Virus record (IMG/VR): IMGVR_UViG_3300041411_000090
Coordinates: 1 to 47,000 of that record
Source: a virus
DNA: 47,000 nt
Reading direction: 5' to 3' (one strand)
Positions 1 through 47,000 of the stretch are shown here, piece by piece (the stretch's first letter is position 1; each line of letters begins with the position of its first letter). The notes below the pieces were generated by a model, which saw nothing but the letters and a program-made list of their open reading frames with translations, ran no database searches and was not told where the DNA came from. The position numbers and the translations under genes were made by a program.

Positions 1-122
1 GGTCATTGAGTTACCGTCAGCCGCATATGCCGCAACAACATCCCAAAACGGTTCGCCGTATTCCTGCTCGACTTCCTTGATAACCGACCTAGCCACGAGG
101 CTTTCCTTTGATGTTGTTTGCT
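1..122. repeat. Left copy of terminal direct repeat (assembly overlap)
   Basis: These bases are identical to 46879-47000. The identity runs to the very end of the window, so the true overlap may be slightly longer. An exact short overlap of this kind is what a circular or circularly permuted genome gives after linear assembly. It is not evidence of a physical terminal repeat. Confidence 0.95.
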
Positions 123-493
123 GGGAATTTGTGACGATCCGAACCTGGCTGCAATGCCTGGCGCGGAGTCATTCCTTTTGCAAGACGCTTGGAGATCTTG
201 CAGCGAGTTACGCCTAGCTCTTTTGCCCATTGGCTGATAGATTGAGTGCGACCGTCTAGCTCGATGAGCCGTGAGCGAGAGTCTGGACGCTTAGGCTTGC
301 GTGGTGCTGGTTCTTTCGGCGCCATCCTTGGAGTGAATGGTATCGAACGCTCTAATACCCACTTCTTCAGCGTGTTATGCGAAGTGCCAACGATCTGAGC
401 TGTTGCTGTAACGCTGTTTTCGAGCAACAGCTCACGAACAACTTCGACTGCTGGTCTTCCGATTTCTTTGTACAGCTCGAATGCCCAAGTCAT
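89..493 (-). CDS. HTH-like phage DNA-binding protein, 134 aa
   Basis: Small basic protein with two segments that look like helix-turn-helix units: one near residues 30-50 (TAQIVGTSHNTLKKWV) and one near 85-105 (ISQWAKELGVTRCKISKRLA). They are joined by a Pro/Lys/Arg-rich linker, APRKPKRP. A GGAG ribosome site precedes the ATG. Its TAG stop overlaps by 8 bp the GTG start of the next leftward gene, seen in the right-hand repeat copy (start 46974), so the two are co-translated across the genome join. Two HTH-like units suggest a DNA-binding regulator, possibly of late transcription; that role is inferred. Confidence 0.75.
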   Translation of the reverse strand: MTWAFELYKEIGRPAVEVVRELLLENSVTATAQIVGTSHNTLKKWVLERSIPFTPRMAPKEPAPRKPKRPDSRSRLIELDGRTQSISQWAKELGVTRCKISKRLAKGMTPRQALQPGSDRHKFPANNIKGKPRG

Positions 494-541
494 TTCTTGC
501 TCCGTTTGTTGGGATTGCCCCGTGGCTAGCGGGGCTTTGTT

Positions 542-1201
542 TCAGAGGAGTTTACCGTTTTCATTTGCCCAGTCAAGCGGATCTTTTGCGTTTTTCTTTA
601 TGTTGCAGCCGGGGCAAAGAAGCTGGAGATTGTCAGGCCCATCGCCGCCACCCTTTGTCAGCGGCATGATGTGATCGACGTGATAGACGTTTTTACCTGA
701 TTTGATGAGTTTGATAGTGCAGGACGCGCATTTTCCTTTTTGGAGAAGGAATAGCTTATCTATGTCTTGCCTAGTATGGGTCCCTTCAGCCGCCATCTTT
801 AGGGCTCGGCGCCTTCTGGTTTTAGCTGCGCATTTTTCAGGATTAGCCTTTGCCCATCTAGTACACCTAGCTTTCTGTGCCTCTGGGTTGTCTGCTCTGT
901 ACTTTGCGCCAACGGCCAAGATGCTTTCCTTGTTGGCTGCGTAGTATTCCTTCCTGTACGCAGTAACACGGTCCTTGTTTTCAAGACGATATTTTTCGTC
1001 TTTGGCCTTAATCTTGTCTTTGTTTTCGGCGCTCCACGCAGCCCACTGCGCTTTGCGCTTGTCGGCATTTTGTGCGTGTCTCTTGGCGGATAAAATCGAT
1101 ATGCATGGCTTGCATGCGCGCTGACACCCATCCTTGCGAGATGAGTCTTTGTGGAAGTCTGAGTATGGTTTTTCGACGCGACAGTTGTAACATGTCTTCA
1201 T
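542..1201 (-). CDS. HNH endonuclease family protein, 219 aa
   Basis: The N-terminus carries a zinc knuckle (C4, C7, C30, C33), followed by a long Lys/Ala-rich helical repeat region with several YR/ENKDK motifs. A C-terminal HNH domain follows, with VDHIMPL (D176-H177), N191 and CPGCN (C196, C199, N200). HNH proteins nick or cut DNA with one metal ion. In phages they are either homing endonucleases or packaging-associated nicking enzymes. This gene is far from the terminase and stands alone after its own candidate promoter, which favours a free-standing, homing-type enzyme (inference). Confidence 0.9.
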   Translation of the reverse strand: MKTCYNCRVEKPYSDFHKDSSRKDGCQRACKPCISILSAKRHAQNADKRKAQWAAWSAENKDKIKAKDEKYRLENKDRVTAYRKEYYAANKESILAVGAKYRADNPEAQKARCTRWAKANPEKCAAKTRRRRALKMAAEGTHTRQDIDKLFLLQKGKCASCTIKLIKSGKNVYHVDHIMPLTKGGGDGPDNLQLLCPGCNIKKNAKDPLDWANENGKLL

Positions 1202-1287
1202 TGATACGCACTCATCATGTGGTCATCGGATGTATGCGGCAAGCGATGATGAGTCGCTGTTCGGGGATCAGCCTAGCCGCAAATCCA

Positions 1288-1296
1288 ATTATATCA
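1288..1296 (-). promoter_or_regulatory. Extended -10 promoter for the HNH gene
   Basis: On the minus strand the sequence reads CGTGATATAAT: a TGA extension directly before a perfect TATAAT. It lies about 85 bp upstream of the HNH start and just downstream of the SSB stop. It matches the TGNTAAAAT/TGNTATAAT class found before structural genes elsewhere. No good -35 is visible. Confidence 0.55.
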
Positions 1297-1312
1297 CGAG
1301 TGCTTTTTTAGC

Positions 1313-1762
1313 CTAAAACGGTATTGAGTCCGTGTCAAAATCATCTGCTGGCGCAGCTTGCTGTGGTGCTGGTCGCGATTGCTGCTGAGGCTTAGGCGCT
1401 GCATTACCACCATCAGCCGGCTTGCCTCCCAACAACTGCATAATGCCCTGCATATCAACCTTGATCTCGGTGGTATAACGCTTAACGCCGTCCTTCTCCC
1501 ATTCTCGAGTCTCAAGCTTGCCCTCGATATAGATCTGGCTGCCCTTTCGGCAATACTCGCCGGCGATCTCGGCTACCTTGCCGAACATGACAACTCGATG
1601 CCACTCGGTTTTCTCTTTCTTCTCGCCGGTTTGCTTGTCTTTCCATTGCTCGCTGGTGGCTAGACTCAGGTTGCACACAGCATTGCCGTTAGTGAGATAT
1701 TTGACTTCAGGGTCTTGGCCCAAGGCGCCAACGAGGATTACTTTGTTTACGCCGCGTGCCAT
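1313..1762 (-). CDS. ssb: Single-stranded DNA-binding protein
   Basis: Typical bacterial-type SSB of 149 aa. The N-terminal OB fold begins [19 protein letters not shown] and contains [11 protein letters not shown] and [12 protein letters not shown] Gln/Pro/Ala-rich linker follows, then the acidic tail [10 protein letters not shown] that recruits replication and repair proteins. It coats ssDNA at forks and resected ends. The start overlaps the stop of the upstream gene (TAATG), placing it in the recombination operon with the RecE-type exonuclease. Confidence 0.97.
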
Positions 1763-2322
1763 TATTGTGCCGCCTCTTGTGGAGTTTTGATTTTCGCGAT
1801 TTGCTCAGGCGTCAATTTACCAGACTGCTGAACTTTTGCAATGATTTGTTCTGCGGTTGTTGGGCCTTTTTTGATTGCTGCGTGCCAGGCTGGTAGGTTG
1901 GCTTCGAATTTATCGATGGGGTACATGACAACCTCAAGCTTCTTGACGGTATACGGCGAGCGCTTACCACGAGTAGTGGTTAGCGAGATAGCAAGGTCAT
2001 TATCGATATGAGACAGCGCAGCAATACGGATACCACCAACCGCAACACCCCCGAACCGTACAGCCGGATCGCAGAACAGAGTTGCCGACTTACCTACCCA
2101 ATCGGCGCCATTATCACCGTATGCAGTGATCAGAACACGGCGCATTGACTTACACGGATACCAGGGCTTTCGGTCCTTGATGTGTACAGCGACCGGCGAA
2201 TCAGCATCTCCACGTTTAACGGCGATAATCTCTACGGTTTCAGGGCCTGCTATGAAATCATCCGCATTAATGCGATCCGACTTAGGGGTGATCGTCTCAC
2301 GCAGGTTTGCCAAATCAGTCAT
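1762..2322 (-). CDS. Conserved phage protein of the exonuclease/SSB operon, 186 aa
   Basis: Start chosen at [11 protein letters not shown] because a GGAGG site lies 7 nt upstream and the upstream gene ends 1 nt earlier; the longer frame would overlap that gene. The core ([51 protein letters not shown]) resembles a protein I know from many phages, where it lies beside recombination genes. Its biochemical function is not established to my knowledge. Placement between SSB and a RecE-type nuclease suggests a role in ssDNA handling or annealing (inference). Confidence 0.85.
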
Positions 2323-2323
2323 T

Positions 2324-3217
2324 TCAATCCTCCAATCCATTAACTTCCAAACCATCTTCAAACTGATTCACCGCGTAACCCGGTAAGCCAATCTCTTCTT
2401 CCGACTCATCATAACTAGGCCATTCATCTCGATCAAGACAATTCGCATAAATTTCCAAGGCTTCACGATACAAAGCCCGAGCAATCATCAGCGCGTCAGC
2501 GTCCGGCTTGTATCGCATTGCGGCGTGAGGGGATTGTTCTTCGACGGCGATCCAGCGCATAACGTCCAGCGTCTCACCGAATTGCCACTCCCATGCATCC
2601 ATGTAGAGCGCAGCGCTGATGTGATACCCGTAATTGTTGATGGTGCGCGAGAAGTCGTCACGCCCTGCTTTCTGGCATTTCTTCAGGTCGACCGGCATAC
2701 CAGAATCAGTCAGCTTGTCATAGCGAACCTTTACCGGGACGCCTGTTATCGGGTCGGCAGTGAATAGACTCAGCTCGTAACGACCTGGCGCCTCGATCAG
2801 TTGCCGGCAGTGACGATTGCGCAGAACTCCTTTCTGCATCCCAAGCACATTCTCGTATTCCGCCGAAGTCAGCACGCGCTCTTTCGGATGATCCTTGCAC
2901 GCAGCCTTGTACAGCGCTGAAGTGCGCGCATCGCACTCAACCACCTTGTAGTCAGTATCCCAGCGCTCAGATTCAAGGATACGGCAGTGAATCGCGCTGC
3001 CGATCTCCTTGGCCCTAGTCGCATTGAATGGGTTCGGGTAGCGGAAGTGTGCAGGGCTTACTAGGATGCGCTTTAGACCTGTGCTGCCTACTGCTGGGTC
3101 AGAGTGGTAGTCGGAGTTGCTTAGGCCTTCGTGTAAGCCTAGAGCGATTCGTGGGCGCCCTGGTTTTACTGGCGCCTCAATGGCCGAGATCCAGTCTTCC
3201 TGTAATTCTGCGTTCAT
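2324..3217 (-). CDS. RecE/exonuclease VIII-like PDDEXK nuclease, 297 aa
   Basis: Resembles the C-terminal nuclease domain of RecE (DUF3799/PDDEXK family). The motif GLSNSDYHSDPAVGSTGLK at residues 31-49 matches the family signature. GSAIHCRILE (H77) is the GTAxH motif, VRYDKL holds D167, VDLKK (176-180) is the D-x-K catalytic motif, and YGYHISAALYMDAW is the C-terminal helix. Such enzymes resect dsDNA 5' to 3' to leave 3' tails for annealing. The start overlaps the upstream stop (ATGA). No RecT/Beta homologue is recognisable; the adjacent 186-aa protein or SSB may serve instead. Confidence 0.88.
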   Translation of the reverse strand: MNAELQEDWISAIEAPVKPGRPRIALGLHEGLSNSDYHSDPAVGSTGLKRILVSPAHFRYPNPFNATRAKEIGSAIHCRILESERWDTDYKVVECDARTSALYKAACKDHPKERVLTSAEYENVLGMQKGVLRNRHCRQLIEAPGRYELSLFTADPITGVPVKVRYDKLTDSGMPVDLKKCQKAGRDDFSRTINNYGYHISAALYMDAWEWQFGETLDVMRWIAVEEQSPHAAMRYKPDADALMIARALYREALEIYANCLDRDEWPSYDESEEEIGLPGYAVNQFEDGLEVNGLED

Positions 3218-3402
3218 TCCTTGTCCTCGTGTCGTTTATTCCAAAGTTTCTCGCAGTGCTCTTGGCTTGTCCAGCTCATTACGCTGAAGTCGTGGCTTAG
3301 GCGGTATTGCTCGCAGCAGTGACCACCCCAGACCTTGCCCTCAACGATCTCTCGGAATACCGGCTGATGATTGCAGAATGGGCATCCTTTCAATTCTGTC
3401 AT
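3214..3402 (-). CDS. Lar-like small zinc protein, 62 aa
   Basis: The N-terminal ELKGCPFCNHQP motif and later CC, H and W residues match the Lar restriction-alleviation family of short zinc-ribbon proteins. Lar of Rac prophage modulates type I restriction; most phage members are untested. The gene is ATGA-coupled at both ends, downstream of a small hypothetical and upstream of the exonuclease. A second Lar-like gene lies at 12094-12282. Confidence 0.8.
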   Translation of the reverse strand: MTELKGCPFCNHQPVFREIVEGKVWGGHCCEQYRLSHDFSVMSWTSQEHCEKLWNKRHEDKE

Positions 3403-3641
3403 TTCGCTCGCTCCTTAAGCATTGCGTCGGCGCATGAGTAGGCTGCTGCGGATACAAGAAATTCAGGATCGACAAGATGCTCTTTAGCCATTACGCCGTA
3501 TCGTGTCAGAAGATCGTCATTAGCAAACATACCTGCCATCGCCTTAGCTGCAAAGTAATCGCGCAGCGTCATCCCTGATTGGGCGCCACGTTTTGCAGAT
3601 CCCTCAAGCGGGAATGCTGCGCCACCTGTGTATTCGCTCAT
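3399..3641 (-). CDS. Conserved phage hypothetical (MTLRDYFAAKAM type), 80 aa
   Basis: Contains GGAAFPLEG and GMTLRDYFAAKAMAGM, a signature seen in many small phage and prophage proteins of unknown function, followed by a helical segment ending YSCADAMLKERAK. ATGA overlaps on both sides show translational coupling within the leftward operon. Confidence 0.85.
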   Translation of the reverse strand: MSEYTGGAAFPLEGSAKRGAQSGMTLRDYFAAKAMAGMFANDDLLTRYGVMAKEHLVDPEFLVSAAAYSCADAMLKERAK

Positions 3642-3763
3642 TTAATCATCCCCCACTTTTTCACCAGATTCATATATTTCTTCCGTTTCGCTTTGGTTAT
3701 GCGATGCCCAGACTTATCAGCCTCGCCGATGATTGCTGTCCAGAGTGCGTCGCGGTAGGTCAT
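3638..3763 (-). CDS. Small basic hypothetical protein, 41 aa
   Basis: I chose the start MTYRDALWTAI because it gives an ATGA overlap with the upstream DUF551-type gene; the longer frame would lie antisense-free but inside that gene. The product is rich in Lys/Arg (ITKAKRKKYMNLVKKW). Function unknown. Confidence 0.7.
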   Translation of the reverse strand: MTYRDALWTAIIGEADKSGHRITKAKRKKYMNLVKKWGMIK

Positions 3764-3966
3764 AGTGGCTCGCTCGGTTGCTCTGCCCATTGCCAAACTT
3801 TGTAGCTCTTGCCTTCGCCGTGAGTCGCACACCATGCACCATGCCAAATCCCGTCTCCTTTATATTCGCCGTTTTCAATATTCCAATGACCGCATACTGG
3901 AATCCTGATTAGAACCGGAACGCCGATATCTGGCATCTGTTCGCTACACTTAATCCACTGACTCAT
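3760..3966 (-). CDS. DUF551-like protein, 68 aa
   Basis: Begins MSQWIKCSEQMPDIGVPVLI and continues with HW and WAEQPSEPL, the pattern of the DUF551 family common in phages and prophages. A GGAGGT site 6 nt upstream decides the second ATG as start. It is the first gene of the leftward operon running to SSB, directly behind a strong candidate promoter. A second DUF551 gene is at 17097-17303. Confidence 0.85.
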   Translation of the reverse strand: MSQWIKCSEQMPDIGVPVLIRIPVCGHWNIENGEYKGDGIWHGAWCATHGEGKSYKVWQWAEQPSEPL

Positions 3967-3994
3967 AACCACCTCCAATTTATTTGTAAGCCAG

Positions 3995-4023
3995 AGATTA
4001 GCCCGTCACTTTCCTCGCGTCAA
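3995..4023 (-). promoter_or_regulatory. Leftward promoter TTGACG-N17-TAATCT
   Basis: Minus-strand -35 TTGACG (4018-4023), 17-bp spacer, -10 TAATCT (3995-4000), about 30 bp before the first gene of the recombination operon and right behind the terminator of the methyltransferase gene. The same TTGACG box occurs at 9655, 24273, 28711 and 32306. Confidence 0.65.
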
Positions 4024-4027
4024 CAAA

Positions 4028-4055
4028 AAAGGCCAACTATTTCTAGCTGGCCTTT
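4028..4055 (-). terminator. Terminator after the methyltransferase gene
   Basis: Perfect 8-bp stem AAAGGCCA/TGGCCTTT with a 12-nt loop. Read on the minus strand it is followed by a T-rich tract TTTTTTG. It lies 10 bp past the methyltransferase stop. Confidence 0.75.
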
Positions 4056-4064
4056 CTGTTCTGC

Positions 4065-4868
4065 TTACGCGGTTTTGTCTGAGGCGTCAAGGCTCAAGGA
4101 AGTAGCGCTTTCCAGGTCTTTCGCAGCAATGGCTCCAGCGATTCGCTTCTGTGCAATCTCGAAATATCCTTCGTCCATCTCAATGCCGATGAATTTCCTG
4201 CCAGTGTTTACGCATGCCACGCCAGTTGTGCCGCTGCCCATGCAGTTATCGAGAACGGTCATACCTTCGTGGGTGTAGGTTCGGATTAGGTATTCCATCA
4301 GACCTACAGGCTTTTGTGTTGGGTGGACCGTCCTAGACTCGCTAGCAAACTCAAGCACCGAGCCAGGATATCCAGTGAATTCTTGAATGCAGTCTCTGTG
4401 CGATGGTCTTGCTGACATAACGGCATCCGACGATCCGCCATTTTTCCGGACGGTTGGAACGTCCTTGCGAACCAGTCCCTGCGGGTTGTAAGTCATCCTG
4501 CTTGAAGATTGAGAAGCGTGAACGGTGGTGCCTGGCGAAAAAACAAGAACGTCCTCATGTTTTTTCATTGGCTTATTCTTCGCGTGCACATGCCCCGTTG
4601 CTCGACTCTTCTCCCATACAAGTGAATATTTAAAGAGATCAATCGCTGACATGGTTAGCGCGCTTGTGAATGGTTGACTCGCGGTCAGCACTATCGCCCC
4701 GTTTCGAGAAATTACGCGACGATACTCGGCCCAAAGGCTGGCGAACGGGATTATTGAGTCCCAAGAACACGCCGTAGTCCCATACGGCAAATCACAAAGC
4801 ACCATATCGACAGATCCATCAGGAATCCCCTTCATCAGTTCCAAGCAATCGCCATTCATTAACTGCAT
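4065..4868 (-). CDS. DNA (N4/N6) methyltransferase, 267 aa
   Basis: Beta-class arrangement. The catalytic motif IV DLPYGT at residues 26-31 is near the N-terminus (a DPPY variant). The target-recognition region follows, and the SAM-binding motif I DNCMGSGTTG at 207-216, then GRKFIGIEMDEGYF. It transfers a methyl group from SAM to adenine or cytosine. No restriction endonuclease is adjacent, so it is an orphan enzyme, probably protecting phage DNA from host restriction or marking it (inference). It has its own promoter and terminator. Confidence 0.93.
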   Translation of the reverse strand: MQLMNGDCLELMKGIPDGSVDMVLCDLPYGTTACSWDSIIPFASLWAEYRRVISRNGAIVLTASQPFTSALTMSAIDLFKYSLVWEKSRATGHVHAKNKPMKKHEDVLVFSPGTTVHASQSSSRMTYNPQGLVRKDVPTVRKNGGSSDAVMSARPSHRDCIQEFTGYPGSVLEFASESRTVHPTQKPVGLMEYLIRTYTHEGMTVLDNCMGSGTTGVACVNTGRKFIGIEMDEGYFEIAQKRIAGAIAAKDLESATSLSLDASDKTA

Positions 4869-4901
4869 TCGATTTTCCGCCGATCTGTTTTGAGTTCGGC
4901 A

Positions 4902-4930
4902 ATCGTACGCCTGCGCTTTTCAAATAGCAA
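4902..4930 (-). promoter_or_regulatory. Candidate promoter of the methyltransferase gene
   Basis: Minus-strand -35 TTGCTA (4925-4930), 17-bp spacer, -10 TACGAT (4902-4907), about 33 bp upstream of the start codon. Confidence 0.5.
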
Positions 4931-4931
4931 T

Positions 4932-4962
4932 AAAAAAACCCCAGACCTTTCGACCCAGGGTT
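4932..4962 (-). terminator. GAAA-tetraloop terminator after the 185-aa gene
   Basis: On the minus strand an 11-bp stem (AACCCTGGGTC paired with GGTCTGGGGTT, with G-U pairs) closes a GAAA loop and is followed by seven U. This is a classic intrinsic terminator ending the early leftward transcript. Confidence 0.8.
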
Positions 4963-4966
4963 AATT

Positions 4967-4980
4967 GTTCTCCGGAGAAC
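4967..4980. repeat. 14-bp palindrome, copy 1
   Basis: Perfect palindrome GTTCTCCGGAGAAC, sitting 2 bp beyond the stop codon of the leftward gene 4983-5540 and before its terminator. Four more copies lie at 10231, 13239, 20316 and 46029. Confidence 0.8.
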
Positions 4981-4982
4981 TG

Positions 4983-5540
4983 TTAAGCGGCTTTCGGCTT
5001 CCTGATCTCTTTCGGCACCTTGGACTGGAAACGCATGACCAGCTTGCGTAGGCGTTGCTCGAATTCATCGCGGTCGTCGTCGTTAAGGTGCTCGATCACC
5101 ACAATCGCGTCATGCCATAGGGCGCCGTTCATGTGGTTGCCAGCTTTGACTAGGACACCTTTAAGCTCGGGGTCGCGGATAACCTCTGGCGGCTTGGCCA
5201 TTTCTTTACGCTTCTCAGCCACCGCATCGACCATCTGCCGGACATTCTCGAACTCCATCACCTTCATTTCATACTTGAAGGCGGCCCGGAACATTGAGCC
5301 GTACTGCTTGACGACTCTAGGCGCAGGGACAAGAGCAGATCCAGGAACAGGGCGACCAATCACATTGGACCAGCCGTTCTCTTCGTAACCTAGAGCCCAC
5401 CACGGGTTGAATTTCTCCAAGGTGTCAATTTGTTCTTCCTTGACTAGCTTCATTAAAGCGCCTGCCATATTGTCCAGCTTGTCACCCTGCTCGGCGATAT
5501 GCTGAAGAACCAGTGCTTGCTTGCTTTTTGGAGTAGTCAT
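4983..5540 (-). CDS. Hypothetical early leftward protein, 185 aa
   Basis: Soluble, highly charged protein with no motif I can name: MTTPKSKQALVLQHIAEQ, a central GYEENGWSNVIGRPVPG segment, and a Lys/Arg-rich helical C-terminus. It is the only gene between a strong divergent leftward promoter and a strong terminator. That placement resembles early regulatory or host-takeover genes (inference). The start is preceded by GAGGTG. Confidence 0.85.
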   Translation of the reverse strand: MTTPKSKQALVLQHIAEQGDKLDNMAGALMKLVKEEQIDTLEKFNPWWALGYEENGWSNVIGRPVPGSALVPAPRVVKQYGSMFRAAFKYEMKVMEFENVRQMVDAVAEKRKEMAKPPEVIRDPELKGVLVKAGNHMNGALWHDAIVVIEHLNDDDRDEFEQRLRKLVMRFQSKVPKEIRKPKAA

Positions 5541-5576
5541 GATGTGTCACCTCAATTTTAAGTACCTTTGGGTTAG

Positions 5577-5601
5577 GGCCAAGTTACGTTTTGCCTTGGC
5601 C
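5577..5601. promoter_or_regulatory. 7-bp inverted repeat in the divergent control region
   Basis: GGCCAAG (5577-5583) and CTTGGCC (5595-5601) with an 11-bp spacer, just downstream of the leftward promoter. It could be an operator or a leader hairpin of the leftward transcript. Confidence 0.45.
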
Positions 5602-5605
5602 TGTT

Positions 5606-5621
5606 GTAAGCATAGGCTTAC
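5606..5621. promoter_or_regulatory. Operator-like inverted repeat over the leftward -10
   Basis: GTAAGC-ATAG-GCTTAC is a perfect 6-bp inverted repeat that contains the -10 box (5609-5614) of the leftward promoter. A protein bound here would block that promoter. The small HTH protein encoded at 5756-5929 is the obvious candidate (inference). Confidence 0.5.
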
Positions 5622-5636
5622 GTCGGGAATGGTCAA
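5609..5636 (-). promoter_or_regulatory. Leftward early promoter TTGACC-N16-TATGCT
   Basis: Minus-strand -35 TTGACC (5631-5636), 16-bp spacer, -10 TATGCT (5609-5614), driving the 185-aa gene. It lies in a 215-bp divergent intergenic region that contains no other gene. Confidence 0.55.
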
Positions 5637-5713
5637 ATACCGCTTTCGCATAAGCAGGTGACGCAAATTGCCAGCAGAAATATGGATCCATGACGGTTTA
5701 GTGAAAAAGGTTG

Positions 5714-5722
5714 TGGTATGAT
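5714..5722 (+). promoter_or_regulatory. Rightward early promoter, extended -10
   Basis: TGG-TATGAT is an extended -10 located 33 bp before the small HTH gene, the first gene of the replication operon. The surrounding TTGTGGTATGAT is nearly repeated at 18033-18044 (TTGTGGTATCAT), ahead of a candidate small RNA. Confidence 0.5.
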
Positions 5723-5755
5723 CTTCACTCGAAAGTCATAACGCATAGGTGAAGA

Positions 5756-5929
5756 ATGCTCACGCTTCCAGAGATCCAAGAAAAATTGAAGGGAACGAAC
5801 CTGTCTGAAGCAGCCAGAGAGACAGGTATTCACCCATCTATGATGTGGCGGATTGCCAACGAGCCGGAGCAGAACCCGCAATACAAGACGATCAAGAAGC
5901 TTTCCGATTACCTGGAGGCTCGCGCATGA
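5756..5929 (+). CDS. Small Cro-like HTH protein, 57 aa
   Basis: MLTLPEIQEKLKGTNLSEAA followed by RETGIHPSMMWRIAN forms a compact helix-turn-helix, then TIKKLSDYLEAR as a final helix. Size and layout are those of Cro/XRE-type mini-regulators. It is the first rightward gene after the divergent control region and ATGA-overlaps the next gene. It probably binds operators in that region; the sequence does not show which. Confidence 0.75.
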   Translation: MLTLPEIQEKLKGTNLSEAARETGIHPSMMWRIANEPEQNPQYKTIKKLSDYLEARA

Positions 5930-6327
5930 GCAATTGGGGGTTCGTCTACTGCTTAGGGAATGATGCAATACCGGATCTGCTAAAGATCGGGTTCACCACT
6001 AGATCGCCGATGCAGAGAGCAGAGGAGCTATCAAGAGCTAGCGGTGTACCAAAAGATTTTGAGGTTTACTTCTATATGGAGGTTCAGAACCCGTCAGAGA
6101 TAGAAGCTAGAATTCACAGGATTCTAGATAGCTACCGCACAAATGGACGAAGAGAGTTTTTTAACGTTTCTGACGAGACCGTTCTTGAGCTATTTGAGAA
6201 AATAGAGGATCAGCAAGGAATGATTGCAACGTCATACGCCTATGAATCCTTGCGCGCAGTTCGAGAATACGAACGCTCTCATCCTGGTCCGTTCGTAGGG
6301 ATGCGCATGGGCAAAACTGGAGCGTAG
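5926..6327 (+). CDS. T5orf172/GIY-YIG-like protein, 133 aa
   Basis: The N-terminal WGFVYCLGNDAIPDLLKIGF, then RAEELSRASGVP, EVYFYMEVQNPSEIEARIH and GRREFFNVSDETVLELF match the T5orf172 (DUF1768/MUG113-like) branch of the GIY-YIG nuclease superfamily. Here the FVYCL...KIG strand replaces the canonical GIY-YIG. Members are predicted nucleases or nucleic-acid binders of unknown phage role. The start is set by the ATGA overlap with the small HTH gene. Confidence 0.8.
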   Translation: MSNWGFVYCLGNDAIPDLLKIGFTTRSPMQRAEELSRASGVPKDFEVYFYMEVQNPSEIEARIHRILDSYRTNGRREFFNVSDETVLELFEKIEDQQGMIATSYAYESLRAVREYERSHPGPFVGMRMGKTGA

Positions 6328-6329
6328 CT

Positions 6330-7082
6330 ATGTCGGGATGGATTAAGCTTCATCGCGTCCTTGCAGGAAGCGCCATAGGCAATAAACCAGACTACCTGGC
6401 TGTATGGGTTCACCTTTTGCTTTCTGCCACTCACAGGCCTCGCGAGATGCTCGTTGGTCGTCAGATCGTGAAGCTTGAGGCTGGTCAGCTTGTATTCGGA
6501 AGAAAGGCATTTAGCGCTAAAACTGGGGTGTCAGAGGCAGTGATCAGGTCAGCGCTGGACGCCTTCAAATCCTTAAAACAAATCACCATCAAAACAACGA
6601 CGAAATACTCAATAATTACAGTGACTAAGTGGTCTGAGTATCAGTCAGAGGAACCAGCAAATAACCTGAAAAAAACCAGCAAGCAACCAGCAGTGAACCA
6701 CAAACAAGAAGGTAAAGAATTACAAGAAGGTAGATCAAAAGCATCGGCCACCGATGAATCGGATGGCGATGAGTTTTCGCTTGATGGGCAGCCAGAAGGA
6801 AAGGCAGCAAAGGCAGATGCCATTCCATGCGCAAAAGTCTTTGATGCATACGCAAGGATTCTTCCGTCGCTTCCTCAGGTTGCCTTGAGAACTGAAAAGC
6901 GCAAGACCCTCATCAGGGCTAGATGGAAGTCAGACACAAGGTTTCAGACCATGGAATTCTGGGATGGTTATTTTGAGTACATCAAACGAACCACTTTCCT
7001 TATGACCATGAATGCTGCATGCTTCGACTGGTTTTTGAATGAATCTAATTTTGCAAAAGTAATCGAGGGGAATTACGAATGA
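6330..7082 (+). CDS. Replication initiator / helicase-loader protein, 250 aa
   Basis: The N-terminal 100 residues (SGWIKLHRVLAGSAIGNKPD, then FSAKTGVSEAVIRSALDAF and TVTKWSEYQ) have the winged-helix layout of phage replisome organisers. A Ser/Lys/Glu-rich disordered linker follows, then a C-terminal domain (LRTEKRKTLIRARWK, FEYIKRTTFLM, FDWFLNESNFAKVIEGNYE) typical of lambda-O/DnaT-like proteins. Its stop overlaps the DnaB start (ATGA), supporting joint action in loading the helicase. I cannot see iterons inside the gene. Confidence 0.82.
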   Translation: MSGWIKLHRVLAGSAIGNKPDYLAVWVHLLLSATHRPREMLVGRQIVKLEAGQLVFGRKAFSAKTGVSEAVIRSALDAFKSLKQITIKTTTKYSIITVTKWSEYQSEEPANNLKKTSKQPAVNHKQEGKELQEGRSKASATDESDGDEFSLDGQPEGKAAKADAIPCAKVFDAYARILPSLPQVALRTEKRKTLIRARWKSDTRFQTMEFWDGYFEYIKRTTFLMTMNAACFDWFLNESNFAKVIEGNYE

Positions 7083-8443
7083 GAGACCCATTTAGCCTGG
7101 AAGCGGAACAAAGCGTTCTCGGCGCCATGATGATCGACCCAGCGCTGATTGACTTGCTGGCGGCAGACCTGGAGGCAAAGGACTTTTACTGGCAGGACAA
7201 TGCAGACGTCTTCACGGCAATCATTGAGCTGAACTCGCTTAACCGAAAGATTGACTTTCTGACTGTCGGTGAGCACATCGGCACGCTTGAGAGTGGTGAC
7301 TCAGCGCTTGCCTATGCCGCGCAGATCCAAAATGGAACGCCTAGTGTTGCCAACTCTGAGCAATACGCCAGAATCGTGCGTGAGCGCTCTCTTGATCGCT
7401 GTCTGATAGCTGCCGCTCAAGAGATCCACCAGATTGCGCACAGTACGATGGATACGCCGGACAAGATAGCAGCCGCTCAGTCTGAGATTTTGGCTATCGA
7501 TGGAGAGTCCGCAACAGCCGAGACGGTTGAAGCCTATGACGTACTTGTCGATCACATCGATTTGCTTGAAAAGCGAATGAACCAAGGGGGCGCGATCTCG
7601 GGCATATGCACTGGACTTGAAGACTTCGACAAGCACACAGGAGGATTGCAGCCAGAACAGCTTGTGATCGTCGCTGGGCGTCCAAAGATGGGTAAGACGA
7701 CTCTAGCTATGGATATCGTCCGACATGCTGCTATACGGCAAGGGAAGGAGGTTCTCGTAATCAGTCTGGAAATGAGCAATCGACAGCTCATGGACCGCCT
7801 GATTGCAGCAGAGGGCAAAATCCCGCTTGATGCTATGAAAGATGGCTCCGTCCTGTCGGATTACACGCCATTCCTTGAGATGGCAGCGGGCAATATCAAG
7901 AAGGCACGGATCACGCTATCTGATCGACCAGGCTTAACGATGCGACGTATTCGCTCAATGTGTCGCCGTCACAAGCGCAAGCACGGTCTCGACATGGTAA
8001 TGATCGACCACCTTGGCTTGCTTGATGCGGACGATCCGAAAATGAACCAGGTGGCGAAGGTCACTGAAATCTCGCGTCAGGCAAAACTTCTGGCAAAAGA
8101 GATGAAAATCCCTGTAATCCTGCTATCTCAGTTGAACCGCTCTCTTGAGCAACGGCCAAATAAGCGCCCTGTTCCATCTGACTTGCGAGATTCCGGCTCT
8201 ATCGAGCAAGATGCAGATATGGTGATATTTGTTTACCGTGACGAGGTTTACAACGAGAACAGCGACCGCAAGGGGATTGCTGAGATCATCCTGTCCATTT
8301 CCCGCGAGAGCGAGGCCAAGACGTTCTTCGCAATGTTCCAGGGCCGATACGCACGGTTCGCACCACTTGAGGCCGGCGCATATATTCCTGAAGAAAAGGA
8401 CACTCCTAAGCAAACAGAGAAAGTTCGCGGCATGAAATTCTAA
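7079..8443 (+). CDS. dnaB: Replicative DNA helicase, DnaB family
   Basis: 454 aa, normal length for DnaB. The N-terminal domain starts FSLEAEQSVLGAMM. The RecA-like C-terminal domain has Walker A GRPKMGKTT (200-208), LEMSNRQLMDRL, Walker B LDMVMIDHLGLL, the ILLSQLNRSLEQRPNKRP segment and DLRDSGSIEQDADMVIFVYRDE. This hexameric helicase unwinds DNA 5' to 3' at the phage fork. GAGGGG lies upstream within the preceding gene. Confidence 0.98.
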   Translation: MRDPFSLEAEQSVLGAMMIDPALIDLLAADLEAKDFYWQDNADVFTAIIELNSLNRKIDFLTVGEHIGTLESGDSALAYAAQIQNGTPSVANSEQYARIVRERSLDRCLIAAAQEIHQIAHSTMDTPDKIAAAQSEILAIDGESATAETVEAYDVLVDHIDLLEKRMNQGGAISGICTGLEDFDKHTGGLQPEQLVIVAGRPKMGKTTLAMDIVRHAAIRQGKEVLVISLEMSNRQLMDRLIAAEGKIPLDAMKDGSVLSDYTPFLEMAAGNIKKARITLSDRPGLTMRRIRSMCRRHKRKHGLDMVMIDHLGLLDADDPKMNQVAKVTEISRQAKLLAKEMKIPVILLSQLNRSLEQRPNKRPVPSDLRDSGSIEQDADMVIFVYRDEVYNENSDRKGIAEIILSISRESEAKTFFAMFQGRYARFAPLEAGAYIPEEKDTPKQTEKVRGMKF

Positions 8444-8455
8444 TGGAGGCCCAAG

Positions 8456-8710
8456 ATGACTTCATATGCGGAACCTGTTTCGTCACACAACTTGGCGATC
8501 CTGTCAATTGCCGAGATCGAAGCCATAGAGAGCCACAAAGCGGACTGTCTCCAGAGATGGAAGCTAGCTCGGGACCATGCCAGCGCGATCTATTTGGGGT
8601 TGAAGGCGAATCGGGGTAGGATTTGGGCAGAACGTGAGCTCAAGACCAGGCCAGAAATCGAAGCCGAAACCAGGCGCCAACTGAATTTATTGCTGAAGGT
8701 GAAGAAATGA
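8456..8710 (+). CDS. Hypothetical protein, 84 aa
   Basis: Mostly helical, charged protein (LSIAEIEAIESHKADCLQRW, then EAETRRQLNLLLKVKK). GGAGG precedes the ATG and the stop overlaps the next start. No family recognised; location between helicase and RusA suggests a replication or recombination accessory. Confidence 0.8.
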   Translation: MTSYAEPVSSHNLAILSIAEIEAIESHKADCLQRWKLARDHASAIYLGLKANRGRIWAERELKTRPEIEAETRRQLNLLLKVKK

Positions 8711-8964
8711 TCGAACGACAACAGGCAATCGCTTACTACGCGCCAACAAGGGGGCGCCGTTACTTGACGCCAGCAGCAGCAATCAAAGCGGAGGCGCGGG
8801 CGATTATCAACAAGCACTTCCCGCCAGAAGTGCCAAGCCCGTGCGGAGAGCATTGCGGATGGTGTGGCGATCCCGGCTGGAGCCTTGAGGTAGATCAGCC
8901 TGAACGATATGCGCGTTATTTCGCGAAACTCAAGCGCGCACTAAGGAATCGATTCAATGCTTGA
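8707..8964 (+). CDS. Hypothetical Cys-containing protein, 85 aa
   Basis: The central CGEHCGWCGDPGW cluster suggests metal binding. The termini are basic (YYAPTRGRRYL, KLKRALRNRF). ATGA-coupled to the upstream gene and overlapping the RusA start by 8 bp. Function unknown. Confidence 0.8.
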   Translation: MIERQQAIAYYAPTRGRRYLTPAAAIKAEARAIINKHFPPEVPSPCGEHCGWCGDPGWSLEVDQPERYARYFAKLKRALRNRFNA

Positions 8965-9307
8965 GATAACAGTCCCCTACCCGCCCAAAGAGCTAAACCC
9001 GAACACCAAACTGCACTGGGCAGCAAAGATGGGCTACATCAAGATGTATCGCGGCACCTGCAAGGCCATAGCAGGAGAATCTAGCCACGTTATCCCTGAC
9101 GGCGACCTCGTGCTAGACCTTGAGTTCTTTCCGCCTGACAATCGACGCAGGGACGACGACAACATGATCTCCAGCTTCAAGGCGGGTAGAGATGGTATTG
9201 CCGAGGCGCTGGACCTTGATGACGTTAGGTTTCAGCTTCGGGTGCGCACTCGTGACAAGTTCCCAGGCGGAAAGGTCGTGGTGAAAATCTATGAGGACGT
9301 GGAATGA
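8957..9307 (+). CDS. rusA: RusA-type Holliday junction resolvase
   Basis: 116 aa. PYPPKELNPNTKLHW at the N-terminus and the catalytic block RRRDDDNMISSFKAGRDGI (D66-D68, K75, D79) are diagnostic of RusA. The enzyme cuts four-way junctions with Mg2+. It would resolve recombination intermediates made by the RecE/SSB pathway and debranch DNA before packaging. Confidence 0.95.
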   Translation: MLEITVPYPPKELNPNTKLHWAAKMGYIKMYRGTCKAIAGESSHVIPDGDLVLDLEFFPPDNRRRDDDNMISSFKAGRDGIAEALDLDDVRFQLRVRTRDKFPGGKVVVKIYEDVE

Positions 9308-9648
9308 AATTCATCGTATGCGGCGGACGTGATTACGCAGACCGAACCCGACTGAATCAGGTGCTTGATGGCGTACACAAGAAATGCACGATCCACGCGA
9401 TTATCGAGGGTGGCGCTAATGGGGCTGATCGACTGGCTAGGGAATGGGCGCTAGAGAAAGGAGTACAGGTGTTTACGGCGATTGCTAACTGGAAGCTGTA
9501 CGGAAATGGCGCAGGGCCGAAACGAAACGCGGCAATGCTCGCACTGGAGCCTGATGGTGTGATTGCGTTTCCTGGTGGCAGTGGTACACGGGATATGACC
9601 AGAATCGCCGAACTATCAGACGTCAAAGTCATGCACATTCTCTTCTGA
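9304..9648 (+). CDS. DUF2493/YspA-like SLOG-fold protein, 114 aa
   Basis: MKFIVCGGRDYADR, then EGGANGADRLAREWA, GPKRNAAMLALEPDGVIAFPGGSGTRDM is the SLOG (Rossmann-like, nucleotide-binding) signature of the DUF2493 family. Related folds bind or make signalling nucleotides; phage members are untested. ATGA-coupled to RusA and last gene of the replication block. Confidence 0.9.
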   Translation: MKFIVCGGRDYADRTRLNQVLDGVHKKCTIHAIIEGGANGADRLAREWALEKGVQVFTAIANWKLYGNGAGPKRNAAMLALEPDGVIAFPGGSGTRDMTRIAELSDVKVMHILF

Positions 9649-9654
9649 AATAGC

Positions 9655-9683
9655 TTGACGCCAACCCAGCAGCACCGTAAATT
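9655..9683 (+). promoter_or_regulatory. Promoter TTGACG-N17-TAAATT
   Basis: -35 TTGACG (9655-9660), exactly 17 bp, -10 TAAATT (9678-9683), in the 70-bp gap before the accessory block. It matches the TTGACG class at 4018(-), 24273(+), 28711(-) and 32306(-). Confidence 0.7.
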
Positions 9684-9718
9684 GTTTTCACATTCAGAGC
9701 ATTCGGTAGGGGTAGGAA

Positions 9719-10228
9719 ATGAAACTGGAAATTCGAGATAAAGATCACGCTGCAATTCTTGAGAAGGCATTCCACGCTCAAGAGATTATTGAGTTCCATG
9801 GTGTGTCCATGGCTATTCACGAGTTTGGATTCAATTTCGATGGTCGTCCAAGCTGGACTGTTGGGCTGGCTGAAGTCTTCAAACCGCAATGGAATGAAGG
9901 CGGAAAGCCGCCAGCAGGGACAATCTGTGAATACACCGACGTTCACGGCCTGAAGTGGTATGGCTGCGAAATCATCGCGTATCACGGCGACCATGTATGG
10001 CTGCGTACAACCGTAGCTCAGCGCGACCATGTGAAAGTGTTTGGCGCTTTCCGATTCCGTCCGTTGCGTACGGCTGAACAGATAGAAGCGGACGAGCGCT
10101 TGCATAAGATCAAAAGTGCCTGTGCTGATATCGCGGCGAAAGTAGAGCCATGGAACGAAAATATTGATTGCAGTCAGGCCGTGCGCGCAGTAATCGAGGC
10201 AATGATTGACGCCGGCTACCGCAAGTAA
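9719..10228 (+). CDS. Hypothetical accessory protein, 169 aa; paralogue of 20685-21218
   Basis: The C-terminal two thirds carry a module shared with the protein at 20685-21218: PPAGTICEY...WYGCEIIAYHGDHVWL...FRFRPLRTAEQIEADE...ADI...AVIEAMIDAGYRK. The PP-G-EY/V-W pattern looks like a small beta-barrel, followed by FRPLRTAEQ and a helical tail. Function unknown. It is the first gene behind the TTGACG promoter and is followed directly by palindrome copy 2. Confidence 0.8.
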   Translation: MKLEIRDKDHAAILEKAFHAQEIIEFHGVSMAIHEFGFNFDGRPSWTVGLAEVFKPQWNEGGKPPAGTICEYTDVHGLKWYGCEIIAYHGDHVWLRTTVAQRDHVKVFGAFRFRPLRTAEQIEADERLHKIKSACADIAAKVEPWNENIDCSQAVRAVIEAMIDAGYRK

Positions 10229-10230
10229 GT

Positions 10231-10244
10231 GTTTTCCAGAGAAC
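10231..10244. repeat. 14-bp palindrome, copy 2
   Basis: GTTTTCCAGAGAAC, a two-mismatch copy of GTTCTCCGGAGAAC, starting 3 bp after the stop of 9719-10228 and followed by AGTT as in copy 4. Confidence 0.65.
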
Positions 10245-10272
10245 AGTTAAATTGAGAGTTTGGAGGGGTGTG

Positions 10273-10527
10273 ATGGATAGCAGGCAGCAGTTTGAAGAGT
10301 GGGCGAGCGATAACGGTAAATGGCCTAAAGCCGTAGAGCGAAACGGTGAAGGCTATAAATTCATGAAGACGCATACTGACTGGCTAGCTTGGAAGGCAGC
10401 ACGAGAATCAGTTGTTGTAATCCTACCGGCAAGGGTAGAAAATCTTCTTGACAAGCAATATGGAGAATTTATGGATTCTGAATGTGTTGAACACGCAATC
10501 AACTCTGCGGGAATTCGCACCAAATGA
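10273..10527 (+). CDS. SRxxFExW-type small protein, 84 aa (paralogue 1)
   Basis: MDSRQQFEEWASDNGKW and TDWLAWKAARESVV form a pattern repeated in the proteins at 10861 and 12926: an N-terminal FExW helix and a W-xAWxAAR helix. The start is fixed by the strong GGAGGGG site 5 nt upstream. The family is common in phages of pseudomonads and enterobacteria; function unknown. Confidence 0.8.
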   Translation: MDSRQQFEEWASDNGKWPKAVERNGEGYKFMKTHTDWLAWKAARESVVVILPARVENLLDKQYGEFMDSECVEHAINSAGIRTK

Positions 10528-10697
10528 CCCTAACCGAACTACTCCCCCTCCTAATCGCCATCTACGAAAAACACGGCGACCTTCCACTCGCTACAGGCTT
10601 CGACGACCATAAGCCTATTGTGGGGGCGCTGGTTAGTGAGTTTGAGAAGACGAGCGAGCTTGGTAAGAAGGGCGAGCGTTTCGTGGACTTTTACTAA
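10524..10697 (+). CDS. Small hypothetical protein, 57 aa
   Basis: MTLTELLPLLIAIYEKHGDL, then FDDHKPIVGALVSEFE and RFVDFY. Helical, acidic. ATGA overlap with the upstream gene and TAATG overlap with the next, so it fits tightly into the operon. Function unknown. Confidence 0.75.
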   Translation: MTLTELLPLLIAIYEKHGDLPLATGFDDHKPIVGALVSEFEKTSELGKKGERFVDFY

Positions 10698-10864
10698 TGG
10701 ACGAATACGAGAGAGAAATAGCAAAAGACATCATGGCAGAGCTTCTTAAGCCAATCATTGAACAGATGGTAAAGATGGCTGTTGAATATGTTGTGCAAGA
10801 GGCGTACAAACAAGACAAAGGACGCCATCAGCCGTTCTGGACAAAGCAATGGAGGAAGTCATGA
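10697..10864 (+). CDS. Small helical hypothetical protein, 55 aa
   Basis: MDEYEREIAKDIMAELLKPI with an amphipathic helix to about residue 38 and a basic tail (RHQPFWTKQWRKS). Overlaps its neighbours by TAATG and ATGA, which supports it despite its size. Confidence 0.65.
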   Translation: MDEYEREIAKDIMAELLKPIIEQMVKMAVEYVVQEAYKQDKGRHQPFWTKQWRKS

Positions 10865-11148
10865 GCAGCAGAGAAGAGTTTGAGGCTTGGGCCGAGCCTT
10901 ACCACCGAGAGGCTGGGAATTGGTACGAAAGAGACGGGGGAATGTTTGAGCTTTTCGTTGACGGATCATACCGAGTGAGATGGCTAGAAAGCGACTTTGT
11001 TGCATGGCAAGCCTCCCGCGCTCACGAATCCGACCTGCTCGCAGCGCTAAAAGCCATAACCAACTCCGGCCCCGACGCAATACCGATCAATGAGGCGTTT
11101 GAGATGGCGCATAGGGCGATTGAGCGGGTTAATGGAGGGAAGGTATGA
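10861..11148 (+). CDS. SRxxFExW-type small protein, 95 aa (paralogue 2)
   Basis: MSSREEFEAWAEPYHREAG, then RVRWLESDFVAWQASRAHE, then a helical C-terminus with ALKAITNSGPDAI. Same architecture as the proteins at 10273 and 12926. The second ATG of the frame is chosen because GGAGG precedes it and it overlaps the upstream stop (ATGA). Function unknown. Confidence 0.82.
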   Translation: MSSREEFEAWAEPYHREAGNWYERDGGMFELFVDGSYRVRWLESDFVAWQASRAHESDLLAALKAITNSGPDAIPINEAFEMAHRAIERVNGGKV

Positions 11149-11471
11149 GTCCGTATACGAAAGGGCCGTGGGATTACGCCACGCGAACAGAGAATGACAT
11201 CCTGATCAGCGTAAGGATTAACGACGCTAGCCATGCGACTGTCTGCACTGTTCACGGATCGACTAGCCCGATGAATGATCAGTACGTTGGAGCTTCTAAG
11301 CTGACGGCTAACGTTAGACTGATTTGTTCCGCTCCAGACTTGCTTGATGCGTTAAAGCTGTTGCTTGCTGAAGTTAATGGAAATGATCTAAGCCAAGAAG
11401 AGTCGGATCGGCTGGATCACGCTATAGAAATGGCACAATCTGCAATAGCAAAAGCTACAACAATTCAATAA
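11145..11471 (+). CDS. Conserved phage hypothetical, 108 aa
   Basis: YTKGPWDYATR near the N-terminus and ANVRLICSAPDLLDALKLLL in the middle form the TPGPW...ANARLIAAAPELLEAL pattern that I know from many phage proteins of unknown function. ATGA-coupled to the upstream gene; the first run of accessory genes ends here. Confidence 0.85.
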   Translation: MSPYTKGPWDYATRTENDILISVRINDASHATVCTVHGSTSPMNDQYVGASKLTANVRLICSAPDLLDALKLLLAEVNGNDLSQEESDRLDHAIEMAQSAIAKATTIQ

Positions 11472-11531
11472 CTTAATAGTTAAACCTAATCGATAAGTCG
11501 CCTTTCATAGTAATACTATTTGGAGTGGGAT

Positions 11532-11840
11532 ATGAACAACATTCGCGCAAAGTTTGAAGAGATTTGGCCGGTGCCTGAAGGGGTGTATTGGTATGGAGAA
11601 TATAGTACGCACCTATATTCAATGCTGGTTGCAGCAAGGGAGCACAACGCCCGCCTCGACACCTTCACCCGCTGCCAGGAGATGATGGCTATTCCAGAAA
11701 TCACTAAGGCGAACGTTCAGTTCGCGCTTAACTGTCAGATGGAAGATCCGAGCGACGACGAAGAGATTGGATTCTGCGAGGGTGTTAGCTGGTGCCTTGC
11801 ATTCATCAAACAAGAAATAGCGAAGAGGAATCGCAAATGA
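11532..11840 (+). CDS. Hypothetical protein, 102 aa
   Basis: MNNIRAKFEEIWPVPEGVYW resembles the FExW opening of the SRxxFExW family, but the rest differs (EHNARLDTFTRCQEMM, IGFCEGVSWCLAFIKQEI). GGAG upstream favours the second ATG. Function unknown. Confidence 0.78.
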   Translation: MNNIRAKFEEIWPVPEGVYWYGEYSTHLYSMLVAAREHNARLDTFTRCQEMMAIPEITKANVQFALNCQMEDPSDDEEIGFCEGVSWCLAFIKQEIAKRNRK

Positions 11841-12097
11841 ACGCACTACCCGGACAGATGGAATTGGCGACAGTGATTGATCATAAGCCGAGCAAGACTA
11901 GCTTCGGAGAACATGTTGCTTGCTCGGAGGATGGCGTTCTGCACTGGATGAGCGGTCGCAAATTCCAAAACTGCGAGCTATACACGTCGCCTGATACCGG
12001 TGTGCGCCTAGCTAAGATGCTGGCGCAATACGACGACTCGCCCTCATCGCAATTGTGGGGCGACATTCAGCGGTTGGCGCGGGAAATACTGAAATGA
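11837..12097 (+). CDS. Hypothetical protein, 86 aa
   Basis: MNALPGQMELATVIDHKP, LHWMSGRKFQNCELYTSPD and a helical end. The start is set by the ATGA overlap with the upstream stop. No family recognised. Confidence 0.75.
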   Translation: MNALPGQMELATVIDHKPSKTSFGEHVACSEDGVLHWMSGRKFQNCELYTSPDTGVRLAKMLAQYDDSPSSQLWGDIQRLAREILK

Positions 12098-12282
12098 GCA
12101 AAGAAACAGAATTGAAGGCATGCCCGTTTTGTGGTTGTGCGCCAGGTATCACAGCTCCGTTCGGAACGTTATGTGTGAGCTGCCATAACCCGAAATGCCT
12201 GATGAAGCCTAGCACTTGGCTTAATTGCAGTGATTCGACCGATCTTAGGGTTGTGGCTAAGCACTGGAACACTCGCAAATAA
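12094..12282 (+). CDS. Lar-like zinc-ribbon protein, 62 aa
   Basis: MSKETELKACPFCGCAPGI, then CVSCHNPKC and AKHWNTRK is the restriction-alleviation Lar pattern with CxxC pairs. The start is set by the ATGA overlap. Second Lar-like gene of the genome (the other is at 3214). It ends the first accessory transcript, before a terminator. Confidence 0.85.
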   Translation: MSKETELKACPFCGCAPGITAPFGTLCVSCHNPKCLMKPSTWLNCSDSTDLRVVAKHWNTRK

Positions 12283-12299
12283 CCCTTGCAAAACCACCA

Positions 12300-12327
12300 A
12301 AAGGCTCCTAATGTGAGCCTTTCTTTT
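12300..12327 (+). terminator. Intrinsic terminator
   Basis: AAAGGCTC/GAGCCTTT 8-bp stem with 7-nt loop, then CTTTTT. It closes the gene run 9719-12282. Confidence 0.8.
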
Positions 12328-12352
12328 TGGATTATTTTTGGAGGGGTTACAC

Positions 12353-12514
12353 ATGAGCAGCGAACGACCAGAGAATCACATGCTTACGATCAAGGGTAAA
12401 CACTTCTATTGCGACTGTGGCTGTAATGTCTTCACACGTCCATTCAAGGACCAGCCGAATCGATACAAGTGCAACTCTTGTGACGCAACGTACACCACGG
12501 AGCCAGCCAAATGA
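12353..12514 (+). CDS. Small zinc-finger-like protein, 53 aa
   Basis: HFYCDCGCNVF and RYKCNSCDATY supply two Cys pairs typical of a single zinc ribbon. GGAGGGG lies 8 nt before the ATG, and the stop overlaps the next start (ATGA). Function unknown. Confidence 0.75.
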   Translation: MSSERPENHMLTIKGKHFYCDCGCNVFTRPFKDQPNRYKCNSCDATYTTEPAK

Positions 12515-12852
12515 CCATCTCAACCACAACCCTAAAAAACGCAGCCCGAGCGATTGAGTGTGACCTGTGGACTGACCCTGACGGCGCGAACTACCTGGCT
12601 AAGGATGGGGCTATTCTTCGGCGGTGGGAGCCTGCTACGAATGACACGGATGCATTTAGACTAGCGGCCAACCTGCGCATGCAGACAGCGACAACCCTCT
12701 ACGCAGCCTTTGCAGATTCGGAAGACGAAGAAATTATGGTAAGAATTGCATTTGAGGCTGATGGCCGCGATAGATTAGATCCGTTCACAGCAATGCGTCA
12801 TGCCATCACTGTCTGCGCGTCAAAAATTGGAGAATCCATCAAATGCCAATAA
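12511..12852 (+). CDS. Hypothetical protein, 113 aa
   Basis: Contains LRRWEPATNDTDAFRLAANLRM, a pattern (NDxDAxRLAxxL) seen in small phage proteins of unknown function, flanked by helical segments. ATGA-coupled to the zinc-finger gene. Confidence 0.8.
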   Translation: MTISTTTLKNAARAIECDLWTDPDGANYLAKDGAILRRWEPATNDTDAFRLAANLRMQTATTLYAAFADSEDEEIMVRIAFEADGRDRLDPFTAMRHAITVCASKIGESIKCQ

Positions 12853-12929
12853 TCGCTTGCACATGGTTCGCGTGGACCTATATTCTGACTGCCGTTAAGG
12901 TGAAAATTAGTTATTGGAGGGGTGTATGA
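12843..12929 (+). CDS. Possible 28-aa membrane peptide
   Basis: MPIIACTWFAWTYILTAVKV is hydrophobic and could span a membrane; a short basic tail follows. It overlaps the upstream stop by 10 bp and the next start by ATGA. The tail codons also form the ribosome site of the next gene, so this may be only a leader or chance frame. Confidence 0.35.
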   Translation: MPIIACTWFAWTYILTAVKVKISYWRGV

Positions 12930-13258
12930 GTATTCAGAAAGACTTCGATAAATGGTTGCGTAGTCAGCCGCACGTTCTAAACATTGGATTCAACAAGGCA
13001 ACAGGTAGGTATCTGCTTGCCGAAGATGAAACAGCTTGGCAGGCGTGGCAAGCCGCCGTAGCGGCAAACAGAGAAGACAAGGAAATTCTCATAAAGGACG
13101 CCAGTCGGTATGCATGGTTGAGAGACAACGATTTCCTGCATAACTGGGTAAATCTACATGTATGTGATCAGCACAGGTACGCAGAGCTGACAGATGCTGC
13201 GATTGATCGAGCCATGGGAATCGACTCGCGACTAAACGATTCTCCGGAGAACCCTTAA
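12926..13258 (+). CDS. SRxxFExW-type small protein, 110 aa (paralogue 3)
   Basis: MSIQKDFDKWLRSQPHVLN and DETAWQAWQAAVAANREDKE repeat the design of the proteins at 10273 and 10861. The C-terminal ASRYAWLRDNDF...DAAIDRAMGI is also common in small phage proteins. GGAGGGG decides the start. The last codons contain palindrome copy 3. Confidence 0.82.
   Translation: MSIQKDFDKWLRSQPHVLNIGFNKATGRYLLAEDETAWQAWQAAVAANREDKEILIKDASRYAWLRDNDFLHNWVNLHVCDQHRYAELTDAAIDRAMGIDSRLNDSPENP
13239..13252. repeat. 14-bp palindrome, copy 3
   Basis: ATTCTCCGGAGAAC, one outer mismatch, encoding the SPEN residues just before the stop of 12926-13258. Confidence 0.7.
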
Positions 13259-13482
13259 TGCCAACGCTGAGCATCCTAGGGCTCACTCTGGAGGCCGATA
13301 TAGCCTACGCCCACACACACCCAGCAACCGAGCACGCAAACGGCCACAGCGAGCTTGAGTGGACTCTCACGCAAGGCACGGACGAAATAGGCGCAACAAT
13401 TTCTCGAAAAGGTCTTGACTTAATTTCAAATCAGTTTCAGAGTGACATCGAACGCGCTATTTGGGCGCAGATAGGGAGATAG
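13258..13482 (+). CDS. Hypothetical protein, 74 aa
   Basis: MPTLSILGLTLEADIAYAHT and ELEWTLTQGTDEIGATISRK suggest a small beta-rich fold. TAATG overlap with the upstream gene. Function unknown. Confidence 0.75.
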   Translation: MPTLSILGLTLEADIAYAHTHPATEHANGHSELEWTLTQGTDEIGATISRKGLDLISNQFQSDIERAIWAQIGR

Positions 13483-13485
13483 GGA

Positions 13486-13674
13486 ATGGCTAAGCCAGAT
13501 TGGTCGGACGCCCCATCATGGGCGGAATGGCTTGCACTAGACAGTTGCGGTGAGTGGTATTGGTATGAGTTTAAGCCTTCATGGAAGCACGGACGATGGG
13601 ACTATTCTGGCGCCGTAATGCTTGCAAGCCCGTCGAACCCTCACTCAAGCGAAACCCTGGAGCAAAGACCATGA
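13486..13674 (+). CDS. Trp-rich hypothetical protein, 62 aa
   Basis: MAKPDWSDAPSWAEWLA, then GEWYWYEFKPSW resembles short phage proteins with a PDWSxAPxWAxW opening. AGGGA precedes the start. ATGA overlap with the next gene. Confidence 0.78.
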   Translation: MAKPDWSDAPSWAEWLALDSCGEWYWYEFKPSWKHGRWDYSGAVMLASPSNPHSSETLEQRP

Positions 13675-13898
13675 GCATCACCGTCACCCAAGCACGCATC
13701 GCACTTGAAGCCGCGCACATGGCATACGTGCAGGCAGACATAGAACACCCGACCGCTACCCACATCGCAAAAGAAGCGCTTACCAATGCGCGCCACGAAT
13801 ACTGGAATGCGTGTGCTGAATTCTGCACCAAGCTTGAGTTCGCTACGGATCTGGCTGACGTGCATGACGAGCTGATCACTCAGGGGCTTTGGACATGA
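13671..13898 (+). CDS. Helical hypothetical protein, 75 aa
   Basis: MSITVTQARIALEAAHMAYV followed by Ala-rich helices. The start is set by the ATGA overlap. No family recognised. Confidence 0.72.
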   Translation: MSITVTQARIALEAAHMAYVQADIEHPTATHIAKEALTNARHEYWNACAEFCTKLEFATDLADVHDELITQGLWT

Positions 13899-14185
13899 GC
13901 GAGTTGCAGCCTGGGATGTTGGCGCTGGTGATTGGTTGTAAAAATGTTCATGAGAACCTAGGAAAGATTGTTGAGCTTGATCGTTTCGTAATGGCTGGCG
14001 AAATAGCATTAGACGCGCCCGCAAGAGATAATTTTTGGGTTATAAAGGGCGAAGGTATTGGGTACACGCTTGGTGGGCGGACGATTATCGGATCTATCGG
14101 CCTAGCAAAACCAAAACACCTTTCACCCATCAAACCAGAAGCCGACCCGCTCGACGTAACCCATAAGGAAGAACTACATGCGTGA
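13895..14185 (+). CDS. Hypothetical SH3-like protein, 96 aa
   Basis: MSELQPGMLALVIGCKNVHENLG and KIVELDRFVMAG resemble the short SH3-like barrels found in phage accessory proteins (PGxLALVxGcxxxpxNxGrxVxl). The start is set by ATGA coupling. Function unknown. Confidence 0.78.
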   Translation: MSELQPGMLALVIGCKNVHENLGKIVELDRFVMAGEIALDAPARDNFWVIKGEGIGYTLGGRTIIGSIGLAKPKHLSPIKPEADPLDVTHKEELHA

Positions 14186-14363
14186 AGTCATAATGGAAAT
14201 GCTAAATCGCGGATGGACTTATCCGATTATCAGTCTGAGAACAGGGATCACTGAGAATCGGTTGCGGGATTGCAATTTGGGTGTGAGGGAAGAACGAAGA
14301 CTGCTTGAGGTAGCTGAGACCGAAGCAGGCTTGGACATCGACGAACTGGAGCTGAATCAATGA
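14178..14363 (+). CDS. Small HTH-like protein, 61 aa
   Basis: MLNRGWTYPIISLRTGITEN then RLRDCNLG looks like a helix-turn-helix of the type used in small phage regulators, followed by an acidic helix. Overlaps neighbours by 8 and 4 bp. Its target is unknown. Confidence 0.7.
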   Translation: MREVIMEMLNRGWTYPIISLRTGITENRLRDCNLGVREERRLLEVAETEAGLDIDELELNQ

Positions 14364-14839
14364 GCCGCAGCGACGGAAGCACAGCAGACTATTATGTACT
14401 CCCTGAGGGCGCTACACAGCTTCAGGATTTGATCAGCCATCGCGATATGAATTCGCAAATAGGTGAAATATTCAGGGCTTGCTATCGGTACGGTATTGTC
14501 AGCCATAGCGACAAGATGCGAGACGCCAAGAAGATACGCTTCTATGCTCAGGCTGAGGTTGAGCGGCTGGAGAAGTTGAACACTGGCGGATCTATCCCCG
14601 CGAGCACCACGTATATCGTTGGCGAGCAGGCTTCGGAGCAGACTTATAGCATTTGGCTTGAAGCCCCAAAGGAGGCGACTCATTACACGGCGGCTGACGA
14701 GGATAATTACGCGGCGTTCTGGAAAGAAGAAGGCGGTGTATTTACTGACTGCTGGACAAGCGGCAATCACTATACTGGCGCTAGATATAAACCGGAGCCG
14801 CACCTTCTGCAATCCCGCCCAACGAGCACAGCCAAATGA
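14360..14839 (+). CDS. Hypothetical two-part protein, 159 aa
   Basis: The first half is helical (YGIVSHSDKMRDAKKIRFYA). The second half, EAPKEATHYTAADEDNYAAFWK then GVFTDCW, matches a motif seen in many accessory phage proteins (PxgATHyxpe...FW). Function unknown. An 8-codon ATGA-coupled frame follows at 14836-14862, which I do not call a gene. The accessory run ends at the next terminator. Confidence 0.8.
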   Translation: MSRSDGSTADYYVLPEGATQLQDLISHRDMNSQIGEIFRACYRYGIVSHSDKMRDAKKIRFYAQAEVERLEKLNTGGSIPASTTYIVGEQASEQTYSIWLEAPKEATHYTAADEDNYAAFWKEEGGVFTDCWTSGNHYTGARYKPEPHLLQSRPTSTAK

Positions 14840-14872
14840 CCGAATACAACGAGCAGCGCTAAAAATTCAATC

Positions 14873-14896
14873 AAGGCCCGGATTCAGGGCCTTTTT
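14873..14896 (+). terminator. Intrinsic terminator
   Basis: AAGGCCC/GGGCCTT 7-bp stem with 7-nt loop and a TTTTT tail. It separates the accessory run from the metallophosphoesterase gene. Confidence 0.8.
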
Positions 14897-14937
14897 ATTG
14901 CATAATGGATTTACACAAGATCGGTTGAGGGATGAAA

Positions 14938-16416
14938 ATGCAAGAGCTTCAGTGGTGCATGAGTCAGGGCTACACGAATCAACAGGCGGCTGATCATCTT
15001 GGGGTTAATGAGCGGACTGTGCGTAGGTGGAAGGCACGCATGGCTGGCGAGCCAGCACAGGAAGCGGCCAATCAAGAGCAGGCAGACACCTACGTCATTA
15101 CGTCAGCAGTCAATGCTACAAAGGCTCACAACGGCTTTCTTGCATCGCTGCACACCTACTGCCAGGCTAACAACGCAAAGCTGATCGTTCTGCCTATGCG
15201 ATATCGCAACCCTACGCGCAAGGAAGAGACTCCGGACGACTGGTGGGATGCTCGACTGACTCCACATATCGTCAATCAGCGCACCAAGCTATGCCGCGAC
15301 GTTGTTCTGCTGGCTGATATCAAAGTTCAGCCAACTGCAATCAACCCGCTGCAAGGCTGGCTGACAGTCTCTGGTACTGACTCTGCAATCCTGGCTCACA
15401 CGAAGGTCGCGCTCCAATCCGTGCCTACGATGGTTGGCGATGACGCTAAGCTGGTTATGACCACTGGTGCCTGCACTGTTCCTCAGTACTCCGACACAAA
15501 TGCTGGAAAGAAAGGTGAATTTCACCACACTCTAGGCGCTGTGATTGTAGAAGTGGACCGCAAAGGCACGCACCTACGCCACGTATTGGGCGAGAAAGAC
15601 GGATCGTTCATCGACTTGACGACCAAGTACTCTCGACATGGCGTTGAGGCTGCTCCTGATGCGTCAGTGTTGATCCTTGGTGACCTGCACGCTAGACAGG
15701 TAGACAGTAAGGCTCTAGACGCCACAGAGCGCCTTGCAGTAGCTATCAACCCTAAGTCGGTGTGCCTGCATGATGCGCTTGACTTCTCTTCAGCCTCGCA
15801 CCACTCGGGATATTTCGAGCGATTCAAGCTGCACATCACCAAGCAGAACAGCATTCTGTCTGAGCTGAAGGTAACGGCCAAGATCCTAGACCGCATCTCG
15901 AAGTGGGCGCCTGAGATCGTCATGGTGGGCTCGAACCACAACGAACACTTCACGCAATACCTATCCAAGTACGAGAACGCGCTAGACCTTGAGAATGCGC
16001 TGGTCTATCACGAGACTAAGGCTGCGATGCTGCGTGCTATCCATGAAGGTTCATATCTGGACCCGTTCAAGTACTGGGTTGATAAGCTGGCATCGACTCC
16101 AGAGACTATTCACTGGTTACGTCCAGGGGAATCGTTCTCGCGGCACGGCATTGAGCTAGGTTTTCATGGACATCGTGGCCCGAACGGAGCACGAGGCAGC
16201 ACGAAAGGGTTTAGCAATATCGGCGCCCGCACTGTTACCGGCCACAGCCACTCTCCAGCGATCATCGATGGCGCGTACTGTGTCGGCACAACCAGCAAAC
16301 TCAAGATGGGCTACAACGAGGATTCGCCGTCATCCTGGCACCATACGCATTGTATTGTGTACGCAAACGGGAAAAGGGCGCTTTTGCATTGTGTATCAGG
16401 CAAATTCTTTCGCTGA
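14938..16416 (+). CDS. HTH-metallophosphoesterase fusion protein, 492 aa
   Basis: The first about 35 residues hold an HTH (CMSQGYTNQQAADHLGVNER, then TVRRWK). After a middle domain of about 200 residues comes a calcineurin-like metallophosphoesterase: LGDLHARQ (about 248), HDALDFSS, GSNHNEH (about 331), GFHGHRG and GHSHSPA near the end. These supply the metal-binding Asp/His/Asn residues. The fold cuts phosphodiester bonds (compare Mre11/SbcD). A DNA-binding head on such an enzyme suggests a sequence-directed nuclease or DNA-processing protein (inference). GAGGG spacing favours the second ATG. Confidence 0.88.
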   Translation: MQELQWCMSQGYTNQQAADHLGVNERTVRRWKARMAGEPAQEAANQEQADTYVITSAVNATKAHNGFLASLHTYCQANNAKLIVLPMRYRNPTRKEETPDDWWDARLTPHIVNQRTKLCRDVVLLADIKVQPTAINPLQGWLTVSGTDSAILAHTKVALQSVPTMVGDDAKLVMTTGACTVPQYSDTNAGKKGEFHHTLGAVIVEVDRKGTHLRHVLGEKDGSFIDLTTKYSRHGVEAAPDASVLILGDLHARQVDSKALDATERLAVAINPKSVCLHDALDFSSASHHSGYFERFKLHITKQNSILSELKVTAKILDRISKWAPEIVMVGSNHNEHFTQYLSKYENALDLENALVYHETKAAMLRAIHEGSYLDPFKYWVDKLASTPETIHWLRPGESFSRHGIELGFHGHRGPNGARGSTKGFSNIGARTVTGHSHSPAIIDGAYCVGTTSKLKMGYNEDSPSSWHHTHCIVYANGKRALLHCVSGKFFR

Positions 16417-16422
16417 TAATGC

Positions 16423-16451
16423 TTGACCGCGCTAACCACGCGGTCTAACCT
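16423..16451 (+). promoter_or_regulatory. Possible promoter with internal inverted repeat
   Basis: TTGACC (16423-16428), 17 bp, TAACCT (16446-16451). A perfect 7-bp inverted repeat, GACCGCG (16425-16431) and CGCGGTC (16439-16445), spans the -35 and spacer. It could be an operator-covered promoter or a hairpin that slows transcription out of the preceding gene. Confidence 0.4.
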
Positions 16452-16481
16452 TCACAAACACACACGCAGGAGGGTGGAATC

Positions 16482-16649
16482 ATGTTTTATCTAGGCTTGT
16501 TCCTAATCGTTATAGTGATGGCAGCACTGTTCGTCTTCAGCTCGCTGCTGATCGGCGTCAGGATCACTACCATAATCTGGCTCACTGCTACGTTCGTAAT
16601 GGCGGCGTTTGCTTTCGGGTTTTATCAATTGATGGGTGGGACGTTATGA
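16482..16649 (+). CDS. Small membrane protein with two TM helices, 55 aa
   Basis: Two hydrophobic segments (about residues 3-25 and 30-50) separated by VRITT. A strong AGGAGGG site precedes the ATG, and the stop overlaps the next start. Function unknown; an inner-membrane location is inferred. Confidence 0.78.
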   Translation: MFYLGLFLIVIVMAALFVFSSLLIGVRITTIIWLTATFVMAAFAFGFYQLMGGTL

Positions 16650-16882
16650 TGCGCAAGGATGAGATTCAGGTTATCGGTGTTGCGAACATTTCGGATATTG
16701 CCTACTCGGTTGACTGCGAGAAAAAGGCCATGGCATTGATTCTTGAGATCGATAAGGCGCAGCAAGACGTAGGGTTCACCGAAGACCTGATCGTCACGCT
16801 AATCAGGGCAATGAAGAAAGAATATAAGGGCGACAAGATTGCGCTAGGTCAATTCAAAGACATGATTCAAGGAGTGCTGTAA
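16646..16882 (+). CDS. Hypothetical protein, 78 aa
   Basis: Charged helical protein (KKAMALILEIDKAQQDVGF, LIRAMKKEYKGD). Starts with ATGATG overlapping the upstream stop. Ends TAATG into the next gene. No family recognised. Confidence 0.75.
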   Translation: MMRKDEIQVIGVANISDIAYSVDCEKKAMALILEIDKAQQDVGFTEDLIVTLIRAMKKEYKGDKIALGQFKDMIQGVL

Positions 16883-17100
16883 TGGTCCCGTGCATTATCA
16901 AGTGGCAAGAAGGCAGCCCCGCACAATTCAAACCCGGCCAATTCCTTGTTTTCGAATCCGGCGAGTATGCGCTTGTAGGCAGCAATACGGCTATCACGTC
17001 AACGCAGAAGATCGTCAAGCATACGACGCTGATTGAGGGACATGAGTTGGAGTGGTTGCAGTCGATGGCGGTTGAGCGTTCGTTAGGAGTTAAGGCATGA
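16882..17100 (+). CDS. Hypothetical protein, 72 aa
   Basis: Small, probably beta-rich protein (PAQFKPGQFLVFESGEYALV) with a helical end. TAATG and ATGA overlaps with neighbours. Function unknown. Confidence 0.75.
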   Translation: MVPCIIKWQEGSPAQFKPGQFLVFESGEYALVGSNTAITSTQKIVKHTTLIEGHELEWLQSMAVERSLGVKA

Positions 17101-17303
17101 GCAAGTGGATTAGCTGCAAAGAAAGGATGCCGCACGATCTTGAGTCCTGCATAGTAGTACGTGAAGGACTGTGCCAGCCGTGCAATATGTACTGGGATAG
17201 CATCCGCGATTATTGGCGTCCTGATGGTTACGGATTTGAATCCAAGGAGCTATTCGTAGACATCACTCACTGGCAACCACTACCGGAGCCGCCAAAGAAA
17301 TGA
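17097..17303 (+). CDS. DUF551 protein, 68 aa
   Basis: MSKWISCKERMPHDLESCIV, then DYWRPDGYGF and ITHWQPLPEPPK is the textbook DUF551 layout. Unknown function; common in phages. It is closer to the family pattern than the copy at 3760-3966. Confidence 0.9.
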   Translation: MSKWISCKERMPHDLESCIVVREGLCQPCNMYWDSIRDYWRPDGYGFESKELFVDITHWQPLPEPPKK

Positions 17304-17494
17304 CAACCCTAATCGCAATCTACCTGGCAGTCGGGTTCTTCTCGTACTGGCCGGCTCTTTACAACTGGGATGCGTACGATCATTCAGCCGATGTGCGCTG
17401 GTATCACTTTATCGCAGCATGGGCTCTATGGTGCGTCTGCTGGCCTATTCGTTATGCGCAAGATGTCTGGTATTGGTGGAGGGCTAAGAAGTGA
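17300..17494 (+). CDS. Aromatic-rich membrane protein, 64 aa
   Basis: Begins with a hydrophobic helix (TLIAIYLAVGFFSYWPAL) and has a second Trp-rich hydrophobic stretch (WYHFIAAWALWCVCWPI) followed by a basic end, consistent with two membrane passes. ATGA overlap upstream, GTGA overlap downstream. Confidence 0.78.
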   Translation: MTTLIAIYLAVGFFSYWPALYNWDAYDHSADVRWYHFIAAWALWCVCWPIRYAQDVWYWWRAKK

Positions 17495-17682
17495 GCGATA
17501 AGCCGGTCGCGTATTGGTCGATTAGCCTTGATACTGAATGTCCGTCATGCGGTAAGGGCTTTGACCTTATTGAGGATGATGGATTCCGAGAGTGCGGAAT
17601 CAATCCGCTTGAACGCGCAAACGGATACGAAGCCACATGCCCGCACTGCGAGCATGAATTTCTGGTAGATCTGGAGTTTTAG
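17491..17682 (+). CDS. Zinc-ribbon protein, 63 aa
   Basis: CPSCGKGFDL and CPHCEHEFLVDL form a two-knuckle zinc ribbon around a variable middle. The GTG start overlaps the upstream TGA stop (GTGA). Function unknown; probably nucleic-acid or protein binding. Confidence 0.82.
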   Translation: MSDKPVAYWSISLDTECPSCGKGFDLIEDDGFRECGINPLERANGYEATCPHCEHEFLVDLEF

Positions 17683-17684
17683 CC

Positions 17685-17903
17685 ATGACCACAATCAACG
17701 ACCTAGACCAAATCAACACAATGGCGATGATGACCATGTGCGAGCTTGGGTATGCGCGGTATGAGCGGTTTCGTGCTGGGCTTAAGATGGATGATGAGGC
17801 TTGCGAGAAGCTGCGGCAGTTCGTGCATTCGAATGCTGATCGCGAGCATGAACTGGAATTGCGAATTAAATGTGCGCCGATGTACAAACCTATGGCATAC
17901 TAG
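17685..17903 (+). CDS. Hypothetical protein, 72 aa
   Basis: Helical, Met-rich start (INTMAMMTMCELGYARYERF) and an acidic helical end. It is the last gene of the accessory block. Its final codons contain the candidate promoter of the small RNA that follows. Confidence 0.72.
   Translation: MTTINDLDQINTMAMMTMCELGYARYERFRAGLKMDDEACEKLRQFVHSNADREHELELRIKCAPMYKPMAY
17893..17901 (+). promoter_or_regulatory. Extended -10 before small RNA 1
   Basis: TGG-CATACT inside the end of the preceding gene. A start about 6 nt downstream would begin the transcript almost exactly at the first stem of the RNA. Confidence 0.4.
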
Positions 17904-17905
17904 CC

Positions 17906-17977
17906 GCAAGCGATATCCCCCTCCGTCGCTTGCTGCACCTTTATACGCACCGTGAACCGTCCGGTGCGTATTTTTTT
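17906..17977 (+). ncRNA. Candidate small RNA 1 with C-rich anti-SD loop
   Basis: A perfect 8-bp stem, GCAAGCGA/TCGCTTGC (17906-17913, 17926-17933), displays a 12-nt loop containing CCCCCTCC. A short linker follows, then a strong terminator hairpin. The loop is complementary to GGAGGGG, the ribosome site used by the genes at 10273, 12353 and 12926. The layout (promoter, C-rich loop, terminator) resembles bacterial sRNAs that cover ribosome sites. Everything beyond the sequence and base pairing is inference. Confidence 0.45.
17943..17977 (+). terminator. Strong intrinsic terminator
   Basis: 10-bp perfect stem ATACGCACCG/CGGTGCGTAT with 9-nt loop and seven T. It ends the long accessory block and the candidate small RNA. 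Confidence 0.9.
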
Positions 17978-18035
17978 GCCTATTAAATGGCAGTTTTCGC
18001 GCAAATCAGCCAGAATATTAGCTTTTTAGGGCTTG

Positions 18036-18044
18036 TGGTATCAT
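18036..18044 (+). promoter_or_regulatory. Extended -10 before small RNA 2
   Basis: TGG-TATCAT within TTGTGGTATCAT, nearly identical to the early rightward promoter at 5714-5722. No open frame of reasonable length follows, only a noncoding stretch ended by a terminator. Confidence 0.45.
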
Positions 18045-18050
18045 TCTCGC

Positions 18051-18179
18051 TCCTGTCGCAGTACTCAGGAAACCCCGGCGAGATAGAGTACGGATTGACT
18101 CGGCGTAGGGTGAGACGCAGGTGATGTAGCTCTTGAAGCACTGATGTACTAGCCCAGCCTTAAAGAAGCTGGGCTTTTT
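18051..18179 (+). ncRNA. Candidate small RNA 2, about 130 nt
   Basis: Between an extended -10 and a strong terminator there is no convincing reading frame. The segment contains GTACTC/GAGTAC (18061-18066, 18086-18091), and TGATGTA twice around 18122 and 18142. It could be a regulatory RNA, the packaging recognition region ahead of the terminase genes, or both. The sequence alone cannot decide. Confidence 0.35.
18151..18179 (+). terminator. Intrinsic terminator before the holin gene
   Basis: AGCCCAGC/GCTGGGCT 8-bp stem, 9-nt loop, then TTTTT. Confidence 0.85.
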
Positions 18180-18228
18180 ATTGCCCGCCAAAAAGTGATA
18201 GCCACTAGCCACCGAACCGAAAATGATA

Positions 18229-18243
18229 CCATTGGTCCAATGG
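18229..18243. promoter_or_regulatory. Inverted repeat upstream of the holin gene
   Basis: CCATTGG-T-CCAATGG, a perfect 7-bp inverted repeat with a 1-bp centre, 25 bp before the holin start. It looks like an operator; no function is assigned. With the two candidate RNAs it accounts for the gene-free stretch 17904-18268. Confidence 0.45.
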
Positions 18244-18268
18244 ATACATTCCTTAAACCTAGACTCCC

Positions 18269-18589
18269 ATGAAGCCAAATAAAATGCCCGACTCCCCAAA
18301 CGGATTGTTTACGCTGCTATCCAACCTTCCGGGGCCACTCCAAGCATTTGGGGCGGCTATCATCACTGCGGTTTTGCGCGTTTACTACGACAAATCAGAG
18401 ACGAGTTGGCAGCGTGTAGGCCTTGAGGGTGCGTTGTGTGCGTGCCTGGCTACTGGGCTGTCGATGGTCAGCGCTTACTTCGGCCTCCCCGAAAACTCCG
18501 GCGTGTTCATCGGCACATTCGTCGGCTTCATCGGCGTGATTAAGTTCCGCGAGTACATGGGCAGGCTGCTGGATAAGAAGTCGAGCTGA
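18269..18589 (+). CDS. Lambda-type holin (phage_holin_3 family), 106 aa
   Basis: Three hydrophobic segments (about 25-45, 55-75, 80-95) with the family pattern SNLPGPLQAFGAAIITAVLR, VGLEGALCACLATGL, LPENSGVFIGTFVGFIGV and a charged C-terminus. It forms lesions in the inner membrane to time lysis. The N-terminus MKPNKMPDSPN offers two starts, Met1 and Met6, differing by two Lys, like the dual-start holin/antiholin of lambda S. It lies next to the terminase, not the endolysin. Confidence 0.88.
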   Translation: MKPNKMPDSPNGLFTLLSNLPGPLQAFGAAIITAVLRVYYDKSETSWQRVGLEGALCACLATGLSMVSAYFGLPENSGVFIGTFVGFIGVIKFREYMGRLLDKKSS

Positions 18590-18595
18590 TATACT
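18587..18595 (+). promoter_or_regulatory. Extended -10 before the terminase genes
   Basis: TGA-TATACT overlaps the end of the holin gene, 25 bp before the small terminase start. A member of the TGN extended -10 class. Confidence 0.5.
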
Positions 18596-18619
18596 AGCCT
18601 TCACAATGGAGGCTTTTTA

Positions 18620-19081
18620 ATGGCTAATAGACCAATCGTTCACACAGGGGATAAGACCTCTACAGTCGGGCGCTCAAGAATGTTTGAGACGCCTGATGAT
18701 TTGATGGCTGCGTGCCAAGAGTACCTAGACTGGAACAGCGCTAACCCTCTGATGGAGGAAAAGCCGTTCTGCTTCCAGGGTCAGATCATCATGGCCGAGA
18801 TTCCTAAGCCTCGTGCGCCATCCATCGTTGCCCTCTGCACCCATCTTGGCATTCATCGCCATACCTGGCAGAACTACCGTATCAGTGAAGAGTTCGACCT
18901 TGTTTGTGAAGAGGTTGAAGCCCGTATGCGCACGTACAAGTTCGAGCGCGCAGTTGCCGGCCTGATGAACTCGACGCTCATTGCCCGCGACCTTGGCCTT
19001 GTTGACAAGCAAGAGGTTAAGCACTCCAGCGACGGTACAATGTTGCCTAACCGTATCGAGCTAGTAGCAGGCAAGGAATGA
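18620..19081 (+). CDS. terS: Terminase small subunit (P22 gp3-like)
   Basis: 153 aa. Pattern GRSRMFETPDDLMAACQEYLDW, then ENPL-like SANPLMEEKPF, LGIHRHTWQNYRISEEF, FERAVAGLMNSTLIARDLGL and VDKQ matches the P22 gp3-type DNA-packaging family. It forms a ring that recognises the packaging start and stimulates TerL. The P22-type points to headful packaging. GGAGG precedes the ATG; the stop overlaps TerL. Confidence 0.9.
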   Translation: MANRPIVHTGDKTSTVGRSRMFETPDDLMAACQEYLDWNSANPLMEEKPFCFQGQIIMAEIPKPRAPSIVALCTHLGIHRHTWQNYRISEEFDLVCEEVEARMRTYKFERAVAGLMNSTLIARDLGLVDKQEVKHSSDGTMLPNRIELVAGKE

Positions 19082-20310
19082 GTACGGCGCAAATCCGTCT
19101 TCCTCCTAAGATGCTGGAGGTATTCAGCCATCCTCGCGGAACTGTTCGCTATCGTGGCGCAAGAGGTGGCCGAGGGTCGGGAAAATCCTTTTCATTCGCC
19201 AAGATGGCCGCTATCTGGGGCGTCATCGAGCCTCTGCGAATTCTATGTACTCGCGAACTCCAGGCATCGATCAAAGAGTCATTCCACGCTGAGCTAAAGA
19301 ACGCCATTGCGTCAGAGCCTTGGCTTGAGGCTGCGTATGACGTTGGCGTGGACTATCTGCGAGGGAAGAACGGGACAGAGTTCCTGTTTAAAGGTTTGCG
19401 CCATAACATCGGATCTATTAAGTCTTTGGCACAGATCGATCTATGTATCGTTGAAGAGGCTGAGGACGTCCCTGAGGCTTCGTGGCAAGCCTTAGAGCCA
19501 ACGATACGCGCTCCAGGCTCAGAGATATGGGTTGTCTGGAACCCGCGCCTCGATGGCAGCCCTGTAGACCATCGCTTCGTAAAGAACACGCCTCCGCGAT
19601 CCTGCATCGTGGAAATGAACTATTCCGACAATCCGTGGTTTCCGCTTGAGCTTGAGGAGCAGCGCCTTCACGCGCTCAAGACGATGGATAGCGCAACCTA
19701 TGCGCACATATGGGAGGGCGATTACCTTAGCCGTACTGATGCTCAAGTATTCGCCGGCAAGTCACGCATCGCCGACTTCGATCCTGGTCCTGACTGGGAT
19801 GGACCATACAACGGCCTCGATTTCGGGTTTGCGCAAGATCCTACAGCTGCCGTCAAGTGCTGGATTTATGAAGAACGGCTTTACATCGAGTATGAGGCCG
19901 GACGCATCGGTCTGGAGCTTGACGATACAGCCGCATACGTCAATGAGCGCGTGCCTGGATTCGCTGAGCATGCTGTACGCGCAGATTGTGCGCGTCCTGA
20001 GTCCATCAGCTACTTGAAGCGCCATGGGATGCCTCGCATTGAAGGCGTGACCAAGGGCAAGGGCAGCGTAGAAGACGGCGTAGAGCATATCAAGAGCTAT
20101 CAGGAGGTGGTTATTCACACCCGCTGCGTCAAGGTGCAGGAAGAGTTCAGGAAATACGGGTACAAGGTTGACCGACTTTCTGGCGACATCCTCCCGGTGA
20201 TCGTTGACGACTGGAATCACTACATTGACGCCATCCGTTACGCGCTTGAGCCTGTCATGAAGCTGAAGAACTCGGGCGGCGTTTTTCTCCCTCGGCGCAT
20301 GAGGTCTTGA
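19078..20310 (+). CDS. terL: Terminase large subunit (PBSX type)
   Basis: 410 aa. The ATPase domain has Walker A GGRGSGKS (30-37) and Walker B CIVEEAED (123-130). The RNase H-like nuclease domain begins at GLDFGFAQDP (246-255, D248), with later acidic residues in RADCARPES and DDWNHYIDAIRYAL. It pumps DNA into the prohead and cuts the concatemer. ATGA overlap with TerS. The stop is followed immediately by palindrome copy 4. Confidence 0.97.
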   Translation: MSTAQIRLPPKMLEVFSHPRGTVRYRGARGGRGSGKSFSFAKMAAIWGVIEPLRILCTRELQASIKESFHAELKNAIASEPWLEAAYDVGVDYLRGKNGTEFLFKGLRHNIGSIKSLAQIDLCIVEEAEDVPEASWQALEPTIRAPGSEIWVVWNPRLDGSPVDHRFVKNTPPRSCIVEMNYSDNPWFPLELEEQRLHALKTMDSATYAHIWEGDYLSRTDAQVFAGKSRIADFDPGPDWDGPYNGLDFGFAQDPTAAVKCWIYEERLYIEYEAGRIGLELDDTAAYVNERVPGFAEHAVRADCARPESISYLKRHGMPRIEGVTKGKGSVEDGVEHIKSYQEVVIHTRCVKVQEEFRKYGYKVDRLSGDILPVIVDDWNHYIDAIRYALEPVMKLKNSGGVFLPRRMRS

Positions 20311-20312
20311 TA

Positions 20313-20333
20313 ACTGTTCTCCGGAAAACAGTT
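20313..20333. repeat. 14-bp palindrome, copy 4, extended arms
   Basis: The core GTTCTCCGGAAAAC (20316-20329) is flanked by ACT and AGTT, giving an inverted repeat of about 20 bp (AACTGTTnTCCGGAnAACAGTT). It overlaps the -35 of the promoter for 20389-20688, so a bound protein could control that promoter. Confidence 0.75.
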
Positions 20334-20360
20334 GCCATGAGCTGAATACGCTGCTACATT
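20332..20360 (+). promoter_or_regulatory. Promoter TTGCCA-N17-TACATT
   Basis: -35 TTGCCA (20332-20337), 17 bp, -10 TACATT (20355-20360), ahead of the three accessory genes following TerL. The palindrome touches its -35. Confidence 0.55.
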
Positions 20361-20388
20361 CGGCTCATTCACATAGGAGGCGGTAAAG

Positions 20389-20688
20389 ATGGCGACGGTT
20401 AAAGAACGAGAAGTGGTTAGCGAGATCATGAATCTTGCGTGTGACGTGAACGCGGAAGGTAGCGTATCGGTTAGCGTTGATGTGAATTCTAGCGCTCTCA
20501 CAATGCGGATTTCTCCTGTAGATATCAGTGATGCCCAAGACTGGAAGTGGATTTACTATCCAGAGCGTCCGGCATACTTCGAGAGTGAGGATTTCGGAAG
20601 CGAATATTTCTATGCTACAGCAGCAGAGTTTATTGACGAACTGAAGAAACACCACCCACAATTCGACGCGGACGGGGTTAAGTTATGA
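20389..20688 (+). CDS. Hypothetical protein, 99 aa
   Basis: Acidic protein: helical start (VKEREVVSEIMNLACDV), then alternating beta-like residues (GSVSVSVDVNSSALTM) and an aromatic segment. A strong GGAGG site. ATGA overlap into the next gene. Accessory gene behind its own promoter. Confidence 0.78.
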   Translation: MATVKEREVVSEIMNLACDVNAEGSVSVSVDVNSSALTMRISPVDISDAQDWKWIYYPERPAYFESEDFGSEYFYATAAEFIDELKKHHPQFDADGVKL

Positions 20689-21218
20689 GCATTCCAGCAG
20701 GGGCAACACACGTAGTTGTAGATATTTACAGTTTGCGGGACGAGCAAAAGGCAATGAACAACAAGTATCCGTACCGCAAGAAGGATGGAGATTTGTGGTT
20801 AGCATTCGTTGATGACGAATGGGTTAACGTATTGCTTCCTGATCCTTCTCGCTACCATCGGATCGAGAAGCAGTGGTCAGGCCCGCAAGATGGGTTGCCG
20901 CCAGTAGGTCTGCGCGTTGAAGTTCTATGGTCTAGTATCAAAGAAGAGTATGTGCAGGCACTTATCCTTGCGCATGACGAAGATCGCGCAGTATTCCGGT
21001 TCGTTACGGGTGGCCGCAAAGGCGAATATCAGGCGGACGAGTCGAAGTTCAGTAGCAACAAAATGCTGCCTAACTTCCGGCCGTTGAAAACCGCAGAACA
21101 ACTAGCCGCCGAACAACGCGAAACCGCAATCCGCGAGATCATGGATATTGCCGATGTGGATTGCCGGGTTACTGCGGCTAGATTGGTTGATGCTGGGTTT
21201 AAGCGGGAGGTGGTTTGA
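20685..21218 (+). CDS. Hypothetical accessory protein, 177 aa; paralogue of 9719-10228
   Basis: Shares with 9719-10228 the module PPVGLRVEVLW...QALILAHDEDRAVFRF...NFRPLKTAEQLAAEQ...IADVD...AARLVDAGFKRE. The N-terminal 60 residues are unrelated (GATHVVVDIYSLRDEQ). Same module on different heads suggests domain shuffling among phage accessory genes. Function unknown. Confidence 0.8.
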   Translation: MSIPAGATHVVVDIYSLRDEQKAMNNKYPYRKKDGDLWLAFVDDEWVNVLLPDPSRYHRIEKQWSGPQDGLPPVGLRVEVLWSSIKEEYVQALILAHDEDRAVFRFVTGGRKGEYQADESKFSSNKMLPNFRPLKTAEQLAAEQRETAIREIMDIADVDCRVTAARLVDAGFKREVV

Positions 21219-21487
21219 TGGGTATTTATCTGGATACGAACAGCGCGTTTTATGATTGGTGCGAAGCTAACGGCTACGACGAAGACACCGAATACGATAG
21301 AGAGGAAGAGGTGCATAAGCGTGGCGCTCATGTAACTTGGTACATTCGAAAGGAGGCTGATGATACATACGCTCAAGTCTTTGCTTATCAGGATTACGAT
21401 AATGGCCGTGATCAGATCGAAATCGAGATAGAAGGACTTAAGCGGGTAGAGAAACAGGTGACGACAACAACCGTCGTTTACGAGTAA
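21218..21487 (+). CDS. Acidic accessory protein, 89 aa (twin of 22561-22833)
   Basis: Pattern YLDTNSAFYDWCEANGYDED, EEEVHKRGAH, DDTYAQVF, and the end EGLKRVEKQVTTTTVVYE. About 60% of residues match the gene at 22561. Start at ATG overlapping the upstream TGA (TGATG). The two twins lie on either side of the inverted MuF gene in the same orientation. Function unknown; very acidic, so possibly a DNA mimic (speculative). Confidence 0.82.
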   Translation: MGIYLDTNSAFYDWCEANGYDEDTEYDREEEVHKRGAHVTWYIRKEADDTYAQVFAYQDYDNGRDQIEIEIEGLKRVEKQVTTTTVVYE

Positions 21488-21492
21488 AACAA

Positions 21493-21515
21493 AAGGCCCT
21501 CTAAACAAGGGCCTT
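21493..21515. terminator. Bidirectional terminator
   Basis: AAGGCCCT/AGGGCCTT 8-bp stem with 7-nt loop between convergent genes. The minus-strand side is followed by a T-rich tract, the plus side only weakly. Confidence 0.65.
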
Positions 21516-21525
21516 GACTTTATCT

Positions 21526-21587
21526 AAAACACCATTTCCCATCTGTCCACGATCCATAAACCGTGGACATTTGAGATTTGGTGTTTT
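21526..21587. repeat. 62-bp nested inverted repeat next to the MuF stop
   Basis: Outer arms AAAACACCA (21526-21534) and TGGTGTTTT (21579-21587); inner arms TGTCCACG (21544-21551) and CGTGGACA (21562-21569); 9-nt internal loops and a 10-nt apex. It starts 1 bp after the MuF stop codon. In the minus transcript it forms a long hairpin ending in TTTT: a second terminator, an mRNA-stabilising 3' structure, or a remnant of an insertion. Confidence 0.7.
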
Positions 21588-21588
21588 C

Positions 21589-22494
21589 TCATTTGTCAAG
21601 TTTGCGCTTGGCTCGCTCGATGATTCCTGGGGATAGTGGGTTTCCTTTGTCGTCGACAAGTACAGATACGGTCGAGCACTTGCAGTTGATACTTTGGCCA
21701 GAGATAGCCCACCATGCGCGCTGATCAGCTACAGAATGCAAGGTTCCATGACGAGCACGGTGATTCGGCCTAGTGGTCGGTGACAACGCGCTCAAGTGGA
21801 GCTCAAGCGTCTTAATACCGAGATCAACCCGAGCAGTCTCAGCCTCATCCATCCGTGCTTGACGGAAGGCGTTACCAACTTCGGTACGGGCAATTCGTTC
21901 GCCACGACGCTGGTTGACTCCAGTACTAGCCGCAATGTCTTTAGCAATAACACGCGGGTTGAGACCTGCAATCATGCCTCTGGTCAATGCGCCCGCTAGA
22001 TCCGTCTTAGCCTGAGCCGTAAACCCTTTCATCAGCTCAAACTCTCGCGCACGTAGAAGGCCGATACGCTTCCTGTATGGCTCGCTAAATAGGATCGCGT
22101 CAAGCGATGGCTTTGTAAGCGCGTACAGTTCGCTTTGTACGGTCAGGTTGGCCGCCTGCACAGCCGTACCCTGGATGTATGCAGGCTCTACATAGGCGCG
22201 CATACTCCACAGCTCTTGCTCGCCACCTTCCAGCAGGATCAGTTCTGCGATCCGCTCAATCTCGCTATTGATTCCCAGCAAGATCGCCTGGTCAAGCTCA
22301 AATTGGTAGCTTGTGGCATTTTGCTGCATGGCGTTGAGAGTGACGACGGTGTAGTTCTGTTCGCGGAGAATCCTAAGAACCTCCTTGCCTACAGCAGCTA
22401 CACGCCTGTCAAAGTCACGTATGAATTTTCTCTCCCTACTATCCTGCATCGTTGGATCATCGAGTGTTCTAGGAAGCACGGGAGAAACGGCCAT
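21589..22494 (-). CDS. MuF-like minor head / head morphogenesis protein, 301 aa
   Basis: The SPP1 gp7/Mu gpF domain is visible: LTRGMIAGLNPRVIAKDIA, TGVNQRRGERIARTEVGNAF, ALSPTTRPNHRARHGTLHS and INCKCSTVSVLVD. It acts at the portal vertex during capsid assembly. Start set at MAVSPVLPRTL, with AGGA 7 nt upstream; a longer frame would run antisense through the plus-strand twin gene. It is on the opposite strand from terminase and capsid, downstream of an also inverted portal. Confidence 0.9.
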   Translation of the reverse strand: MAVSPVLPRTLDDPTMQDSRERKFIRDFDRRVAAVGKEVLRILREQNYTVVTLNAMQQNATSYQFELDQAILLGINSEIERIAELILLEGGEQELWSMRAYVEPAYIQGTAVQAANLTVQSELYALTKPSLDAILFSEPYRKRIGLLRAREFELMKGFTAQAKTDLAGALTRGMIAGLNPRVIAKDIAASTGVNQRRGERIARTEVGNAFRQARMDEAETARVDLGIKTLELHLSALSPTTRPNHRARHGTLHSVADQRAWWAISGQSINCKCSTVSVLVDDKGNPLSPGIIERAKRKLDK

Positions 22495-22560
22495 AAATAA
22501 TCCTTGCGTCATTCGTTTATCTTGCGTTAGATTGTACGCGAATCCACTGGAGGCTACAAA

Positions 22561-22833
22561 ATGACCACGATTTACTTGGGCGGCAACTCGGCTTACGAAG
22601 AATGGTGCGACGCCAATGGCTACAACGGCGAAGACCAGCACGACTATGAGGAAGAGGTTTACAAGCGCGGCTCGCATCAGAGCTTCTACATCAAGAAGGA
22701 GGAAGACGACACTTACGCGCTCGTTACCTGTAGCGCTGATTACGACTGGGGCCGAGACGATATCGAGATCCAGAAAGAAGGCCTTAAGCGAACAGAGAAG
22801 CAGGTAACGACAACCGCAGTCGTTTACGAGTAA
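22561..22833 (+). CDS. Acidic accessory protein, 90 aa (twin of 21218-21487)
   Basis: MTTIYLGGNSAYEEWCDANG, EEEVYKRGSHQSFYIKKEED, DDIEIQKEGLKR and TEKQVTTTAVVYE. The last 45 codons and the terminator stem that follows are close to the twin at nucleotide level, indicating a duplication. It stands alone between two minus-strand structural genes. GGAGG precedes the ATG. Function unknown. Confidence 0.82.
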   Translation: MTTIYLGGNSAYEEWCDANGYNGEDQHDYEEEVYKRGSHQSFYIKKEEDDTYALVTCSADYDWGRDDIEIQKEGLKRTEKQVTTTAVVYE

Positions 22834-22837
22834 AAAG

Positions 22838-22863
22838 AAAGGCCTCAATTAAGAGGCCTTTTT
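22838..22863. terminator. Bidirectional terminator between twin gene and portal
   Basis: AAAGGCCTC/GAGGCCTTT, perfect 9-bp stem, 6-nt loop, T run on the plus side and TTTCTTTTT on the minus side. It serves the convergent plus gene and portal. Confidence 0.8.
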
Positions 22864-24237
22864 CTATTGCACGGTTGCCGGATCTTCTGGCTCTGGCTCG
22901 ATGTCAGGTAGCGGCGTCAACTCGTTAGCCGTATATTCGTAGCCAGACGCCTCGATCATCCGCTTGATGCTGAACACCAGCTCTCCGCTCGCAAGCATCT
23001 TCTGGTTGACATCGGCCATGAGCACGACGTTAGCCAGCATTTCACTCTGAGATGCTTCTGTAAGGTCATTCCAGCAAACGCTAGTCTCGACAGTCAGCAG
23101 CACACCCAGTCGCATCAGATGATCAACAAACGTCTCGATGTCCGACGACAACAGGCTAACCCGACGACCCTGGCAGCGCTTATTGAATGTCTTCTGATCC
23201 TCTGTAGATGCGCGCTCGCCAGTCTGATTGCCGACGATGATCTTAGAAGGGATGCGGATGGATGCACAGAAGGATTGCAGGGATACGTCGAAGGCTGGAT
23301 ACGGATCAGGAACGGTAGCAACGAGAGGGCTAACAGTCGCGCCTTGAGTGATGATCGTCTGGTCAATGCCTTTCGACATGCCAACCGTCACTTCGTTAAA
23401 AATCTCCTGCAAGTCGCCAACTGGAACGCCGTGCGCACGTGCGATCTGGTCTAGCTGAACATCCTTCTCAAAGTTGATTGCCAGTTGACGGCTAGCGTTC
23501 TTCAGGAAGGATTCGCCTGAGCCACCCAGCACTTTCTCCATATTCACGCAATCATTGTAACCGGCTAACAGGAACGGAATCCCGTTACGCATATCGCCAA
23601 CAACAACTACGCGGTCTGGATGCACAGTGATAATGCGGCCTGGCTCAGCATTGAAGTTGTCATTCAGCGCATTTTCGCAATACTCGAAAGTCTTTGGCTT
23701 TCCGAAGTTAGCGTCTGCTGGGTTGTCGTACCAAGACGTAACCTTGATTTGACCTTCCCAGGCAACGATCAGGTTAATCAATTGCTGCTCAGATGCCTTG
23801 CCTACAGGCTGATCCCACTGTTTCGAGTCCTTGAATTGCAGGAGGATGCACGAGTACCGGCCAACGAGACGGCGCATATCCGCATCGCGGAATTTCTCCC
23901 ACAGCTTCAGGCGCTTGGCTAGCTTCTTGAATTGTTTCTCCCATGCAGTAGGAGCCTCTGCGCGATCTTCCTCGTCACCTTCGATAACCTCTGGATCCGA
24001 GCTGAAACATGATTCATTCAGTGTCATCACCGCGCCGTGAGCAATACCGCCACGCTCGAATAGGCGGTAGAAGTCACTGAAGCACAGATGTTCTTTGTAG
24101 CCGTAGCTGCACCAGGAATTTGGGCGGGCTGCATCGATGCTGCCACTCATAAGCGACTGACGAGACATCAACGTCGCCCGCTCGCTCAATGCCGAGTTCA
24201 GCGCCAAATCTAGTGCAGGCGTGCGTTTCACAGTCAT
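22864..24237 (-). CDS. Portal protein (DUF1073-like), 457 aa
   Basis: Resembles the DUF1073 portal group: SWCSYGYKEHLCFSDFYRLF, GIAHGAVMTLNESCF, RYSCILLQFKD, VHPDRVVVVGD, then the C-terminal SFCASIRIPSKIIVGNQTGE and KTFNKRCQGRR. It forms the dodecameric channel through which DNA is packaged and ejected. Unusually it is on the minus strand, 2.5 kb after a plus-strand TerL, and has its own promoter. Confidence 0.9.
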   Translation of the reverse strand: MTVKRTPALDLALNSALSERATLMSRQSLMSGSIDAARPNSWCSYGYKEHLCFSDFYRLFERGGIAHGAVMTLNESCFSSDPEVIEGDEEDRAEAPTAWEKQFKKLAKRLKLWEKFRDADMRRLVGRYSCILLQFKDSKQWDQPVGKASEQQLINLIVAWEGQIKVTSWYDNPADANFGKPKTFEYCENALNDNFNAEPGRIITVHPDRVVVVGDMRNGIPFLLAGYNDCVNMEKVLGGSGESFLKNASRQLAINFEKDVQLDQIARAHGVPVGDLQEIFNEVTVGMSKGIDQTIITQGATVSPLVATVPDPYPAFDVSLQSFCASIRIPSKIIVGNQTGERASTEDQKTFNKRCQGRRVSLLSSDIETFVDHLMRLGVLLTVETSVCWNDLTEASQSEMLANVVLMADVNQKMLASGELVFSIKRMIEASGYEYTANELTPLPDIEPEPEDPATVQ

Positions 24238-24263
24238 AAAATAGGGCCTCGTAAATTACCTAC

Positions 24264-24272
24264 ATTCTACCA
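24264..24272 (-). promoter_or_regulatory. Extended -10 promoter of the portal gene
   Basis: Minus strand TGG-TAGAAT, about 27 bp before the portal start. On the other strand the very next bases (24273-24278) are the TTGACG -35 of the divergent accessory promoter. Confidence 0.55.
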
Positions 24273-24301
24273 TTGACGCGGATTCGGATTGAGGCTAAGG
24301 T
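24273..24301 (+). promoter_or_regulatory. Promoter TTGACG-N17-TAAGGT
   Basis: -35 TTGACG (24273-24278), 17 bp, -10 TAAGGT (24296-24301), driving the 247-aa accessory gene, back to back with the portal promoter. Confidence 0.55.
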
Positions 24302-24328
24302 TTGCGTACTTTAAATGGAGGGCTGGAC

Positions 24329-25072
24329 ATGGGTAGCTTGGTAGAAATTTTGGCGGCAGAGTTGACAGAATGGCCTGTAGGCCAGACCGCATTTTGGTGC
24401 GATCCTGATAACGAGATTCGCGGTGTTACTGGTTACGGGTATGACTTTCGCCCGAAAGGCCGCGTAGACGAGCAAGATCGTGGAAAATTCTTTGGAGATG
24501 AATCTGTTTGCACTGTAACCAAGCAGGAATGGGAAGCGGCGCGAATCATAAGCCAGCCACAAGCGGAGGAAGTAGAGGTGCATATCCCGAATGCGAAAAC
24601 TGTAGAAGCAATGGATGCCACTGATCGCGGTGAAGGCCGTACATTCAATAGCGCACAAGATCTTTATGCTGCTCTGGATATTACTTCTAAAGCCAAGACA
24701 GACCAAATCGACGGCCCGATCAAATGGCGCGACGAAGTAACTGAGCTTAACGCCTACATCGATAAATTCACCCGCGAGCGTGATGCGCTGATCGAGCTTC
24801 TAGCTAGCGAAGGGTTTGCATTGATTCCGCCAGTGGCTAGCGTTATGTCTGAGTTCGATGTCGCTGACATGAGCGATTGGCTCAACTGGAAAGTCGGCGA
24901 TATCGTTGAGGTTATCGCTAATATGGGTGGGCACGAGTTCAATATCGGTGATCGTGTCCACGTTGTACGTATTGATCTAAAAGATTCAAAATACCGAATT
25001 GAGGCACAGCTAGGCGATGGTGATGATTGGTGGCTTTTAGAAAGCGATGCAAAATGGATTAGCCGCCCATAA
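24329..25072 (+). CDS. Accessory protein with RelB/DinJ-like segment and SH3-like tail, 247 aa
   Basis: Start MGSLVEILAAEL is set by GGAGGG 7 nt upstream. Residues about 85-115 (VHIPNAKTVEAMDATDRGEG, then FNSAQDLYAALD) read like the C-terminal half of a RelB/DinJ antitoxin. A helical linker follows, then KVGDIVEVIANMGGHEFNIG...DRVHVVRID, a probable SH3-like barrel. No toxin partner is visible nearby. An anti-toxin defence-evasion role is possible but only inferred. Standalone gene with promoter and terminator. Confidence 0.78.
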   Translation: MGSLVEILAAELTEWPVGQTAFWCDPDNEIRGVTGYGYDFRPKGRVDEQDRGKFFGDESVCTVTKQEWEAARIISQPQAEEVEVHIPNAKTVEAMDATDRGEGRTFNSAQDLYAALDITSKAKTDQIDGPIKWRDEVTELNAYIDKFTRERDALIELLASEGFALIPPVASVMSEFDVADMSDWLNWKVGDIVEVIANMGGHEFNIGDRVHVVRIDLKDSKYRIEAQLGDGDDWWLLESDAKWISRP

Positions 25073-25093
25073 CTACCACCAGCAACACAAAAG

Positions 25094-25115
25094 ACCCTGC
25101 TTCGGCGGGGTTTTT
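25094..25115 (+). terminator. UUCG-tetraloop terminator
   Basis: ACCCTGC-TTCG-GCGGGGT stem (one G-U pair) closed by TTCG and followed by TTTTT. It insulates the accessory gene from the capsid operon. Confidence 0.88.
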
Positions 25116-25158
25116 CTTTTGCTGTATCATATGGGCTATCTATTGGAGGGCTAGCCCT

Positions 25159-26478
25159 GTGAAAAAAACGCGTGTAAATATCCTGTCGGCGGTTAACGCT
25201 GACTCGATCAAGATTGAGCGCACGGAGGTAGCTGGCGAGAAGTACGCGGTTATCAAGAACGTGCTGTGGATGAAAGACAACATTGTCTTAAACGATGGCC
25301 TGTACTCTTCGTCTGAGAATGCAAAGGGTTATGCCTCGATGGATGGCCGCGTCATGCCTTTTGGTCATCCAGAGGTTAACGGTCAATACGTCGCTATTAG
25401 CTCGCTAGACAACGCTGATGTAGCGGTGGCGCTAGGCAAGCACTATGGCGGTGTTCACGCTCAGAACGTGCGACAGGCTGGCGAAGAGTACTTTGCCGAC
25501 GTGATGATCAACGAGCGAGTTGCTAAGTCCCATCCGGACGGCGAAATGCTGCTGAATTGGGTTGGCAAGGCTGAGGACTACCAAGTCAACGGCGCCGCTA
25601 AACCAGATCCGGTGCATATGTCTACCGGCCTTATGACTGCTCGCGTCAACGCTAAAGGCGAGTCTCGCGGCAAGTCGTATAGTTGGATCGCCACTCAGCA
25701 GTCCTACGACCACCTGGCAATCCTGTTCCACGAGCAAGGCGCTGGCGGTGACGAGGTTGCAATCGCGGTTAACTGCGAGTCGGTCATTAACTCTGTGTTG
25801 CCAACCGTCAATGAAGAAGTTCTAGATGATTCTTACGGCGAGAAGATGGCCGTACTGAGTGCCGCAGTTAAAGAGAGATTCGCAACTGTAGACGCATATG
25901 CATACGTTGAAGACTTCGACGACCGAACTTTGATCTATTGCACACCAGAAGGCACGTATAAGATCAGCTATCACTACGAGGGTGATAACCCGATTCTCAC
26001 TGGTAGTCCTGAGCAAGTTGAGCGCGAAACCAAGTACGTGACTAAAAACGTGTCTGCAATTGAGCGTTTGCGTTCCGTGCTAAAATATTTCAGTACCAAA
26101 ACTAAACAGCCTGTTGTGCAGGTTAATACTCCCGAGGAACAAGATATGACCCCTGAAGAAGTTCAGGCCATCGTTGATAAGGCAGTGGGCGCAGCAGTTG
26201 ATGCAGTGAACCTCAAGCTGAACTCTTCAGAGGCTCAAGTAAAATCGTTGCAAGACGCATTGCAAGCTAACTCCGACTCGCTGTTGAAAGACAAACGCGC
26301 CGCAGTAGCAAAAGTTCACGGCGAAGTTGTTGCAAACGCCTTGAGCGGTGAAGCTCTGGACGCAATGTTCGCTAGCGTGCAAACCGCCGCTGGCATCTTG
26401 TCTGGCTCCGTTGCAACCAACGCCAAAGACGAGTTCGAAGGCTATAGCTTGAACCAAGCTGATCAGGAGGCCAAATAA
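25159..26478 (+). CDS. Capsid maturation protease-scaffold fusion (DUF2213-like), 439 aa
   Basis: The N-terminal about 200 residues (NDGLYSSSENAKGYASMDGR, MPFGHPEVNGQYV, DPVHMSTGLM) match DUF2213-type prohead proteases, with H and S residues suited to catalysis. The C-terminal about 110 residues (DMTPEEVQAIVDKAVGAAVD...SSEAQVKSLQDALQANSDSL) form a coiled coil as in scaffold proteins. GTG start with GGAGGG upstream. An internal ATG with its own ribosome site lies at 26146. Confidence 0.87.
   Translation: MKKTRVNILSAVNADSIKIERTEVAGEKYAVIKNVLWMKDNIVLNDGLYSSSENAKGYASMDGRVMPFGHPEVNGQYVAISSLDNADVAVALGKHYGGVHAQNVRQAGEEYFADVMINERVAKSHPDGEMLLNWVGKAEDYQVNGAAKPDPVHMSTGLMTARVNAKGESRGKSYSWIATQQSYDHLAILFHEQGAGGDEVAIAVNCESVINSVLPTVNEEVLDDSYGEKMAVLSAAVKERFATVDAYAYVEDFDDRTLIYCTPEGTYKISYHYEGDNPILTGSPEQVERETKYVTKNVSAIERLRSVLKYFSTKTKQPVVQVNTPEEQDMTPEEVQAIVDKAVGAAVDAVNLKLNSSEAQVKSLQDALQANSDSLLKDKRAAVAKVHGEVVANALSGEALDAMFASVQTAAGILSGSVATNAKDEFEGYSLNQADQEAK
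26078..26086 (+). promoter_or_regulatory. Internal extended -10 upstream of the nested scaffold start
   Basis: TGC-TAAAAT within CGTGCTAAAAT, 60 bp before the internal ATG at 26146. Same class as 28725, 29635 and 32320; here it lies inside the protease-scaffold gene. Confidence 0.4.
26146..26478 (+). CDS. Probable nested scaffold protein, 110 aa (internal start)
   Basis: Met330 of the protease-scaffold gene is preceded by GAGGAAC at 8-nt spacing and lies exactly where the linker ends and the coiled coil begins (MTPEEVQAIVDK). This parallels lambda C/Nu3, where a scaffold is made from an in-frame internal start. It would supply excess scaffold for HK97-type capsid assembly. Confidence 0.55.
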   Translation: MTPEEVQAIVDKAVGAAVDAVNLKLNSSEAQVKSLQDALQANSDSLLKDKRAAVAKVHGEVVANALSGEALDAMFASVQTAAGILSGSVATNAKDEFEGYSLNQADQEAK

Positions 26479-26915
26479 TGGCTAACGTTATCTGGCGTGG
26501 TCCTGTGCATCTTGCACAGCCTGATTCGCGCACTCTGAAGTTCACCGCTTCGACCCTGCCTGGCTTGGCGGTTTCGATCACTACCGGTCAGTTTGTAGTG
26601 GCGGCAACTTCGAAGGTTGACTTCTTCATCACCCACAACCGCGCCTACATCGGCGAAACCGTGGACACCGCGATCCCTGCTGGCGAAACCGGCGAAGCAT
26701 TCAAGCCTGTTCCTCAGTACGAGTTCCAGGTTCGCATGGCTGCCGCAACCTACGCTCCAGGCGCAGTGTTGAGCATCGTCAACGGCCAGTTCAAGGCCGC
26801 TGTTACTGGTGAAGTCGCTGTAGCCGCTTTCGACGAAGCTGCCTCCCGAGCTGTCGGTGCCAACGGTCTTGCCGACGTTCGTATCCTCGCTAACTCCTAC
26901 GTGGTGCCTGCATAA
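26478..26915 (+). CDS. Capsid decoration protein (probable), 145 aa
   Basis: Beta-rich, Ala/Val/Thr-rich protein: RTLKFTASTLPGLAVSITTG, then GETVDTAIPAGETGEAFKP and AAFDEAASRAVGANGLADV. Position between scaffold and major capsid protein (TAATG overlaps on both sides) and size fit head decoration/cement proteins. Assignment rests mainly on context. Confidence 0.8.
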   Translation: MANVIWRGPVHLAQPDSRTLKFTASTLPGLAVSITTGQFVVAATSKVDFFITHNRAYIGETVDTAIPAGETGEAFKPVPQYEFQVRMAAATYAPGAVLSIVNGQFKAAVTGEVAVAAFDEAASRAVGANGLADVRILANSYVVPA

Positions 26916-27925
26916 TGCCTATTCTGACTTTTAACAAAGAGCAAGAGGCTGCCGTTATTGGCAAGCGTCGCGCTCACAACGCCCGTCAAGAGCGACTCGC
27001 ACGAGATAGCGAAGGCGAGATGATTGGTAACGCCTACACCATTCCTCGGGATGCCTGGGCTACCTACGACAACGATCTGATCACCTTGCAGCGCGCACAG
27101 CTTGGCGTGTTCACTGACTTGGCCAGCCTGCAAAAGAACGTGCCAATCGGTAAGGTTCTGCAATACTTCTCCAAGGTCGGCGACCAAGGCGAAGTGAACA
27201 GTTCGATTGATGGCCGCAGCCGTGCGAAAGCCGACGCTCCAGTCATTGATTACGAAGGCACTCCGCTGCCGATCTACGACACTACCTTCACCTTCGGCTG
27301 GCGCGATGTTGAAGCCGCTCGTCAAGACGGTGGCTGGCAGTACCTGGATGCCGCTACTCGCGACAACGGCAACCGCCGCATCGTTGAGAAGCTGGAAGAC
27401 CTCGTGATCAACGGCGACACCAAGTTCAACGTAGCTGGCAACCAGATCTATGGTCTGCGTACCGCTCCAGGCCGTGCTACCGGTAACTTCGGTAACGTCG
27501 ATCTGGTAACTGCTACCGGCGCCCAGTGGGTTGAAGCGATCAAGCGTGTTCTTCTCGGCCTGCAAGCCAAGAATTACTACGGCGGCGCTACCATCTACCT
27601 GAACTACGGTGACTGGTTCGCCGCATCGGTTAACGACTACGTTACCGCCGCGCCTCAGAACACCATCCTGGCTCGCTTGATGGCGATTCCTGGTGTTGTC
27701 TCCATCGTCCCATCCACCGCTGTTCCAGTGAACGAAATCCTCGCCGTCGTGAAAGAGCGCCGAGTGCTGGAAATCCTGACTGCGATGCCTGTTACCACCA
27801 TGCCGATTGAACGTAAAAACTTCACCGACGAGTACAGCTTCCAGATCATGACCGCAGTAGCGCCGCAGTTCAAGCGCGACATGGCTGGCAATGCTGGTTA
27901 CGCGCAGTTCGTTAAAGGCGCATAA
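26915..27925 (+). CDS. Major capsid protein, 336 aa
   Basis: Pattern IPRDAWATYDNDLITLQRAQ, GVFTDLASLQKNVPIGKVL, YDTTFTFGWRDVEAA, NRRIVEKLEDLVINGD and YSFQIMTAVAPQFKRDMAG matches phage major capsid proteins of the HK97 fold. Length and position after the protease-scaffold and decoration genes agree. Followed by a strong terminator. Confidence 0.93.
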   Translation: MPILTFNKEQEAAVIGKRRAHNARQERLARDSEGEMIGNAYTIPRDAWATYDNDLITLQRAQLGVFTDLASLQKNVPIGKVLQYFSKVGDQGEVNSSIDGRSRAKADAPVIDYEGTPLPIYDTTFTFGWRDVEAARQDGGWQYLDAATRDNGNRRIVEKLEDLVINGDTKFNVAGNQIYGLRTAPGRATGNFGNVDLVTATGAQWVEAIKRVLLGLQAKNYYGGATIYLNYGDWFAASVNDYVTAAPQNTILARLMAIPGVVSIVPSTAVPVNEILAVVKERRVLEILTAMPVTTMPIERKNFTDEYSFQIMTAVAPQFKRDMAGNAGYAQFVKGA

Positions 27926-27942
27926 CCGCCTGAGTTAGAATA

Positions 27943-27966
27943 GGGGCCTTGATTGGCCCCTTTTTT
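27943..27966 (+). terminator. Terminator after the major capsid gene
   Basis: GGGGCC-TTGATT-GGCCCC followed by TTTTTT. It likely ends most of the capsid transcript. Confidence 0.88.
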
Positions 27967-27978
27967 ATTGGAGTGAAA

Positions 27979-28155
27979 ATGAAAGAGTTTGAGATTACGC
28001 AGCGCGGTGTCTTCGTTGACGGCGTAGAGCTTGAGATTGGCGCACGGGTTAAGCATGACTCTCTGCCTGTCACTCTGGTTAACAAGGCTGTTGAGGTTGA
28101 ATCAGTAGAGATCGAGGCCCCGCGCCGTGGTCGCCCACCAAAGGATAAAAAGTAA
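27979..28155 (+). CDS. Small hypothetical protein, 58 aa
   Basis: MKEFEITQRGVFVDGVELEI and a basic tail PRRGRPPKDKK. TTGGAG precedes the start. The RGRPPK tail is AT-hook-like and may bind DNA. The position after the capsid gene resembles small capsid-associated proteins of other phages. Confidence 0.75.
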   Translation: MKEFEITQRGVFVDGVELEIGARVKHDSLPVTLVNKAVEVESVEIEAPRRGRPPKDKK

Positions 28156-28334
28156 TGGCCCGGTTCCGCGTCACATACCCCACGAACGGCCTTGAGGCTG
28201 GCGACATCGTAGAAGCTGACTCGTGCCCGCAATGGCTTAGAGGTAAGTGTGTATCGCTGCCTGATGATGCTGTTAAGGTGCTTGAGGTTGCGACGCCTAG
28301 GCCTAAACGCAAGACAGAAAAAAGCCCCGATTAA
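28155..28334 (+). CDS. Small hypothetical protein, 59 aa
   Basis: MARFRVTYPTNGLEAGDIVE, a short beta-rich segment, two Cys and a basic tail TPRPKRKTEK. TAATG overlap with the upstream gene. The stop codon lies in the loop of the terminator. Function unknown. Confidence 0.72.
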   Translation: MARFRVTYPTNGLEAGDIVEADSCPQWLRGKCVSLPDDAVKVLEVATPRPKRKTEKSPD

Positions 28335-28342
28335 GGGGCTTT
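28321..28342. terminator. Bidirectional terminator, stronger leftward
   Basis: AAAGCCCC-GATTAA-GGGGCTTT. On the minus strand it is followed by TTTTTT, ending the leftward cassette; the plus side has a weak T tract. Confidence 0.78.
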
Positions 28343-28353
28343 CATTTGTCTGG

Positions 28354-28542
28354 TCAGATCGATCTTGCAGCCTGCTCGTTCAGTCGGTCGGCATCATCTT
28401 TGCTTGGCTGTCGCGGACTGCCAGTCATCGCGCTAATCAGCTTCGGAATCAGAACCCTTTGAGTAAAACTCTTACCGATTCCGATTTCGTAGATGCTACC
28501 AAGAGCGTGCAGGAAAACGATTTTAGTGATGTGCATATTCAT
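28354..28542 (-). CDS. Minus-strand cassette protein, 62 aa
   Basis: MNMHITKIVFLHALGSIYEI, then basic and polar residues ending RLNEQAARSI. GGAG lies 9 nt before the chosen ATG. It is a lone leftward gene inside the late plus-strand region, with its own promoter, a leader peptide frame and a terminator, which is the anatomy of a moron. The N-terminal half is hydrophobic enough to contact membranes. Function unknown. Confidence 0.65.
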   Translation of the reverse strand: MNMHITKIVFLHALGSIYEIGIGKSFTQRVLIPKLISAMTGSPRQPSKDDADRLNEQAARSI

Positions 28543-28585
28543 TACGGTGACTCCTTGGGCGTGTAGCTTCCTATTGTACTGACTT

Positions 28586-28603
28586 GGCCCCAATGAAGGG
28601 GCC
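28586..28603 (-). promoter_or_regulatory. Hairpin between leader peptide and cassette gene
   Basis: GGCCCC-6 nt-GGGGCC perfect 6-bp stem in the leftward transcript, just after the 10-codon leader frame and 44 bp before the 62-aa gene. No T run follows, so it is not a simple terminator; it may couple leader translation to the gene. Confidence 0.45.
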
Positions 28604-28609
28604 GAGTCG

Positions 28610-28642
28610 TTAGATCAGGATAAGCAGTAAGAGCCATAGCAT
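28610..28642 (-). CDS. Hydrophobic 10-aa leader peptide MLWLLLLILI
   Basis: ATG preceded by AGGAG at 8-nt spacing, ten codons of almost pure Leu/Ile, then TAA, followed by a hairpin and the 62-aa gene. It may be a leader peptide controlling expression or a tiny membrane peptide. Short length makes chance possible, but the ribosome site and position between promoter and gene support it. Confidence 0.45.
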   Translation of the reverse strand: MLWLLLLILI

Positions 28643-28687
28643 GGTCGTATCTCCTGTTTGGTTGCCGGTCTGGCTTCCTTGAAATAG

Positions 28688-28716
28688 ACATTAGGCCTGA
28701 TCGGGTCCAGCGTCAA
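28688..28716 (-). promoter_or_regulatory. Leftward cassette promoter TTGACG-N17-TAATGT
   Basis: Minus-strand -35 TTGACG (28711-28716), 17 bp, -10 TAATGT (28688-28693). The -35 is 11 bp from the plus-strand TAAAAT box, the same geometry as at 32306-32328. Confidence 0.6.
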
Positions 28717-28724
28717 TGCTCGCA

Positions 28725-28733
28725 TGATAAAAT
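28725..28733 (+). promoter_or_regulatory. Extended -10 TGA-TAAAAT for the structural gene at 28762
   Basis: CATGATAAAAT, 28 bp before the next plus-strand gene; back to back with the leftward cassette promoter. Confidence 0.6.
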
Positions 28734-28761
28734 ATATCGAAATTTATGCGGGTTCCGACCA

Positions 28762-29625
28762 ATGGCAATGATCTACGAAATCCCACGCGGCAGTCTCGAA
28801 TCGGGACCGATGAGTCTGGATTATGACTCGGGGCTGGCGACGATCCAGTATTACAATGCTGTCGGGGTTGAGATTACGCCGACTGGGGTTGCGACGATCA
28901 GTGTTAGCCCGACGCTCGCGGGGGAGAACTTCAAGACTGTCTATCCATCAGCGCTGGGTCAGTGGTCGTTCGATGGGCCTTGTGGGCGTCTGCGTGTTTC
29001 GCTTGCTGGGACGAATGCGGTAACGGCTCGCGTGGTTATCTGGCGTGGTGATGATTCGCGCTCTGGAATTCCTGACGGGGCGTTCTCTGGTTTGCGTGCG
29101 ATGACCGTTCAGCCGTACACCGAGGCGAACGTAAAGAATGGCGTTCAGTACAATATCCGCGCTGTATGGCCGCTTCTGGATTTGATCGCCGCTGGCACGT
29201 CTAAGAAAATATGGTTTAAGACCACTACAAAGCCAGTGCTAGCCAAGCTCCGTCAGTTCCAATACCTGGCTGAAGAGATGAAGATTGAGCTGTTCACTGG
29301 GCCAACTGGAGTGACTGGCGGTACTACCCTGCTTGTCCATAACTACAACGGCGTAAACCCTGTAGCCACAACCGTGCAGGCAAAGAAGAACGTAACGACT
29401 ACAACCAACGGCACTCAGTTTGATCACGACGACCCTGAGTATTTCTTCGGTGGCTCTGTAGATCCTCAGCGACAGAACGTGGACTCAATCCCGCTTGGTC
29501 GCGAGCGCGTACTGCCTGCTAACTCCGAGTTCCTTGTGGTCATCACGAATACCGGCGCTGGGAATGCTCGGGCGCAATACTTTTTGGACTTTTTTGAAGG
29601 GGGAGCTGATCTTCCGCTGAGCTAA
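28762..29625 (+). CDS. Probable virion protein, 287 aa
   Basis: Beta-rich, with no cysteine-rich or enzymatic motif: IYEIPRGSLESGPMSLDYDS, FDGPCGRLRVSLAG, IWFKTTTKPVLAKLRQF, VLPANSEFLVVITNTGAG. It lies between the capsid module and head-tail connectors behind a structural-class promoter, so a capsid decoration or vertex protein is likely (inference). The start codon lacks a strong ribosome site; Met3 is an alternative. Confidence 0.8.
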   Translation: MAMIYEIPRGSLESGPMSLDYDSGLATIQYYNAVGVEITPTGVATISVSPTLAGENFKTVYPSALGQWSFDGPCGRLRVSLAGTNAVTARVVIWRGDDSRSGIPDGAFSGLRAMTVQPYTEANVKNGVQYNIRAVWPLLDLIAAGTSKKIWFKTTTKPVLAKLRQFQYLAEEMKIELFTGPTGVTGGTTLLVHNYNGVNPVATTVQAKKNVTTTTNGTQFDHDDPEYFFGGSVDPQRQNVDSIPLGRERVLPANSEFLVVITNTGAGNARAQYFLDFFEGGADLPLS

Positions 29626-29634
29626 CTGTTCGCG

Positions 29635-29643
29635 TGTTAAAAT
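29635..29643 (+). promoter_or_regulatory. Extended -10 TGT-TAAAAT before connector genes
   Basis: CGTGTTAAAAT, 28 bp before the start at 29671. Confidence 0.55.
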
Positions 29644-29670
29644 TACCGAAACTATTTTCAGGTGGCGAAA

Positions 29671-30060
29671 ATGCCGACTCTCGACGAGCTTAAGCAGTAC
29701 CTTACGTCTATCGGCGTACCGTTGCCTCCAGACTTTATTCTTCAGGCGTGGCTTGATACGGTAGCGGTGATTCAGCCGTGCCTTGATGGCGCTGGATACC
29801 CTGCGTCGACTCAGTTGCTGATCTACCTGTACACGCTGAGCCTGTTCGGGATTGTTGCTGGCGACAAATATATCTCCAGCCAAACGGCACCGAGCGGCGC
29901 GTCTCAGTCATTCCGATACAACAACCTACAAGACAAATACCGAGGCATGTTGAATTCCTTGCGCATGCTAGACACATCTGGCTGCACTGGCTCCGTAATC
30001 CCCGCCGAACCTGGCGCATCTGCCGGCCTGTGGGTTTCTACTGGTGGGAAGTGCTGCTAA
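29671..30060 (+). CDS. Head-tail adaptor protein (probable), 129 aa
   Basis: MPTLDELKQYLTSIGVPLPP, then helical segments and SFRYNNLQDKYRGMLNSLRM. Small helical protein, first in a row of four connector-size genes between capsid and tail tube, as for gp6-type adaptors. AGGTGG favours this ATG over the upstream GTG. TAATG overlap downstream. Confidence 0.72.
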   Translation: MPTLDELKQYLTSIGVPLPPDFILQAWLDTVAVIQPCLDGAGYPASTQLLIYLYTLSLFGIVAGDKYISSQTAPSGASQSFRYNNLQDKYRGMLNSLRMLDTSGCTGSVIPAEPGASAGLWVSTGGKCC

Positions 30061-30416
30061 TGGCCTTCATGTCCGCGTGGTACATGATCGACACCGCAAC
30101 GGTCTATCCTCGCTTAGCCAGTGACGATTGGGGCGGCGCTGTCACGTACGGAACCCCTTATCTAATCCTGTGCGGCCACGAAGGGATAGCTAGACAATCC
30201 AGAGACAACAACCAGGCTAACACCGCGTCAGAGTTCATCACAAAGGATGTTTATTACACCGGAGATACGAGACCGAAATATCTTGACAGGATCGCCTATG
30301 GAGATACTACCTCGCAAGCTTGGGACTCTGTTAACGCCGTTGAAATAAGAAACATCAATAGGCACGGCATGTCTGCTATGGGTTATGAGGATGAGTATGA
30401 CCTGGAGACTGCATAA
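30060..30416 (+). CDS. Head-closure protein (probable), 118 aa
   Basis: MAFMSAWYMIDTATVYPRLA, then ARQSRDNNQANTASEFITKD and DRIAYGDTTSQ. Second gene of the connector set; size and beta-rich character fit head-completion proteins. The function is positional inference. Overlaps by TAATG on both sides. Confidence 0.7.
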   Translation: MAFMSAWYMIDTATVYPRLASDDWGGAVTYGTPYLILCGHEGIARQSRDNNQANTASEFITKDVYYTGDTRPKYLDRIAYGDTTSQAWDSVNAVEIRNINRHGMSAMGYEDEYDLETA

Positions 30417-30829
30417 TGCCAGTGCGCGGACTAAAGGCGGTAAGGACGCAACTGAAGAAGGTTTTTGGCGACATATCAGGGCCAAGAGTCGAAAAGACTC
30501 TGACAGAAGTATTGATTATCGCTTCCGGATATGCCGCAACAATGACGCCAATCGATACTAGCAATTTGATCAACAGCCAATATCGCAAGATAACCGCATA
30601 TGGCAATAGAGTAGTTGGCGCAATCGGTTACACAGCAGCTTATGCGGCAGCAGTTCACGACAAGCCTGGAACACTTCTTGGCACAAATACGCCTCGCTCA
30701 AAGTCGGACCCCTCTCGCGGAAACGTGTGGGATCCAGATGCAGAGCCAGAATTCTTGCGTGAAGCCTTCGAAGACTCTGATGCAAGATCCGATATCGACG
30801 CAGCCATTAAGCGCGGGATGAAAGTCTAA
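30416..30829 (+). CDS. HK97 gp10-like neck/tail-completion protein, 137 aa
   Basis: LKAVRTQLKKVFGDISGPRV, ATMTPIDTSNLINSQYRKI, GYTAAYAAAVHDKPG and EFLREAFEDSDARSDIDAAI. This TPVDTGxL...YAxyvH...FLxxA pattern is that of the gp10/minor capsid 2 family, placed at the head-tail joint. Confidence 0.87.
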   Translation: MPVRGLKAVRTQLKKVFGDISGPRVEKTLTEVLIIASGYAATMTPIDTSNLINSQYRKITAYGNRVVGAIGYTAAYAAAVHDKPGTLLGTNTPRSKSDPSRGNVWDPDAEPEFLREAFEDSDARSDIDAAIKRGMKV

Positions 30830-31215
30830 TGAGCCACACACCAATCAATCTATTCCGCGACTGGCTAGAGGCTTACGTTTCGACTGCTGGCTACACGATT
30901 AGTCGCGGGATGTGGGAAGAGGCAAACAACTCAGGCAAGAAATTCGTTGCCGTGTGGTCTGACTCTGGACGCTCACCAAATGGTGAGATCCAGTATCCGC
31001 ATATTCGCGTGATTGTAACTGGTCGCGCAAATGGTCGGGCGTTGGGTGATACCGAGGCAGTCGAGCTATTCATTGAATCGCTATTCGATGCAGCCATTGC
31101 TAACTTCTCGACTAGCTGCATGATGCAAATTCGAGCGCTTGGAAGTATTCAGGGGCCGTACTACACAGAAACCAACAGACCTTGGCTAGAAATTAATTTC
31201 GAGTTGACGTGTTAA
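30829..31215 (+). CDS. Tail terminator protein (probable), 128 aa
   Basis: INLFRDWLEAYVSTAGYTIS, IQYPHIRVIVTGRANGRALG, FIESLFDAAIANFSTSC and WLEINFELTC match the size and alpha/beta layout of tail terminators, the last gene before the tail tube. It caps the tail tube for joining to the head. Confidence 0.75.
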   Translation: MSHTPINLFRDWLEAYVSTAGYTISRGMWEEANNSGKKFVAVWSDSGRSPNGEIQYPHIRVIVTGRANGRALGDTEAVELFIESLFDAAIANFSTSCMMQIRALGSIQGPYYTETNRPWLEINFELTC

Positions 31216-31218
31216 ACT
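31210..31218 (+). promoter_or_regulatory. Extended -10 TGT-TAAACT before the tail tube gene
   Basis: CGTGTTAAACT, overlapping the end of the preceding gene and 50 bp before the major tail protein. Confidence 0.5.
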
Positions 31219-31267
31219 ATATGCATCTGCCTAAGTCGGGCGATACAAACTTTGATGGAGGTGCCTT

Positions 31268-31996
31268 GTGGCGCTGAATTGTGCAAGCGACAAATTCGTC
31301 GGCAAGAGCGTACTCGCTGAGTTCGCGCTTGCTTGCGGCGATGTAGATCCAATGACATTGACGTGGCTGCCTCTTGGTGCTGCCCGTAACAAGTCTCTAA
31401 CCATGTCTGCCGACACCGTTGATGCTACCGCTGATGACTCGGTGGGCGGCTTCCGCGACACCCTGATCACCTACAAGACTTTCGAAGTCTCGATTGACGG
31501 TGTTACCAAGCGCGACGACGGCACAACCTCAAACCAACAGCTCTTGTTCAATCACTTTGTGACTGATCCGCAGCCGTATGTATGGATTCGCCTGACTGGC
31601 CCAATCAATACCGTAATCGGCTTCTGCATCCTGACCGAGTTCAGCCAAGAGTTCCCGTATGACGACATCGCTACCTACTCGCTGACTGCAAGCGCAACTT
31701 CGCGCCCAGGCGGTCTGGCTAGCGTTATCGTTGAAGATACTCCGATTGCCATCGTATCCGTCACCACTACTCCAGCAACTGCCTCGGTAGCTATCGGTAA
31801 CGTGACTAACATCGACTCGGCTATCTTGCCTGCTGCTGCCAACCAATCCGTCGTTTGGACCACAAGCGCCGCTCTGGTGGCAACTGTTAACAGTTCTGGT
31901 CGTGTTTCAGGCTTGAGCGCAGGCACCGCAACGATTACAGCTACTTCCGTGGTCGACCCTACAAAATCCGACACTACTGTCGTTACAGTGGCCTGA
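31268..31996 (+). CDS. Major tail tube protein with C-terminal Ig-like (Big_2) domain, 242 aa
   Basis: Residues 1-155 form the tube domain (ARNKSLTMSADTVDATADDS, DTLITYKTFEVSIDG, YVWIRLTGP, FPYDDIATYSLTASATS). Residues about 160-242 are a bacterial Ig-like fold with the typical ATASVAIGNVTNIDSAILPA, WTTSAALVATVNSSGRVSGL and SAGTATITATS. Such surface domains decorate tails and may bind the host surface. GTG start behind GGAGG. A terminator follows. Confidence 0.93.
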   Translation: MALNCASDKFVGKSVLAEFALACGDVDPMTLTWLPLGAARNKSLTMSADTVDATADDSVGGFRDTLITYKTFEVSIDGVTKRDDGTTSNQQLLFNHFVTDPQPYVWIRLTGPINTVIGFCILTEFSQEFPYDDIATYSLTASATSRPGGLASVIVEDTPIAIVSVTTTPATASVAIGNVTNIDSAILPAAANQSVVWTTSAALVATVNSSGRVSGLSAGTATITATSVVDPTKSDTTVVTVA

Positions 31997-32011
31997 GTTT
32001 GGTAGATACAC

Positions 32012-32036
32012 AAAGCCCCCAAATCGGGGGCTTTTT
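32012..32036. terminator. Terminator after the tail tube gene
   Basis: AAAGCCCCC-AAATC-GGGGGCTTT, 9-bp stem, then TTATT. It also lies behind the leftward gene 32043-32252. Confidence 0.85.
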
Positions 32037-32042
32037 ATTGCT

Positions 32043-32252
32043 TCAGATTTCCTTCTTGGCAAGCAATATGTACTTGCTTGGCTCGATGCAGGCGAATCGA
32101 GGATCTTCACCAATTGACCGGTTATATGAGTTGTAAGCCTCAGCCTTCATGAAGCAGTCAGCATCGCTAGCTACAGCCTCCCTTGCCGTGAGGTCAATGT
32201 AATCGCATCCAACATCAGAGCACAAGCCAATCACTAGCATAAGAGTAAGCAT
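32043..32252 (-). CDS. Minus-strand cassette protein, possibly exported, 69 aa
   Basis: MLTLMLVIGLCSDVGCDYID starts with a hydrophobic stretch like a short signal sequence, followed by a Cys-containing polar body (DCFMKAEAYNSYNRSIGEDP, FACIEPSKYILLAKKEI). AGGA 7 nt upstream favours this ATG over the one at 32294. A lone leftward gene with promoter and shared terminator: the second moron-like cassette. An envelope role such as superinfection exclusion is conceivable but only inferred. Confidence 0.62.
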   Translation of the reverse strand: MLTLMLVIGLCSDVGCDYIDLTAREAVASDADCFMKAEAYNSYNRSIGEDPRFACIEPSKYILLAKKEI

Positions 32253-32283
32253 TTCGCATCCTTGAATTCGTTTGAGTTGGCCG

Positions 32284-32311
32284 AGTATATCCATGATTCT
32301 GATAGCGTCAA
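32284..32311 (-). promoter_or_regulatory. Leftward cassette promoter TTGACG-N16-TATACT
   Basis: Minus-strand -35 TTGACG (32306-32311), 16 bp, -10 TATACT (32284-32289). Back to back with the plus-strand TGGTAAAAT. Confidence 0.62.
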
Positions 32312-32319
32312 TACCCTCA

Positions 32320-32328
32320 TGGTAAAAT
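32320..32328 (+). promoter_or_regulatory. Extended -10 TGG-TAAAAT before tail genes
   Basis: CATGGTAAAAT, 27 bp before the tail assembly gene. The 24 bp from 32305 match those from 28710 at 20 positions. Confidence 0.6.
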
Positions 32329-32354
32329 AGTCCAATTATTTATGGGCGCAAATC

Positions 32355-32978
32355 ATGCGAGCGATTGTCAGCATCGGCGAGGTCGGGGTCAGTTTTGGCG
32401 AATCTGATTACATTTTTCGGCCATCCCTCAAAGCAATGGACTCTCTAGGATCTCCATCTGAGATCGTGGAAAAGTTCAGCATTCTGTTCTCTGCTCCAAA
32501 ATTCAATCCATTTTGGCCTGTTCCTGCGTACAGGGCGTGGGAGCGTGAGGTGATGGCTACGGCATATGACGTTCTCGTGGCTTGTTGTGATGAGGATGTG
32601 ACACCACTGCTTGGCCACATTGGCAGCAAGTGGGGATCGTTTGTTCCTGGTGCAATGCCTTCTCAGGATATGGTCCACATTGCTCGATCTCTCATGCGTC
32701 ACGGGATTATCGGCCTGAAACCGGAAGGCAGACTGATCGCAAAGCCCAAAGAAGAATTCGTGCCCGAATTCAAACCCCGCGAATTTGTTTCCCAAGCCGT
32801 CGCGCATCTAGGTCTATCAAGCGCCGAAGCCTGGCAGATGACAATGACAGAGTTCTCTGGCGCCATGCAGTCAAAATTCGGCAAGCCTGACACTCTGCCG
32901 CCTCCAGAAGAACACGACGAAGCAATGTCGCGCCTCGCAGAAATCAACAGATTGCGTCAGTATCAGGTGAATAAATGA
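32355..32978 (+). CDS. Tail assembly chaperone-like protein (DUF6246 type), 207 aa
   Basis: Located between the tail tube and tape measure genes, where chaperones lie. Pattern SFGESDYIFRPSLKAMDSLG, AWEREVMATAYDVLVACCDED, SQDMVHIARSLMRHGIIG, KPREFVSQAVAHLGLSSAEAW and LTMTEF-like QMTMTEFSGAM. I see no obvious slippery site for a gpG/GT frameshift. ATGA overlap with the tape measure gene. Confidence 0.82.
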   Translation: MRAIVSIGEVGVSFGESDYIFRPSLKAMDSLGSPSEIVEKFSILFSAPKFNPFWPVPAYRAWEREVMATAYDVLVACCDEDVTPLLGHIGSKWGSFVPGAMPSQDMVHIARSLMRHGIIGLKPEGRLIAKPKEEFVPEFKPREFVSQAVAHLGLSSAEAWQMTMTEFSGAMQSKFGKPDTLPPPEEHDEAMSRLAEINRLRQYQVNK

Positions 32979-35539
32979 CTATCAGCGCCGGCTCTATCCA
33001 ATACACCGTTGACGTCGATACGGCGCAGGTAATTAACAGCGCGTCCAACGTAAACAAGAGCCTTGACGGTCTGCAAACTGGATTCAACAAGACCGACAAG
33101 GCAGCGGCCAACTCATCCAAAAGCATGAATACTCTTGGAAAGAGTATGGGCACTGCTGGCGGGGAGGCATCTAAGTTCGGATCAGCGCTAACCCCTCTCG
33201 CGGGAGCTATTGCCGGGATAATTTCCGTGCAGGCAGTGGTCAATCTGCAAAAGCTTAGCGAGCAATTTACCTTGCTTGAATCTCGAGTCAAGCGACTATC
33301 AGCAACATCGTCAGACGCAAAGACTAACTATGCCGCGCTGGTTCAAATTTCATCGGCTGGCGGCTCTGATCTTACGACCACCATCAAGCTGTGGGAGAGT
33401 CTGACGGCATCCCTCACTAGCCTTGGCGTTACTCGCGACCAAGTTCTTAGCCTTACCGACACGCTACAAAAAATAGGCAAGATTGGCGGCTCTAGCGCTG
33501 AAGAAATATCTGGCGCACTAAGACAGTTTAGTCAAGCGGTTTCTGGCGGATCATTAAGAGCAGAGGAATTTAACGCGATTATTGAGCAGATGCCTGAGCT
33601 TGGCCGAAAGATTGCTGATGGCCTGGGCATTCCATTTAACGAACTCCGTCAACAGATGCTCGACGGGAAGCTGACTATTGACCGCGTTCTGGTTGCCATT
33701 CAAGAACAGACAGGGAAAGTCAATGCTGAATTCAAGAACGTTCCTCGATCCGTAGGTGACGCAAGCAACGCAATCGTTAACTCGATGGGCGTGGCGATAT
33801 CCAAGATCGACCAAGCTGCCGGGGCCTCTCGTGCGCTTGCTACAGCGCTGGACGCAGTAGCAAGAGGCATCCGCCTATCGTCCGGACAACTGGATGATCA
33901 GCAGCAACTTGCGAAACTCGTCACTGATCGCGCAACGGCAGAGCAGCAATATGCAACTCAGGTTCGATTCGGATTAAAAGAAACAGCAGCGGCAACACAG
34001 CTTCGAATCGATGGCTATAACGCTGAGATCAAGGCGATTCAAGACCGCAAGGTTGCCCAGCAGAAGGCAGAGAACGACAAGCTAAAGATCACCGCTACTC
34101 AAAATGCGCCAGCTAGCGATTCACAGAAAGCCCTAGAGGCGCTGGCGAAAGAGGCAGAACTAGCCAAGATCGTAGGCGTTGAGCGCGCCAAACTACAGGC
34201 CATTCAGAAGCTTGGGGATAAGGCTACAGACGTAGAGAAGGCAAAAGCTGCTGAGCTAGCAGCGCAGATCTACAACCTTGAGACGGCTCGCAAGACAGAA
34301 AGCACGACTAACAAAAAGGCTAAGACAGAAGCAGAGCAGCTGGCTAACCGCGCAGCCGCAGCCGAGAAGAAAGGCATTGATGACAACATCAAGGCGTTTC
34401 AGGAGCTTGGCGTGCAGATGGCGGCTGTCGGCCAGAATGCTCGCGACGTAGCTATGCAACAGGCAGAGTTGAGCCTGAACAAGTACGCTACCCCAGAGCA
34501 GATAAAGACTGTTCGCGAGATGGCTGGCGCGCTTTACGATCTTAACCAGGCTAAGTCGAACAAAGCCCTGCTTGGACAAGTTGACCCAGCGGCAGGCGCA
34601 CAGCAAGGACTTGAGCAGCAGCTAAAAGACCTTGATACGCTCAAGCAAGCCAAGATGCTCAGCGATACCGAGTACCTGACATTCAAGGAGCAGGCCGAGA
34701 CAGACTACAACGCACGAATGAGCGAGATTGAGACTGCTCGTTTCGCCGCACAGTCCGCCGGCAACGCTGCTCTTATAGCTGGTATGGATGCACTGGCTAC
34801 ATCTGGCACTCAGGCTCTAGGCGGACTACTGTCCGGCACGATGAGCCTCCAAGATGCAATGGGCAATATCGCGAATACCGTATTGAATTCGGTGATTGGT
34901 TCGTTTGTTCAGATGGGCACGGACTGGGTTAAACAGCAGTTCGTAATGCAAGCCGCGACCCAGGCAACCAAGGCCGCAGAGATTGGCGGGATCGGCGCCG
35001 TAGCAGCGGCTCAGGCTGGCGCAACTGGTGCAATCGCGGCAACCACTACAGCTACGGCGGCAACCACTGGTACGGCTGTAGCGTCGTCTATGGCTCCTGC
35101 TGCTGGCCTGTCCTCTATCGCTTCGTTCGGTGGTGCCGCCGTGATCGGTGGTGCCGCCTTGCTGGCAACCATGGCGCTCGCTAGTTCGTTCGGTGGTGGT
35201 CGTCTGAATGGCGGCCCGGTAAGCGCTGGCAACATGCACCGCGTTAACGAAAACGGCAAGCCTGAGATCTTCAACGCGGCAAACGGTCGTCAGTACATGA
35301 TGCCTAACACCAGAGGCGAGGTCGTATCTAACAAGGATGCAACTGCTGGTGGCGGCGGATCTGCGCCGCCAGTTATCAATATCAACAACTATTCCGGCCA
35401 AGCAGCAACAACCGCTAGCAAGTTCAGCGAGGCCGATAAGCGCTGGGTTGTGGATGTTATTGTGGGAGATATGCAAGGCGGCGGTACTTCTGGCCGCACC
35501 GTCAACCAAATCACCGGAACCAAGAGGGCTGGCAGTTGA
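32975..35539 (+). CDS. Tape measure protein, 854 aa
   Basis: Contains the tape-measure domain near residues 80-280 (KLSEQFTLLESRVKRLSATS, LGVTRDQVLSLTDTLQKIGK, SGGSLRAEEFNAIIEQMPEL). A long Ala/Lys/Glu coiled-coil region follows, then an Ala/Gly-rich hydrophobic stretch (about 670-760). By the usual 0.15 nm per residue a tail of roughly 125-130 nm is expected. It sets tail length and is ejected ahead of DNA. Confidence 0.96.
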   Translation: MTISAGSIQYTVDVDTAQVINSASNVNKSLDGLQTGFNKTDKAAANSSKSMNTLGKSMGTAGGEASKFGSALTPLAGAIAGIISVQAVVNLQKLSEQFTLLESRVKRLSATSSDAKTNYAALVQISSAGGSDLTTTIKLWESLTASLTSLGVTRDQVLSLTDTLQKIGKIGGSSAEEISGALRQFSQAVSGGSLRAEEFNAIIEQMPELGRKIADGLGIPFNELRQQMLDGKLTIDRVLVAIQEQTGKVNAEFKNVPRSVGDASNAIVNSMGVAISKIDQAAGASRALATALDAVARGIRLSSGQLDDQQQLAKLVTDRATAEQQYATQVRFGLKETAAATQLRIDGYNAEIKAIQDRKVAQQKAENDKLKITATQNAPASDSQKALEALAKEAELAKIVGVERAKLQAIQKLGDKATDVEKAKAAELAAQIYNLETARKTESTTNKKAKTEAEQLANRAAAAEKKGIDDNIKAFQELGVQMAAVGQNARDVAMQQAELSLNKYATPEQIKTVREMAGALYDLNQAKSNKALLGQVDPAAGAQQGLEQQLKDLDTLKQAKMLSDTEYLTFKEQAETDYNARMSEIETARFAAQSAGNAALIAGMDALATSGTQALGGLLSGTMSLQDAMGNIANTVLNSVIGSFVQMGTDWVKQQFVMQAATQATKAAEIGGIGAVAAAQAGATGAIAATTTATAATTGTAVASSMAPAAGLSSIASFGGAAVIGGAALLATMALASSFGGGRLNGGPVSAGNMHRVNENGKPEIFNAANGRQYMMPNTRGEVVSNKDATAGGGGSAPPVININNYSGQAATTASKFSEADKRWVVDVIVGDMQGGGTSGRTVNQITGTKRAGS

Positions 35540-36024
35540 GTATTCTAGATATTGTTCGGGCTAGCGGCGGTCCTGACTGCATTATTCCAACCCTGGAACT
35601 GTCTTGTCCTGTGTGGGCGGCATCGCTATTCATATGTGCCGGCTACGAAGACATCACGGCAGTAACTGAACTTGGCGCAACCGTTACATTTTTGGCGGCT
35701 GGTATTGACGTATCGCTGCCAAAGAAGAACAACGACGGCACTCAGAAGCTGCTGTTCGCTATTGACAACGTTCGCGGTGATGCTCAGGCGCTTATTGATC
35801 AGGCTCAGGCAGTTGATGCGCGGATTACTATCACTTACCGTACTTACTTGGCGTCGGACCTTTCGGCTCCAGCAGAGAAGCCATATCGAATGACATGCAT
35901 CAGTGCGACCATGAAAGGGCCCACTGTCGAGATTAGCGCAGGTTACTTCGACATGATCAATGCTTCGTGGCCGCGTGATGTTTATACGGCTGATTTCGCC
36001 CCCGGTATACGCTATATCTCATGA
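35536..36024 (+). CDS. Tail tip protein, DUF1833-like, 162 aa
   Basis: LELSCPVWAASLFICAGYED, DVSLPKKNNDGTQKLLFAID and YLASDLSAPAEKPYRM match the DUF1833 family found between tape measure and NlpC/P60 genes. Likely part of the distal tail. It appears to start at TTG overlapping the tape measure stop. Confidence 0.85.
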   Translation: MSILDIVRASGGPDCIIPTLELSCPVWAASLFICAGYEDITAVTELGATVTFLAAGIDVSLPKKNNDGTQKLLFAIDNVRGDAQALIDQAQAVDARITITYRTYLASDLSAPAEKPYRMTCISATMKGPTVEISAGYFDMINASWPRDVYTADFAPGIRYIS

Positions 36025-36422
36025 TCGAAAAATACCTATCAATTCCCTATGTTGATGGCGGCCGGTCCATGGAAGGACTGGATTGTTACGGGCTGCTTAT
36101 CAGGATCAGAGAAGAGCTAGGATTAACTGCACCTCCAGATGTAGGCAGCATCACGCGCCATAATGTTATTGGGATGCAGCATCGATATTCAGAGACTGTC
36201 GGCCAACTAGAAGAATGCCAGCCTGAAGTCGGTGCAATTGCGGGCGTATTCCGCAACAAGGCGCTGATCCACGTCGGGGCTGTTGTCAGCATCGATGGTA
36301 GACTATCGGTATTAGAAACTAATCCTAAATCTGGACCTCGCTGGCTAAGAGTCCGCGAGTTTCAAGATCAATACGCCAAGGTCATCTTCTATCGTGATAG
36401 ACATTTTCCCGAACAGGCTTGA
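36021..36422 (+). CDS. NlpC/P60-type tail tip peptidase, 133 aa
   Basis: Catalytic Cys22 in GLDCYGLLIRI and His84 in ALIHVGAVV, with the usual spacing of the NlpC/P60 papain-like fold. It cuts peptidoglycan cross-links during DNA entry. ATGA overlap upstream; the next gene begins 29 bp before its stop. Confidence 0.92.
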   Translation: MIEKYLSIPYVDGGRSMEGLDCYGLLIRIREELGLTAPPDVGSITRHNVIGMQHRYSETVGQLEECQPEVGAIAGVFRNKALIHVGAVVSIDGRLSVLETNPKSGPRWLRVREFQDQYAKVIFYRDRHFPEQA

Positions 36423-39072
36423 CGGCGGACCTTGCGAGACTGCATACACCGAACGGCGCATGACTATCGCAGCGTGGCTCGATAGTTATACGAAGGACGG
36501 CTACAAAGACGGCGACCATATGCCAATCAGCGTGAAGGTTGAAGGCGAGATCATTGATAAGTGCGACTGGTCAACCTTCATATTCAAGCCTTCCGATTAC
36601 GTAGAAATCCGAATCGAGCCAAAGGGCACTGACCCATTCTCGATGGCTGTTGCTATCGTTGGCGCAGTAAAAGCCGTATTTGGCATGCTCATGCCAGCTC
36701 TTCCAGGGACTCCAAAGACTCCAGGTCAAGGTGAATCGCTGATTGAAAGCAGTGTAAAAGGCAACAAGGTAAAGCTTGGCGGGGTCATCCGCGAATCCTT
36801 CGGCATGCAGAAAATCTATCCTGACTTTTTGGTTCCCCCGCGAAAGTATTTTAGCGGCCCTCGAACGCAGTGGACAGAGCTGTTCATGTGTATCGGCAAG
36901 GGCAGCTTTGACATTCTGGCGGGCAACGTCAGGATTGGCGATACCCCATTGATCGCGCTTGGTGCTGAAGCCTCTTATCAGATCTTTGAGCCTGGCGAAA
37001 TAGTCTCTGGCAACTCAGCGTCTAACAACTGGCATAACGCGGTAGAGGTCGGCTCCAGTACTACAGGGGCGGCTGGTCTTGAGCTTACATTCACGACAGA
37101 CGTCACTCCTGTCGCCTCAGCTGGTGCTTTTGTATTCTCCGGTTACACCATCAGTATTCCTACCGGTCAGGGCACATTCCCTGCTGACTGGACTGTAGGC
37201 CTTGTGCTGCGCGTAGTAGCTCCGTACACCTACACCGTTACAGATGGCGGCGGATCGGCTCGTGACGTCATAACTGGCCCGCTAGGCATGCTCAACCCTA
37301 CCGTTGGCGACACTATTGAAGTTACTGGTAACAACGAGGGTAAATTCACCGTCAACTCCTATACTGGTGGTGGCTCTCCTAGCATGACGCTCAACTATGA
37401 GTGGGGAGATCCTGCCAACTCCATGAACGTCGGCACTGGTCTTGCGGCTATCGGTCCCGATGGATTGCGCTTCCGGATTACTGCGTATAGCGCTTCGTCG
37501 ATCACCGTTGTTCGGCTGACATCATCCGGTACTGATGATGCATCGTTTCCAGGCTTTGATGCGCTCACAACGTCGTCAGGGAGCGTTGCGGTCGATGCTC
37601 TTAGTGGTTCCGGCGGATGGCGCGGACCGTTTCCTGCATGCCCTGAGAACGAGCTTACGTCACTTGTTGAATTCGACATGTTTTTGCCTGAGGGTTTGAC
37701 GCACGTAGGCGGAAAGGGTGACCTAAACGAGAGAACCGTTAGCTTCGAGGTTCAGTATCGCGAGGCCGGATCTTCTGGCGCCTATACATCCCAGTCATTC
37801 AGCTACACCGCCAACACCTTAGACCAAACTGGCTTTACCAGAACCATCGCGCTTGCCTATCCAATGCAGCCAGAAGTGCGAATGCGCAAGACTGCGCCAG
37901 CCGAGGAAAGCATTCAAGATCACAATACCATTCAGTGGTATGCATTGCGCTCGCTACTTCCTTCGCCATCAAGCTATGCAGGCGTGACGACCCTAGCCGT
38001 TAAGGTTCAGTCGTCTGACAGAATTGCAGCGCAAACCGAAAGTCTTGTATGGGTTATCGGCACCAGAATCCTACCGACTCGATCTGGCGGCTCATGGACT
38101 GCGCCAATCCCGACACGGGATATTATCCCAGCGACTGCATACATCGCTAAAAGCATTGGCTATACCGACTCCGATCTAGACCTAGAGGAAATGGATCGTC
38201 TAGATAATGTCTGGAAGGCGCGTGACGACAATTTCGACCTGCAAATAACTGACGCCAGCACTGCGAAAGATACTCTAAACGACGCTCTAGGCGCTGGATT
38301 TGCTGAACTCGCTCTTGATCGCGGAGTGATTCGCCCCGTCCGCGACGAGCCTAGAACAACTTTCGAGCACATGTACACGCCGCAGAACATGACTGAAGGC
38401 CTGACTCGCGATGTGCAGATGCCAGGCCCTGATGACTTCGACGGTGTTGATATCTCGTACATCGACAAAGACTCTTGGGTTGAGACAGTTGTCGAGTGCC
38501 GCCTTCCTGGCGATCTAGGCCGAAGAGCAGAAAAGATCAAGGCAGCTGGCGTAATCGACAGAACCAAGGCGTGGCGCCTTGGCATGCGTCGTCGTCGTAT
38601 CCAGCGCTATCGCCGCGACCGCTACTCATGGTCAACCGAAATGGACGCAATGAACAGCCGCTATATGTCTTACTGCATGGTTGCTGATGACGTTCCTGGC
38701 TACGGTCAAAGCGCAATTATGATGGATTTCACTATCGGCATTGGCCATGTGTCGATTGAATCGTCTGAGCCTCTGGACTGGTCTGTTGGCGGGACTTACA
38801 TGGCAGCCATTCGCAAGCAGGACGGCACAGTCTCCGGCCCATATGTAGCAACCCGAGTGGATGACTTTAACTTTACTATTCCGTCTCTGGACTTCGCGCC
38901 AGATGTTAGCTGGGAATACGATCCGCCACATATCTTGTTCGGTCCAGCAACGCGCTACCACTATGCGGTGCTTGTATCAGACGTTAGCCCGTCAGGCATA
39001 TCGAAATGTTCAGTAGATGGCGTGGGGTATAATAGTTTGGTATACGCATCGGACGACCAGACTGCGCCATGA
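36394..39072 (+). CDS. Central tail tip / host-specificity protein (J-like), 892 aa
   Basis: The N-terminal ubiquitin-like entry (MTIAAWLDSYTKDGYKDGDH, IFKPSDYVEIRIEP), the hydrophobic FSMAVAIVGAVKAVFGMLMP and KVKLGGVIRESFGMQKIYPD match TipJ/J-family hub proteins. Fibronectin-like and phage-tail domains follow to ALVYASDD-like ends. It forms the tail tip and contacts the receptor. GTG start. Confidence 0.9.
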   Translation: MIDIFPNRLDGGPCETAYTERRMTIAAWLDSYTKDGYKDGDHMPISVKVEGEIIDKCDWSTFIFKPSDYVEIRIEPKGTDPFSMAVAIVGAVKAVFGMLMPALPGTPKTPGQGESLIESSVKGNKVKLGGVIRESFGMQKIYPDFLVPPRKYFSGPRTQWTELFMCIGKGSFDILAGNVRIGDTPLIALGAEASYQIFEPGEIVSGNSASNNWHNAVEVGSSTTGAAGLELTFTTDVTPVASAGAFVFSGYTISIPTGQGTFPADWTVGLVLRVVAPYTYTVTDGGGSARDVITGPLGMLNPTVGDTIEVTGNNEGKFTVNSYTGGGSPSMTLNYEWGDPANSMNVGTGLAAIGPDGLRFRITAYSASSITVVRLTSSGTDDASFPGFDALTTSSGSVAVDALSGSGGWRGPFPACPENELTSLVEFDMFLPEGLTHVGGKGDLNERTVSFEVQYREAGSSGAYTSQSFSYTANTLDQTGFTRTIALAYPMQPEVRMRKTAPAEESIQDHNTIQWYALRSLLPSPSSYAGVTTLAVKVQSSDRIAAQTESLVWVIGTRILPTRSGGSWTAPIPTRDIIPATAYIAKSIGYTDSDLDLEEMDRLDNVWKARDDNFDLQITDASTAKDTLNDALGAGFAELALDRGVIRPVRDEPRTTFEHMYTPQNMTEGLTRDVQMPGPDDFDGVDISYIDKDSWVETVVECRLPGDLGRRAEKIKAAGVIDRTKAWRLGMRRRRIQRYRRDRYSWSTEMDAMNSRYMSYCMVADDVPGYGQSAIMMDFTIGIGHVSIESSEPLDWSVGGTYMAAIRKQDGTVSGPYVATRVDDFNFTIPSLDFAPDVSWEYDPPHILFGPATRYHYAVLVSDVSPSGISKCSVDGVGYNSLVYASDDQTAP

Positions 39073-39602
39073 TTAAATATCCAGAAGGATTACCGAGAGG
39101 GCTGCATTCCGGGCGAACGTACCAGACTGTTAGCCCTATTCAGCGTTCGCAACTTGAGAATGGGCGAGCTAGGCAGCGTCGTCGGTTCACTAATGTTCCG
39201 ACAATGGCGTCGATTAGCTGGATATTCACCTCGGCTCAGTCACAGACTTTCGAGGCTTGGTGGCGTGATGCACTTATCGATGGATCTCAGTGGTTTGAAT
39301 GCCCGCTAGAAACCCCTCTCGGTTACGAGCTTGATTACGTCGCAAGATTCACTGATATCTACTCTGGTCCATCTAGAGTGGGTCCGCTTCTTTGGTCGCT
39401 CTCGGCTGAACTTGAATTAAGGGAAAGACCTATTTTGGATGCTGGATGGGGTGAATTCCCCTGGTTTATTCTTGATCAATCTATTTTTGATTTAGCAATG
39501 AATCGCGAATGGCCTTTAGCCATGCAGTTTTTGCATACGACCCTCACCACTGAATCTGGCGATCCACTCACTACTGAATCCGGCGAGATAATTTTAACAT
39601 GA
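39069..39602 (+). CDS. Minor tail protein, 177 aa
   Basis: LPRGLHSGRTYQTVSPIQRS, SISWIFTSAQSQTFEAWWRD and GSQWFECPLETPLGYELDYV match a conserved protein found directly after J-like genes in many siphoviruses. ATGA overlaps on both sides. Probably a tip accessory or fibre base. Confidence 0.82.
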   Translation: MIKYPEGLPRGLHSGRTYQTVSPIQRSQLENGRARQRRRFTNVPTMASISWIFTSAQSQTFEAWWRDALIDGSQWFECPLETPLGYELDYVARFTDIYSGPSRVGPLLWSLSAELELRERPILDAGWGEFPWFILDQSIFDLAMNREWPLAMQFLHTTLTTESGDPLTTESGEIILT

Positions 39603-40717
39603 CGACAATTTCAGCCTTACCCGTTGCCGGCGCACTGAGTGCAACGGACGCGATCCCCCTGGTGCAAAGCGGCGTTACAAAACGTGCTACGCCAGCGCAG
39701 GTTTCTACCTACGTTAACGATAATTTGCCGGCCAATACTTTGGCATTTAATGGTCTTGCCGGCGCGGCTGATCGACTTGCGTACTTCACAGGCGTCGGAG
39801 CGATGGCTCTTACTCCTCTGACGGCAGTTGCTCGGGCGTTGCTGGATGACACTACCGTAGCCGCTCAGCGGGCTACGCTCGGGCTTGTTCTGACTACCTC
39901 CGCGACTGACACGACTGCCGGTAGCGTGTTGAAGGTTGGGGACTACGGATGGGGCGCCCCAGGAAATGCGACCCCTACATACACAGTCACCCCCGCCTCA
40001 TTAGCGAATACTTCCCCCTCAGCTGTCGTTCAGGCTTTGACGACCGACGTTCAGGCTACTGTTCAGTCTCCGGTATCCGGTGAAGAATTTGGAGGGGTTC
40101 ACATTGCACGAGGTATACGCCCAGCACAGTTCGGCGTATCTGGCAGGGGGGCAACTGCGTCATTGTGGTTCAGAGGGTACAGCACCGCAAGTGCGTTGCA
40201 GGCAGACTGGTTAAAGGCCGCGAAGTCTGGCGCGAACTCAGATATCACCAGCCTAACTGGCCTGACTACCCCGCTAAGCGTTGCGCAGGGCGGCTCCGGC
40301 GGCACTAGCCAGCCGTTTACTCGTGCTAACTCCCTCGGAACAGTTTCGCAATCAGGTGGTGTTCCAACCGGCGCTGTTTTTGAAACAGGCGGCAACCTAG
40401 CAAACGGAAAATGGACGAAGTACGCTAATGGCGACATGGTTGTTCATCGGCGCCTTTCGGTAACCACTGCAATCTCTACCGCAGTAGGGTCTGTTTTCTA
40501 TTCCGGATCCATCGCAGCTACAGCCTTCGGAGTGACTTTTGCTGGCGATTTGCCGACAGTGCAGATAACCCTAGAAGATGGCCTTGGAGTCACATGGTCA
40601 TCTTGTTCTAGCCCTCCGACGCTTTCAAATGCGCCAGCCTTCTATCTGTTCGCACCGACTTCTACCGTGTCGCGCACTTATACCGTGAATATCACCTCTA
40701 CAGGGAAATGGTTCTAA
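39599..40717 (+). CDS. Tail fibre protein, 372 aa
   Basis: The N-terminal TTISALPVAGALSATDAIPL and KRATPAQVSTYVND are the typical start of siphovirus fibres. Internal SVAQGGSGGTSQPFTRANSL is the T-rich fibre linker, and the C-terminal third is beta-rich (FYLFAPTSTVSRTYTVNITS). It probably binds host surface polymers. Confidence 0.88.
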   Translation: MTTISALPVAGALSATDAIPLVQSGVTKRATPAQVSTYVNDNLPANTLAFNGLAGAADRLAYFTGVGAMALTPLTAVARALLDDTTVAAQRATLGLVLTTSATDTTAGSVLKVGDYGWGAPGNATPTYTVTPASLANTSPSAVVQALTTDVQATVQSPVSGEEFGGVHIARGIRPAQFGVSGRGATASLWFRGYSTASALQADWLKAAKSGANSDITSLTGLTTPLSVAQGGSGGTSQPFTRANSLGTVSQSGGVPTGAVFETGGNLANGKWTKYANGDMVVHRRLSVTTAISTAVGSVFYSGSIAATAFGVTFAGDLPTVQITLEDGLGVTWSSCSSPPTLSNAPAFYLFAPTSTVSRTYTVNITSTGKWF

Positions 40718-42810
40718 TGACTAATACTTACGACACTAGCGACCAACCCCTAGGCTCGACATCCGTAAAGGTTCTGTACAACAACGCATCGAACTTTGAT
40801 GACGCGTTGAATGGCCCAGCTCTCGAATGGGAGGACCGAAGAGGCGAAATCCGGCAAAGCTGGGAGGGCATTGAAGCGGCTGTAGCGTCCTTCCTCGCGA
40901 ATTCCGGCTATCAGTACATCGGCCCTTACGCGACCGGGTTGACAGTGGGCGCGCCGAATCAGATTTTCCTTTACAACGGCGAATACTGGCGCGCTGCTGC
41001 ATCAACTTCTCTGCCTTATACGCTGACAGGCGTGCCGGCGACGGATATCCCGCTATTCGTTAGCGTAGGAGATGCAGTCATTCGCAGCGAACTAGCCGCA
41101 GCGGGTGGGGCTAAGCTGATTGGTAACGGCATTCAGGTTGTAACGTCATTCGCCGCACTCCGCGCCTTGCTCAAAACTTCGCCGTCTAAATTCGCGTTGC
41201 TGTCGCAGACAGGCAGCTTCTACTACCTAGACACGGTGGATACGACTACGCCCGACGACGGCGGATTGACCATCGTCGCCGGGGATGGCGGGCGGTGGAA
41301 GTTGCCGCTTGGCAACGCCGTTTACGTCAGTCAGTTTGAGAGCTTGGCTCAGGCGCTCGCGTCTAGTGAGAAGTCACTTACATTCGGCCCTGGTAACTAC
41401 TCGGTTACGGCTTCGACGACATGGCCCGCAGGCAAGACGTATAACTTCGAAGCCGGCGCCCTGGTCACAGTGACAGCAGGTCAAACCCTGACGATTCGCG
41501 GCGTGGTAACCGCGCCGCCGCTGCAGATCTTCGCAGGTTCAGTAGTAGGCATTCGGGAGGTGTGGGTTCAGTGGTTCGGCCAGGGGTTGACCTCTGATGA
41601 TCAGCCGGCCTGTCAAGCCGCTCACGATTGCTCTAAAGACGGTCTAGCGTCTGACGGTACGGCTTTCGCTGTACACCTTGGCAATACGATGAACCTAGGA
41701 TCAACACTTGTCCTTACCCCAACTGTAAACTTCCCGCTCCGTCTGATAGGCCATGGCTCCGCGTTAGGATGCCGCTTTGTGGCTAACGCCTCCTTCTCTG
41801 GTGCCTCTGTCCTCTCCTTGGACGGTAACGCCGATAATACTCAAGCAATCCAAGCATTTGATATCCGAGGCTTCTCGGTAGCCAAGGATCCAGCTAATAC
41901 GACTACTTTCGCCGGCTGGCAGATCGGCACAGCCGGGAAGAAGCTCAGCGGGTTTAAAGAGTCACTGATCGAAGACGTGCATATCGAGGGGTTTTCGTTT
42001 AACTGGATTATCAACGATACGCGCCTAGTGAAATTTGCAAGGTGCTCCGGATGGAGCGACAACGTTCCGAACAGCGTAGGGTGTCTCATTACTACTACTT
42101 CTGCCGCGACTTTTACAGGAGACCTCGATTTTGATTCCTGCCAATGGGTTGCTCCGTCCGGTAGCGGTAAAGGGATGAGCATCTACAACACTATATCCGG
42201 GGCGCAGATCAAAGGGATTCGCCTGAATGGGCAGATCCATTACCACGGCGAACGGTATTTCGAGATTTACGCTACGAATGGCGCCGTGATCGGGGATATC
42301 TGGCTAGGTGGCGGTTTCCAGTGCGATGGCGTTGGTCAAAACATGATTTGGATTCAGGCCGCTGGTGCGGGTACGCAGCTCGACAATATCAACTTGAGTC
42401 AGGTGTACACCCGCGGCGTTTCGGCCGGCTATCGCGCCCTGACGATTATCGGCGACGGCACCGCGCTGTTGAGGAACATCAAGGTAGACGGTCACTGGTT
42501 CGCCAACTGCGATAGCGCTCCGGCCTATGTGCAGAACGCCACAGCGGTAGACTTCATTAACCCGCAGTTCACCGACGTGACCGACGTGACCGGCTCGTGC
42601 ATCCTGTTCGATAACTGCCAGCGTAGTGGCGTAGTTGGTGGCAACTTGTCCCGCAGTGGAGGCCAGGTGATTGCGTACTTCGTAACGTTCGGCGCTGGAT
42701 GTAACTACTACCGCGCATCTTTGAACACCGCAGGCGGTATTGTTTCTGGGTTAGTAGTCAGGGACTTGGCGGCAGGAGCAAACAAGTCAATTGATGTAGG
42801 GAATATGTAA
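40717..42810 (+). CDS. Tailspike with beta-helix fold, possible depolymerase, 697 aa
   Basis: The start is fixed by the TAATG overlap. The N-terminal head-binding region (about 1-130) includes KVLYNNASNFDDALNGP. A central right-handed beta-helix follows, with repeated short strands (SLAQALASSEKSLTFGPGNY, DIRGFSVAKD, SGAQIKGIRLNG, TQLDNINLSQVYTRG, LRNIKVDGHWF), ending in a beta-sandwich-like tail. Pectate-lyase-type spikes degrade capsule or O-antigen; the active site cannot be placed from sequence alone. Last gene of the tail operon. Confidence 0.87.
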   Translation: MTNTYDTSDQPLGSTSVKVLYNNASNFDDALNGPALEWEDRRGEIRQSWEGIEAAVASFLANSGYQYIGPYATGLTVGAPNQIFLYNGEYWRAAASTSLPYTLTGVPATDIPLFVSVGDAVIRSELAAAGGAKLIGNGIQVVTSFAALRALLKTSPSKFALLSQTGSFYYLDTVDTTTPDDGGLTIVAGDGGRWKLPLGNAVYVSQFESLAQALASSEKSLTFGPGNYSVTASTTWPAGKTYNFEAGALVTVTAGQTLTIRGVVTAPPLQIFAGSVVGIREVWVQWFGQGLTSDDQPACQAAHDCSKDGLASDGTAFAVHLGNTMNLGSTLVLTPTVNFPLRLIGHGSALGCRFVANASFSGASVLSLDGNADNTQAIQAFDIRGFSVAKDPANTTTFAGWQIGTAGKKLSGFKESLIEDVHIEGFSFNWIINDTRLVKFARCSGWSDNVPNSVGCLITTTSAATFTGDLDFDSCQWVAPSGSGKGMSIYNTISGAQIKGIRLNGQIHYHGERYFEIYATNGAVIGDIWLGGGFQCDGVGQNMIWIQAAGAGTQLDNINLSQVYTRGVSAGYRALTIIGDGTALLRNIKVDGHWFANCDSAPAYVQNATAVDFINPQFTDVTDVTGSCILFDNCQRSGVVGGNLSRSGGQVIAYFVTFGAGCNYYRASLNTAGGIVSGLVVRDLAAGANKSIDVGNM

Positions 42811-42820
42811 GCAATAATAA

Positions 42821-42848
42821 AAACCCCGCTCACAAGGCGGGGTTTCTT
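42821..42848. terminator. Bidirectional terminator between tailspike and minus operon
   Basis: AAACCCCGC/GCGGGGTTT, 9-bp stem with 7-nt loop; TTTCTTTT on the plus side and TTTTTATT on the minus side. Confidence 0.88.
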
Positions 42849-42977
42849 TTACGTCTTTTTTCGTTTATTGCCGTATTCGTCAAACGTTATATTTGCCCAC
42901 ATACCAACACAAAATCCAGTGATTTGCAATATCATCATGCAGGCGTTGAACCATATAAAGAAATGCCAAACATTCAT
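42849..42977 (-). CDS. Small membrane protein, 42 aa
   Basis: MNVWHFFIWFNACMMILQIT then GFCVGMWANI is hydrophobic, followed by a charged tail DEYGNKRKKT: a one-pass membrane protein. No clear ribosome site, and a GTGATCAC palindrome lies just upstream. Last frame of the leftward operon. Confidence 0.42.
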   Translation of the reverse strand: MNVWHFFIWFNACMMILQITGFCVGMWANITFDEYGNKRKKT

Positions 42978-42989
42978 AGTTTGTGATCA

Positions 42990-43184
42990 CTAGTGAATAG
43001 TTGGTCCAGTCGGCAGAACCATCGGCTCTTCCCCCTCATAACAACGCTCGGCAATCAACACGCTGAAGTCACCACCTTCGCATGGGCTCATCTCGATATT
43101 GAATCAAGATTCTGCCAAGTTAACAACTAGATCCGAAACCATGTCAGGAAACGGGAAGAATTTCAGCTTGATTCGTTGGCTCAT
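42990..43184 (-). pseudogene. 64-codon gene interrupted by an in-frame TGA
   Basis: The frame starts at ATG 43184 (ATGA-coupled to the upstream gene), runs 26 codons (MSQRIKLKFFPFPDMVSDLV, VNLAES), meets TGA at 43104-43106, and continues in the same frame for 37 codons (FNIEMSPCEGGDFSVLIAER, then PMVLPTGPTIH) to TAG. Both halves look like one small beta-rich phage protein. Nonsense mutation, stop read-through, restart at the internal ATG 43091, or a sequencing error are the options. Confidence 0.55.
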
Positions 43185-43288
43185 TTTCCGCATTCCTTAC
43201 ATTTACTATGCGATGGTTTTGGTGGTGCAGCTGGTGCTGGCGGTCTAACTGCATTTGGTGGTACGGGTTGCGCTGCTTTTGCTGTCAT
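43181..43288 (-). CDS. Pro-rich peptide with C-terminal CxxC, 35 aa
   Basis: MTAKAAQPVPPNAVRPPAPA, APPKPSHS, then KCKECGK: a Pro/Ala-rich arm with a zinc-knuckle-like end. ATGA overlaps with both neighbours strongly support translation despite the size. Confidence 0.6.
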   Translation of the reverse strand: MTAKAAQPVPPNAVRPPAPAAPPKPSHSKCKECGK

Positions 43289-43491
43289 TTAATCGGCTTC
43301 CGTATTTCCTGCAATCCCGAACATTCGTTACAGTAGATTACCCCGTAACTCCTTAGAAACACGCCACCACTACCGCTGATCTCGTGCTTGCAACTGCAAA
43401 CTTTCTCTGAGAACTCTAAGTTCTTCGCGCATCTCGACAATTCCAGCGAGGAACATGTTTTTCTCTGGTCCTGATTGGTATGGTGATTCAC
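43285..43491 (-). CDS. Zinc-ribbon-like protein, 68 aa, overlapping the RMF-like gene
   Basis: GTG start with GGAGG 6 nt upstream. The C-terminal half, VCSCKHEISGSGG, then SYGVIYCNECSGLQEIRKPI, has two Cys pairs and looks genuine. The N-terminal half is read in a second frame through the neighbouring gene (122-bp overlap). Stop and next start overlap (ATGA). True overlap, or an atypical start near the C-terminal half, cannot be separated here. Confidence 0.5.
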   Translation of the reverse strand: MNHHTNQDQRKTCSSLELSRCAKNLEFSEKVCSCKHEISGSGGVFLRSYGVIYCNECSGLQEIRKPIK

Positions 43492-43558
43492 TCTTTCCCT
43501 CCAGATAGGCTACTTTGCCTTCTAGGTAATAACGGTTACTTAAGGCTTTATGTTGCAT
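43370..43558 (-). CDS. Ribosome modulation factor-like protein, 62 aa
   Basis: YYLEGKVAYLEGKSESPYQS then KNMFLAGI recalls RMF (GYQAGIAGRSKE-x-CPYQ...WLGGW): a short helix, Gly, basic residues, PYQ and an aromatic/Gly end. RMF-type proteins silence or dimerise ribosomes, and relatives occur in phages. A helical tail EMREELRVLRESLQL follows. No strong ribosome site. Similarity judged by eye. Confidence 0.5.
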   Translation of the reverse strand: MQHKALSNRYYLEGKVAYLEGKSESPYQSGPEKNMFLAGIVEMREELRVLRESLQLQARDQR

Positions 43559-43773
43559 GCTGATTTACCCATTGCTTTCAGTGCGGCAGTCAATCTAGGC
43601 GTTTGTGGCGCCTCAATAGCTGCTGCGATTAATTCGTTTAGTGCTAACTTGCGTGCTGCGTGACGATCCTTGTTTTGGATGCTGTGACACTTGATGCAAG
43701 CCAGGTTCGGCAAGTAGCGACGACCGGCTAACTCTGGATGCAGCTCGCACTCCTTGCCGTAGACTGATCTCAT
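43540..43773 (-). CDS. Small Cys/His-containing hypothetical protein, 77 aa
   Basis: CELHPELAGRRYLPNLACIK and CHSIQNKDRHAARKLALNEL suggest a metal-binding site and a basic helix; the RRYLPNLACIKC-x-x-IQNKDRH pattern recurs in phage proteins of unknown function. ATGA-coupled to the upstream gene. Confidence 0.75.
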   Translation of the reverse strand: MRSVYGKECELHPELAGRRYLPNLACIKCHSIQNKDRHAARKLALNELIAAAIEAPQTPRLTAALKAMGKSACNIKP

Positions 43774-44420
43774 TGATTCAGCTCCTTGACCTTGTTGAGG
43801 CAGGCGCGAGCCATCCAGCCAATGAACTGCTCTTGAACATGCAGATTGCGATAGAAGTTTCTGCCGTCGCCAATCCGCTCAACATCCGCCCCAGGGCACT
43901 GACTTAATACATCCGCTTCAAAAGCTGCACGCTCATCAATAACCACTGCTACCGCCTCACCCTGCCAACCCTTCAGCCGCTCGATTTCATCAACCGCGTC
44001 GTTGTACAGGCTTTCGAAGCTTTCGGATTTCAGGCGATCAATTTCAGTCTTGAGCTGGTCGCGCTCATCCATAATCTCTTCGCACATCTTGTCGACTATC
44101 TCACCGCCAAGCAGAAGATCAGAGTTTACGGTCTTAAGCCGCTCGATCTCCGCCGTCAGCCGTGCGATGGTGGCTTGCAGTTCGGCGAGTTCGGGCGGGG
44201 CGGTGTAGAGCTGCGCAACGCAATCGTCGGTAGCGAAATATCCTCGGCCATAATCCTGCACGGTCACCTCTTCGCAGTTCTCAAGCAGGATCGCGTCCAC
44301 CGGCTGGCGCTCGACGACAGGGGCGGCGATACCGTTGCATGCGGTACAAGTATGACCAGCTCCGTCGTATTCGATGCCTGTGCCGTTACAGGTCTTGCAC
44401 GCTTCAATTTTACTGCTCAT
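43770..44420 (-). CDS. DnaJ-type zinc knuckle and coiled-coil protein, 216 aa
   Basis: CKTCNGTGIEYDGAGHTCTA then CNG is a CxxCxGxG pair as in DnaJ zinc fingers. The middle (ELAELQATIARLTAEIERLK and onwards to about residue 150) is a coiled coil. The C-terminus RNLHVQEQFIGWMARACLNK is conserved in small phage proteins. Start set by GGGAG 7 nt upstream. Function unknown. Confidence 0.8.
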   Translation of the reverse strand: MSSKIEACKTCNGTGIEYDGAGHTCTACNGIAAPVVERQPVDAILLENCEEVTVQDYGRGYFATDDCVAQLYTAPPELAELQATIARLTAEIERLKTVNSDLLLGGEIVDKMCEEIMDERDQLKTEIDRLKSESFESLYNDAVDEIERLKGWQGEAVAVVIDERAAFEADVLSQCPGADVERIGDGRNFYRNLHVQEQFIGWMARACLNKVKELNQ

Positions 44421-44544
44421 TCGCTTGCTCCCTGTGCTGCTCGATAAGCTCTTGAATCTGCTGCGCCCAATCATCTTCTGACTGCATCACGCCAACCTCT
44501 TCTAGCAATTCAAGAAGCTCGCGGTATTTCTGTTTGGAAGTCAT
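44410..44544 (-). CDS. Small helical hypothetical protein, 44 aa
   Basis: MTSKQKYRELLELLEEVGVM, then SEDDWAQQIQELIEQH: acidic amphipathic helix. TAATG overlap upstream; 11-bp overlap with the next start, for which its last codons supply the ribosome site. Confidence 0.65.
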   Translation of the reverse strand: MTSKQKYRELLELLEEVGVMQSEDDWAQQIQELIEQHREQANEQ

Positions 44545-44993
44545 TAATTCAATCCTTGGTTGGTAGATGCATCCAGCAACGCATCGATTTGCGCATCACT
44601 ACGCCGGCTCAGAACGCTTGATTTTCGGATGTCACGAAGAACTTTCACCAGTTCCGCATTCCGCTGCTCGGCGGCTGTCAGGCGCTGCTCGAATATTTCC
44701 GAAGGTCGTTGGTTGCGGAGTATTTCATTGCTGCGTTTGCAATCGGCCAGCTCTTCCCGCAGCGCAGCCAGTTCCTTCGATTGATCGCGACTGTCGTTTT
44801 CTGACCACGCAAGATCAGCAGTCAGTAGTTCGATATGCTCGTTCAAGACAGTCAGTTCTGACTTGGCTGCGTCCAGGTCCATTGAAATGGTTGTCGCATG
44901 ATGGGCCGCATCACCGGCCAAAACCCAGTCTCCGAAAGGGTCCTTGGTCATTCCCCCGTCAAACCCTCGCGACCATCTGGTTACATTACTCAT
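44544..44993 (-). CDS. Coiled-coil hypothetical protein, 149 aa
   Basis: N-terminal RWSRGFDGGMTKDPFGDWVL is common to phage accessory proteins. Residues about 40-115 are heptad-like (ELTVLNEHIELLTADLAW, SKELAALREELADCK). The end, LVKVLRDIRKSSVLSRRSDA, is helical. GGAGG 7 nt upstream decides the ATG over a GTG. Function unknown. Confidence 0.8.
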   Translation of the reverse strand: MSNVTRWSRGFDGGMTKDPFGDWVLAGDAAHHATTISMDLDAAKSELTVLNEHIELLTADLAWSENDSRDQSKELAALREELADCKRSNEILRNQRPSEIFEQRLTAAEQRNAELVKVLRDIRKSSVLSRRSDAQIDALLDASTNQGLN

Positions 44994-45073
44994 CACAAAT
45001 CCTCCGATAGTCCGTTATGAAACAGGCGGCACGTCATCGCCAGAAATACGATATAACCAGCAATCCAGATCAA
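44993..45073 (-). CDS. Small membrane protein, 26 aa, TTG start
   Basis: Translates as M(TTG)IWIAGYIVFLAMTCRLF then HNGLSEDL: one membrane helix and a short acidic tail. It overlaps the stop of the gene before and the start of the gene after, filling the gap exactly. Short peptides of this design are common in phages of pseudomonads. Confidence 0.48.
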   Translation of the reverse strand: MIWIAGYIVFLAMTCRLFHNGLSEDL

Positions 45074-45243
45074 GACTTGCACACCTTGTCGACGTAGCCG
45101 TCTACGTCAGGCCATACGCCCTCGGAGATCATCTGGCACTTGAAAGCCTGATCATCAAGACCGTCTTGGTAGCTCATGCGATTAGAGACTACGAACCCGA
45201 CACACAGAAGAACCACGATTCCGACTGTTGTAATTGTTTTCAT
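45070..45243 (-). CDS. One-pass membrane protein with WPD motif, 57 aa
   Basis: MKTITTVGIVVLLCVGFVVS is a signal anchor. The outside part, FKCQMISEGVWPDVDGYVDK then VCK, has two Cys and WPD, a pattern familiar from small phage proteins. GGAGG upstream. Probably in the inner membrane with a periplasmic tail; function unknown. Confidence 0.75.
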   Translation of the reverse strand: MKTITTVGIVVLLCVGFVVSNRMSYQDGLDDQAFKCQMISEGVWPDVDGYVDKVCKS

Positions 45244-45245
45244 GA

Positions 45246-45500
45246 TCAATCCTCCATACTCAATTCAGCCTGCACAGGATCTTCCATGTCTACTGCGTCA
45301 CTGTCGAATTTGCATTCCCAAACGTGACTGTAGAGTGAAGAGTACATTTCGTAGCTGATTCCGCCTACCAACAAGGCGCCACGCAGCATACCGAAGATGT
45401 GCTTGTATTCGCTTGTACGTGAGCGCTGGAATTTGTCGTCTGCGAAGGAGATAGCGTTATGTATGGCTTTAACAAAGGCTGCTTGATTCTTGGTATGCAT
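45246..45500 (-). CDS. Hypothetical protein, 84 aa
   Basis: MHTKNQAAFVKAIHNAISFA, EYKHIFGMLRGALLVGGISY then a strongly acidic end. First gene of the leftward operon, behind its own promoter and an AGGAG site. No family recognised. Confidence 0.75.
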   Translation of the reverse strand: MHTKNQAAFVKAIHNAISFADDKFQRSRTSEYKHIFGMLRGALLVGGISYEMYSSLYSHVWECKFDSDAVDMEDPVQAELSMED

Positions 45501-45526
45501 TGGGTTGCTCCTGTTGGCTTGGAGTG

Positions 45527-45556
45527 ATTGTAATCTGCCACACAGGATTTGCGCAA
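45527..45556 (-). promoter_or_regulatory. Leftward promoter TTGCGC-N18-TACAAT
   Basis: Minus-strand -35 TTGCGC (45551-45556), 18-bp spacer, -10 TACAAT (45527-45532), 27 bp before the operon's first gene. On the plus strand GGTTAAAAT (45566-45574) is a possible -10 for the lysis genes. Confidence 0.5.
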
Positions 45557-45600
45557 TCTGTTTTCGGTTAAAATGGAAATATATTTTGAGGTGCTAACAA

Positions 45601-46047
45601 ATGAAAACTTCTCAGGCCGGTATCGACCTAATCCACAGCTTTGAGTCGTTGCGGTTGAAGGCTTATCCGGATCCTGGCAGCAAGGATGGTAAGCCATACA
45701 CTGTGGGCTGGGGAAGCACAGGTGCAGATATCGGACCAGGCACAGTCTGGACAAGAGAACAGGCAGACGCTCGTTTCGCTAAAGACCTGGCTCGCTTCGA
45801 AGTCGGCGTATCCAAGGCTGTCGGCATTGACCTTGAGCAGCACCAGTTCGACGCGCTGGTTTCGTTCGCCTACAACGTCGGCCTTGGCAATTTCCTGTCG
45901 TCTACCTTGCTCAAGATGCTGAATGATGGCTACGTTAAGAACGCCGGCCTTCAGTTGCTGCGCTGGGATAAGAATGACGGGAAGGTCATGCCTGGCCTGA
46001 CTCGTCGCCGCAAGGCAGAGCTGAAACTATTCTCCGGAGAACACTAA
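45601..46047 (+). CDS. Endolysin, T4-type lysozyme (GH24)
   Basis: 148 aa with the catalytic set Glu15 (HSFESLRLKAYPD), Asp24 and Thr34 (PYTVGWGST), and the fold marker FDALVSFAYNVGLGNFLSST then LLKML, ending GLTRRRKAELKLF. It cleaves the glycan strands of peptidoglycan. No signal sequence, so it depends on the holin at 18269. GAGGTG lies upstream. Its last codons contain palindrome copy 5. Confidence 0.96.
   Translation: MKTSQAGIDLIHSFESLRLKAYPDPGSKDGKPYTVGWGSTGADIGPGTVWTREQADARFAKDLARFEVGVSKAVGIDLEQHQFDALVSFAYNVGLGNFLSSTLLKMLNDGYVKNAGLQLLRWDKNDGKVMPGLTRRRKAELKLFSGEH
46029..46042. repeat. 14-bp palindrome, copy 5
   Basis: ATTCTCCGGAGAAC, identical to copy 3, encoding the SGE residues at the end of the endolysin, 5 bp before the Rz start. 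Confidence 0.7.
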
Positions 46048-46487
46048 TGCCGATCTGGCTAACCGCGCTACCGTGGCGATTCCTCTCAGGGCTAGCATGC
46101 GGAGCGTTCGTAGTTTTCCTTTGGCATGATGCGAGTGTGTCTAGGATCGAGCTGAAACAAGCTCAGGAGATGGCGCAGGCTACATTAGAGCAGTCAATCG
46201 TTGTTACTCAAGCTGACGCAAAGGCCAGCAAGGAATTATCAGATGCAAAGGCTAAAACAGATCTGCTTGCTAGCGAGCTTGCTAATGGTTCTAAGCGGCT
46301 GCGCATCGCAGCCACCTGTGTGCCAGTTGCCAACAGTTCCGGCCTGGATGCTAACCGAGGAGCAGTCCTCGATAGAACTGCTGAATCAAGTTATCTCGCC
46401 CTTCGACGAAACCTCGAAGTGAAGGAGGCTCAGATCAAAGGCTTGCAGGAGATTGTGCGCGGGCTTTCTTCCGCCCGCCAAGATTAA
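46047..46487 (+). CDS. Rz: Inner-membrane spanin (Rz-like), 146 aa
   Basis: One N-terminal membrane helix (about residues 10-27, FLSGLACGAFVVFLW) and a long periplasmic coiled coil (ELKQAQEMAQATLEQSIVV to SELANGSKRL), the Rz plan. Fuses inner and outer membranes with Rz1. TAATG overlap with the endolysin. The 3' end overlaps the convergent HTH gene by 53 bp. Confidence 0.92.
   Translation: MPIWLTALPWRFLSGLACGAFVVFLWHDASVSRIELKQAQEMAQATLEQSIVVTQADAKASKELSDAKAKTDLLASELANGSKRLRIAATCVPVANSSGLDANRGAVLDRTAESSYLALRRNLEVKEAQIKGLQEIVRGLSSARQD
46243..46422 (+). CDS. Rz1: Outer-membrane spanin lipoprotein (Rz1), nested in Rz
   Basis: 59 aa in the +1 frame, entirely inside Rz. Signal peptide MQRLKQICLLASLLMVLSGC with lipobox LSGC (Cys20), then CASQPPVCQLPTVPAWML, the Pro-rich segment usual in Rz1. 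AAGGAA precedes ATG 46243. Nested Rz1 genes are typical of lambda-like lysis cassettes. Confidence 0.92.
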   Translation: MQRLKQICLLASLLMVLSGCASQPPVCQLPTVPAWMLTEEQSSIELLNQVISPFDETSK

Positions 46488-46974
46488 TATCGGCCCAACC
46501 TGACCGAGTGCGCGGCGGAACTGGGTTGTACTTCTTGAACTCGACTTCAATTCCCCTGATTTTCATCCAGGCTCGCATGCTTGATGCTGCGCTCCATCCG
46601 ATAGCTCTTGCGGTATCAACTACCGTGTTATGCGGAGCTATTCGTCTGATAGCGTCCTCGGCCGACTCTCCAGTCTTCCTCTCGTATTCCCCGGCCGCGC
46701 TCCTATTCTGTGAGCGCTTGACATCGCTAATCCGCTGCTTGTCGGCAGTCGTCATGGGATCTGGATTCTGTACAGCATTGCAGTAACCCATCTTCGGGAA
46801 CTGTATATCCTTCTTGTGGTATCGCAGCAGATACCAAAGAGTTGATCCGTCCTTGTAGCCGAGGATTTTAGCGGTCATGGTCATTGAGTTACCGTCAGCC
46901 GCATATGCCGCAACAACATCCCAAAACGGTTCGCCGTATTCCTGCTCGACTTCCTTGATAACCGACCTAGCCAC
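46435..46974 (-). CDS. HTH-like DNA-binding protein, 179 aa, spanning the genome join
   Basis: GTG start at 46974 lies in the terminal repeat and overlaps by 8 bp the stop of the 134-aa HTH gene (89-493). N-terminal region MTMTAKILGYKDGSTLWYLL and C-terminal VVDTARAIGWSAASSMRAWM, KIRGIEVEFKKY each resemble an HTH. A basic tail follows. With its partner it probably forms a two-gene regulatory or DNA-binding unit; late-gene control is a guess from position. Confidence 0.78.
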   Translation of the reverse strand: MARSVIKEVEQEYGEPFWDVVAAYAADGNSMTMTAKILGYKDGSTLWYLLRYHKKDIQFPKMGYCNAVQNPDPMTTADKQRISDVKRSQNRSAAGEYERKTGESAEDAIRRIAPHNTVVDTARAIGWSAASSMRAWMKIRGIEVEFKKYNPVPPRTRSGWADINLGGRKKARAQSPASL

Positions 46975-47000
46975 GAGGCTTTCCTTTGATGTTGTTTGCT
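46879..47000. repeat. Right copy of terminal direct repeat
   Basis: Identical to 1-122; joins the window into a circle of about 46,878 bp and reconnects the two HTH genes. Confidence 0.95.

Follow-up and report, generated by a model that had tools for sequence, protein, structure and literature searches.

The window analysed here (the whole 47,000-nt stretch of DNA, from an IMG/VR phage record) carries a candidate small RNA (sRNA) that would act in trans to block translation of the phage's own accessory cassettes, a reading to which we give a probability of about 0.55. Phage hotspots swap small accessory genes, and how the timing and dose of a newcomer are controlled is largely open. If the reading is true, a shared leader read by a single phage sRNA would be a simple answer to both. 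What can be seen directly by comparing sequences is a hairpin whose stem covaries around a conserved loop, a terminator, and shared leaders behind which genes are swapped.

The candidate sRNA, of about 72 nt, occupies positions 17906-17977 and is composed of hairpin 1, a linker and an intrinsic terminator; these parts, the ORF that precedes them and the three predicted target sites all lie on the plus strand. Its predicted promoter is an extended -10 (TGG-CATACT, 17893-17901), read from the sequence and presumed to function as such, upstream of which no recognisable -35 box was found. In the minimum free energy (MFE) fold, hairpin 1 (17906-17933) pairs 17906-17914 with 17925-17933 around the loop ATCCCCCTCC (17915-17924), in which the anti-Shine-Dalgarno core CCCCTCC, complement of GGAGGGG, stands at 17918-17924. 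The alignments place a single-stranded linker, TGCACCTTT, at 17934-17942; CACCTT is frequent there in relatives, yet the linker is not invariant, with CACTTT, CAACTTT and GTCTTT as variants. The terminator (17943-17977) folds into a 10-bp stem with arms ATACGCACCG (17943-17952) and CGGTGCGTAT (17962-17971), a 9-nt loop TGAACCGTC (17953-17961) and a run of seven T residues (17971-17977). The original prediction had described an extended -10, then a perfect 8-bp hairpin and a strong terminator in about 72 nt; both the reading of the sequence and the MFE fold agree with this order and size, and the eight Watson-Crick pairs of the hairpin hold as well (GCAAGCGA/TCGCTTGC, 17906-17913/17926-17933), although one closing U-G pair extends the stem to 9 bp. 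The MFE of the 82-nt stretch is -33.3 kcal/mol, compared with -13.3 ± 2.5 kcal/mol for its shuffles (n=200; z -7.9).

The last codons and the stop of a 72-aa ORF (17685-17903), which lies directly upstream and gave no Pfam or PHROG match, overlap the sRNA promoter. A consensus promoter and terminator scanner listed neither the promoter nor the terminator of the sRNA, because it requires a -35 box, which is missing here, and limits terminator loops to 8 nt, where this one has 9. With a promoter-like start in the sequence and an intrinsic terminator in the fold, the element was scored as a short free-standing unit whose transcription is itself predicted, and we consider it very probable that the sRNA exists as a real RNA.

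Comparison with relatives, whose loci were gathered through terminase and holin searches, supports the predicted fold. Across 32 distinct sequences, hairpin 1 is built from many unrelated stems (for example CAAGC/GCTTG, CAGCG/CGCTG, ATCTC/GAGAT and ATTGC/GCAAT), and its pairing is kept: 90% of cells were paired over 7 positions and 20 distinct arm pairs, as opposed to 49% (s.d. 5, maximum 74%) when arms were shuffled between sequences. This count took each predicted loop as an anchor and registered the arms outward from it, a procedure that leans towards structure and for which the shuffle control was kept in the same register; it replaced a MAFFT alignment, in which unequal stem lengths had put hairpin 1 out of register. 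Covariation extends to the terminator stem, of which the 12 distinct forms in the unbiased set described below are 99% paired against 74.5% ± 4.6% after shuffling, and the terminator loop TGAACCGTC is near-constant, with TGTTCCGTC, TGTACCGTC and TGAACTGTC as variants. Many pairings of hairpin 1 type with terminator type occur among the relatives, as if the two were swapped independently. The extended -10 is mostly kept as TGG-CATAAT or TGC-AATAAT or, with a looser TGn, as GTGTACACT/GTGTACAAT, and the codons that overlap it differ.

Since part of the first set had been fetched with a pattern containing CCCCTCC, the test was repeated in an unbiased rescan on loci picked only by terminator loop and T-run. 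In this set, CCCCTCC or CCACCTCC stands upstream in 34 of 35 loci and the remaining locus has CCCCCTCA; the C-rich run is unpaired within a closed apical loop in all 27 distinct sequences. The original prediction had proposed searching relatives for covariation in the stem and had named an unconserved loop on a freely varying stem as the pattern that would speak against it. The opposite pattern was found, with a stem that changes in step and a C-rich loop that stays.

The distribution of the element is narrow. A C-rich-loop hairpin follows the homologue of the 72-aa ORF in 27 of 27 loci, 26 of them recovered by a loose pattern and the last (L091) having CCCCCCTCC and a divergent linker. Both the ORF and the sRNA are absent from loci whose terminase identity is 79% or lower, and the sRNA family therefore marks one phage clade. 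Among cultured phages, Pseudomonas phage KLEP17-4 has the nearest terminase (73%), and Blastn against such phages, with the whole region or with the sRNA alone, returned nothing meaningful. Six matches to unrelated bacteria and archaea came from a scan of genome contigs; by our own estimate chance would yield about as many, and we set them aside.

Insertions were observed around the sRNA. Six loci (L005, L008, L017, L083, L127 and L133) have, between the -10 and hairpin 1, an optional extra hairpin module of about 45-70 nt; it is of several types, and UCC-rich sequence (AUCCUC or AUCCAC, for example) is common in its loop. In two others (L006 and L015), a gene resembling HNH homing endonucleases is found between the 72-aa ORF and the sRNA, immediately before the latter, and a -10-like sequence (GGTGTACACT) is present at its 3′ end.

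The predicted targets in the window are three genes preceded by GGAGGGG, and together they hold the top three positions among 75 window genes in predicted duplex energy with the sRNA loop. These are target C (Shine-Dalgarno sequence, SD, at 12916-12922; gene 12926-13258; leader AAAATTAGTTATTGGAGGGGTGTATGAG; rank 1), target A (SD at 10262-10268, an exact complement of the loop; gene 10273-10527; leader TTTTCCAGAGAACAGTTAAATTGAGAGTTTGGAGGGGTGTGATG; rank 2) and target B (SD at 12340-12346; gene 12353-12514; leader TTGGATTATTTTTGGAGGGGTTACACATG; rank 3). Their duplex energies lie between -16.1 and -16.7 kcal/mol, where the median of the 75 genes is -7.8 kcal/mol, and the sRNA loop is predicted to pair with them more stably than the ribosomal anti-SD does, the difference being 1.8 to 5.4 kcal/mol; mRNA structure is ignored in both calculations. 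That GGAGGGG precedes the genes starting at 10273, 12353 and 12926 had been claimed from the letters of the window; the motif indeed begins at 10262, 12340 and 12916, just before those ATGs, and the three genes turn out to occupy three recurrent cassette slots, with TTGGAGGGG common to nearly all relatives. It should be kept in mind that the pairing core between loop and SD is only 7 bp, and that GGAGGGG includes the ordinary SD GGAGG, so that part of the match to the loop is expected. A second contact, between CACCUU of the linker and AAGGUG of leader C, was considered and dropped, since the linker is variable and AAGACG is found in three leaders. The only loop variant examined, with loop CCACCTCC in the contig of L088, showed no compensatory change between loop and SD; its GGAGGGG leaders are kept.

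Counted without regard to position, GGAGGGG is ordinary in the window (6 observed, 3.4 expected); its enrichment shows in how often it stands at ribosome sites, counted when 2-10 nt before an ATG, and in its recurrence among relatives. Fourteen RNA-bearing phages have 51 such sites (3.6 each), whereas ten RNA-less relatives have 8 (0.8 each); likewise, 62% of all genomic GGAGGGG stands at ribosome sites in the former and 24% in the latter. Only in the RNA-bearing phages does it top all 16 GGAGGNN ribosome sites (51, the next having 29). When distinct leader contexts are counted instead, the excess is modest (14 contexts, the next 12), which weakens the enrichment at whole-genome scale, and the case therefore rests on the recurrent slots.

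The bulk of the ribosome-site signal comes from three recurrent leaders, gagagttTGGAGGGGtgtgATG, ttatttttGGAGGGGttATG and tagttatTGGAGGGGtgtATG, behind which small unrelated genes swap and TTGGAGGGG is mostly kept. Leader A was found in 9 genomes with 5 gene families behind it, leader B in 4 genomes with 4 families and leader C in 12 genomes with 8 unrelated families. Among 57 conserved 16-nt leaders, these three are the intergenic ones with the greatest gene exchange; the other high-exchange leaders inspected apparently lie inside the end of an upstream ORF. The three are otherwise unlike one another. GGAGGGG is retained in nearly all copies of slots A and C and in most copies of slot B, being lost in some of the latter. 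A sigma70-like promoter stands just upstream of leaders B and C, and of leader A in several phages. Nevertheless, conservation of the leaders reaches well beyond the SD, and it may therefore reflect recombination rather than pairing. Moreover, as the RNA-bearing phages form one clade, the three shared slots may represent only three events.

Within the window, the three slots fall in 10252-13258, where they form three hotspots of small-gene exchange behind a near-constant leader; the proteins encoded in them could be anti-defence genes. A palindrome, TTCTCCGGAGAA, was also observed shortly before start codons at 13240-13251 and 46030-46041, with a degenerate copy at 10232-10243, and is present in relatives as well. 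It might serve as an operator or as a site of exchange.

In the mechanism that we propose, the sRNA would start just downstream of the extended -10, where the early region ends, and would stop at its own terminator; we infer that it is transcribed as a discrete RNA and that it is made around the early/late boundary. Hairpin 1 would expose CCCCUCC, which in the cell would pair with GGAGGGG, the SD of the same phage's accessory cassettes, and this pairing would hide the ribosome site and reduce translation of whichever gene occupies the cassette, repression being the expected direction of the effect. Hfq may be used through the U-tract. Given that the shared leader carries the target, any new gene placed behind it would fall under the same control. 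Perhaps, then, one sRNA and one standard leader make up a regulatory socket, with TTGGAGGGG as an address label and the CCCCUCC-loop RNA silencing the gene that is plugged in, so that newcomers would need no regulation of their own, since the sRNA would switch off any of them. We put forward this broader formulation tentatively and at somewhat less than even odds. The conservation of the terminator loop is left unexplained by the cassette-repression model.

Bacterial RNAs that work through a C-rich loop offer the closest comparison. In mycobacteria, the C-rich loop of B11 (also 6C) pairs with G tracts adjoining ribosome sites and thereby blocks translation (PMC12395582). Both B11 and the candidate are short RNAs with a C-rich apical loop, but B11 is encoded on the chromosome, has host genes as its targets and works through its terminator loop, whereas the phage-borne sRNA carries the loop on a separate 5′ hairpin and finds its matching sites in the phage's own exchangeable cassettes. 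The c4 antisense RNA of phages P1 and P7 blocks translation through loops that pair around a ribosome site (PMC12197685). Like c4, the candidate is a phage RNA with a loop complementary to a ribosome site, its action being predicted; c4 controls one gene, the antirepressor, while the loop described here matches many unrelated genes by means of a shared leader.

The same plan, a hairpin with a CCUCC-containing loop followed by a terminator, is seen in the anti-hemB RNA (RF02837, Burkholderia RNA 7), and this model scores at the sRNA in some relatives with 20-26 bits (best 26.2). The gathering score of 49.5 was reached by no relative and the sRNA of the window was unmatched; weak matches to RF02837 were also found in 11 of 14 unrelated control genomes. 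Membership in this family was thus rejected, the scores being far below the gathering threshold and weak matches being common in controls. A search with Rfam 15 families, including c4, gave 0 matches at gathering score in the window and 0 in 8 relatives; the sub-threshold matches in the window lie on the terminator of the next RNA and not on the sRNA. With an exposed, conserved C-run and complementary G-rich ribosome sites in its candidate targets, the putative sRNA fits the C-rich-loop anti-SD type, and to our knowledge it would be the first phage member of that type, with strong covariation and no Rfam family. Literature searches among open papers found no phage example of the type, which does not disprove that one exists.

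The position of the locus also invites readings in which no target is needed. As the element lies directly after the last early ORF, it could serve only to end transcription of the early operon, the extra hairpin playing no part in regulation. A second covarying hairpin and fixed loop sequences would then be unneeded, the extended -10 mostly persists even behind different upstream genes, and the conservation of the loop already contradicts this explanation, which we regard as the least probable of all. The lambda 6S RNA, from the pR'-tR' leader, is a short terminated transcript at the phage early/late boundary, and our element could similarly be a cis-acting leader of the late genes, read through once an antiterminator appears. 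Its locus lies between the early region and holin/terminase, promoter and terminator come in the right order, a second promoter/terminator unit is next, and, as predicted, the transcript would be a short terminated unit at the same boundary as that of lambda. However, it differs in its two conserved apical loops in covarying stems, which such a leader does not require; relatives have insertions around it, namely extra 5′ modules, the HNH gene and further genes, and a scan of neighbouring proteins recognised no Q-like or other antiterminator. We find a late leader quite improbable.

Other explanations start from the loop itself. It includes CCUCC, which is also the ribosomal anti-SD core, and any GGAGG would be a pairing partner; the RNA might thus be a general SD blocker directed mainly against host mRNAs, for shut-off or remodelling, with the match to phage cassettes incidental or secondary, much as the bacterial B11 controls several host genes (PMC12395582). 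We hold this to be unlikely, given that GGAGGGG ribosome sites cluster in three cassette slots of RNA-bearing phages and not in RNA-less relatives. Less likely again is a decoy that would capture either a protein or a G-rich sRNA of the host through the C-rich loop, the near-constant terminator loop, or both. Phage sponge RNAs such as AgvB are known (PMC12197685), conserved loops in covarying stems suit protein binding equally well, and the terminator loop UGAACCGUC is conserved with no enrichment of its complements in the window; yet a decoy leaves the enrichment of GGAGGGG ribosome sites in the same phages unexplained, and repression of the phage's own cassettes is the reading that we prefer.

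A second non-coding unit follows at about 18036-18179, bounded by an extended -10 (TGGTATCAT, 18036-18044) and a terminator (18151-18179), and none of the Rfam families reaches its gathering score there. Between the promoter-like start and the terminator lie structured modules that differ in arrangement among relatives, as if shuffled (L004-L008, L013, L084, L095 and others). One of these, a 72-nt module at 18051-18122 of the window with 10 other variants, looks pseudoknotted; judged by eye, its pairs are an outer ACCTG/CAGGT, GTACTC/GAGTAC changing to GCATGC/GCATGC, ACCC/GGGT changing to ACCT/AGGT, and GAG/CTC. Another, ATCCGGCGACAATGCCAGCGCAGGACCTGAAATCCTGTTAGCTTCCGGAT, absent from the window, has an outer stem of ATCCGG/CCGGAT or ATCCAG/CTGGAT and was seen in 13 variants (L005, L014, L084, L090 and others). 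A module resembling the abiF antitoxin RNA (RF03085), also absent from the window, scored 20-28 bits, under the cut-off of 37, in 9 of 21 records and in 0 of 14 control genomes; its sites include L005:817-860 and others in G005, G006, G008, G009, G010, G012, G025, G027 and G029. The conserved core CCAAGCCU..GCUCAAAUCGG is intact in the better matches, and in several cases the module comes last in the second non-coding unit; it may be a decoy antitoxin RNA against host AbiF/Abi_2 systems.

Follow-up and report, generated by a model that had tools for sequence, protein, structure and literature searches.

Head genes of tailed phages usually run in one direction and in a near-fixed order, and co-transcription and co-assembly are often invoked to account for this. 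In the virus analysed here, the portal and MuF genes run in the opposite direction to terminase and capsid, which raises the question of how such a head region arose and how its genes could be expressed. The answer that we favour, with a probability of roughly three in four, is a virulent-looking siphophage lineage in which the portal-MuF pair was inverted within an ancestral head cluster of the ES18/JBD44 type, and in which the head genes form separate transcription units, insulated from each other and exchanged singly.

Portal and MuF are inverted as a block

The window, that is the whole stretch of DNA analysed, is an entire virus record of 47,000 bases, for which no close isolate was matched in the phage collection. 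Its head region contains the following genes.

18620..19081, plus strand: terminase small subunit (TerS); phrog_606 (E 1e-41), PF16677
19078..20310, plus strand: terminase large subunit (TerL); phrog_3717 (E 5e-60), PF04466
20389..20688, plus strand: accessory gene f2, no function assigned; family of 20 ORFs, same location in relatives
20685..21218, plus strand: accessory gene f0, no function assigned; phrog_3483, family of 26 ORFs, same location in relatives
21215..21487, plus strand: accessory gene f10a; paralogue of 22561-22833 (62% identical, blastp)
21589..22494, minus strand: MuF-like head morphogenesis gene, inverted; phrog_758 (E 1e-92), PF04233
22561..22833, plus strand: accessory gene f10b, between MuF and portal; insertion relative to other genomes
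22864..24237, minus strand: portal protein gene, inverted; phrog_146 (E 4e-86), PF06381
24329..25072, plus strand: accessory gene f1, no function assigned; family of 25 ORFs in relatives
25159..26478, plus strand: scaffold/protease-position protein; phrog_760 (E 2e-79)
26478..26915, plus strand: head decoration protein; phrog_766
26915..27925, plus strand: major capsid candidate, DUF6260; PF19774 (E 2e-60)

ORF and family searches agree that TerS, TerL, scaffold and capsid are on the plus strand and MuF and portal on the minus strand, as the initial annotation had stated. Its further claim that the usual gene order is kept proved wrong: from TerL to capsid, MuF comes first and portal second, the mirror image of colinear relatives, and with respect to ES18/JBD44-type phages portal and MuF have been turned round together as one block. 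The listed minus-strand ORF 21589-22848 (419 aa) is over-extended, with homology beginning only at residue 119. The likely MuF start is the ATG at 22494, so that the plus-strand gene at 22561-22833 has space of its own. The listed f1 ORF begins with TTG at 24302, and its likely start is the ATG at 24329. Members of the f0 family (n = 26) lie without exception on the capsid strand. The TerL of the window belongs to one of three TerL groups found among close relatives.

The inversion is fixed in a lineage

About 150 loci were gathered by portal searches and a pattern search, their strands were mapped by tblastn, and near-duplicates were removed before counting. The portal was inverted in 51 loci, while 102 were colinear. 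MuF was also inverted in 46 of the 51, not seen on the contig in three and on the capsid strand in two (phage DDSR119 and locus L027). Wherever the strand could be judged, portals at least 66% identical to that of the window were inverted. Five GenBank phages (MR14, Torfinnsbu, DDSR119, vsMR and SF3) have an inverted portal; in MR14, portal and MuF overlap on one strand, opposite terminase and capsid. A scan of bacterial genomes revealed no inverted relatives, only colinear ones at 48% identity or less, and no additional inverted loci came from single-protein scans that used the portals of DDSR119 and Torfinnsbu as queries.

The arrangement is real and fixed in the lineage, since the strand map of the relatives shares it. 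The initial annotation had raised the possibility of an assembly artefact. With both genes inverted in 46 loci, which come from numerous metagenomes as well as from GenBank phages sequenced independently, and with every close relative in agreement, we regard this as virtually impossible. The description of MuF and portal as two separate minus-strand units holds in the window but is not general, as many relatives carry both side by side on the minus strand, separated by a mere hairpin or overlap.

Terminator-like and promoter-like sequences mark the boundaries

The following elements were located between the head genes of the window.

21493..21515, both strands: bidirectional terminator-like hairpin between convergent f10a and MuF; predicted on both strands
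21526..21587, both strands: long conserved hairpin 3' of MuF with 26-nt arms; core TGTCCACGGTTTATGGATCGTGGACA at 21544-21569
22531..22536, minus strand: -10-like element TACAAT upstream of MuF; shared with other loci that carry an insert between portal and MuF
22838..22861, both strands: bidirectional terminator hairpin between f10b and portal; folds on both strands, z -3.4 and -4.3
24264..24269, minus strand: proposed portal promoter -10, TAGAAT, extended (TGG before); position conserved among inverted portals
24273..24301, plus strand: proposed divergent f1 promoter, TTGACG-17 nt-TAAGGT; complement visible in most close relatives
25090..25115, plus strand: terminator-like hairpin after f1; terminator prediction
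25125..25130, plus strand: -10-like element TATCAT upstream of the scaffold-position gene; sequence element

The minus-strand units are closed by hairpins that can form on either strand, namely 22838-22861 and 21493-21515 beside 21526-21587, the latter two together having a fold z of about -8 on both strands. Several relatives share the 21493-21515 hairpin at 97-100% identity, also where its neighbours differ, and 21526-21587 recurs at this position in some 20 related contigs. The latter was also considered as a mobile repeat and rejected, being present in a single copy. An Rfam search of the window gave no match. Plus-strand genes and bidirectional terminators had been said to separate the units. 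This was borne out at 21493-21515 and 22838-22861 but not at the gap 24237-24329, which, judging by its predicted elements, is a divergent promoter region and not a terminator.

The long inverted repeat at the left edge of the block (21526-21587) could be taken as a sign of a phase-variable segment that switches portal orientation. However, its two arms make one local hairpin and do not flank the block, no convincing inverted repeat was found around the portal-MuF pair, and neither a tyrosine integrase nor a large serine recombinase was found. The other orientation occurs in no close relative. With flanking repeats absent and a single orientation only, we rejected phase variation as extremely improbable.

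The portal promoter element emerged solely from comparison of relatives. Of 34 distinct inverted sequences, 33 have a TATAAT-like -10 element 31-41 nt before the portal start, versus 2 of 73 colinear ones, against shuffled-sequence rates of 24% and 10%, respectively. No clear -35 box was seen for this putative promoter, which in the window stands back to back with the rightward TTGACG-17-TAAGGT of f1. Upstream of MuF, GTACAAT is also found in the insert-bearing loci L012, L013, L020, L026, L099, L153 and L167, and about half of 31 distinct scaffold upstream regions of the inverted lineage contain a -10-like element. A sigma-70 consensus scan of the window gave fewer sites than shuffles, and a search for further copies of the portal -10 motif yielded no convincing genome-wide set. 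From the elements themselves, we infer that the predicted promoters are active.

The strands truly alternate and a single transcript cannot cover all head genes, as had been claimed, so separate promoters are needed; the elements described here, present and conserved, are plausible candidates. Loss of a Q-type antiterminator was rejected as the cause of separate promoters. The Q families PF06530 and PF03589 were detected in only a few colinear relatives, which makes Q absence uninformative. Separate promoters had further been linked to dosage, and the inversion could be an adaptation that balances the portal (12 copies) against the capsid (hundreds). Portal and scaffold/capsid do have separate promoter-like elements, but the 102 colinear loci manage without inversion and MuF is back on the capsid strand in DDSR119 and L027, and we consider such an adaptation unlikely.

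Insertion slots and their occupants

The portal-MuF junction exists in two states among close relatives, with or without an inserted plus-strand gene. Without the insert, the portal stop, a short hairpin, for example AAAGGCCCTACGGGGCCTTT, and the MuF ribosome site all fit into 40-55 bases, a layout like that of an attenuated two-gene unit. With the insert, a plus-strand gene, a terminator and a divergent promoter region are present, and GTACAAT, TTGTACAAT or GCTAAAAT is found upstream of MuF. The window represents the latter state, with f10b (22561-22833) as the occupant. Among relatives, the slot is empty in about half and otherwise holds f9 or the f6 endonuclease (phrog_681, with CapR and T5orf172 domains). 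An HNH endonuclease is a frequent occupant of the slot ahead of the scaffold. In several relatives, slots next to portal, MuF and scaffold hold phrog_681/T5orf172 or HNH endonuclease genes. In the window's own head region no endonuclease was seen, its slot genes, f10b included, not being recognisable as such. In colinear phages, genes inserted between terminase and portal are established (PMC7302621).

Evolutionary history of the inversion

In a maximum-likelihood tree, the MuF proteins of the inverted lineage were grouped in a single clade (100% support) that branches from within the colinear MuFs. The scaffold tree, built likewise, showed one change, with 94% support for the split between inverted and colinear, and the maximum-likelihood portal tree of the first set also showed one change. 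The TerL and capsid trees gave seven and three changes, respectively, and are unusable for counting inversions because those genes have been exchanged too. In the portal tree, rooted by midpoint, the deepest group consists of colinear rows (34-36% identical), which suggests that the colinear arrangement is most likely ancestral. DDSR119 and L027, alone in having MuF on the capsid strand, are sisters (support 99/90), so MuF alone would have flipped back once.

Seven added contigs carry a second portal type (40-41% identical) that occupies the same inverted slot. In the larger, unconstrained portal tree that includes them, two changes were counted, the inverted rows were not recovered as one clade, and L032/L046 joined the colinear portals weakly. 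Taken with the orientation of MuF, which changed at least one more time (DDSR119, L027), these observations could point to several independent inversions of the pair. On the other hand, MuF forms one clade at 100%, and for portals the larger set is compatible with a single inverted clade (p-AU 0.54), which leaves repeated inversion improbable. Alternatively, the portal-MuF pair of a related phage may have been inserted in reverse, replacing the resident pair, rather than being inverted in place. Single-gene exchange does occur in the inverted lineage, and the second portal type occupies the same inverted slot in seven contigs. Against this, the scaffold-position gene, which is not inverted, splits the lineages once, like portal and MuF, as would be expected if all three descended together. 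We give reverse insertion a minor chance, a little above that of repeated inversion. Instead, we infer that the inversion occurred once and in place; the most likely history is one ancient in-place inversion, maintained across a lineage that looks virulent, is organised in units driven by separate promoters, and trades individual head genes with unusual freedom.

Head genes are exchanged singly in the inverted lineage

We compared genome pairs with portals 70-98.5% identical, counting a gene as exchanged when it was less than 60% identical and obtaining ranges by genome bootstrap. MuF was exchanged in 53% of inverted pairs (39-63%) versus 8% of colinear pairs (3-15%), scaffold in 34% (22-44%) versus 0%, and TerL in 74% versus 39%. 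The values for capsid (23% versus 12%) were not distinguishable. Head genes thus reassort singly in the inverted lineage, far more than in colinear relatives. In nucleotide comparisons, gene edges and terminators stood out as short conserved islands, with dissimilar stretches between them, the pattern that recombination at boundary sequences would produce.

No tyrosine integrase was found in the window or in any of 14 inverted relatives, while 12 of 14 colinear relatives encode one (Fisher p 6e-6). The inverted lineage looks virulent on this account, although integrase absence is not proof of virulence because some records may be incomplete. Integrase loss and gene-by-gene exchange are the clearest correlates of the inversion. 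As sampled, the inverted lineage forms one clade, so any link of insulation and virulence with exchange amounts to a single comparison.

A model for an inverted head cluster

We propose that in a common ancestor the portal-MuF pair was inverted in place within an ES18/JBD44-type head cluster and has stayed inverted since. The portal, with MuF behind it, would be read leftward from the extended -10 promoter, arranged divergently with a rightward promoter of the adjacent plus-strand gene, and the leftward unit would stop at bidirectional hairpins on meeting rightward genes. The head proteins, made from both strands, would come together in the cytoplasm in the ordinary way. An extra plus-strand gene, with its terminator and divergent promoter region, separates portal from MuF in the window, so MuF too has a promoter-like element of its own.

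Genes or gene pairs insulated in this way, with conserved boundary sequences on their flanks, could be swapped singly between co-infecting relatives, and homing endonucleases in the same slots plausibly help. That endonucleases drive the exchange has, in our estimate, slightly less than an even chance. More tentative still is the idea that the inverted architecture itself permits one-by-one swaps of the interacting portal, MuF, scaffold and terminase, with homing endonucleases as the engine.

The existence of a large and diverse lineage with portal and MuF reversed, apparently under separate promoters, suggests that head genes can do without co-transcription. Its far higher single-gene exchange makes it testable whether operon organisation limits the mosaicism of interacting proteins, because the same protein families occur in both colinear and inverted relatives and allow a direct comparison.

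Comparison with known systems

The closest known arrangement is the siphophage head cluster of the ES18/JBD44/phi297/SPN3UB type, which has the same set of portal (PF06381), MuF (phrog_758), phrog_760, decoration and capsid genes, its portals being about 44-46% identical to that of the window. Those phages keep all genes on a single strand, ordered TerL-portal-MuF-scaffold-capsid and separated by median gaps of about 200, 60 and 8 bp, whereas in the inverted lineage portal and MuF are reversed and the gaps are filled with genes (medians about 1950, 240 and 1100 bp). In the window, the tyrosine integrase expected of a temperate ES18/JBD44-type genome was not found. The Pseudomonas phages MR14, Torfinnsbu, DDSR119 and vsMR and the record of Streptomyces phage SF3 share the inverted portal but at just 43-51% identity, and MuF of DDSR119 is not inverted. 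Passages retrieved from the Torfinnsbu (PMC11780129) and SF3 (PMC5336643) papers contain no remark on the inversion, and a search of the open literature found no earlier description.

Marker exclusion by homing endonucleases is established in phages (PMC12724721), as for SegF/SegG of T4 and the HNH genes of Skunavirus (PMC12724721). The inverted lineage resembles these systems in that relatives carry HNH and T5orf172-type genes beside portal, MuF and scaffold, and in that the neighbouring genes are exchanged. It differs in that the slot genes of the window are not recognisable endonucleases. Morons are accessory phage genes with their own promoter and terminator. Like a moron, f10b lies between two conserved genes and is missing at that place in close relatives. 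It is accompanied by a clear terminator hairpin and by a promoter-like element that may or may not serve f10b itself. It differs from a moron in that it interrupts an inverted block and is oriented against its neighbours, in a lineage that appears virulent.

The MuF hairpin and its surroundings

In the window, a single-copy hairpin lies 3' of the MuF gene (21526-21587, minus strand). It is strongly conserved with an invariant loop, and is also found in loci of related phages, among them L009, L014-L017, L019, L021, L022, L025, L098 and L100. Some relatives carry an alternative palindromic element of the AGTCCTAGGAC type in its place, while distant relatives have a GTGACGGTCAC palindrome at this position. 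The conservation of the hairpin exceeds the requirements of a plain terminator. The inverted MuF gene itself is flanked by a pair of paralogues in direct orientation (21215-21487 and 22561-22833), which are 62% identical.

Portal and terminase variants

A second portal type (40-41% identical) occupies the same inverted slot in L153, L155, L156, L158, L162, L163 and L167, which are otherwise close relatives. Among phages whose portals are closely similar, the TerL genes belong to three very different groups (window, 19078-20310; L012, L025, L019 and L095).

Remainder of the window genome

Two intervals, 16430-18270 and 42810-43770, are without a long plus-strand ORF, the remainder of the genome being dense. 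The replication region also holds HNH/endonuclease VII-like genes and a gene weakly similar to a homing endonuclease; these genes are at 89-1201 and 5845-6327.

Public records of the portal family

Three portal-family genes matched in the portal searches (H19, H45 and H130) have public annotations that read "anti-CBASS Acb1-like" or "methyl-accepting chemotaxis protein"; these are probably misannotations. The Streptomyces phage SF3 record (NC_028952; L005), which may be a mixed assembly, contains two portal genes, and its head cluster closely resembles those of Pseudomonas phages.
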